In this document: piece after piece, positions 1-32,700 of the stretch
Layout: every line of letters starts with the position of its first letter
How positions within the stretch are numbered: the first letter of the stretch is position 1
Origin: an uncultured Lachnospiraceae bacterium
GTDB taxonomy: Bacteria; Bacillota; Clostridia; Lachnospirales; Lachnospiraceae
Reading direction: 5' to 3'
DNA length: 32,700 nt
Assembly: GCA_946620235.1 (NCBI GenBank)
Contig: CAMONC010000010.1
Span: 1 to 32,700, forward strand
Notes under the pieces: generated by a model
Told to the model about the DNA's origin: nothing
Seen by the model: the letters and a program-made list of their open reading frames with translations, nothing else
Databases searched by the model: none
Program-made: the position numbers and the translations under genes

Positions 1-1
1 C

Positions 2-139
2 GTGGTAAGTCAGTATACTATGGAGGAAGCCAAGGTTAATCAGGAACTCATCAAGCAGCAGATACTTGAGAGAGTTCAGGCTATGTTTAATTCGGATTTT
101 GTGTTTAATGTATCGTTCGGTGAGTACATGTTCCAGTAA
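2..139 (+). CDS. fliL: Flagellar basal body-associated protein FliL, C-terminal end (partial)
   Basis: Reading frame open from the left window edge to a TAA at 137-139, giving 45 residues ending in FNVSFGEYMFQ. FliL proteins end in a comparable beta-strand of the form V-x-F-x-E-(Y/F)-x-x-Q after an amphipathic helix, and here the helix-like stretch QELIKQQILERVQAMF precedes it. FliL is a single-pass inner-membrane protein around the stator units. Its position directly ahead of fliM matches the usual Clostridia order. The start and the membrane segment lie outside the window. Assignment rests on a short tail plus context, so it is probable rather than certain. Confidence 0.7.
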   Translation: MVSQYTMEEAKVNQELIKQQILERVQAMFNSDFVFNVSFGEYMFQ

Positions 140-171
140 GAGGGCCAGGCGGACATGGGAGGTGAGCCGGA

Positions 172-1152
172 TTGAGTGAGGTTCTGTCACAAAATGAGAT
201 AGATAATCTACTGGCAGCCTTAAGCACCGGTGAACTGGACGCAGACACGCTTTCCGATACCAGCGAGAAGCAGGTCAAGAATTACGACTTCAAACGTCCG
301 GCGAAGTTCTCAAAGGAACACTTAAGGACACTGGAGATCATACACGAGCATTACGGCAGGCTGTTGTCGACGAACCTGCCCGTGTACTTGAGAAAGACGG
401 TACAGGTTGCCGTGGCCAGTTCGGAGACCGTTACTTTCTCCGAGTTTACCAACGCGCTTGCTTCACCGTCCATATTGGGGATCATTAATTTCCATCCCCT
501 GAACGGTACGATAATCCTGGACATGGCACCGAATCTCGGATTCGCGATGATAGACAGGATGCTCGGCGGACAAGGTAATGCACTTGACAGGAGCAGGGAC
601 TTCTCCGAGATAGAGATGACCATATTACAGAAGATGATGGTTGTCTGCATGCAGCTGATGCGCGATCCCTGGAAGAACGTAGTCGAGATTAATCCCGTTC
701 TGGATCGTATAGAGACGAATCCGGCATTTGCACAGATAATCTCTCCGAGTGACATGATCGCGATCGTAACATTGAATGTCAAGATAGGCGACACAGAGGG
801 ATTCTTCAATATATGTCTTCCTTTCTTTACATTGGAAGACGTTATGGATAAGCTTAATACCAAGTTCTGGTTCTCCAACATGACGGAGATCAGCGGTGAA
901 GAATATTCCAATTATATCGAAGCCATGATACGTCATGTAGATATACCTATCCGGGCCGTGCTCGGAGAAAGCAGCATATCGGTAGGCGACTTCATGATGC
1001 TGCAACCCGGAGATGTCATCCGGGTGGATACCGATGTAGATTCCGAATTGGATGTATATGTCGGTAATATCCGTAAGTTTAAAGGCTTGCCCGGATATAA
1101 CAGGGACAAGTTCGCGATGAAGATCACATCCGTGATCAGAGAGGAGGACTGA
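172..1152 (+). CDS. fliM: Flagellar motor switch protein FliM
   Basis: FliM is the middle C-ring protein; it binds phosphorylated CheY and, with FliG and FliY, sets rotation direction. The 326-residue product has the N-terminal CheY-docking peptide (LSQNEIDNLLAAL), a CheC-like middle domain with MLGGQGNALDRSRDFSEIEM, and a C-terminal SpoA/FliN-like domain (ISVGDFMMLQPGDVIRVD). Length is normal for the family. The start is a TTG, chosen because GGGAGGTGAG at 157-166 sits 5 bases upstream and the docking motif begins immediately after it; no ATG fits as well. It follows fliL by 32 bases and fliY starts 4 bases after its stop, so these are cotranscribed. Confidence 0.97.
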   Translation: MSEVLSQNEIDNLLAALSTGELDADTLSDTSEKQVKNYDFKRPAKFSKEHLRTLEIIHEHYGRLLSTNLPVYLRKTVQVAVASSETVTFSEFTNALASPSILGIINFHPLNGTIILDMAPNLGFAMIDRMLGGQGNALDRSRDFSEIEMTILQKMMVVCMQLMRDPWKNVVEINPVLDRIETNPAFAQIISPSDMIAIVTLNVKIGDTEGFFNICLPFFTLEDVMDKLNTKFWFSNMTEISGEEYSNYIEAMIRHVDIPIRAVLGESSISVGDFMMLQPGDVIRVDTDVDSELDVYVGNIRKFKGLPGYNRDKFAMKITSVIREED

Positions 1153-1156
1153 CTGC

Positions 1157-2389
1157 ATGGATGGAATGCTGTCACAGGACGAGATTAATGCGCTCCTAAA
1201 CGGCATGGATGTAGGCTCCGACAGCGGAGGAGATTCCGGTTCCAGTTCTGATGCAGAGGCAGGTGCAGCGTCTGATTCCGGCGGTTCCAGAGTGGGTGAC
1301 GATGAATTATCTGCAATGGAATGCGATGCCATTGGCGAGGTAGCCAACATATCAATGGGTTCCTCGGCCACGACGCTGTATTCGCTGGTCAATCGAAAGG
1401 TCAATATCACGACTCCCACGGTTACGTTGGCAACCTGGGACAATGTCATAGCCGATTACGAGAAGCCATGTGTATTTATTCAGATCAAATATACAGTCGG
1501 CCTGGATGGATCGAACATACTGGTACTCAAACAGCATGACGTGCTCGTGATCACCGACCTGATGATGGGCGGAGACGGTCAGAACGTAGAGGATACCGAG
1601 CTGAGTGAACTTCATCTGTCGGCTATATCAGAAGCCATGAACCAGATGATGGGTGCGTCGGCGACCTCGCTGTCAACCATGTTGGGCAAGATGATCGACA
1701 TATCTCCTCCGGAGGCCTCGCAGGTAGATTTTACCGAAGGCAAATCGGGATCGGAGATCGCGGAATTCCTCGGAGGAACATTCGCGAAGATCGCTTTCAG
1801 GATGCAGATAGATGATCTGGTTGATTCAACTATTATGCAGCTGTATCCGCTGGATTTCGCCAAGGATCTGTGTAACGTATTCCTGGCAAGCCAGTCACCC
1901 GAACCGGCACCGGCAGCAGCACCTGAACCCGAGCCCGTAGCACCTTCCGCTCCGGTCACACCGGTGGCACCTCCACCGCAGATGCAGGCGGCACCTCAGG
2001 CGGCCCCCGATCCGATGATGGCGGGATACGCGCAACCGATGCCGCAGATGTATGCACAGCCGATGCCGCAGATGTACGCGCAACCGATGGCACCTACCAA
2101 TGTCACTCCGGCGCAGTTCCAGAATCTGACGCCGAATCTGGCAGGAATATCCGGAGGCGAGAATATCGGCATCATCATGGATGTTCCACTGGAGGTTACC
2201 GTAGAACTGGGTAGGACCAGCAAATCGATTTCGGAAATACTTGATTTTGCTCCCGGTACGATCCTGGAGCTTGACAAGATAGCGGGAGAACCCGTAGACG
2301 TCCTGGTCAACGGCAAGTTCGTTGCAAAAGGCGAAGTAGTAGTTATAGAAGAAAGTTTCGGCGTTCGCGTCACAGAAATCATCAAATAA
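1157..2389 (+). CDS. fliY: Flagellar motor switch phosphatase FliY (FliN-type)
   Basis: FliY replaces FliN in many Gram-positives: it is both a C-ring subunit and a CheY-P phosphatase. The 410-residue protein has an N-terminal CheY-binding peptide (MLSQDEINALLNG, about 4-16), two CheC-type phosphatase half-sites, a Pro/Ala/Gln-rich linker (about 245-320) and a C-terminal SpoA/FliN domain (about 335-410). Both half-sites fit the CheC pattern (D/S)-x3-E-x2-N-x22-P: DAIGEVAN and SAISEAMN, each followed by P after 22 residues. Both centres therefore look active. The ribosome binding site GAGGAGGA lies inside the end of fliM. The linker contains a tandem repeat of YAQPMPQM, listed separately. Confidence 0.96.
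   Translation: MDGMLSQDEINALLNGMDVGSDSGGDSGSSSDAEAGAASDSGGSRVGDDELSAMECDAIGEVANISMGSSATTLYSLVNRKVNITTPTVTLATWDNVIADYEKPCVFIQIKYTVGLDGSNILVLKQHDVLVITDLMMGGDGQNVEDTELSELHLSAISEAMNQMMGASATSLSTMLGKMIDISPPEASQVDFTEGKSGSEIAEFLGGTFAKIAFRMQIDDLVDSTIMQLYPLDFAKDLCNVFLASQSPEPAPAAAPEPEPVAPSAPVTPVAPPPQMQAAPQAAPDPMMAGYAQPMPQMYAQPMPQMYAQPMAPTNVTPAQFQNLTPNLAGISGGENIGIIMDVPLEVTVELGRTSKSISEILDFAPGTILELDKIAGEPVDVLVNGKFVAKGEVVVIEESFGVRVTEIIK
2027..2089 (+). repeat. 24-bp tandem repeat in the fliY linker (2.6 copies)
   Basis: Two full 24-bp units (2027-2050, 2051-2074) and a 15-base partial unit (2075-2089) encode YAQPMPQM-YAQPMPQM-YAQPM. Units differ at a few third positions (tacgcgcaa versus tatgcacag). The frame is kept, so copy-number change by slippage or recombination would lengthen or shorten the linker between the phosphatase and SpoA domains without breaking the gene. 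Confidence 0.9.
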
Positions 2390-2404
2390 TAGGAGACAAG
2401 AGAA

Positions 2405-2767
2405 ATGGCAAAAAACATTTTAATTTGCGATGATGCAGCTTTCATGAGAATGATGATCAAGGACATTCTGACCAAGAATGGCTACAACATTGCAGGAGAG
2501 GCTGAGAATGGCGCTATGGCAGTTGATAAGTACAATGAGACCAAACCCGATCTCGTACTTATGGATATCACGATGCCTGAGATGGATGGTATCCAGGCTC
2601 TGAAGAAGATCAAGGAGAATGATCCTTCAGCCTCTGTTATAATGTGCTCGGCTATGGGCCAGCAGGCTATGGTTATCGAATCTATTCAGTCGGGTGCCAG
2701 AGACTTCATAGTTAAGCCTTTCCAGGCAGACAGAGTATTGGAAGCTGTACAGAAGGTTCTCGGATAA
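2405..2767 (+). CDS. cheY: Chemotaxis response regulator CheY
   Basis: Stand-alone receiver domain of 120 residues, the standard CheY length, with no output domain. The acidic pocket (D9, D10), phospho-acceptor D54 in VLMDITMPEMDG, the Thr/Ser switch position (CSAMG) and the conserved Lys in IVKPFQ are all present. Phosphorylated by CheA, it binds FliM and FliY and is dephosphorylated by FliY and CheC. It has its own ribosome binding site (AGGAGA). Its stop overlaps the fliO start by one base (TAATG), so the two are probably translationally coupled. Placement between fliY and fliO is the usual Gram-positive arrangement. Confidence 0.96.
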   Translation: MAKNILICDDAAFMRMMIKDILTKNGYNIAGEAENGAMAVDKYNETKPDLVLMDITMPEMDGIQALKKIKENDPSASVIMCSAMGQQAMVIESIQSGARDFIVKPFQADRVLEAVQKVLG

Positions 2768-3126
2768 TGGGCTCTTCCTACGCCCAGTTTATAGTCGTAC
2801 TGCTTATATTTGTCGGGGTTTTGGCGGTAACTCTCTGGGTGACCAGATGGATGTCGGGATATCAGAGGGTTAAGGGCAGTGACTCCAATATCGGTCTGAT
2901 CGACAGTCAGACCATAGGTAATGGCAAATACATACAGATAGTACGTCTGGGTGACAGGTATTTTGCTTTAGCTGTATCCAAGGATAATGTCAGTCTGATC
3001 AGTGAACTGGACAAAGATTCTCTTATCATACGTGAGGGGAGTTCTCGGACTGCGTCATTCAAGGATATCCTGTCCGGCATCAGACCGGCTCCCGGTGGTG
3101 ATACCATTGAAAACGAGAACAAGTAA
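2767..3126 (+). CDS. fliO: Flagellar export gate assembly protein FliO/FliZ
   Basis: A 119-residue protein with one N-terminal membrane helix (about 6-28, FIVVLLIFVGVLAVTLWV) and a cytoplasmic domain carrying the FliO-typical pattern QTIGNGKYIQIVRLGDRYFALAVSKDNVSLISEL. FliO helps assemble the FliP pentamer of the type III export gate. FliO is poorly conserved, so the call combines the membrane-plus-beta-domain layout, the length and the position immediately before fliP. It begins in the TAATG overlap with the end of cheY, with GAAGG in the cheY 3' end as a possible ribosome binding site. Confidence 0.88.
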   Translation: MGSSYAQFIVVLLIFVGVLAVTLWVTRWMSGYQRVKGSDSNIGLIDSQTIGNGKYIQIVRLGDRYFALAVSKDNVSLISELDKDSLIIREGSSRTASFKDILSGIRPAPGGDTIENENK

Positions 3127-3148
3127 CAGAAGAAGCTGTCTTCATATA

Positions 3149-4000
3149 GTGAGAATAATATGCCTGCTGGTTACGGTGGGCATATTGTGTGTGTCGGGGC
3201 CTGCTACCATGCGGGTGTATGCGGTTGAGCAGATCGACAATGAGCATCACCTGACCGGCGATACAGAGGACAGTACCAATATCGACAATCCGGGTACGAG
3301 CGAAACACCGGAAGACCTTGCGGAACTCAATATAGCCAATACTGTGACCATCACGTATGCAAACGGGAACGGTCAGATAAACGGTGCACTCAGGATACTC
3401 ATCATCCTGACAGCGATATCGCTGGCACCTTTTCTTATCATTATGCTCACATGCTTCACCAGGATCATCGTGGTGTTGCATTTCACAAGGATGGCGCTGA
3501 ACACACAGACCGCCCCTCCCAATAATGTGTTGATCGCATTGGCACTGTTCCTGACTTTCTTCATCATGCAGCCCACCATTCTGACGGTATATAACGAAGC
3601 CATAGTGCCGTTTGAGGCAGGTGAGCTGGATGCTCCGGATGCTTTTGAGGCCGGAATGAAGCCCATACGTGAATTTATGTATCCTCAGACTCAGCGTAAG
3701 GATCTGCAGATGTTTCTGGATATATCCCGGACGGAATGGGACGGAACTCTGGAGTCAATACCGAATGCGGTTCTGATCCCGAGCTTCATCATCAGCGAGC
3801 TCAGAAGTGCATTTATTATCGGCTTTTTGATCTACATACCGTTTATCATTATAGATATGGTGGTGGCGTCCACTCTGATGAGTATGGGTATGATGATGCT
3901 GCCGCCGACTACGATATCGGCGCCGTTCAAGATATTGCTTTTCGTTTTGGCGGATGGCTGGAATCTGGTCATCATGAACGTAGTCAAGACATATTTCTGA
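3149..4000 (+). CDS. fliP: Flagellar type III export gate protein FliP
   Basis: FliP forms the core of the export gate with FliQ and FliR. The conserved region is clear: LAPFLIIMLTCFTRIIVVLH, then PPNNVLIALALFLTFFIMQP, and near the C terminus FIIIDMVVASTLMSMGMMMLPP. The ORF track begins at GTG 3002, inside fliO. I prefer GTG 3149 (283 residues) because it directly precedes a signal-peptide-like hydrophobic segment (RIICLLVTVGILCVSG) and avoids a 125-base overlap. Its ribosome binding site is weak (AGAAGAAG, 13 bases upstream), so the start stays uncertain. Between the signal segment and the first conserved helix lies an acidic stretch of about 45 residues, longer than in many FliP proteins. 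Confidence 0.93.
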   Translation: MRIICLLVTVGILCVSGPATMRVYAVEQIDNEHHLTGDTEDSTNIDNPGTSETPEDLAELNIANTVTITYANGNGQINGALRILIILTAISLAPFLIIMLTCFTRIIVVLHFTRMALNTQTAPPNNVLIALALFLTFFIMQPTILTVYNEAIVPFEAGELDAPDAFEAGMKPIREFMYPQTQRKDLQMFLDISRTEWDGTLESIPNAVLIPSFIISELRSAFIIGFLIYIPFIIIDMVVASTLMSMGMMMLPPTTISAPFKILLFVLADGWNLVIMNVVKTYF

Positions 4001-4013
4001 CAGGAGGATCAGC

Positions 4014-4283
4014 ATGGCCATAGAAGATGTTACACAGATCATAGGTGATGCACTCTTTACGATACTCAAGACTGCTATGCCGGTGTTGCTTGTGAGTCTT
4101 TGCGTGGGCTTGATCGTATCCATTTTTCAGACTGTTACATCCATTCAGGAACAGACGCTGACCTTCGTTCCCAAGGTTATAGCCATATTCCTGACGCTTA
4201 CTCTGATAGGCAACTGGATGCTGAATAATATATTGGCCTATATAGATAACTTATGGGGGAGTTTCGCAGTATATATCAGGTGA
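4014..4283 (+). CDS. fliQ: Flagellar type III export gate protein FliQ
   Basis: An 89-residue protein with two membrane helices, the standard FliQ size and layout. The pattern VGLIVSIFQTVTSIQEQTLTFVPKVIAIF is the FliQ signature. It packs around FliP and FliR in the helical gate assembly. A strong ribosome binding site, GGAGGATC, is 7 bases or so before the ATG. It lies 13 bases after fliP and its TGA is 4 bases before the preferred fliR ATG, so it belongs to the same translational unit. Confidence 0.97.
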   Translation: MAIEDVTQIIGDALFTILKTAMPVLLVSLCVGLIVSIFQTVTSIQEQTLTFVPKVIAIFLTLTLIGNWMLNNILAYIDNLWGSFAVYIR

Positions 4284-4287
4284 TGTG

Positions 4288-5070
4288 ATGTTAGATATCC
4301 ATTTCACATACAGCGATCTGCAACATTTTCTCCTCATCCTTATGCGGGTGGCTTCTTTTGTTTTTGTTGCCCCCTTTTTTAACGGCAACAACCAGACACC
4401 GAGGCGTGTCAAGGCGGGGTTCAGCGTTATGCTGGCGATACTGCTGTTTGGCATGGTGGAAAAGCCGGACCTGACGTTTGATACCGAGATCGAGTACGCG
4501 ATCATAGTGATGAAGGAGACCATATGCGGACTCCTGATAGGTCTGGGAGCGCAGTTGTGCACGGCAGTGGCTGTCCTGGCCGGCTACATTGTGGATATAG
4601 AGACAGGCATGAGCATGGCTCAGGTCTTTGATGTGAACACCAGACAGCAGGTATCCATCTCGAGCGGGATCTATAATTATTCGTTTCTGCTCATTATGGT
4701 CATTTCGGGAGTCTATAAGTACCTTTTGGGAGCTCTTGTGGATTCGTTTACTTTGATCCCGATCGGCGGGCAGGTGTTTCACACAGAGCAGCTTGTCGGC
4801 CAGATAATAGCTTTTATGGGGCAGTACATGTCCATAGGCTTCAGAGTTGCACTGCCGATCTTCTGCTGCATCCTGATACTGAATTCGGTGTTGGGTATAC
4901 TTGCGAAGGTTGCGCCTCAGATGAACATGTTTGCTGTCGGTATGCAGCTTAAAGTTTTGACAGGCTTGTCTCTGCTATATATTTCAACCTTTACGCTTCC
5001 GAAGATATCGGAGTTCATATTCACAGAGATGAGACGTTTGATAGTTGGTTTTGTAGAGGGTATGATGTGA
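4288..5070 (+). CDS. fliR: Flagellar type III export gate protein FliR
   Basis: About 260 residues with six hydrophobic segments. Family features include the N-terminal LMRVASFVFVAPFF, PRRVKAGFSVMLAILL and the central LIGLGAQLCTAVAVLAGYIVDIETGMSMAQVFDV. FliR completes the FliP-FliQ-FliR gate. The ORF track starts at GTG 4285. I use the adjacent ATG 4288 because AGGTGA (4278-4283, overlapping the fliQ stop) is then 4 bases away instead of 1; the difference is a single residue. Its stop overlaps the flhB GTG by 4 bases. Confidence 0.95.
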   Translation: MLDIHFTYSDLQHFLLILMRVASFVFVAPFFNGNNQTPRRVKAGFSVMLAILLFGMVEKPDLTFDTEIEYAIIVMKETICGLLIGLGAQLCTAVAVLAGYIVDIETGMSMAQVFDVNTRQQVSISSGIYNYSFLLIMVISGVYKYLLGALVDSFTLIPIGGQVFHTEQLVGQIIAFMGQYMSIGFRVALPIFCCILILNSVLGILAKVAPQMNMFAVGMQLKVLTGLSLLYISTFTLPKISEFIFTEMRRLIVGFVEGMM

Positions 5071-6179
5071 GCCTGAAGTACGATCTTCAGTTCTTCGCCA
5101 AGGACGGTCCGGGCGGAGAAAAAACGGAACCGGCTACCGCCAAGAAGTTAAGGGATGCCCGCAGAGAAGGACAGGTGGCCAAGAGCAGGGAAGTATCGAA
5201 TGCCGCGATGCTGCTTTCGCTGTTCGTGTTCTTAAGTCTGGTGGTCGGTTATTACGGATCCAGCTTCCTGAACATTTTCGATATGGTATATAACCGTATC
5301 CCGGAGTGGACCGTGATGCATGGCGGTGAGATGCCGCTTGCCACTATCTATGCCGCTTTACGGGATATAGTTTTTAAGTTCCTTTCCATAGTGCTGCCGG
5401 CACTGATCATCGGATTTGTGGTACCTTTCATTGCAAATCTGGTACAGGTCAAATGGTCACCGACCACTAAACCGATGCAACCCAAATTCAGCAAGCTGAA
5501 TCCGCTTAACGGTATCAAGAGGCTCTTTTCGCTGAATTCGCTGATGGAGCTTCTTAAGTCGATCCTCAAGATCGCCATCATCGGGTTTGTGGTTTATCTG
5601 TATATCAGAAAGGAACAGAATCGCTTTCTGATAATTTTGGAAATGCCGGTAATGGATGCGCTGAAACAGCTGTTGAGCGTGATCGTTACCATAGGAATAA
5701 GGATCTCCGCGGTGTATGTCGTTCTGGCTGCCGCTGACTACATTTACCAGAAATGGAAGTTCAGCGAGGACATGAAGATGACCAAGCAGGAAGTCAAGGA
5801 CGAGTACAAGAACATGGAGGGAGATCCGCAGATCAAATCGCAACAGAAAGCCAGGATGTTGCAGGCATCGAGACGCCGTATGATGTCGCGGCTTCCCGAA
5901 GCGGATGTGGTTATCACGAACCCTACGCATTACGCAGTGGCCATTAAGTACGATCCCGACCTGTATGATGCTCCTTTTGTGGTGGCAAAGGGCAGTGATT
6001 ATCTGGCTGCCAGGATTAAGGAAATCGCAGCGGAGAACCATATCGAGATAGTTGAGAACAAGCCTCTCGCACGTATGCTTTATGCAAATGTTGAGGTGGA
6101 TCAGATCGTACCGCCTGAGTTATATCAGGCAGTGGCCGAGGTTCTGGCCTTTGTATATCACTTACAGGGCAGAGTCTGA
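5067..6179 (+). CDS. flhB: Flagellar export switch protein FlhB
   Basis: FlhB is the membrane protein that switches export from rod/hook to filament substrates after cleaving itself. The 370-residue product shows the N-terminal EKTEPATAKKLRDARREGQVAKS motif, four membrane segments, and the cytoplasmic autocleavage site NPTH at residues 285-288, with cleavage expected between N285 and P286. The C-terminal part (AIKYDPDLYDAPFVVAKG, ENKPLARMLY) is intact. The start is GTG 5067 overlapping the fliR stop (GTGA), with GAGGG 6 bases upstream, which indicates translational coupling. The N terminus contains DLQFFA, common in clostridial FlhB. Confidence 0.97.
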   Translation: MSLKYDLQFFAKDGPGGEKTEPATAKKLRDARREGQVAKSREVSNAAMLLSLFVFLSLVVGYYGSSFLNIFDMVYNRIPEWTVMHGGEMPLATIYAALRDIVFKFLSIVLPALIIGFVVPFIANLVQVKWSPTTKPMQPKFSKLNPLNGIKRLFSLNSLMELLKSILKIAIIGFVVYLYIRKEQNRFLIILEMPVMDALKQLLSVIVTIGIRISAVYVVLAAADYIYQKWKFSEDMKMTKQEVKDEYKNMEGDPQIKSQQKARMLQASRRRMMSRLPEADVVITNPTHYAVAIKYDPDLYDAPFVVAKGSDYLAARIKEIAAENHIEIVENKPLARMLYANVEVDQIVPPELYQAVAEVLAFVYHLQGRV

Positions 6180-6236
6180 GACATATTACGGCTTTGCTGT
6201 TCAGGTGTTTTTTAAAACTACAGAAAGGAGGAGCAC

Positions 6237-8279
6237 ATGGGTAAGTTTAAGCTTGCTGACGCCGGTGTCGCTACGTATCTGCTTATAGCGTTCGTCATGA
6301 TGATCGTTCCGATGCCTGAATGGCTGCTGGATATTTTCCTGACAGCCGATATGGGTATCAGCTTTACCATCCTCTTTACTTCCATGTTTGCCGAGGAAGT
6401 ACTGGGCATGAGTTTCTATCCCACCATGCTGCTCTTCTCAACCATATTCCGTATCGCTCTGAACGTATCATCGACGAGACTGATCCTCGCACAGGGCAGT
6501 GCCGGTAACGTTATCCAGGTGTTCGGTGAGTTCGTGGGCGGCGGTGATCTGGTCATAGGTATCATCGTGTATCTGATCCTGGTCGTCGTCCAGTTCGTTG
6601 TTATCAATAAAGGTTCAGAGAGAGTTGCCGAGGTAACGGCCAGATTCACTCTGGATGCTATGCCCGGTAAGCAGATGGCTATCGATGCCGACCTGAATAC
6701 CGGAGCCATCACGGATGAAGAAGCCAAAATCAGACGAGATAAGATACAGGAAGAAGCCACCTTTTTCGGCTCCATGGATGGTGCTGTCAAGTTCGTAAAG
6801 GGAGATGCAAACGCCGGCCTGATCATAACCGCGATCAATATCGTGGGCGGTATAGCAATGGGTGTCCTCAGGATGGGCATGGATATTGCCACTGCGCTCA
6901 ACTGGTATACGATACTGACCATAGGCGACGGTCTGGTAAGTATGATCTCTTCACTCCTGATATCACTGGCGACAGGTATCCTGGTAACCAAGGGGTCCAA
7001 AACGGCGGATTTCGGTTCGACCCTGCTGTCGCAGTTGTTCGGTATACCGAAAGCATTATATATAGTAGGCGGAGTGCTCGCTTTCCTGGGAATAGTCACT
7101 CCTTTGAACACTGTACTTTTTGTGGTAGCGGGAGCGATATTCATCATCGTGGCCAGAGTCATAGCCGGCACGATAGAGACTGCGAAGATCGAGTCCGAGG
7201 TTGAGAGCGAGGAAGCTGCCGCAGAGGAGATCAGGCAGCCCGAGAATGTCACTTCGTTGCTTAATGTGGATCCTATAGAGCTGGAGTTCGGATATGGTAT
7301 CATCCCTCTGGCCGATGTTAACCAGGGCGGCGACCTGCTTGACCGAGTTGTCATGATCAGACGACAGATCGCTCTGGAACTCGGTACCGTGGTGCCTATC
7401 ATCCGTTTGCGCGATAACATACAGCTCAATCCGAACCAATATATCATCAAGATCAAGGGCGTACAGGTATCGGAGGGAGAGATCCTTTTTGATCACTATA
7501 TGGCGATGAATCCCGGATTCATCACCGAGAAGATCCCGGGTATTGATACCACTGAGCCTTCTTTCGGACTCCCGGCCACATGGATCACCGAGGGACAGAG
7601 AGAAAAGGCTGAGAGTATGGGGTATACGGTAGTCGATCCTCCGTCCATAATCGCAACTCATCTGACCGAGGTCATCAGACAGCATATCGCGGAGCTGCTG
7701 ACACGTCAGGATGTACAGAACCTGATCGATAACCTCAAGGAGACCAATCCTTCGATCGTCGATGAACTTGTTCCCAAACTGCTCGGTCTCGGAGAAATCC
7801 AGAAGGTTCTGCAGAATCTTCTGTCGGAAGGCATATCCATACGTGATCTGCTGACCATATTTGAGACCATGGCGGATTATGCGACTACGACCAGAGATAC
7901 GGATATACTTACCGAATACATCCGTCAGGCTCTGAAGAGAGCCATATCCAATAAATTTTTCCCTGCCAACGAGACTACGCAGGTAGTGACTGTGGATCCT
8001 GCGCTTGAACAGGATATCATGGCAAGTGTGAAGCAGACTGAACAGGGTGCCTATCTGACGATGGATCCGCAGAAGATCGAAGCTATCATGGCGAGTGTGA
8101 AAGAAGAGATTGATAAACTGGAGAATCTCGGCAAAAATCCTATAATCATTACTTCGCCTATCGTCAGAATATATTTTAAGAAGCTTACTGAAGAATACTT
8201 TAAGGACCTGATAGTAGTGTCCTATAATGAGTTAGAGTCTAATATCAGTATTCAATCTATAGGAACGGTAAAAGCTTAA
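6237..8279 (+). CDS. flhA: Flagellar export gate protein FlhA
   Basis: The 680-residue protein has the family layout: about eight N-terminal membrane helices (to about residue 315) and a large C-terminal cytoplasmic domain that forms the nonameric ring docking chaperone-substrate complexes. The FHIPEP signature region is clear (STRLILAQGSAGNVIQVFGEFV and KIQEEATFFGSMDGAVKFVKGD). A strong ribosome binding site, AAAGGAGGAG at 6224-6233, precedes the ATG. The 57-base gap after flhB is one of the larger gaps in the operon but holds no convincing promoter. Confidence 0.98.
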   Translation: MGKFKLADAGVATYLLIAFVMMIVPMPEWLLDIFLTADMGISFTILFTSMFAEEVLGMSFYPTMLLFSTIFRIALNVSSTRLILAQGSAGNVIQVFGEFVGGGDLVIGIIVYLILVVVQFVVINKGSERVAEVTARFTLDAMPGKQMAIDADLNTGAITDEEAKIRRDKIQEEATFFGSMDGAVKFVKGDANAGLIITAINIVGGIAMGVLRMGMDIATALNWYTILTIGDGLVSMISSLLISLATGILVTKGSKTADFGSTLLSQLFGIPKALYIVGGVLAFLGIVTPLNTVLFVVAGAIFIIVARVIAGTIETAKIESEVESEEAAAEEIRQPENVTSLLNVDPIELEFGYGIIPLADVNQGGDLLDRVVMIRRQIALELGTVVPIIRLRDNIQLNPNQYIIKIKGVQVSEGEILFDHYMAMNPGFITEKIPGIDTTEPSFGLPATWITEGQREKAESMGYTVVDPPSIIATHLTEVIRQHIAELLTRQDVQNLIDNLKETNPSIVDELVPKLLGLGEIQKVLQNLLSEGISIRDLLTIFETMADYATTTRDTDILTEYIRQALKRAISNKFFPANETTQVVTVDPALEQDIMASVKQTEQGAYLTMDPQKIEAIMASVKEEIDKLENLGKNPIIITSPIVRIYFKKLTEEYFKDLIVVSYNELESNISIQSIGTVKA

Positions 8280-8280
8280 G

Positions 8281-9546
8281 ATGATCATTAAGAAGTTTAC
8301 AGCCAAAACCGAAGCGGAGGCTACGGCCGAAGCCAGAAAAGAGCTTGGTCCCAATGTTGTGATCATGAACGTGAGGAGCGTTAAGCAAAAGGGATTATTC
8401 TATTTCCTGAAGCCGCCTCTGATGGAAGTGACTGTGGCTCTGGAGGAGGAAGGAGAACCGGGGGCGGTTCGCCGTCGGGTAGTGACACCCGAACCTCCGT
8501 CATCGTCCGATCCGGTCAGAGAGGCGGTCAGTCAGGTGAGCTCACTGGTCAATGCCGATCTGGAGAAAGAAAAAGAGAAAAAGCAGGAAGAGGAATATCA
8601 CGAGTCTGTAATAGAAGAAAAGCTGGATTCGCTGCAGAGCCTGCTTGAAAAGCAGATTTCGACTCCGCCGGTCACAGCTGAACCGGAGCAGTCAAAACCG
8701 GCTCCCCAGCCCGCCACCGAGGATGAATCCGAGGTTACGGACGTGGATGCGGAACTCCTGAAGTTCATGAAACTTCTCTATAACACGATGATAGATAATG
8801 AGGTCAACGAGAAGGTTGCGAATGCGATCATAGAGGAGACCCGTAAGTCTGCCAAGCCCGGCATGCCGTTTGATTACGCACTGGCTGCTACCTACCAGAA
8901 GATGGTCCTGAAGTTCGGTACACCTCAGGCCATATCTCCTGCATCACGCGGTCCCAAGGTTGTGTTCTTCATAGGTCCTACGGGTGTGGGCAAGACCACT
9001 ACCATTGCGAAGATAGCTTCACAGTTTTCCGTCGATCAGGGTAAGAAGGTTGCCCTGCTTACAGCCGATACATACAGGATAGCCGCAGCGGAGCAGCTCC
9101 GTACATATGCGAATATCCTGGAAGTTCCGTTCCGCATCATATATGCGGTTGAGGAAGTGGAGCAGGCACTTGAGGATTTTGCTGCATATGATTATATCCT
9201 GGTGGATACGGCCGGACATTCGCATCAGAATGAGTCTCAGCGCGATCAGATGAACGGTTTTATACATTCCGTGGACGGGCTGGCCGAAAAGGAGACTTTC
9301 CTCGTTCTTTCCGCCACGACCAAGTACAGAGATCTGATCAGTATAGCCGATACATATACGGCGATGACGGATTATAAGCTTATTTTCACCAAACTGGATG
9401 AGACTACGACTCTAGGCAACCTGTTGAATCTGAAACTTCATACGGGTACGACGATATCGTATGTTACCAACGGACAGAACGTGCCGGATGATATTGCTCC
9501 TTTTAATCCGCAGAAGACAGTCAAGCTTCTGCTGGGAGGCAAATAG
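8281..9546 (+). CDS. flhF: Flagellar biosynthesis SRP-type GTPase FlhF
   Basis: FlhF is an SRP-family GTPase that controls where and when flagella are built. The 421-residue protein starts with the typical basic domain (MIIKKFTAKTEAEATAEARK), followed by a charged, low-complexity linker (about 65-150), an N domain, and a G domain with P-loop GPTGVGKTT (232-240), DTAG (309-312) and TKLD (370-373). All nucleotide-binding motifs are intact. It starts 1 base after flhA and has no strong Shine-Dalgarno of its own, so it probably depends on coupling to flhA. Its partner FlhG follows. Confidence 0.97.
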   Translation: MIIKKFTAKTEAEATAEARKELGPNVVIMNVRSVKQKGLFYFLKPPLMEVTVALEEEGEPGAVRRRVVTPEPPSSSDPVREAVSQVSSLVNADLEKEKEKKQEEEYHESVIEEKLDSLQSLLEKQISTPPVTAEPEQSKPAPQPATEDESEVTDVDAELLKFMKLLYNTMIDNEVNEKVANAIIEETRKSAKPGMPFDYALAATYQKMVLKFGTPQAISPASRGPKVVFFIGPTGVGKTTTIAKIASQFSVDQGKKVALLTADTYRIAAAEQLRTYANILEVPFRIIYAVEEVEQALEDFAAYDYILVDTAGHSHQNESQRDQMNGFIHSVDGLAEKETFLVLSATTKYRDLISIADTYTAMTDYKLIFTKLDETTTLGNLLNLKLHTGTTISYVTNGQNVPDDIAPFNPQKTVKLLLGGK

Positions 9547-9567
9547 GCCGCAGGTTCGCAGCGGGTT

Positions 9568-9583
9568 GTGACAGATGTGTCAC
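9568..9583. repeat. Perfect inverted repeat in the flhF-flhG gap
   Basis: GTGACA-GATG-TGTCAC is a 6-bp perfect inverted repeat with a 4-base loop in the 61 bases between flhF and flhG; three further outer pairs (CGG/CCG) are possible across a small internal loop. There is no T tract, so it is not an intrinsic terminator. It could be an RNA processing or stability hairpin, or a protein-binding palindrome. It contains the rejected ATG 9575. Confidence 0.55.
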
Positions 9584-9607
9584 GCCGAAATAAGCAAAGG
9601 GTATAAG

Positions 9608-10495
9608 ATGGATCAGGCTACAGGTTTAAGAAATCTCGTAAAATCGAATAATACTCCGACCAGACCGATATCCAGGGTCATAACGGTGACCAGCGGTAAG
9701 GGTGGAGTCGGTAAATCCAATACTTCCATCAATCTGGCGATCCAGTTCCGCAAACTGGGCCAGAGGGTCATCATATTGGATGCCGATTTCGGCCTGGCGA
9801 ACATCGAGATCATGTTCGGAGCGGTACCCAAGCATAATCTGTGCGATCTGATATATCAGAACAAAAGCATCAGGGAGATCATCACCTGGGGACCGATGGA
9901 GGTCGGTTTTATTTCGGGCGGAAGCGGTATAGCAGGTATGTCGAACCTCAGCCGCGATTATCTGACCTACATCATTCAGAACCTGGCAGAGCTTGATGCC
10001 ATTGCGGACATTATTATAGTAGATACGGGTGCGGGCATCTCCGATGCCGTGCTGGAATTCCTGGTAGCGAGCGGTGAGATATTGCTGGTCACCACTCCGG
10101 AGCCCACATCCATTACGGATTCATATTCATTGCTTAAGGCACTTAACAGACATGACCGTTTTGATCGTGATTACTCACAGATCAAAGTGGTAGCGAACAA
10201 GGTCGATTCGGATTCCGAAGGACAGGCTCTGTTTAATAAACTCAACGCCGTTGTCAACAGATACCTGCATCTGCCGATCTCCTATCTCGGAGCGGTACCG
10301 CAGGATCAGCAGCTGGTCAAGGCGGTCATGCAGCAGATGCCTGTGTCGATACAGCATCCGACTGCCAAGTCATCTCTGGCATATGAGAACATAGCGGCCA
10401 AACTTATGAACATAGATCCCGACAAGCTTCACAAACGCGGGATGGCTGCATTCTTTTCACACATAGTAACTACAGCGAAAAAAGCACAAAATTGA
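9608..10495 (+). CDS. flhG: Flagellar number regulator FlhG (MinD-like ATPase)
   Basis: A MinD/ParA-type ATPase that activates the FlhF GTPase and limits flagellar number; it may also interact with FliM/FliY in C-ring assembly. The product has the FlhG N-terminal DQATGLRNLV activation helix, a deviant Walker A (KGGVGKS, residues 31-37), DADFGLANIEIMFG, and IIIVDTGAGIS. The ORF track starts at ATG 9575, but ATG 9608 is better: AAAGGG lies 6 bases upstream and the family typically begins with M-D-Q-A. That gives 295 residues, the usual length. The C-terminal residues are basic and may form the membrane-targeting sequence. Confidence 0.96.
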   Translation: MDQATGLRNLVKSNNTPTRPISRVITVTSGKGGVGKSNTSINLAIQFRKLGQRVIILDADFGLANIEIMFGAVPKHNLCDLIYQNKSIREIITWGPMEVGFISGGSGIAGMSNLSRDYLTYIIQNLAELDAIADIIIVDTGAGISDAVLEFLVASGEILLVTTPEPTSITDSYSLLKALNRHDRFDRDYSQIKVVANKVDSDSEGQALFNKLNAVVNRYLHLPISYLGAVPQDQQLVKAVMQQMPVSIQHPTAKSSLAYENIAAKLMNIDPDKLHKRGMAAFFSHIVTTAKKAQN

Positions 10496-10517
10496 TCGAT
10501 AAGACCAGGAGGGGTAT

Positions 10518-11249
10518 ATGCTTTCAAAATATGTAGTCGTAGGTAACCGCGTCGAGTTGCAGGCGGTCAAGCGGCTTAATCTGAACCAGAATCGCGAAAA
10601 CGATGAGAGAAAGGTCTATACGACCAAAGTGTATGATATCGTTTCAGATGAGCGCATTGAGCTTCTGATGCCCATGGAGCAGACAAAGCTCATACTTCTG
10701 CCCGTGGACGGCGAATATGAGCTGTGCTTCTATACCGATAACGGATTGTATCAGTGTGTGGCCAAGGTTGTTGACCGTTACAGGGACAACAATATATATG
10801 TACTGGCACTTGACCTGACTACCAACCTGCGCAAGTACCAGCGCCGGGAATTCTACAGATTCAGCTGTGCGCTGGAAATGAATTCCCGTGAGCTTCTGAA
10901 AGAGGAGATCGAATCTCTGAACAATTCGCATAACGCTCTTCAGCCCGAGCTTCCGCTCAAACGAAGCGTTATCGTGGATATCAGCGGCGGCGGTCTCCGG
11001 TTTGTGTCCAATCTGGAGTACGAGAAGGGCAGCATGATCCTGTGTAACTATAATCTGGTGGTAGATGACGTCCAGAAGCATTACAGTCTGGTCGGAAGGG
11101 TTCTCTCGGTGGAGGAACTCGAGAACAGACCGGGAGTGTATGAGCACCGCGTTCAATATGTAAATATGGATGTTGATGAACGAGAAGAGATAATCAAGTA
11201 CATTTTCAACGAAGAACGTAAGAGCCGGCATAAAGAAAAGGGGATGTAA
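10518..11249 (+). CDS. YcgR-like PilZ domain protein (c-di-GMP effector)
   Basis: A 243-residue protein with an N-terminal YcgR-like domain and a C-terminal PilZ domain. The two c-di-GMP-binding motifs are present: RxxxR (RREFYR, residues 109-114) and D-x-S-x-x-G (DISGGG, about 158-163). Proteins of this layout bind c-di-GMP and slow the motor through the C-ring or stator. The gene sits between flhG and cheB with a strong AGGAGGGG ribosome binding site, so it is made with the motor. The only diguanylate cyclase-like gene in the window is at 27.1-28.7 kb. The exact motor target cannot be read from sequence. Confidence 0.92.
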   Translation: MLSKYVVVGNRVELQAVKRLNLNQNRENDERKVYTTKVYDIVSDERIELLMPMEQTKLILLPVDGEYELCFYTDNGLYQCVAKVVDRYRDNNIYVLALDLTTNLRKYQRREFYRFSCALEMNSRELLKEEIESLNNSHNALQPELPLKRSVIVDISGGGLRFVSNLEYEKGSMILCNYNLVVDDVQKHYSLVGRVLSVEELENRPGVYEHRVQYVNMDVDEREEIIKYIFNEERKSRHKEKGM

Positions 11250-11250
11250 C

Positions 11251-12321
11251 ATGAAAAAAATACTTCTAGTTGATGACTCTGCACTCATGAGAAGGGTGCT
11301 TGGTGATATAATTGACTCGGATTCCAGATTTCATGTAGAAGATCGGGCCAATAACGGCGTAGAGGCACTTGAGAAACTGCAGAAGAATACATACGATGCA
11401 GTGGTACTCGATGTCAACATGCCGCAGATGGATGGGATCACCCTGTTAAAGGAGCTTCACAAGAAGAAGATCAATGTCAGAGTCATGATGGCATCTACCG
11501 ATACCATGGAAGGTGCAAAAGTCACTCTGGATGCTCTTGATCTCGGAGCCCTGGATTTCATACATAAACCGAGTAACGCATTTGACTGTAAGGAAGCTGA
11601 CTTCCAGAAGCGCATGCTCAGGACTCTTGAAAGTGTATGTATGTCCAAGGTGCCTTCTTTCGAACCGGCGCTCACGATTGACTCCATCAAGACGTCGAGG
11701 AAGGTTGTAGAACTTGTCAGCAAGCATGCAACGACAGCAACGACATCCAAGATCGTAGCGATAGCTTCTTCTACGGGCGGGCCGAAAGCATTGCAGTCGG
11801 TTATACCGAACCTGCCGGGAAACCTGGCAGCACCGGTTGTGCTCGTACAGCATATGCCGGTCGGGTTTACCGCATCTCTGGCAGACCGGTTGAATTCACT
11901 CAGTGAAGTGACCGTGACCGAAGCCAAAGAGGGTGATGTGCTGGAACCGGGACATGTCTATATCTCACAGGGGGGTAAGCACATGAATGTCCTGACGATG
12001 GCCAGCAAGTATTCGATCCATTACACCGACGAACCTACCAGAGAAGGAGTCAAACCCTGTGCCAACTATATGTTTGAATCCCTGGCATCATCCAAAGCCA
12101 GCGAGATCGTATGTGTAGTAATGACAGGCATGGGAGCAGACGGTACAGAAGGTATTGTCCATCTGAAAGAGAAGAAGAAAGTACATGTCATAACCCAGAC
12201 TGAAGGAACCTGTGCTGTTTACGGTATGCCGAAAGCAGCCGTGAAGCAGGGACTTTCGGATCAGCAGGTTCCTCTCGATCAGATAGCACAGGAAATCGTT
12301 ATGAACGTAGGCGTTCGATAA
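11251..12321 (+). CDS. cheB: Chemotaxis response regulator methylesterase CheB
   Basis: CheB removes methyl groups from (or deamidates) chemoreceptors when phosphorylated by CheA. The 356-residue protein has an N-terminal receiver domain with phospho-acceptor D54 (VVLDVNMPQMDG), a linker, and a C-terminal methylesterase domain whose triad is complete: S174 in IASSTGGP, H201 in QHMP and D297 in MTGMGADGTEG. The start is one base after the pilZ stop, with AAGGGG upstream. CheR, the opposing methyltransferase, is not in this window. Confidence 0.97.
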   Translation: MKKILLVDDSALMRRVLGDIIDSDSRFHVEDRANNGVEALEKLQKNTYDAVVLDVNMPQMDGITLLKELHKKKINVRVMMASTDTMEGAKVTLDALDLGALDFIHKPSNAFDCKEADFQKRMLRTLESVCMSKVPSFEPALTIDSIKTSRKVVELVSKHATTATTSKIVAIASSTGGPKALQSVIPNLPGNLAAPVVLVQHMPVGFTASLADRLNSLSEVTVTEAKEGDVLEPGHVYISQGGKHMNVLTMASKYSIHYTDEPTREGVKPCANYMFESLASSKASEIVCVVMTGMGADGTEGIVHLKEKKKVHVITQTEGTCAVYGMPKAAVKQGLSDQQVPLDQIAQEIVMNVGVR

Positions 12322-12345
12322 AAAAGAAAGGAATGGTGGAACCAA

Positions 12346-14463
12346 ATGGATGTAAGTCAATATTTGGACATTTTTCTGGATGAGGCCGGCGAACACCTCC
12401 AGAGTTTGAGCGATCAGATCATGATCCTCGAGCAGGAGCCGGAGAATGAGGACACTATCAACGAGATATTCCGTGCCGCACATTCACTCAAGGGTATGGC
12501 AGGTACCATGGGCTATAAGAACATGCAGAACCTGACACACGACATGGAGAATGTGTTCTCCGAAGTGAGAAACGGTAATATCAAGATCAAATCTGATATG
12601 ATAGATGTTCTTTTCCAGTGTCTTGATGCACTGGAAGCTTATACGAACAATATCCGTGAGAGCTCCGACGAGGGATCCGAGACAAATGAGAACCTCATCA
12701 AAGCTCTGAACGATATACTTAACGGCGGTTCCGGCGGATCATCCGATGAACCCAAGAAGGAAGAAGCCAAGGAAGCAAAGGCTCCCGAGGCTCCAGCCGC
12801 ATCGGGAGATGAGGGCTGGAAACATATTAAGCTCGGTGACACGGAGACATCCGTTCTCGGCGAAGCACTGAAGCAGGGCAAAACACCTTACGGCCTGACC
12901 GTTAAGATTCAGGAGTCATGCATCCTGAAGGCTGCCCGGGCTTTCCTTGTATTCAAAGCCGTTGAAGAACTCGGTGAGGTTATAATATCCGAACCTTCCA
13001 CTCAGGACATAGAGGATGAGAAGTTTGATTTCGAGTTCTCACTCATAACCATTTCCGATAAGCCTTTGGACCAGATCATCAGTGCTGCTTCCGCAGTATC
13101 CGAGATCGAGTCCGTTACCGGCGGTGTGCTTGACCTTGACAGCACCGAGATCGAGTCTGACGAGGAAGAGGAGGAAGCCGCTCCTGCTGAAGCAGCAGCT
13201 GAAAAGCACGAAGAGAATAGTGAAGCTCCCGCCCAGAGCAATGCACCTGTACCCGCAGGCGCAGCACCTGCCAAGAATGATAAGAAGCCTGTCGGAAAGC
13301 CCGTTGTTAACAGGACTGTCCGCGTAGATATCGAGAAACTCGATGTATTGATGAATCTGGTCAGCGAGCTGATCATAGCCAAGAACTCATTGGTTGCGGC
13401 AAGCGGGAGCACCGAAGACCGCATCAACTCCGCTATTACAGATCAGGTAGAATACCTCGAGTCAGTTACCACCAGCCTTCACGAATCGGTTATGAAGGTT
13501 CGAATGGTGCCTATCGAGAGCGTTGTTTCCAAGTTCCCTCGTATGATCAGAGATCTGTCCAAGAAGCTCGGCAAGAAGATGGAACTGTATATGTCCGGTG
13601 AAGACACAGAGCTGGATCGTACCGTTGTGGATGAGATCGGTGATCCTCTGATGCATCTGCTCCGTAACTCGGCTGACCACGGTCTTGAATCCGCTGAGAT
13701 ACGTAAGGAGAGAGGCAAGCCCGAGGTTGGATCGATATTCCTGGATGCGTATCAGGAAGGCAATAACGTTATCATCGAGGTTAGAGATGACGGTAACGGT
13801 ATCGACACCGAGGCAGTTAAGGCCAAGGCTATAGAGAGAGGCGTTATCACACCCGAGCAGGGTGACAACATGACAGAGAAGGAGGTCATAGATCTGCTGT
13901 TCCATGCAGGTTTCTCCACTGCCAAGGTTGTATCCGATGTATCCGGACGAGGCGTAGGTCTGGACGTTGTTAAGTCCAAGATCGAATCTCTGAGCGGTGA
14001 AGTTGAAGTTAAGAGCAGACTGGGTGAGGGCTCTACATGGACCATCAGACTTCCTCTGACTCTGGCTATCATTCAGGCTCTCATGGTTACGGTCGGTGGC
14101 GAGAAGTATGCTATATCACTTGGTTCCATCCAGACCATAGAGAATATCTCCAGAAGCAGTATCAAGCTTGTTGAGAATAAAGAGGTTATCCACTTAAGAG
14201 GCACTGTTATCCCTCTGATCGATCTGCATGATGTACTTGATGCACCTCGTCTTGAAGAAGAGGATCCCGAGCACATTATCGTAGTTATCGTTAAGAAGGG
14301 TGATAAGCTTGCAGGTCTTGTGGTCGATCAGCTTATCGGCCAGCAGGAAGTGGTTATCAAGTCACTCGGCAAGTATATCAACAGATGTAAGGTTATAAGT
14401 GGCGCTACGATCCTTGGTGATGGCGAAGTTGCTCTGATCCTGGATGCGAACGTGCTGATCTGA
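12346..14463 (+). CDS. cheA: Chemotaxis histidine kinase CheA
   Basis: The 705-residue kinase has all five domains: P1 with phosphorylated H46 in AAHSLKGMAGTMG; P2 (about 158-262) for CheY/CheB docking; an acidic/alanine-rich linker (270-320); P3 dimerisation (about 322-390); a P4 ATPase with N box (LLRNSADHG, about 439-446), G1 DDGNG (481-485) and G2 GRGVG (534-538); and P5 (about 575-705), which binds CheW and receptors. No domain is truncated. It autophosphorylates in response to receptors and passes phosphate to CheY and CheB encoded nearby. It starts 24 bases after cheB with an AAAGGAATGG ribosome binding site. Confidence 0.98.
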   Translation: MDVSQYLDIFLDEAGEHLQSLSDQIMILEQEPENEDTINEIFRAAHSLKGMAGTMGYKNMQNLTHDMENVFSEVRNGNIKIKSDMIDVLFQCLDALEAYTNNIRESSDEGSETNENLIKALNDILNGGSGGSSDEPKKEEAKEAKAPEAPAASGDEGWKHIKLGDTETSVLGEALKQGKTPYGLTVKIQESCILKAARAFLVFKAVEELGEVIISEPSTQDIEDEKFDFEFSLITISDKPLDQIISAASAVSEIESVTGGVLDLDSTEIESDEEEEEAAPAEAAAEKHEENSEAPAQSNAPVPAGAAPAKNDKKPVGKPVVNRTVRVDIEKLDVLMNLVSELIIAKNSLVAASGSTEDRINSAITDQVEYLESVTTSLHESVMKVRMVPIESVVSKFPRMIRDLSKKLGKKMELYMSGEDTELDRTVVDEIGDPLMHLLRNSADHGLESAEIRKERGKPEVGSIFLDAYQEGNNVIIEVRDDGNGIDTEAVKAKAIERGVITPEQGDNMTEKEVIDLLFHAGFSTAKVVSDVSGRGVGLDVVKSKIESLSGEVEVKSRLGEGSTWTIRLPLTLAIIQALMVTVGGEKYAISLGSIQTIENISRSSIKLVENKEVIHLRGTVIPLIDLHDVLDAPRLEEEDPEHIIVVIVKKGDKLAGLVVDQLIGQQEVVIKSLGKYINRCKVISGATILGDGEVALILDANVLI

Positions 14464-14482
14464 TAGATAGGAGGATACAATA

Positions 14483-14929
14483 ATGGATGAACTGTCAACC
14501 GTAAGAACCAGTATCCAGTACATCGTAGTTAAACTGGGTGAGGAACGATTTGGCATTAACATCAGTTATGTGGATAATATCGTTCGTATGCAGAGGATGA
14601 CCAGAGTTCCCGAGGTCGCTCCGTACATCAAGGGCGTTATCAATCTGCGAGGCGAAGTAGTGCCTGTAATGAGTACACGTATCAAGATGGGCCTTGAGCC
14701 CGATGTTGAGACCAATGCCACTAGGATCATCATCCTTAAGTTCGAGCAGCAGGGCTTCATAGGTTTCATAGTAGACGCAGTTAACGAAGTTGTTACTCTC
14801 GATACCGAATCCATAGAGAAGGTTGCCGATCAGAAACAGGATGGAGCTTTCGTTCAGGGCGTAGGCAAAACCAACGACGGACTGATTTCCATTCTTGATC
14901 TTAATGCATTGATAAACGAGCATGTTTAA
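14483..14929 (+). CDS. cheW: Chemotaxis adaptor CheW
   Basis: A single CheW domain of 148 residues, the normal length, with the conserved EERFGINISYVDNIVRM and VKGVINLRGEVVPV-like segment (YIKGVINLRGEVVPVMST). It links CheA to receptors. The ribosome binding site TAGGAGGATA lies just upstream of the ATG and the gene follows cheA by 19 bases. Confidence 0.97.
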   Translation: MDELSTVRTSIQYIVVKLGEERFGINISYVDNIVRMQRMTRVPEVAPYIKGVINLRGEVVPVMSTRIKMGLEPDVETNATRIIILKFEQQGFIGFIVDAVNEVVTLDTESIEKVADQKQDGAFVQGVGKTNDGLISILDLNALINEHV

Positions 14930-14942
14930 AGGAGAATACTAA

Positions 14943-15575
14943 ATGGCTGAGACCATGTCTTTGAATGACGTCAATTCAATGTATTTTGACGTTTTAAAAG
15001 AAATAGGCAATATCGGAGCCGGTAATGCTACAACGGCTCTGGCACAGATGCTTGGGACCAAAGTCGACATGTCGGTTCCCCAGGTATCCCTTCTGGACTT
15101 CAAGGATGTCGGCGAGATCGTGGGCGGTGAAGAGCTTATCATGGTCGGCATTCTGCTGGGTGTAGAGGGCGATATCACCGGTAGCATCATGTTCATGATA
15201 GAGAAGGAAGGCGCCCGTCATCTGACCAATAAGCTTATGATGGGTATGGGCGCATCAGAACCCGGCGAAGACTTTAACGAGATGGAGCTTTCCGCTCTTC
15301 GTGAGGTTGGTAATATCATCACCGGAGCTTATCTGAATGCACTTTCCGGTCTGACAAATCTGTGCATATATCCTTCAACCCCTGATCTGACTGTTGATAT
15401 GGCAGGAGCTATCCTCAGTGTTCCCGCCATTCAGTTTGGTATTCAGGGCGATCAGATTTTGCTTATTAAGAATAATTTCTTTGATGAAGTAGAATTAGAC
15501 GGATTTTTCATTTTGCTTCCTGATGTCGAATCATACGGAACTATCCTGAAAGCACTTGGAATATCCTCTATATAA
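14943..15575 (+). CDS. cheC: CheY-P phosphatase CheC
   Basis: CheC dephosphorylates CheY-P and forms a complex with CheD. The 210-residue protein has two active-site helices that both match (D/S)-x3-E-x2-N-x22-P: DVLKEIGN and SALREVGN, each followed by P 22 residues after the Asn. This is the full two-site CheC type, distinct from CheX. The window thus has four intact CheC-type half-sites: two here and two in fliY. AAAGGAG precedes the ATG. Confidence 0.96.
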   Translation: MAETMSLNDVNSMYFDVLKEIGNIGAGNATTALAQMLGTKVDMSVPQVSLLDFKDVGEIVGGEELIMVGILLGVEGDITGSIMFMIEKEGARHLTNKLMMGMGASEPGEDFNEMELSALREVGNIITGAYLNALSGLTNLCIYPSTPDLTVDMAGAILSVPAIQFGIQGDQILLIKNNFFDEVELDGFFILLPDVESYGTILKALGISSI

Positions 15576-15593
15576 TTACCTGGAGTTGATGTA

Positions 15594-16085
15594 ATGGCTG
15601 ATATAGTTAAAGTAGGTATGGCTGACCTCAACCTGTGTCAGGCTCCCGATGGGATTACAACGTTGGGACTTGGTTCATGTGTTGGGGTGGCCTTGAGAGA
15701 ACCGGGGAAACCCTGGGGTGGATTGGCACATGTTATGCTTCCCGATTCTACTGCGATCAGTTCGAACGGACCGGTTAATATTCCGAAATTTGCCGATACC
15801 GGTGTAGACGAACTCGTCAAGCGCATGGTTGCCAAGGGATGCAACAAGGCAAAACTGGTCGCTAAGATCGCCGGTGGTGCACAGATGTTCGCACACGCCA
15901 CCAACGACAAGATGATGCGTGTGGGTGACCGCAACGTCGAGGCGGTTAAGAAGAAACTTGCCGAGCATCGTATACCGATACTTGCCGAGGATACGGGACT
16001 GAATTACGGTCGTACCGTTATCTTCTATCCGGAGAGCGGTGATTTCGTGATCCGTTCGGTAGGTAAACCCGACAAGACCATCTGA
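15594..16085 (+). CDS. cheD: Chemoreceptor glutamine deamidase CheD
   Basis: CheD deamidates glutamines on chemoreceptors and activates CheC by binding it. The 163-residue product carries the expected catalytic set by alignment with characterised CheD: C29 in GLGSCVGV, H46 in LAHVMLP and T23. Length and the GGAQMF segment are typical. It follows cheC by 18 bases, as in many Gram-positives, which supports a CheC-CheD adaptation module here. Confidence 0.96.
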   Translation: MADIVKVGMADLNLCQAPDGITTLGLGSCVGVALREPGKPWGGLAHVMLPDSTAISSNGPVNIPKFADTGVDELVKRMVAKGCNKAKLVAKIAGGAQMFAHATNDKMMRVGDRNVEAVKKKLAEHRIPILAEDTGLNYGRTVIFYPESGDFVIRSVGKPDKTI

Positions 16086-16102
16086 TGGCCTGAGGTAATC
16101 GT

Positions 16103-16621
16103 ATGCCTGACGATTTGAGAGATGACGGATATCCCGATGGCAGTGGCGGCAGAAGTGAGGAGAGGGATCGTGTAGGTGAGAATGCACAAGCCGACCGTGA
16201 TAACGCTCATCCGCACATGGAGGTCGATGTATCCAGGCCTCTGACCGCTAAAGAACGAGAAGCAGAGAAGCTTCGCCGGATGGCGGAGCTGGAAGAAGAA
16301 AAACGAAGACAGAAAGAAGAGGATGATCGAAAGAAGGAGCTGAATCGCCGGCGTAAAAAGCGCAGGCTGATAACTCCCGGTATCGTCCTTACAGTGGGAG
16401 CGATAGCAAGCATTACGATGTTTCTGATGAAGTTCGAAAACAAACGTATGCTTATATGGCTCCTGGTGATATTGCTGGTATCATGGATGATAGGAAGCCT
16501 CATTCAGTATATGTTTGAGCGCTTTGCGGCAGAAAACGAAAAAGACATATCCGATGAAGGAGAAGTGATCAACAGAGGACTTGCTCCTTCGGAGGAGGTA
16601 AAGGCCGAAGAGGATGGATGA
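16103..16621 (+). CDS. Uncharacterised two-helix membrane protein with charged N-terminal coiled coil
   Basis: Not recognised as a named family. The 172-residue protein has an acidic/polar N terminus (1-45), a dense Lys/Arg/Glu stretch likely to form a coiled coil (about 48-90, EREAEKLRRMAELEEEKRRQ), then two membrane segments (about 91-112 and 116-140) with a very short loop, and an acidic tail. Both termini would be cytoplasmic. TGAGGTAA precedes the ATG. It lies between cheD and fliA and overlaps the fliA start by 8 bases, which suggests coupled expression with the sigma factor. An anti-sigma or motor-accessory role is speculation; FlgM is smaller and soluble. Confidence 0.85.
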   Translation: MPDDLRDDGYPDGSGGRSEERDRVGENAQADRDNAHPHMEVDVSRPLTAKEREAEKLRRMAELEEEKRRQKEEDDRKKELNRRRKKRRLITPGIVLTVGAIASITMFLMKFENKRMLIWLLVILLVSWMIGSLIQYMFERFAAENEKDISDEGEVINRGLAPSEEVKAEEDG

Positions 16622-17384
16622 AAACGGTCGCAAGAGGCTGTGGGACGATTATAAGCGGACCGGAGCTTCCGAAATCAGGGAAAAACTCATACTGGAGTAC
16701 GCTCCTCTCGTGAAACTTGTAGCAGGTCGTCTGTCCATGTATCTCGGGTACAACGTGGAATATGATGATCTGTGCAGTTATGGCATTTTCGGTCTTATAG
16801 ATGCCATAGATAAGTTTGATATGCTGAAGGACGTCAAGTTTGAGACCTATGCATCGCTGCGTATCAGAGGTTCGATCCTGGATCAGATACGTAAGATGGA
16901 TTGGATTCCCCGTACTGTCCGTCAACGTCAGAGACAGATCGATACGGCCATACACGAGATCGAGCTTGCAACGGGCAAGACGGCCACGGATGAACAGATA
17001 GCAGAGAAACTGGGACTGACCGATGACGAATATACCGACTGGCAGTCGCAGATGAAGGTCACCGGAGTTATTTCACTGGATGAGTTTACCGAGTCCGGCA
17101 GTGATATATCCAGTGACAGATACGGCAACAGCCACTTCGACGGACCCGAGGAGGCTATCGAGAAAGACGAACTTAAACAGATGCTTGCGGAGGCCCTTCA
17201 AACGCTTACAGAGAAGGAACAGCAGGTCATACTCCTATACTACTATGAAGATCTGACGCAAAAGGAGATCAGTGACATCATGAATGTGTCCGAATCCAGA
17301 GCATCGCAGCTACATAGCAAAGCATTGCAGAAGCTTCAGAAGAAGCTTGGTAGGTATATGAACATACTTACGGACAATATATAA
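16614..17384 (+). CDS. fliA: Flagellar sigma factor FliA/SigD (sigma-28)
   Basis: A 256-residue group 3 sigma factor. Region 2 is clear (YAPLVKLVAGRLSMYLGYNVEYDDLCSYGIFGLIDAIDKFD), followed by the RIRGSILDQIRKMDWIPRTVRQ segment diagnostic of FliA/WhiG sigma factors, region 3, and region 4 with the helix-turn-helix (LTQKEISDIMNVSESRASQLHSKAL). It directs RNA polymerase to late flagellar and chemotaxis promoters. The start overlaps the preceding gene by 8 bases. Its anti-sigma factor FlgM is not recognisable in the window. Late in the operon is the usual place in Firmicutes. Confidence 0.97.
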   Translation: MDENGRKRLWDDYKRTGASEIREKLILEYAPLVKLVAGRLSMYLGYNVEYDDLCSYGIFGLIDAIDKFDMLKDVKFETYASLRIRGSILDQIRKMDWIPRTVRQRQRQIDTAIHEIELATGKTATDEQIAEKLGLTDDEYTDWQSQMKVTGVISLDEFTESGSDISSDRYGNSHFDGPEEAIEKDELKQMLAEALQTLTEKEQQVILLYYYEDLTQKEISDIMNVSESRASQLHSKALQKLQKKLGRYMNILTDNI

Positions 17385-17407
17385 AGTATTGGGGGTTATA
17401 GTTACAT

Positions 17408-19000
17408 ATGAACGGGTATTTCAGGATTTCCACGACCGCCACATCTACCAATCTGGAACTCTTCGCACCGAAAGATGGCGGCACTCCGGTTAAAACAGGT
17501 GAAATAATCTCATATCTGACGGGCAAGACCATTCCGTATGATGCAGGAAGTCTGGGCAAGGCAATCGATGAGGCGGCTACCAAGGATACTACCGTCACTC
17601 TTAATATGTCACCCTGTGCGCCGATATCCGAGTCGTGCGATGTAACGATATCTCCGGATAAGATGCAGGCAACTGTCAGACTGTACAGTGCAAGTGTGGG
17701 AGGCAGGAATCTGGATGTTGCCGACATAAAGAGCAGCCTGGCATCCAGAGGGGTATCGTACGGACTGAAAGAGGATGTTATAGCCGATATAATAGCCAAT
17801 CCCAGATATTGTGAAGATATATTGGTAGCGGAGGGTACTGCTCCGGGTGAGAGCACGGACGGCTATATCGAGTATCTGTTCAATACCGACAGAAAGCAGA
17901 GACCTACTGTCCTTGAAGACGGAAGTGTGGACTTTTTCCATCTGAATGTACTTCAGGCATGTGCTACGGGACAGGAGATAGCCAAGCTTCATCCCTCGGT
18001 AAGGGGAGAAGACGGTAAAGCCCTGGACGGATCCATAGTCCGTTCCAGAGAACCGAAGGAGGTCAAGTTCAAGTACGGTGCCAATATTCATGTAAGTGAT
18101 GACGGCAAGACTCTGATCTCCGATGTGGACGGTAATGTGAGTCTGGTCAGCGATCAGGTTTTTGTTAATAATTCTCTTACATTCGATGCGGTAAGTACTG
18201 CAACCGGTAATATTGATTTCGAAGGAAGCGTGGTCATTAACGGAAATATAGATACCAACTTCGAGGTCAGAGTGAAAGGTGATGTGACGGTAAACGGCGT
18301 TATCGAAGGCGCTTATGTGGAAGCCGGCGGAAATATTATCGTTGCCCGTGGCGTGAACGGTATGGGCAAGGCCGTACTGAAGGCCGGAGGAAATATCATC
18401 GCGAAGTATCTCGAGAACGTGACTGCAAACGCAGGCGGATATATACAGGCCGAGACTATCATGCACTCCACCATATCGGCCGCAGGTGATATCATCGTGG
18501 ACGGCCGTAAAGGAATGCTGTCCGGCGGTCATGCTACTGCCGGCGGGATGGTAGAGGTAAAGAATCTCGGATCCGAGATGGCTAATGATACGATCGTCGA
18601 GGTGGGCCTGTCGCCCATGATCAAGCGTGAGATCGCCGATCTGAGAAATCAGGCTGCCGAGAAGCAGAAGACACTGGATCAGATCATGCCTGTACTCAAT
18701 AACATGGCTATGAAGATCAAGGCGGGAGCAGTTCTTACCGATGATCAGAAGAAATACGTAGGTCAGCTGATGGGTGTTCAAAAGACTACGGATGAAGAAC
18801 TTGCATCTGTAATGGTCAGACTGGCAGAACTTGAGAATGCATATAATGTGGATACACCCGCCGAGGTCAAGGTGAAGGGCACCGTTTATCCGGGCGCCAG
18901 AGTGTGTATCTCGGATGTGTCGATGTCAGTCAAGCAGCCCGCTAAGTATTGCAAGTTCGTAAAGCTTCGCGGAGATGTCAAACTGACTTCATACGACTGA
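17408..19000 (+). CDS. DUF342 / FapA family protein (flagellar assembly protein A)
   Basis: The 530-residue protein has an N-terminal domain (about 1-200), a repetitive right-handed beta-helix-like core (about 245-400) with short GxI/GxV strand repeats such as GNIIVARGV, GGNIIAKYL and AGDIIVDGR, and a C-terminal helical coiled coil (about 402-475) plus a terminal beta segment. This is the DUF342/FapA layout. The family name flagellar assembly protein A comes from its neighbourhood; the biochemical role is unclear (polymer-forming scaffolds are one possibility). The ribosome binding site is weak (TGGGGGTT, about 14 bases upstream), so translation may be lower than that of its neighbours. Confidence 0.9.
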   Translation: MNGYFRISTTATSTNLELFAPKDGGTPVKTGEIISYLTGKTIPYDAGSLGKAIDEAATKDTTVTLNMSPCAPISESCDVTISPDKMQATVRLYSASVGGRNLDVADIKSSLASRGVSYGLKEDVIADIIANPRYCEDILVAEGTAPGESTDGYIEYLFNTDRKQRPTVLEDGSVDFFHLNVLQACATGQEIAKLHPSVRGEDGKALDGSIVRSREPKEVKFKYGANIHVSDDGKTLISDVDGNVSLVSDQVFVNNSLTFDAVSTATGNIDFEGSVVINGNIDTNFEVRVKGDVTVNGVIEGAYVEAGGNIIVARGVNGMGKAVLKAGGNIIAKYLENVTANAGGYIQAETIMHSTISAAGDIIVDGRKGMLSGGHATAGGMVEVKNLGSEMANDTIVEVGLSPMIKREIADLRNQAAEKQKTLDQIMPVLNNMAMKIKAGAVLTDDQKKYVGQLMGVQKTTDEELASVMVRLAELENAYNVDTPAEVKVKGTVYPGARVCISDVSMSVKQPAKYCKFVKLRGDVKLTSYD

Positions 19001-19029
19001 TGTGCAGCTGTTCGATTTGGAGGTAGACT

Positions 19030-19353
19030 ATGGCAATAGGCGCTATAGAAATGCAGGGTCAGATACTCCGTACTCAGGATTATGCTACGGTTAAGGCCCA
19101 GGAAGATTCCAAAAGCGAAGTAAATCAGGCCGATATAAACAATGCCAGACAGACCGAAGAGGTACGTCAGTTTAATCGTGTATCCGGCACTCAGCAAAGC
19201 AATAGAAGCGCAAATGACGGTAACGCCGCCGATCAGGGAAGCAATCAGTATACCGGAGACGGCGGAGCCAAAAGACGCGAAGCCAGAGAGGCCAGAGCCA
19301 GAGACGGCAAGGTACTCTTAAAAGCAGTGGAACACATAGATATTCAAAGTTGA
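19030..19353 (+). CDS. Small hydrophilic protein of unknown function
   Basis: Not recognised. A 107-residue, highly polar protein with no membrane segment and no cysteine. The first 30 residues (MAIGAIEMQGQILRTQDY) look conserved-helix-like; the middle is Asn/Gln/Ser-rich and probably disordered (about 45-80); the end is Arg/Lys/Ala-rich with KRREAREARARDGK. It has a strong ribosome binding site (TTGGAGGTAG), lies 29 bases after the DUF342 gene, and shares the operon. It does not resemble FlgM. Its place between the FapA-like and DUF6115-like genes suggests a lineage-specific motility accessory role, which is inference only. Confidence 0.85.
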   Translation: MAIGAIEMQGQILRTQDYATVKAQEDSKSEVNQADINNARQTEEVRQFNRVSGTQQSNRSANDGNAADQGSNQYTGDGGAKRREAREARARDGKVLLKAVEHIDIQS

Positions 19354-19368
19354 TACGGGACTGTACAT

Positions 19369-20232
19369 ATGATATTGGAAATAATCATCGGAGCGCTTGG
19401 AATAGCGCTCCTTATAGCGGGATACGTGATCCCGGCACGCAAAGAAGAAGATGAATCGGTGGAAACCTTTTCCAGAGATCAGGTTCACGAGATGGTTTCG
19501 GAGGAGGTCAATGCTGTCAAAGGCCGTATCGACGATATAGTTGATGAGACGGTTCAGTATGCCATCGAGAAAACAGAGCGAAGCATGGACAGACTCAGCA
19601 ATGAGAAAATGATGGCTGTCAGTGAATACTCCGACACCGTGCTGGATCAGATCAATAAGAGCCATGAGGAAGTAGTATTCCTGTATGACATGCTCAACGA
19701 CAAGCACGAGAATCTGAAAGAAACCGTTGCCGAGGCTACGCGTAAAGCCGATGAAGTAGATGAAAAGGTGAAGAATGCGGAGGAAAACCTCGCACCTCTC
19801 GTAGCCAGGATCGAGAGTCAGGTCGAGGCAGAGGCTTCAACTTCTGTTCCCGTTACACCGGATGTTCAGGAGAAAGACAGTGAGACGGAAGCGCCTGGCA
19901 GATCACGTTCGCGCCGCAAACCCGTACCGATAGTCAAAAACGAACCCGTGACAGTGATGCCGGCAGTTCCTGATACCGAGGATGAGCAGGAAGAGGATCC
20001 GAATGAGGACTATCTGGAGGACGAGTGGGAAGACTTCGATGATACAGAAGATGATACCGATCCGGACGGCCCTGAGATCACTTTCAGTGCGAGATCTCCC
20101 GGAAGCCGCAACAGTAACGATCGGATCCTGGAACTGCATAAGGCCGGTAAGTCAAATATGGCTATCGCAAAGGAACTGGGACTTGGTATCGGCGAAGTTA
20201 AATTAGTAATAGATCTGTTTAAGGGGCTGTGA
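19369..20232 (+). CDS. DUF6115-like membrane-anchored protein with C-terminal HTH-like segment
   Basis: A 287-residue protein: one N-terminal membrane helix (about 2-23), a long coiled-coil-like region (about 30-150), an acidic Pro/Glu/Asp-rich linker (about 150-240) and a short C-terminal module, ILELHKAGKSNMAIAKELGLGIGEVKLVIDLF (about 253-285). That module matches from memory the DUF6115 signature seen beside Lachnospiraceae flagellar genes and resembles a helix-turn-helix (recognition helix GIGEVKLVIDL). If the HTH is real it would sit in the cytoplasm on a membrane tether. DNA binding is not shown, since such small HTH units can also bind protein. The ribosome binding site is weak. Confidence 0.83.
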   Translation: MILEIIIGALGIALLIAGYVIPARKEEDESVETFSRDQVHEMVSEEVNAVKGRIDDIVDETVQYAIEKTERSMDRLSNEKMMAVSEYSDTVLDQINKSHEEVVFLYDMLNDKHENLKETVAEATRKADEVDEKVKNAEENLAPLVARIESQVEAEASTSVPVTPDVQEKDSETEAPGRSRSRRKPVPIVKNEPVTVMPAVPDTEDEQEEDPNEDYLEDEWEDFDDTEDDTDPDGPEITFSARSPGSRNSNDRILELHKAGKSNMAIAKELGLGIGEVKLVIDLFKGL

Positions 20233-20233
20233 T

Positions 20234-20974
20234 ATGAATCTGAAATACTATCTGAAAGGTTTAGGCCTCGGACTTATAGTAACGGCTCTGGTTCTGGGGA
20301 TACATCATGCACGGACGAAAGATGCCGTGATGACTGATGCACAGATCAAGGAGAGAGCAGCCGAACTGGGCATGGTTGACGGGTCCACTCGTTTGATAGA
20401 GGAGATCCCCAGTACTGAGGAAATGCTCGCCGAGATACAGGATAATGATGTGACAAATGACACATCTGGCACTTCGACTACCGATGAAACTGCCGATGAG
20501 TCGGAAACGGGTGATCAAGATGCTGATCAGACCGAAACAAGCGATGATGTGATCGCGGATGCAAATGCTCTGCTCGAAGATACCACTGCAGAGATAACTA
20601 CAGATGCGCCCGATGATCCCGGACTTGATTATCCTACCGAAGATTACTCGTTTACCATGCTTGAGCCTGAGACCATTACAGAGGTTCCCACTTCGGAGAC
20701 CGATTCCGTGACCGACCATGAGTTTACTCCCACAGCAGGAGCGTCCGACAGCGGAAGCGGCGCAGGTGGAGCGGGAAGCATCACCATATCATCCGGTGAT
20801 TCTTCGGACAGGGTTGCGCGTAAGCTGGCAGATGCCGGTATCGTATCATCGGCTGCCGAGTATGACCGTTTCCTGTGCAGTCACGGATATGACAGGGTTC
20901 TCCGCACCGGAACGTATACTTTCAATGAAGGCATGAGTGATGATGAGATAGCCCGCATGATCACCGGCAGGTGA
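20234..20974 (+). CDS. Membrane-anchored protein with MltG-type LysM-like domain, no catalytic domain
   Basis: A 246-residue protein with an N-terminal membrane anchor (about 5-25), a long acidic Thr/Asp/Glu-rich linker (about 50-175), and a C-terminal domain (about 180-246) matching the LysM-like subdomain of MltG/YceG: SSDRVARKLADAGIVSSAAEYDRFL, then RTGTYTFNEGMSDDEIARMIT. The MltG catalytic domain that should follow is absent, and the gene ends normally at a TGA. It may bind peptidoglycan without cutting it. AAGGGG precedes the ATG, one base after the previous gene. It is the last gene of the motility operon. Similar short proteins are often annotated as endolytic transglycosylase, which would overstate its activity. 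Confidence 0.82.
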   Translation: MNLKYYLKGLGLGLIVTALVLGIHHARTKDAVMTDAQIKERAAELGMVDGSTRLIEEIPSTEEMLAEIQDNDVTNDTSGTSTTDETADESETGDQDADQTETSDDVIADANALLEDTTAEITTDAPDDPGLDYPTEDYSFTMLEPETITEVPTSETDSVTDHEFTPTAGASDSGSGAGGAGSITISSGDSSDRVARKLADAGIVSSAAEYDRFLCSHGYDRVLRTGTYTFNEGMSDDEIARMITGR

Positions 20975-21023
20975 CCGCGGATATCCCGGACTCTTTATCT
21001 GCAGAATTTTCGCGGGAAATCTC

Positions 21024-21052
21024 TTGATTTCTCTATATATAAGTAGTATTAT
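21024..21052 (+). promoter_or_regulatory. Predicted sigma-A promoter for rpsB-tsf
   Basis: TTGATT (21024-21029), 17-base spacer, TATTAT (21047-21052): 4/6 and 5/6 matches to the consensus with optimal spacing. Transcription would start near 21059, giving a leader of about 148 bases before rpsB. It is the best sigma-A match in this 232-base gap. Confidence 0.65.
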
Positions 21053-21056
21053 AGTT

Positions 21057-21082
21057 GGGCATGCGCTTGCATGTCCTTTTTT
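21057..21082 (+). terminator. Terminator-like hairpin after the motility operon, overlapping the rpsB transcription start
   Basis: GGGCATGC (21057-21064), loop GCTT, GCATGTCC (21069-21076), then T6. The 8-bp stem has one G-U pair. It is well placed to end the motility operon 83 bases after the last stop. It also begins at the predicted start site of the rpsB promoter, so in the rpsB transcript it would be a 5'-terminal hairpin. Confidence 0.65.
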
Positions 21083-21129
21083 GTGCAACATTACAAGACA
21101 GGCTGATGCGCACATGCAGCAAATAATCA

Positions 21130-21179
21130 CGTGCATATTTCCGTATGGTGCCTGATAAGCTTCACGGGTTAGATGCACG
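21130..21179 (+). promoter_or_regulatory. Inverted-repeat element in the rpsB leader
   Basis: CGTGCAT (21130-21136) can pair with ATGCACG (21173-21179), enclosing 36 bases with an inner CCGT/ACGG pairing (21141-21144 with 21164-21167). An upstream ATGCGCAC could compete for the GTGCAT strand. The structure ends about 11 bases before the TGGAGG ribosome binding site of rpsB. Ribosomal protein leaders often carry autoregulatory structures; this one is not recognised as a known family. Confidence 0.4.
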
Positions 21180-21206
21180 GAAGTTCAACCAAATGGAGGT
21201 TTTGAA

Positions 21207-21977
21207 ATGAGCGTAGTATCAATGAAACAGTTACTGGAAGCAGGTGTTCACTTCGGACACCAGACCCGCAGATGGAACCCTAAGATGGCTCCTTACATCT
21301 TCACCGAGCGTAACGGGATCCATATCATCGACCTGCAGAAGTCGGTAGGCAAGGTTGATGAGGCTTACAATGCGGTATTCGATATCGCTTCCCAGGGAGG
21401 TACCATCCTTTTCGTAGGTACCAAGAAGCAGGCTCAGGATGCGGTTAAGACCGAGGCTGAGCGTTGCGGTATGTTCTATGTTAATGAGAGATGGCTCGGC
21501 GGTATGCTGACCAACTTCCGTACCATCCGTTCACGTGTAGACAGACTCAAGGCTATCGAGAGAATGTCTGAGGACGGTACATTTGATGTACTTCCCAAGA
21601 AGGAAGTCGTACAGCTTCGTAAGGAGTGGGAGAAGCTTGAGAAGAACCTCGGCGGTATCAAGAACATGACCCGTATTCCCGATGCTATCTTCGTAGTAGA
21701 TCCCAAGAAAGAGCACATCTGCGTACAGGAAGCTCACTCACTCGGCATCACACTGATCGGTATCGGCGATACCAACTGCGATCCCGAAGAGCTTGATTAT
21801 GTGATCCCCGGCAATGATGATGCCATTCGTGCCGTTAAGCTTCTGACATCCAAGATGGCAGATGCAGTCATCGAGGCAAACCAGGGTGAAGAAATGGTTA
21901 CTGCAGATGAGATGGCAGGAGATGCAGAAGAGACAGAAGCAGCAGATATCGAAGAAGTAGCTGCTGAAGAAGAGTAA
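21207..21977 (+). CDS. rpsB: 30S ribosomal protein S2
   Basis: A 256-residue S2 with the family start [22 protein letters not shown], the [13 protein letters not shown] segment and [19 protein letters not shown] followed by [22 protein letters not shown]. The C terminus has an acidic Ala/Glu tail of roughly 25 residues, common in Clostridia. TGGAGG sits 7 bases or so before the ATG. Gene order rpsB-tsf is universal in bacteria, and codon use (few rare codons) looks like a highly expressed gene. Confidence 0.99.
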
Positions 21978-22000
21978 GATAGATTTAGGAGGATACAGAT

Positions 22001-22921
22001 ATGGCTGAGATTACAGCATCCATGGTCAAGGAACTGCGTGAGACTACAGGCGCAGGCATGATGGACTGCAAAAAGGCACTTGCCGAGACAGACGGCAATA
22101 TGGAAGAAGCTATCGAGGTGCTCAGAAAGAGCGGCGCTGCAAAGGCTGAGAAGAAAGCCAGCAGGATCGCTGCAGAGGGTATCTGCCGTGTAGCTATAGA
22201 TAACGATAAGACTGCTGCGGTTGTTGAGGTTAACTCCGAGACAGACTTCGTAGCAAAGAATGAAGTATTCCAGAGCTTTGTAGAAGGTGTTGCAAAGCAG
22301 GCACTTGCTTCCGGAGCAGCTGATGTTGATGCTCTCCTTGAGGAGAAGTGGAACGAGGATGCTTCCAAGACCGTTAAGGATGTTCTGGTTGAGAAGACCG
22401 CTACTATCGGCGAGAAGCTTTCCGTCAGAAGATTTGAGAAGGCATCCGGTGACTGTGTGGTATCTTATCTGCACGGCGGCGGACGTATCGGCGTAGTAGT
22501 AGCAGCTGACGGCGCAGGAAATGATGCATCCGTTAAGGAAGCTCTTACCAACGTAGCTATGCAGATCGCTGCCATGAGCCCCAAGTTCATCGCAGACAGC
22601 GATGTTGATCAGTCCTACATCGATCATGAGACCGAGATCCTCAAGGCTCAGATGGATGCAGATCCCAAGGAAGCAGCCAAGCCCGAGCAGGTTAAGGCCG
22701 GCATCATCAAGGGCCGTGTAAATAAACTGCTCAAGGATGTAGTACTTCTTGATCAGGTATATGTAAGAGCTGAGGACGGAAAGCAGTCTGTAGCTCAGTA
22801 TCTTGCAACGGTTAATAAGGACCTTAAGCTTACCAAGTTCATCCGTTTCGAGGTAGGTGAAGGCATGGAGAAGAAGAACGAAGATTTTGCTGCTGAAGTA
22901 GCAGCTCAGATGAACGCATAA
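22001..22921 (+). CDS. tsf: Translation elongation factor Ts
   Basis: EF-Ts recharges EF-Tu with GTP. The 306-residue product has the UBA-like N terminus (VKELRETTGAGMMDCKKAL), the NSETDFVAKNEVFQ motif that contacts EF-Tu, two core subdomains and the C-terminal module. The TDFV residues are intact. TAGGAGGATA precedes the ATG, 23 bases after rpsB. A strong terminator follows 26 bases after the stop. Confidence 0.99.
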   Translation: MAEITASMVKELRETTGAGMMDCKKALAETDGNMEEAIEVLRKSGAAKAEKKASRIAAEGICRVAIDNDKTAAVVEVNSETDFVAKNEVFQSFVEGVAKQALASGAADVDALLEEKWNEDASKTVKDVLVEKTATIGEKLSVRRFEKASGDCVVSYLHGGGRIGVVVAADGAGNDASVKEALTNVAMQIAAMSPKFIADSDVDQSYIDHETEILKAQMDADPKEAAKPEQVKAGIIKGRVNKLLKDVVLLDQVYVRAEDGKQSVAQYLATVNKDLKLTKFIRFEVGEGMEKKNEDFAAEVAAQMNA

Positions 22922-22947
22922 TTCTCCCGAATTAATGCAAAACCGAG

Positions 22948-22979
22948 GCACCCGGATTTATATATCCGGGTGCTTTTTT
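22948..22979 (+). terminator. Intrinsic terminator after tsf
   Basis: GCACCCGGAT (22948-22957), loop TTATAT, ATCCGGGTGC (22964-22973), then T6. The 10-bp stem is perfect and GC-rich, followed at once by the T run. Confidence 0.95.
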
Positions 22980-23002
22980 ATACTCTCGCCCAGGGGTTTA
23001 TA

Positions 23003-23011
23003 TGCTATACT
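23003..23011 (+). promoter_or_regulatory. Extended -10 promoter for the sulfhydrylase gene
   Basis: TGC-TATACT (TGC at 23003-23005, TATACT at 23006-23011) matches an extended -10 element with 5/6 in the hexamer. The -35 region (around CTCTCG) is poor, which is tolerated with an extended -10. The start site would be near 23018, leaving a leader of about 30 bases, too short for an S-box or T-box. Confidence 0.55.
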
Positions 23012-23047
23012 AATTTAGATATTACTATATCAAAGGAGAGGCTTAAG

Positions 23048-24331
23048 ATGAGCGATTACAGGATCAATACCAGATGTGTACAGGGCGGTTATACGCCGGG
23101 AAACGGAGAACCCAGACAGATACCTATCATACAGTCCACGACGTTTAAATATGATACGAGTGAGGACATGGGTAAGCTCTTTGACCTGGAGGCGAGCGGA
23201 TACTTTTATACCAGACTTCAGAATCCGACGAATGATTTCGTGGCAGCGAAGATCGCCGAGCTTGAAGGCGGTACAGCCGCCATGCTTACCAGTTCGGGGC
23301 AGGCAGCGAACTTCTTTGCACTCTTTAATATATGTGAATGCGGATCGCATATCGTGGCATCATCATCCATATATGGCGGCACATTCAACCTGATAGCCGT
23401 AACAATGGCTAAAATGGGCATAGATGTGACATTTGTCATACCTGATGCCACCGAAGAGGAACTGAATGCCGCATTCCGTGACAATACCCGAGCCGTGTTC
23501 GGCGAGACCATTGCAAATCCGGCACTTACCGTGCTTGATATCGAGAAATTCGCACGTGTGGCTCATGCCCACGGAGTACCGCTCATTGTAGACAATACAT
23601 TCCCGACTCCCGTTAACTGCAGACCCATAGAGTGGGGAGCCGATATCGTCACCCATTCCACCACTAAGTATATGGACGGCCACGGTGCCGCAGTAGGCGG
23701 TGCGATCGTGGATTCGGGCAAGTTTGACTGGATGGCACATGCCGATAAGTTCCCCGGTCTGTGCACACCCGATGATTCATACCACGGGATCACTTATGCC
23801 GAGAAGTTCGGGCAGGGCGGAGCCTTCATTACCAAGTGTACCGCTCAGCTTATGCGTGATTTCGGATGCATACAGTCTCCTCAGAACGCTTTTCTCCTGA
23901 ATCTCGGACTTGAATCACTGCATGTACGCATGCCCAGACATGTGGAAAACGGACAGGCGGTAGCTGAGTTCCTTCAGTCACAGCCTCAGGTTACGCATGT
24001 AAGTTATCCCGGTCTTAAAACGGATAAATACTATGAAACAGCACAGAAGTACATGCCCAACGGCGGATGCGGAGTGGTCAGTTTCGAGCTGGCCGGTGGC
24101 AGATCTGCAGCCGAGAAGTTCATGAAGAATCTGAAGCTCGCTGCGATCGAGACTCATGTGGCCGATGCACGTACATGCTGTCTGAATCCCGCTACCAGCA
24201 CACATCGTCAGATGACCGATGAGCAGCTCGCCGAGGCAGGCATTCCTGCCGGACTAGTGCGCATGTCATGCGGCCTGGAGGATAAGCAGGATCTGATAGA
24301 TGATCTGGCTCAGGCACTCGCAGCGGTATGA
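23048..24331 (+). CDS. metY: O-acetylhomoserine aminocarboxypropyltransferase (sulfhydrylase)
   Basis: A PLP enzyme of the Cys/Met metabolism family that makes homocysteine from O-acetylhomoserine and sulfide. The product of 427 residues has the N-terminal TRCVQGGYTPGNGEPRQIPIIQSTTF typical of MetY, the YTRLQNPT and SSGQAAN segments, and PLP lysine K207 in THSTTKYMDGHG. The ORF track starts upstream at 22970 inside the terminator; ATG 23048 is chosen because AAAGGAGAGG lies just before it. Length and motifs favour MetY over the shorter cystathionine gamma-synthases. It stands as the first gene after the tsf terminator with its own promoter; no sulfur-regulating riboswitch is seen. Confidence 0.93.
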   Translation: MSDYRINTRCVQGGYTPGNGEPRQIPIIQSTTFKYDTSEDMGKLFDLEASGYFYTRLQNPTNDFVAAKIAELEGGTAAMLTSSGQAANFFALFNICECGSHIVASSSIYGGTFNLIAVTMAKMGIDVTFVIPDATEEELNAAFRDNTRAVFGETIANPALTVLDIEKFARVAHAHGVPLIVDNTFPTPVNCRPIEWGADIVTHSTTKYMDGHGAAVGGAIVDSGKFDWMAHADKFPGLCTPDDSYHGITYAEKFGQGGAFITKCTAQLMRDFGCIQSPQNAFLLNLGLESLHVRMPRHVENGQAVAEFLQSQPQVTHVSYPGLKTDKYYETAQKYMPNGGCGVVSFELAGGRSAAEKFMKNLKLAAIETHVADARTCCLNPATSTHRQMTDEQLAEAGIPAGLVRMSCGLEDKQDLIDDLAQALAAV

Positions 24332-24335
24332 CCAT

Positions 24336-25382
24336 ATGAAGAAAATACTTAAAGTAGCAGGGATCATTCTCGGAGTGATCGTATTGATCCCTGTGCTGTT
24401 CGTTGCATATCTGAGGATAACGATGTACTCCCCCGAGCCGGAGGAAATGCTTGAAGTCAACTCCGGAAGCGCTGTCGTGAGTGTGGGGGACGAGCTCAGC
24501 ATTCTGACATTTAATCTGGGTTATGCCGGCTACAATAAGAGCGAGGATTTCTTTATGGACGGAGGCAAGGGGGTTCTTCCCGAGTCATCGGATGCCGTTA
24601 TGGAGAATCTGTCGGGTATTGCATCTGCGATCAATGAGCAGGACTGCGATATCGTCATGGCTCAGGAAGTCGATGTGGATTCCCACAGGTCATACAACAT
24701 CAACGAAGTGGCGTACCTCAGTTCATCTATCGGCATGCAGCCGGTTTTTGCGTGCAATTATAAGGTTGCATTCGTCCCGTATCCGATACCTCCCATGGGT
24801 AAAACCTACAGCGGTCTGGCTACCTATACGCGCCTGAATGTGCGTGAGGCGGTGAGATACGCTCTGCCGGAGGCCGCTCCGTGGTATATGTCACCGGGAT
24901 ATCTCAAGAGATGCCTGCTCGTGGAGCGCATCCCGGTTGAGAATTCTGATAAGGAGCTGGTCCTTGTCAACCATCATCTCGAAGCCTATACCGATGATGA
25001 GAAAAGGGACGGCCAGCTGAGCGTGCTCAATAACCTGATCGAGGAGGAGTATGCCAAGGGTAATTACGTGATCGTCGGAGGAGATTTTAATCAGGAATTC
25101 GAGATGAACGATAATCCGCCGATCATATCGGAGACAGGATGGCTTCCGGGCGAGATCAGGGCTTCGGATATCCCCGAAGGGTTCTATGCGGCGGTAGCCG
25201 ATAATGCGCCTTCATGCCGCTCACTGGAGGAACCTTTTGAAAGTAATGAGACTTCTCAGGTTTATATCATAGACGGATTCATAGTATCCAATAACATGGA
25301 GGTAAAGTCAGTCGAAGTATGCGACTACGGCTTCGTGAACTCCGATCATAACCCTGTCAGACTGGAGGTCAGACTCAGATGA
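24336..25382 (+). CDS. Membrane-anchored endonuclease/exonuclease/phosphatase family protein
   Basis: A 348-residue protein with an N-terminal membrane anchor (about 7-27) and an outward-facing EEP (DNase I-like) domain. Family catalytic signatures are intact: LTFNLGY, AQEVD (E111), NHHLEAY, GGDFNQ and the terminal SDHNPV. Such extracellular EEP proteins include phosphodiesterases, sphingomyelinase-like enzymes and nucleases; the substrate cannot be told from sequence. The ORF track starts at 24300; ATG 24336 is preferred because it opens the hydrophobic anchor (MKKILKVAGIILG). No strong ribosome binding site is seen and the start is 4 bases after the metY stop, so coupling to metY is likely. 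Confidence 0.88.
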   Translation: MKKILKVAGIILGVIVLIPVLFVAYLRITMYSPEPEEMLEVNSGSAVVSVGDELSILTFNLGYAGYNKSEDFFMDGGKGVLPESSDAVMENLSGIASAINEQDCDIVMAQEVDVDSHRSYNINEVAYLSSSIGMQPVFACNYKVAFVPYPIPPMGKTYSGLATYTRLNVREAVRYALPEAAPWYMSPGYLKRCLLVERIPVENSDKELVLVNHHLEAYTDDEKRDGQLSVLNNLIEEEYAKGNYVIVGGDFNQEFEMNDNPPIISETGWLPGEIRASDIPEGFYAAVADNAPSCRSLEEPFESNETSQVYIIDGFIVSNNMEVKSVEVCDYGFVNSDHNPVRLEVRLR

Positions 25383-25480
25383 AAACCAGGCTTACCGTGA
25401 TACACCAAAATGGCTCTGGCGACCGAAGAACTGTACTTCCGCCACCGGAGAGAATCATCGGTTGGATAAATAATTCTTGA
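25379..25480 (+). CDS. Possible 33-residue ORF overlapping the EEP gene stop
   Basis: An ATG at 25379 overlaps the EEP stop (ATGA) and opens a frame of 33 codons to TGA 25478-25480, beginning MKTRLTVIHQNGSG. The ATGA overlap is a common translational-coupling arrangement, but the product has no recognisable motif and the DNA can also be read as RNA structure upstream of a terminator. Low confidence that it is a real gene. Confidence 0.2.
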   Translation: MKTRLTVIHQNGSGDRRTVLPPPERIIGWINNS

Positions 25481-25490
25481 AAAGAATTTT
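25472..25490 (+). repeat. Small A/T-rich hairpin before the terminator
   Basis: AATTCTT (25472-25478), loop GAA, AAGAATT (25482-25488), then TTTTA partly shared with the stem. A weak 7-bp hairpin with a short T run, 12 bases ahead of the stronger hairpin at 25501. It could be a weak terminator or one of two alternative structures. Confidence 0.35.
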
Positions 25491-25500
25491 TAATTCGATT

Positions 25501-25546
25501 AGCCTCTTCTTAGGACGTCCGAATCTGACTTAAGAGGAGGCTTTTT
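25501..25546 (+). terminator. Terminator-like hairpin containing the ribosome binding site of the next gene
   Basis: AGCCTCTTCTTA (25501-25512) pairs with TAAGAGGAGGCT (25531-25542) over 12 bp with one G-U pair; T5 runs from 25542 to 25546. The 18-base loop includes the palindrome GGACGTCC. The 3' arm holds AAGAGGAGG (25532-25540), the only good ribosome binding site for the TTG start at 25549. Folding would therefore end transcription and also hide the ribosome binding site. Confidence 0.75.
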
Positions 25547-25548
25547 GA

Positions 25549-26538
25549 TTGGATAAGGAACAATTGCACGGGTTTATTTCACAGAGTACGGGAAACGAGA
25601 GCAATATCTGCCAGATCTATGCGATCAGGGAGGGCGAAACGGTATTTGATGACTGCTGGCACGGGTTTAAAACAGAAGATTCGATGAATGTAAATTCGGT
25701 GACCAAGGGTATCGTGTCGCTCCTTGCCGGAATCGCTCTGGACAGGGGATGCATTAAGAGCGTGGACCAGAAGGTTATGGAATTCTTTCCGGATTATACG
25801 GTAAAGCGCGGGGAGAAGACTATATATGATGTAACTGTCAGGCACCTTCTGACGATGACTGCTCCGTATAAGGGACGGTCGGAGCCGTGGAAAAAGGTAT
25901 GTACTTCCCAAGACTGGACACTTACCACCCTGGATTATCTTGGAGGCCGGAAGGGTATCACCGGAGAATTCAGATATGCGACACTTGGCATCCAGATCCT
26001 GGTCGGGATCATAGAGAGAGCGACCGGTGAAAAATGCATTGATTTCGCAAATAAGAATCTGTTTGACCCGCTGGGACTTCCTGGACGGATCATGCACGGT
26101 GACAGTTCCAAAGAAGACCAGTTTGATTTCTTCATGAATAAGAATCCGAGAAAACCCGAGTGGTTCTCAGATCCGCAGGGAACGGTCACCGCGGGCTGGG
26201 GAATGTGTATGTCAGCCAAAGATATGGCTGTGATCGGTGAGCTTGTCTGTGACGGTGGAGTGCATGAAGGTAAAAGAATGATCTCGGCAGAATACCTGAG
26301 TGACATGCTCACGCCTCATCTTAAACTCGGTGAGCGGATGGGATTCATGAATTACGGGTATCTGTGGTATAAGCCTTATGATGACAGAGATGTCTATGCA
26401 GCCATCGGTGACAGTGGGAATATCATCTATGTCAATAAAGAAGAGAACATCTCCGTAGGGATTACCGGCACCTTCAAGCCCAGGATTTTTGACAGAGTTG
26501 ATTTCATAGAGCAAAAAGTCCTGCCGGCTGTTATGTGA
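25549..26538 (+). CDS. Serine hydrolase, beta-lactamase/DD-peptidase-like (class C type fold)
   Basis: A 329-residue protein of the serine beta-lactamase-like family, which includes esterases, DD-peptidases and amidases. The nucleophile motif SxxK is present (S50-VTK53 in MNVNSVTKGIVSLL). The second motif, usually YxN, reads Y143-A-T, and the third region reads GDSGN instead of HxG/KxG. No signal peptide is seen, so the protein is probably cytoplasmic. The start is TTG 25549, set by AAGAGGAGG 8 bases upstream. True beta-lactamase activity is doubtful given the altered second motif and the lack of secretion. Confidence 0.85.
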   Translation: MDKEQLHGFISQSTGNESNICQIYAIREGETVFDDCWHGFKTEDSMNVNSVTKGIVSLLAGIALDRGCIKSVDQKVMEFFPDYTVKRGEKTIYDVTVRHLLTMTAPYKGRSEPWKKVCTSQDWTLTTLDYLGGRKGITGEFRYATLGIQILVGIIERATGEKCIDFANKNLFDPLGLPGRIMHGDSSKEDQFDFFMNKNPRKPEWFSDPQGTVTAGWGMCMSAKDMAVIGELVCDGGVHEGKRMISAEYLSDMLTPHLKLGERMGFMNYGYLWYKPYDDRDVYAAIGDSGNIIYVNKEENISVGITGTFKPRIFDRVDFIEQKVLPAVM

Positions 26539-26551
26539 GCTGCATAGCCGG
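26524..26551 (+). repeat. Hairpin across the serine hydrolase stop codon
   Basis: CCGGC (26524-26528) pairs with GCCGG (26547-26551) and TATG (26532-26535) with CATA (26543-26546), with a 3-base bulge and a 7-base loop holding the TGA. No T run follows, so it is not a canonical terminator; it may affect RNA decay or coupling to the GNAT gene 37 bases on. Confidence 0.4.
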
Positions 26552-26575
26552 TATTGAAAATACGAGGAGGAGAAC

Positions 26576-27046
26576 ATGGATATCGTATACAAAAGACTGA
26601 CAGAGAATGAATTGGACAGGATCATTAAAATGAGAATAAACCAGCTGACAGAGGAATACACTTCCGCAGGTAAAACCGTGCCGGAAAATGTATATCTTGA
26701 AACAGCCCTGATGGACTTTTATAAGAGAAACATGGCTGCCGGTACTTATGTTTCCTGGCTGGCATTTGACGGGGATAAGATAGTCGGAACAAGCGGAATG
26801 TCTTTTGCTGAGAAACCACCATATTTTACGTGTCCTACAGGGAGAGTGGGGATCCTGTCAAGCATGTACACCGATCCGGACTACAGGAGGCTGGGGATCG
26901 CAACTCAGTTACTTGACAGAGTAGTGAAGGCAGCAGAAGAATACGGCTGCGGAATGATCTACATCACAGCTTCCGATATGGGTGTAAAGCTGTACGAATC
27001 ATATGGTTTCAAGCATAACGGAAACTTTATGCAATACAATTTCTGA
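26576..27046 (+). CDS. GNAT family N-acetyltransferase
   Basis: A 156-residue acetyl-CoA-dependent acetyltransferase. The acetyl-CoA pyrophosphate-binding motif A is visible as SSMYTDPDYRRLGIATQLLDRVVKAA (the Q/R-x-x-G-x-A element being RRLGIA), followed by the C-terminal ITASDMGVKLYESYGFKHNG, which carries the conserved Tyr and YGF turn. The acceptor substrate cannot be inferred. GAGGAGGAG precedes the ATG, and it follows the serine hydrolase by 37 bases, so they may be cotranscribed. A segment of this gene (about codons 53-89) has a diverged partial copy at 31916-32026. Confidence 0.92.
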   Translation: MDIVYKRLTENELDRIIKMRINQLTEEYTSAGKTVPENVYLETALMDFYKRNMAAGTYVSWLAFDGDKIVGTSGMSFAEKPPYFTCPTGRVGILSSMYTDPDYRRLGIATQLLDRVVKAAEEYGCGMIYITASDMGVKLYESYGFKHNGNFMQYNF

Positions 27047-27082
27047 GCAGATAAAGATGGAAAAACGGAAATACTTATTCTT

Positions 27083-27112
27083 AGATCAGCTCATGGAAAG
27101 CCCCGCTGATCT
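27083..27112. repeat. Perfect inverted repeat between convergent genes
   Basis: AGATCAGC (27083-27090) and GCTGATCT (27105-27112) form a perfect 8-bp stem with a 14-base loop, between the stops of the GNAT gene (+) and the GGDEF gene (-). Neither side has a T run, so if it ends transcription from both sides it does so imperfectly. Confidence 0.5.
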
Positions 27113-27120
27113 TCCGGGCG

Positions 27121-28725
27121 TCAGAGAGCGCTTTCCTCGTTCTTGAGCCGCTGCTTATCTTTATACATTTCATGGTCAGCACGGTCAAATACCCCGGATA
27201 CCGTGCTGTCGGTTCCGCGGATATATTCAGCCATGCCCGAAGCAAGGACAGGACCTTCTTTTGCACGCAGATTCTCACCGACCTGATCGCGCAATTGCCT
27301 CATCAGTTCGACCCTGTTCGAATAATCCTTGCCATGCAGGTATACTGCGAATTCATCACCGCCGACTCTGAATACGGGGCTGTGATCGAAGATGTCGCAC
27401 AGGAGCATCGCCGATTGTCTGAGATACTCATCGCCTGCGACATGGCCAATGGTATCGTTGATCTTTTTCAGATTATTGGAATCACATACGACCAGCGCAA
27501 AAGACAGCCCCTTCATGCCGCTGTCGATGCCTTCCTGCACCGACTTTTCCATCTCATTATAAGCGGTCTTGTTTTTCACACCGGTCAGATCGTCACGTCT
27601 GGCCAGCTCCTTCTCGGTGTTCAGCGCTTTCAGATGTTGTTTCTCTTTTTTGACCTCGTCATCGATGTTTTCGATACCGATGATAAAGTGCGTGCCGTCG
27701 ACGGTCTTTCGTATGGTCATTCTGACGTAATGAGTTCTGGGGCCTGTCATGATCCGGTAATCGATGCTGCAGCTTTTGTGATCCTTAAGCGTACTGATCA
27801 CGTGATCCCTGTCAATGAATTCGAGTACAATGTCAATGTCGTTTTTATGGATTATATCGGGAATATTTTTGCGCGTATCCGCAAAGAAATCATCGCCTGA
27901 TACCTGTACATCCAATTTGCCGTAGATATTTCTGCATTCATAACTGACATAATCGGATTCTTCCGCATCGACGTAATATATCACATCGTAGTTGGCCGCC
28001 AGGCTTTCCGCGATCTGGGTGAACGTGGCATTTTTCTTCATCTCACCCGCTTCCACAAAGGAGTGGATCACACATATTCCTATCATGAGTCCGGTGGCAT
28101 AGGCGGGATATTTGGGGTCGAGTATCTGGAATATCAGGAAAAGCTCAATCACGAGACAGGTGAGCCCGACTGCGATATAACGCACTTTTTCGGCATCGGT
28201 GGATCTGTGTGCGATGTAAAACATATATGTTGAAGTCAACATATACAGAGCAATCTGCAGTATGAAAGCTATATGCCGGCCCGACTCCGTCACATATACA
28301 TGCTCCTCGTCAAAGGAAAAGATGAAGGGGTGGAAATAGTTGATCAGCAGATATAGAATCCCGAGAGAGAACATGGTCCATACGGCATAGAGAAGGAGCC
28401 TGCTTTTGAGTCCTCTCTTGTTCAGATACGCTACTACATAGCGGATCCATGTCATCATGGACAGGAACATGAAGAAGAAATACAGGACACAGTCAAAATA
28501 CAATACGGGGAACAGTCCGTCTATGTCATGATGCTCATAAAGGATCCCCCACAGTATATCTGCTATGAAATAGCAATTCGATGCGTTAAGGAACCCGCTG
28601 TAGCGGACCAGTGCCGGCTTCTCGGCTCGCTGTTCTTTGGTGAGGCCGCGTATGCTTTGAAAGTTATGCCAGTTGATTATGGAATTGAGTATTAGAGCCA
28701 GGATGCTGACGATCGAGTAAGACAT
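27121..28725 (-). CDS. Membrane GGDEF protein (probable diguanylate cyclase)
   Basis: A 534-residue protein, the only confident minus-strand gene. The N-terminal part (about 1-235) has roughly six to seven membrane helices; a PAS-like sensor segment follows (about 240-365); the C-terminal GGDEF domain (about 370-530) keeps the signature RVGGDEFAV with GGDEF at 455-459, plus DDLTGVKNKTAYNEM and the substrate-binding DSNNLKKINDTIGH. Intact GGDEF suggests active c-di-GMP synthesis. No RxxD inhibitory site lies at the expected place (CDIFDHSPVF), so product inhibition by that route is unlikely. AAGGAGAG is 13 bases upstream of the ATG, slightly far. Its product could feed the PilZ protein at 10.5 kb. 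Confidence 0.93.
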   Translation of the reverse strand: MSYSIVSILALILNSIINWHNFQSIRGLTKEQRAEKPALVRYSGFLNASNCYFIADILWGILYEHHDIDGLFPVLYFDCVLYFFFMFLSMMTWIRYVVAYLNKRGLKSRLLLYAVWTMFSLGILYLLINYFHPFIFSFDEEHVYVTESGRHIAFILQIALYMLTSTYMFYIAHRSTDAEKVRYIAVGLTCLVIELFLIFQILDPKYPAYATGLMIGICVIHSFVEAGEMKKNATFTQIAESLAANYDVIYYVDAEESDYVSYECRNIYGKLDVQVSGDDFFADTRKNIPDIIHKNDIDIVLEFIDRDHVISTLKDHKSCSIDYRIMTGPRTHYVRMTIRKTVDGTHFIIGIENIDDEVKKEKQHLKALNTEKELARRDDLTGVKNKTAYNEMEKSVQEGIDSGMKGLSFALVVCDSNNLKKINDTIGHVAGDEYLRQSAMLLCDIFDHSPVFRVGGDEFAVYLHGKDYSNRVELMRQLRDQVGENLRAKEGPVLASGMAEYIRGTDSTVSGVFDRADHEMYKDKQRLKNEESAL

Positions 28726-28855
28726 GCGGGTTAGGCGTCTCTCCTTATTAATGAGTCATTACAGAATTGAAACCAGAAATAATCATAACATATTTATAAA
28801 ACAGATAGAATAATCTGCCGGCCCATTCTTGATTGGAGCGCCGAACGCTTTTCGG

Positions 28856-28884
28856 TTGATATCATATCCTGAGTTTATTATCCT
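28856..28884 (+). promoter_or_regulatory. Promoter placing the start site at the ATG of the GH25-GH3 gene
   Basis: TTGATA (28856-28861), exactly 17 bases, TATCCT (28879-28884): 5/6 and 4/6 consensus matches. A start 7 bases after the -10 falls on the ATG at 28891. No Shine-Dalgarno is present in the 20 bases upstream, consistent with a leaderless message. Confidence 0.45.
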
Positions 28885-28890
28885 ATATTT

Positions 28891-31014
28891 ATGAAAAAGA
28901 CTGCGATCATGATCACAATAGCCATACTTGCCCTGGTTTCCGTGTTGATCGCCACTGTTGCGGCAGCAAAGCGGGCAGATACGCCAGACGGTTTTCCGGA
29001 AACAAATGAAAGGACGGAGGCAGAATTTTACGGAGCTGCGGCACCGGACGTTGATGCGGGAGCAGCCGGAGCCGGGACATCGGATGCAGACGGATCAGCC
29101 GGAGCCGGGGTACAGGACGTTGATGCGGGGGCAGCCGGGCAGGAATCGCCGGACGCAGACGACCCAGCCGGCCCGCAGACGGAAGTTCCCGCCCCCGAGA
29201 TACTGACTTTTGTCGACGTCTTCGGAGAGGAATATCAGACACAGATCATTCCCGGGGTTACGAGATCCCCGTACGCAGCAGAGTCTTTTGTCCGTTACGG
29301 AGACAGGGTCCGGTATGAGGATGATGTGTATCATTCCAGACGTGGAATAGATGTATCCCATCATCAGGGCCATATAGACTGGGACAGGGTTAAGGCTGCG
29401 GGATATGATTTTGCATTTATCCGGTTGGGTTATCGTGGGTACGGACAGGCCGGAAGCCTGAATCTTGATAAGTCATTTGACACGAATATCCGGAATGCCC
29501 ATGAAGCCGGATTGGATGTGGGCGTATACATTTTTTCTCAGGCGATAAATGAAGATGAGGCGGCCGAAGAAGCAGAGTTTGTCATAAAACACCTGGAGGG
29601 ATACAGCCTTGAGCTACCGGTTGTATACGATCCCGAGAGCATATTGGATGCTGAGGCCAGAACCGATGATGTGAGCGGAGAGCAGTTTACTGAGAATACC
29701 ATGCTTTTCTGTAAAATGATCGCCGATGCCGGATATGAGCCGATGATCTACAGCAATATGCTCTGGGAGGCGTTTCAGTTTGACATGACCGTGGTGAGCG
29801 AATACCCGGTCTGGTATGCAGATTATGAACCGTTACCGCAGACACCGTATGATTTTAGCTTCTGGCAGTATTCCAACACAGGTCATGTGGACGGGGTGAG
29901 CGGCGAGGTTGACTTAAACATCCAGATTTATAGGAAAGGGACAGATCCGGCATCGAAAGGTAAGGAGGACGGGATGAGCGGCACTCAGATTGATGAAAAA
30001 ATAGCATCTATGAGCATAGAGGAGAAGATTTGGCAGCTTTTTGTGGTGACTCCCGAGGTGTTGACAGGCGAATCACCGGTCACGGCGGCCGGCGAAGTAA
30101 CCGAAGCGAGCCTGAAGAAAGCCCCTGTCGGCGGACTGATATATTTTGCAGACAATTTTGTCTCGCCCGGGCAGACTAAAGAGATGATATCCAAAACTCA
30201 GGAGTATGCCCGGGATATCGAAGGACTGCCGCTTCTCATGTGTGTGGATGAAGAGGGAGGGAGCACTGCCAGGATCGCACGCAATTCATCATTCGGAGTT
30301 GAAAAAGTCGGTCCGATGGGGAACGTCGCAAGTGCCGAAGAAGCTTACGGCTGTGGAGATACCATCGGTGCCTATCTTAAAGACCTTGGCCTGAATGTGG
30401 ATTTTGCACCGGTGGCGGATGTCCTGACCAACAGCCGCAACAACGTGATAGGTGACCGCTCATTCGGCTCGGATCCGATGATTGTAACGGAGTATTCAAA
30501 GGCCTATTCCGACGGCTTGCATGACCATGGAATCTTAAGCTGCTATAAGCATTTCCCGGGGCACGGCGCCACAGAGGCTGACACTCATGAGGGATATGCT
30601 TATACGGACAAAACATATGAAGAGTTAAAGCAGAGCGAGCTGGTCCCGTTTGCACATGCCGGGGCGGACGGAGCAGATATGATAATGGTGGCACATATCT
30701 CTCTGCCGAACGTTATAGGGGACGACACGCCCTGTTCTCTTTCGAAGAAGATGATGACCGATATTCTGAGGAACGAACTGAAATACGACGGGATCATCAT
30801 CACCGATGCGATCAACATGGGTGCTATTGCCGACAATTACAGTAACGGTGAGGCTTCCGCAAAAGCTTTTGCGGCCGGAGCGGATATGATACTGATGCCG
30901 ACGAACCTGCAGGAAGCATACGACGGGATCTATGCCGCCTATGAAAAAGGCGATATCACCGAGGAACGCATAGATGAGTCGCTTAGGCGGATCATAGCCG
31001 CCAGGATCCGGTAA
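28891..31014 (+). CDS. GH25 muramidase - GH3 beta-N-acetylhexosaminidase fusion, secreted or anchored
   Basis: A 707-residue two-enzyme protein. Residues 1-26 form a signal peptide or anchor; 45-95 are an Ala/Gly/Asp-rich linker with a 23-residue tandem repeat; about 150-350 are a GH25 lysozyme domain (RGIDVSHHQGHIDW with D154; LPVVYDPES with D247 and E249); about 363-707 are a GH3 domain of the NagZ type, with KHFPGHG (553-559), the D-x-H general acid/base pair D564/H566, and nucleophile D639 in IITDAINMGAI. All catalytic residues are intact. GH25 cuts MurNAc-GlcNAc bonds and NagZ-type GH3 removes GlcNAc, so one protein could shorten and then trim glycan strands outside the cell. No ribosome binding site is visible. 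The gene is divergent from the GGDEF gene. Confidence 0.93.
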   Translation: MKKTAIMITIAILALVSVLIATVAAAKRADTPDGFPETNERTEAEFYGAAAPDVDAGAAGAGTSDADGSAGAGVQDVDAGAAGQESPDADDPAGPQTEVPAPEILTFVDVFGEEYQTQIIPGVTRSPYAAESFVRYGDRVRYEDDVYHSRRGIDVSHHQGHIDWDRVKAAGYDFAFIRLGYRGYGQAGSLNLDKSFDTNIRNAHEAGLDVGVYIFSQAINEDEAAEEAEFVIKHLEGYSLELPVVYDPESILDAEARTDDVSGEQFTENTMLFCKMIADAGYEPMIYSNMLWEAFQFDMTVVSEYPVWYADYEPLPQTPYDFSFWQYSNTGHVDGVSGEVDLNIQIYRKGTDPASKGKEDGMSGTQIDEKIASMSIEEKIWQLFVVTPEVLTGESPVTAAGEVTEASLKKAPVGGLIYFADNFVSPGQTKEMISKTQEYARDIEGLPLLMCVDEEGGSTARIARNSSFGVEKVGPMGNVASAEEAYGCGDTIGAYLKDLGLNVDFAPVADVLTNSRNNVIGDRSFGSDPMIVTEYSKAYSDGLHDHGILSCYKHFPGHGATEADTHEGYAYTDKTYEELKQSELVPFAHAGADGADMIMVAHISLPNVIGDDTPCSLSKKMMTDILRNELKYDGIIITDAINMGAIADNYSNGEASAKAFAAGADMILMPTNLQEAYDGIYAAYEKGDITEERIDESLRRIIAARIR
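29044..29181 (+). repeat. 69-bp imperfect tandem repeat in the GH25-GH3 linker
   Basis: Two units with a 69-bp (23-codon) period, sharing GGACGTTGATGCGGG at 29046 and 29115, encode PDVDAGAAGAGTSDADGSAGAG and QDVDAGAAGQESPDADDPAG. Within a unit there is a weaker half-repeat (DAGAAG, DADGSAG). The repeat keeps the frame and sits between the membrane anchor and the GH25 domain, where it would act as a spacer across the cell wall. Confidence 0.75.
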
Positions 31015-31092
31015 AGAGGTTGCGATTCCGGGTGGACGCGCATCTTGACAGATGAAGAGAAGAGAAAGATCGTTGATTTCCTGTTAAGATAA
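31015..31092 (+). pseudogene. Possible coding remnant in frame after the GH25-GH3 stop
   Basis: Immediately after the TAA the same frame stays open for 25 codons to TAA 31090-31092 and ends in LTDEEKRKIVDFLLR, which looks like a normal protein C terminus. There is no start codon with a ribosome binding site. It may be debris of another gene or an old C-terminal extension cut off by a stop mutation. Not recognised. Confidence 0.3.
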
Positions 31093-31111
31093 ATATGGGG
31101 GTGTAGAAGAT

Positions 31112-31900
31112 ATGCAGTTTTCGGATATTGATAATGGCAAGACTTTTGATTGGGGCAATACTTCAAAGGATTATGCGAAATACAGAGATATTTATCCCGA
31201 TGAATTCTATCAGTTCATTTTGGATCTGGGTTTGTGCAAAGACGGTCAGATGGTACTCGATATTGGAACCGGGACAGGTGTTCTTCCGCGCAACATGTAC
31301 CGGTACGGCGCAAAATGGATCGGAACAGATATCTCGGACAACCAGATAGAACAGGCAAAGCTGCTTGCATCAGAGAACGGGATGGATATTGAGTTTTTTA
31401 CCTGTCCTGCTGAGGAGGTTGATTATCCGGATGATACCTTTGATGTTATCACTGTATGCCAGTGCATATGGTATTTGAATGCGAAGGAGATAACAAAGAG
31501 TTTTGCGAGGATGTTAAAGCCGGGAGGCAAGCTGCTGATCCTGTACATGGGATGGCTTCCTTACGAGGATCCTGTTGCAGGGAAAAGCGAGGAGATCATT
31601 TTGAAACATAACCCCAACTGGTCTTCTTACGGAGATACGGTTCATCCGGTTTATGTTCCCGAGGAGCTGTTTTCGTGTTTTGATAAGGTTTTACAAAAGG
31701 AGTTCAGGGTTGATATTCCGTTTACAAGGGAAGGCTGGCATGGCCGTATGCGCGCATGCAGAGGAGTGGGAGCCGCGATGAATGAAGCTCAGCTCCGGGC
31801 ATGGAATGAGGATCACATGCAGATGCTGAATGAAATTGCTCCTGAAACATTCAACGTTAAGCACTATGTGTCAGTTGCGGAATTGCAGGTAAAAAAATAA
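31112..31900 (+). CDS. Class I SAM-dependent methyltransferase
   Basis: A 262-residue methyltransferase of the UbiE/Methyltransf_11 type. Motif I is VLDIGTGTG (48-56), the acidic residue at the end of strand 2 is in GTDISDNQIEQA, and the post-motifs DTFDVITVCQCIWYL and LKPGGKLLILYMGW are clear. The C-terminal part (about 145-262), with GWHGRMRACRGVGAAM, is typical of a subgroup of small-molecule methyltransferases with unknown substrate. A GGGGGTG ribosome binding site precedes the ATG. No operon partner is evident; debris flanks it on both sides. Confidence 0.92.
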   Translation: MQFSDIDNGKTFDWGNTSKDYAKYRDIYPDEFYQFILDLGLCKDGQMVLDIGTGTGVLPRNMYRYGAKWIGTDISDNQIEQAKLLASENGMDIEFFTCPAEEVDYPDDTFDVITVCQCIWYLNAKEITKSFARMLKPGGKLLILYMGWLPYEDPVAGKSEEIILKHNPNWSSYGDTVHPVYVPEELFSCFDKVLQKEFRVDIPFTREGWHGRMRACRGVGAAMNEAQLRAWNEDHMQMLNEIAPETFNVKHYVSVAELQVKK

Positions 31901-31915
31901 ACACAAATAACAATA

Positions 31916-32035
31916 ATGGCTGCCGGCACCTATGTTTCCTGGCTCGCATTTGACGGGGATAAGATAGTGGGAACAAGCGGTATGTCCTTCGCGGAAAAAC
32001 AGCCTTACTTCACATGCCCTTCAGGGGTAGCCTAA
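31916..32035 (+). pseudogene. Fragment of a second copy of the GNAT acetyltransferase
   Basis: From ATG 31916 to about 32026 the sequence matches 26732-26842 of the intact GNAT gene codon for codon, encoding MAAGTYVSWLAFDGDKIVGTSGMSF and on to CPSG, then diverges and stops at TAA 32033. By hand count 37 codons align with 17 base differences, and only two codons change the amino acid (P to Q, T to S). Both the N-terminal 52 codons and the acetyl-CoA-binding half are missing, so it cannot be functional. It lies alone in the 248-base gap after the methyltransferase gene. Confidence 0.88.
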
Positions 32036-32086
32036 TTAGGTATAGCTAAGAGTTAGCAACACAATTCTGAAAAGGGACTAAGAAAT

Positions 32087-32103
32087 TTGACAGATGGTAT
32101 GAT
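32087..32103 (+). promoter_or_regulatory. Ambiguous promoter before the C_GCAxxG_C_C gene
   Basis: A perfect -35 hexamer TTGACA (32087-32092) and an extended -10 TGG-TATGAT (32095-32103) are both present, but only 5 bases apart, so they cannot belong to one promoter. TATGAT with its TG element is the likelier functional part; the TTGACA has no good -10 at 16-18 bases. Confidence 0.3.
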
Positions 32104-32148
32104 CTGATATGGATGCAGAAAAAACTGCAGTAAGTGGGGTGAAGTTCT

Positions 32149-32583
32149 ATGACACACAAAGAAAAAGCAATGAAGATATTTTATGAAAAATTCAACTGCT
32201 CGCAGGCAGTTCTGGGAGCATACGCGGATGATTGTGGGATGACGTTAGACCAGGCTATGAAAGTGGCAGCATGTTTCAGCGGGGGCGTGAGGAAAGGTGA
32301 AGTGTGTGGTGCTGTATCCGGGGCGATCATGGTGATCGGGTTGAAATACGGAGACGGCCCCGACTATAAAGCAACTGCTTACCCCAAGGCTGCTGAGTTT
32401 ATGGACAGATTCAAAGAAAAGAATGGCTCATATATCTGTAGGGATATACTTGGCTGTGACATATCCTCCGAAGAGGGGAGACTCTATGCCCGGGAGAATG
32501 GTCTTTTTAAGGATATTTGTCCGAGAATGGTAGAATCCGCGGTTGATATTCTGGAAGAGATGGAAAACATAAACAAAAGATAA
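32149..32583 (+). CDS. C_GCAxxG_C_C family protein (redox/metal type)
   Basis: A 144-residue protein of the C_GCAxxG_C_C family, named after its conserved cysteines. Seen here: C17 in FNCSQAVL, C42, C53 in CGAVSGAIMVIGLKYG, C97 and C103 in CRDILGC, and C124 in CPRM, plus C29. The pattern suggests metal binding or redox chemistry, but no activity is established for the family. GGGGTG lies 8 bases before the ATG. The gene following it looks flavodoxin-like, which would fit a redox context, but that gene is cut by the window edge. Confidence 0.9.
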   Translation: MTHKEKAMKIFYEKFNCSQAVLGAYADDCGMTLDQAMKVAACFSGGVRKGEVCGAVSGAIMVIGLKYGDGPDYKATAYPKAAEFMDRFKEKNGSYICRDILGCDISSEEGRLYARENGLFKDICPRMVESAVDILEEMENINKR

Positions 32584-32677
32584 GTACAGCGGACGTTGTG
32601 GATGAGATGAATTCATAACTTACAGTTTTAACGAGGATTTTTAACTTCCAGAATTATGTACGAAGGAGTTTTGTGGA

Positions 32678-32700
32678 ATGCGAGCTTTGATAATTAATTG
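32678..32700 (+). CDS. Start of a probable flavodoxin-like / NADPH-dependent FMN reductase protein (partial)
   Basis: ATG 32678 with GAAGGAG (32662-32668) 9 bases upstream opens a frame MRALIIN that runs off the window. The start M-(K/R)-x-L-I-I-N is common in flavodoxin-fold NAD(P)H oxidoreductases, but seven residues are too few for a firm call. Confidence 0.4.

Follow-up and report, generated by a model that had tools for sequence, protein, structure and literature searches.

Gene and Domain Architecture

The window analysed here is the whole stretch of 32,700 nucleotides from an uncultured Lachnospiraceae bacterium of the gut or rumen. Judged from their translations, the genes at positions 172-17384 belong to flagella and chemotaxis, among them fliM, fliP, fliR, flhB, flhA, flhF, cheB, cheA, cheC, cheD and a gene for a FliA-kind sigma factor. 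More than 11 kb from these genes, beyond rpsB-tsf and other genes and flanked by a GGDEF-type gene and a methyltransferase gene, lies a single open reading frame of 707 amino acids with an ATG start and a TAA stop (Table 1). The Pfam profile for glycoside hydrolase family 25 (GH25; PF01183) matches residues 153-336 over its full length (positions 1-180 of 180; 107.4 bits, E-value 1.4e-30, cut-off 27), and the profile for the GH3 N-terminal domain (PF00933) matches residues 376-702 (267.5 bits, E-value 2.5e-79, cut-off 27). The Pfam scan of the 707 residues found no domain besides these two. The reading frame and both matches thus bear out the original prediction, made from the sequence alone, that a muramidase and a GH3 enzyme are joined in one protein. 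A low-complexity linker (residues 30-100) and a beta-rich lead-in (residues 102-150), neither of which was part of that prediction, precede the GH25 domain. The fusion is a real single gene and not an assembly join, because orthologues with 88% and 82% identity occur in two other genomes.

Table 1. Features of the fusion gene (positions in the window; residues of the 707 amino acid product)
Feature	Residues	Position	Strand	Evidence
Whole gene: N-terminal anchor, linker, GH25, short linker, GH3		28891..31014	+	ORF; Pfam; full-length orthologues with 88% and 82% identity
One hydrophobic helix following MKK; either a signal peptide or an anchor that stays uncleaved	1-29	28891..28977	+	Sequence; AF2 helix 2-29; hydropathy; homologues L016, L033 and L125 with clear TM anchors
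Low-complexity Ala/Gly/Asp/Pro/Glu linker, probably disordered, fast evolving	30-101	28978..29193	+	pLDDT <50 over 30-97; dN/dS 0.26-0.52
Conserved beta-rich lead-in, EILTFVDVFGEEYQTQI...	102-150	29194..29340	+	Low-confidence AF2 strands; common to standalone GH25 relatives; present in L016, L033, L028 and L254-L257
GH25 muramidase domain; D154, D247, E249, D341	151-345	29341..29925	+	PF01183, E-value 1.4e-30; alignment to 1jfx, 2wag, 2ww5
Short interdomain linker	346-368	29926..29994	+	Low pLDDT 337-362; dN/dS 0.12-0.79
GH3 NagZ-type beta-N-acetylglucosaminidase barrel; KHFPGHG 553-559, D564/H566 dyad, nucleophile D639	369-707	29995..31011	+	PF00933, E-value 2.5e-79; 3bmx/4gyj alignment; Foldseek; pLDDT ~97

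Catalytic Residues and Structural Matches

Both domains carry a complete catalytic set. The residues originally named (D154, D247 and E249 in GH25; D564, H566 and D639 in GH3) are all present, and a fourth GH25 acid missing from that list, D341, completes the pattern of a D-x-E pair with a first and a last Asp. These four residues align with acids of the Streptomyces muramidase 1jfx that are the catalytic ones in the GH25 family. In the GH3 domain, the motif KH(F/I)PGHG...D-x-H and the nucleophile Asp are satisfied by KHFPGHGATEADTH and ITDAINM. D564 and H566 align with the Asp-His dyad of Bacillus subtilis NagZ (3bmx and 4gyj) and D639 with its nucleophile D318; 4gyj is a mutant with Asn at this last position. 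The best Foldseek matches are NagZ-type enzymes, namely a Paenibacillus GH3 enzyme (6k5j; 7.1e-32), LpqI (6gfv; 2.3e-26) and B. subtilis NagZ. The NCBIfam model of the NagZ equivalog (NF003740, PRK05337) gives 185.1 bits, below its cut-off of 207; we therefore call the domain NagZ-type, that is, related to NagZ but not that equivalog. From these residues, the GH25 domain should cleave MurNAc-beta-1,4-GlcNAc bonds, and the GH3 domain should release GlcNAc from GlcNAc-MurNAc(-peptide).

The AF2 model has a helix at residues 2-29, disorder at 30-97, a low-confidence lead-in, a GH25 domain in which the confidence varies, and a GH3 barrel with a pLDDT of about 97. With a pTM of 0.57, the mutual placement of the two barrels, and hence the orientation of their active sites, cannot be read from the model.

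Orthologues and Selection within the Genus

The fusion is present in four of the seven genomes of the window's genus (the window's own, G301, G302 and G303), and the other three have no copy. The orthologues are 82% (G301), 88% (G302) and, over the matched parts, 93% (G303) identical to the window protein. G303 has the same gene neighbourhood as the window, and G301 and G302 share another one. A part in remodelling the wall for flagella, one of the roles first proposed, is not upheld, as the flagellar genes are far away in the window and the different setting in G301 and G302 leaves no conserved genomic link to them.

We compared dN/dS between species of the genus by the Nei-Gojobori method. 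The ratio is 0.03-0.11 for GH25, 0.07-0.11 for GH3 and 0.07-0.24 for the lead-in, and is higher in the N-terminal and interdomain linkers (Table 1). Purifying selection acts on both domains and is relaxed in the linkers; both domains are maintained, and therefore neither is likely to be baggage. The exception is the G303 orthologue (L246:6809-8686, the same as L011), the GH3 domain of which has two in-frame deletions, one of 57 residues (171 nucleotides) and one of 45 residues (135 nucleotides) as read from alignment offsets, located at the short direct repeats SFG and YDGI. The second deletion takes out the nucleophile, and GH25 is intact. Since G303 is a metagenome assembly, the deletions may be an error: either GH3 is dispensable in this organism or the assembly is wrong. 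Apart from G303, the catalytic residues of both domains are complete in every fused copy examined, covering all four types of fusion described below.

Repeated Origin of the Fusion

How widely do the two domains occur together? We scanned GTDB contigs together with approximately 1000 distinct genomes, a sample drawn from the family, the class and the phylum. Most genera were represented by one or a few genomes, matches were taken under strict E-values only and long frames were chosen selectively, so rarer fusions elsewhere may be missed. Within this sample, fusions were seen only in Lachnospiraceae, and none of 18 long-frame regions retrieved at the level of family, class or phylum has both domains. 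Four types can be distinguished. Type A (GH25-GH3) is that of the window's genus. Type B, a GH3-GH25 lipoprotein of Butyrivibrio sp. MB2005 (L028), has the reverse order. Types C (GH3-GH25 with a TM anchor) and D (a GH25-GH3 lipoprotein) each occur in four of the nine genomes of the Lachnospiraceae genus g86, so that eight of the nine have a fusion, four in each domain order.

Did these fusions arise once? In the GH3 tree, type A falls together with L125, a single-domain GH3 from its own genus (support 100/99). Type C lies near L091 and L092, type D near L100, and type B amid other single-domain proteins. The label fused or single changes five times on this tree, and at least three changes are forced by well-supported branches. 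A clade uniting A and D is rejected (p-value 4e-5) and one uniting C and D is marginally rejected (p-value 0.035). The GH25 tree by itself rejects neither A+D (p-value 0.18) nor C+D (p-value 0.07); in this tree, the type C GH25 is of a different subfamily, outside the well-supported clade of types A, B and D. Gene order and the GH3 tree rule out a single origin of all fusions. From the trees and the two domain orders, we count at least three and probably four independent fusion events; the exact number is soft because the types were defined once the architectures were known and because the bootstraps of one tree are unsettled. A phage origin was also considered and rejected: no phage record spans 80% of the query, and there is one weak viral contig.

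The search for proteins holding both domains, proposed with the original prediction, thus shows an architecture that recurs within Lachnospiraceae, but it turned up no characterisation of it. Among the open-access papers searched we found none on a GH25-GH3 or GH3-GH25 protein and only papers on the separate enzymes; CAZy or UniProt may well list the pair as uncharacterised. Each domain is familiar, and their repeated joining appears to be undescribed. This convergent fusion is what the analysis adds to a mechanism that was reasonable as first proposed and over-stated. Repeated fusion of the same enzymes, independent of their order, is good evidence for one shared pathway.

Anchoring and Standalone Relatives

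Using a simple hydropathy and lipobox scan, we found an N-terminal TM or signal segment or a lipobox in 97 of 101 GH3 relatives; most of the GH25 relatives listed also have one. In this lineage, NagZ-type enzymes are normally tethered. The premise that NagZ enzymes usually lie in the cytoplasm or have a single domain does not hold here, and B. subtilis NagZ (PMC5061867) and LpqI (PMC6572805) likewise work outside the membrane. The window protein has a possible AAA|K cleavage site and lacks a lipobox Cys, and its sequence fits either an uncleaved anchor or a cleaved signal peptide. The description of an anchored polypeptide that pairs a muramidase with an exo-GlcNAcase is supported to the extent that the protein is probably tethered.

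Standalone membrane-anchored GH3 and GH25 proteins of Lachnospiraceae (e.g., L013, L125, L016 and L033) have domains approximately 50-68% identical to those of the fusion. They have the same kinds of anchor and belong to the same subfamilies, but each has one catalytic domain. Among 299 Lachnospiraceae genomes, separate genes of the two subfamilies co-occur in 13, against 10.2 expected (p-value 0.19), and in the neighbourhoods read they are adjacent only in L025 and G076, a weak signal. As the separate genes co-occur no more than by chance, the functional link comes from the repeated fusions and from the logic of the substrates.

Six of the seven genomes of the genus also encode a TM-anchored NagZ-like GH3 pseudoenzyme (L003:826-2499 in the window's own genome, G000:C45; orthologues L122, L124, L128, L129 and L134). 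In these proteins, KHFPGHG...DTH is changed to a TDFPGTG...TAD-like sequence and the nucleophile Asp to Ala or Gly, so that every catalytic residue is replaced. The conservation of a dead GH3 domain suggests a binding or regulatory role. Another gene of the window's own genome, L009:895-2610 (G000:C58), encodes a GH25-like membrane protein with its barrel split by a long Thr-rich insert. Read by eye, this barrel is without the D-x-E pair, and the protein is probably a second wall-hydrolase pseudoenzyme.

Proposed Function

A muramidase cut exposes GlcNAc at the new non-reducing end, which is the substrate of NagZ-type enzymes. Given this relation, we consider it likely that the fusion protein is a membrane-tethered, two-step peptidoglycan processing enzyme that acts on the cell's own envelope. 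Anchored by its N-terminal helix, the enzyme would sit outside the membrane at the end of a long, flexible linker. GH25 would hydrolyse MurNAc-beta-1,4-GlcNAc bonds, leaving GlcNAc at each new non-reducing end, and GH3, with the nucleophile D639 and the Asp-His dyad, would then take off the exposed GlcNAc. The products would be free GlcNAc and MurNAc(-peptide), most probably from short muropeptides. The fusion would place the second enzyme next to the source of its substrate. NagZ cannot remove the terminal MurNAc that is left after one GlcNAc comes off. What was first called a complete glycan-strand shortening device is therefore better described as a putative two-step muropeptide splitter: the sequential pairing of muramidase and exo-GlcNAcase stands, but the GH3 domain would stall at the exposed MurNAc instead of running along strands.

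Parts of this scheme have parallels in known systems. The NagZ and AmiE of B. subtilis break down muropeptides outside the cell, one acting after the other (PMC5061867). B. subtilis NagZ (YbbD) is, like the fusion's GH3, a NagZ-type enzyme with an Asp-His dyad, and it acts extracellularly on turnover muropeptides. In contrast to the fusion, NagZ and AmiE are separate polypeptides, the partner is an amidase and not a muramidase, and NagZ has an extra C-terminal domain that the fusion protein is without. LpqI, a mycobacterial surface lipoprotein that frees GlcNAc from soluble fragments (PMC6572805), is likewise a NagZ consisting of a single barrel and tethered on the outside of the membrane, and most known recycling genes are missing from its organism; it differs in being a lipoprotein with one catalytic domain. 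Staphylococcus aureus Atl (amidase and glucosaminidase; PMC6262408) and CwlT (muramidase and NlpC/P60) likewise have two wall-cutting domains per polypeptide, but their enzyme pairs differ, and neither joins an endo-muramidase to an exo-GlcNAcase whose substrate it makes.

Other functions have to be weighed against a tethered two-step enzyme. The muramidase might do the work of an autolysin or remodelling enzyme, with the GH3 barrel mainly binding peptidoglycan or regulating. The G303 orthologue, with its GH3 nucleophile deleted and GH25 intact, would fit such a protein, and the TM-anchored pseudoenzyme indicates that a dead GH3 is tolerated and conserved in the genus. We nevertheless consider this unlikely: all GH3 catalytic residues are kept in all other fused copies examined, across the four fusion types, and the dN/dS of the domain is 0.07-0.11. 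The GH3 domain could also use phosphate or cut another beta-GlcNAc glycoside. Work cited in PMC6572805 describes GH3 enzymes with an Asp-His dyad as phosphorylases, and Foldseek also matches, at a greater structural distance, the beta-glucoside phosphorylase BglX. Closest in structure, however, are hydrolases of the NagZ type, among them the B. subtilis NagZ structure with GlcNAc-MurNAc (4gyj); LpqI tested negative for phosphorolysis (PMC6572805), and phosphorolysis outside the cell would presumably save nothing. Such chemistry is thus very improbable.

A secreted weapon, or a scavenger of nutrients from neighbours' or dietary peptidoglycan, could use the possible signal-peptidase site. Several rumen genomes are among the closest relatives, and GH25 and NagZ-type genes occur in a proposed antibacterial set of Trichomonas (PMC12612818). 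But wall-binding and export modules are absent from the protein, no immunity or toxin-delivery genes were seen nearby, and the TM or lipid anchors of homologues would place the enzyme beneath the cell's own wall. It is quite unlikely, then, that the protein serves this purpose, and predation on neighbours, another of the roles first suggested, gives way to the own wall, to which tethering seems to point.

For the tethered two-step enzyme, turnover of the cell's own wall is the likeliest role. Of the wall recycling in the original prediction, the turnover is favoured, but the classical recycling of the sugars looks incomplete in these genomes. None of the seven genomes of the genus has MurQ (MurNAc-6-P etherase) over the TIGR00274 cut-off, the best scores (approximately 31-41 bits) covering a short SIS-like stretch, and NagA, over its cut-off in five of the seven, is below it in the fusion-bearing G301 and G302. 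It is tempting to speculate, although we hold it to be rather doubtful, that GH25 and a NagZ-type exo-GlcNAcase on one tethered chain form a repeatedly evolved, undescribed route in Lachnospiraceae from strands to free GlcNAc and MurNAc-peptides at the surface, in which the MurNAc-peptide, without MurQ, would be exported or act as a signal instead of being recycled. To our knowledge, wall recycling in Gram-positive bacteria is poorly mapped outside Bacillus and Staphylococcus. The fusion offers a single purifiable protein for studying the processing of own-wall fragments in gut and rumen Firmicutes. Which fragments arrive at host sensors, and whether they still carry GlcNAc, may depend on how gut commensals trim muropeptides.

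Other Domain Combinations

Seven of the 18 long-frame regions were scanned with Pfam. Four have GH3 together with SLH, dockerin, SIS/MurQ-like, GHL10 or similar domains; others have GH3, to which the GH3 C-terminal domain may or may not be added, and one has GH25 after a CobD-like stretch. The last (L222:1360-3180 in G138), with a CobD/CbiB cobalamin-synthesis domain and then GH25 in one frame, is an unusual combination and perhaps a frame or assembly error. In L217:1685-4222 (G852), a MurQ-like SIS domain is joined to a NagZ-type GH3, two consecutive steps of wall recycling. NagZ-type GH3 domains are combined with SLH (L207), dockerin/FIVAR (L208), SLH (L209) and GHL10 (L219), suggesting varied modes of surface display.
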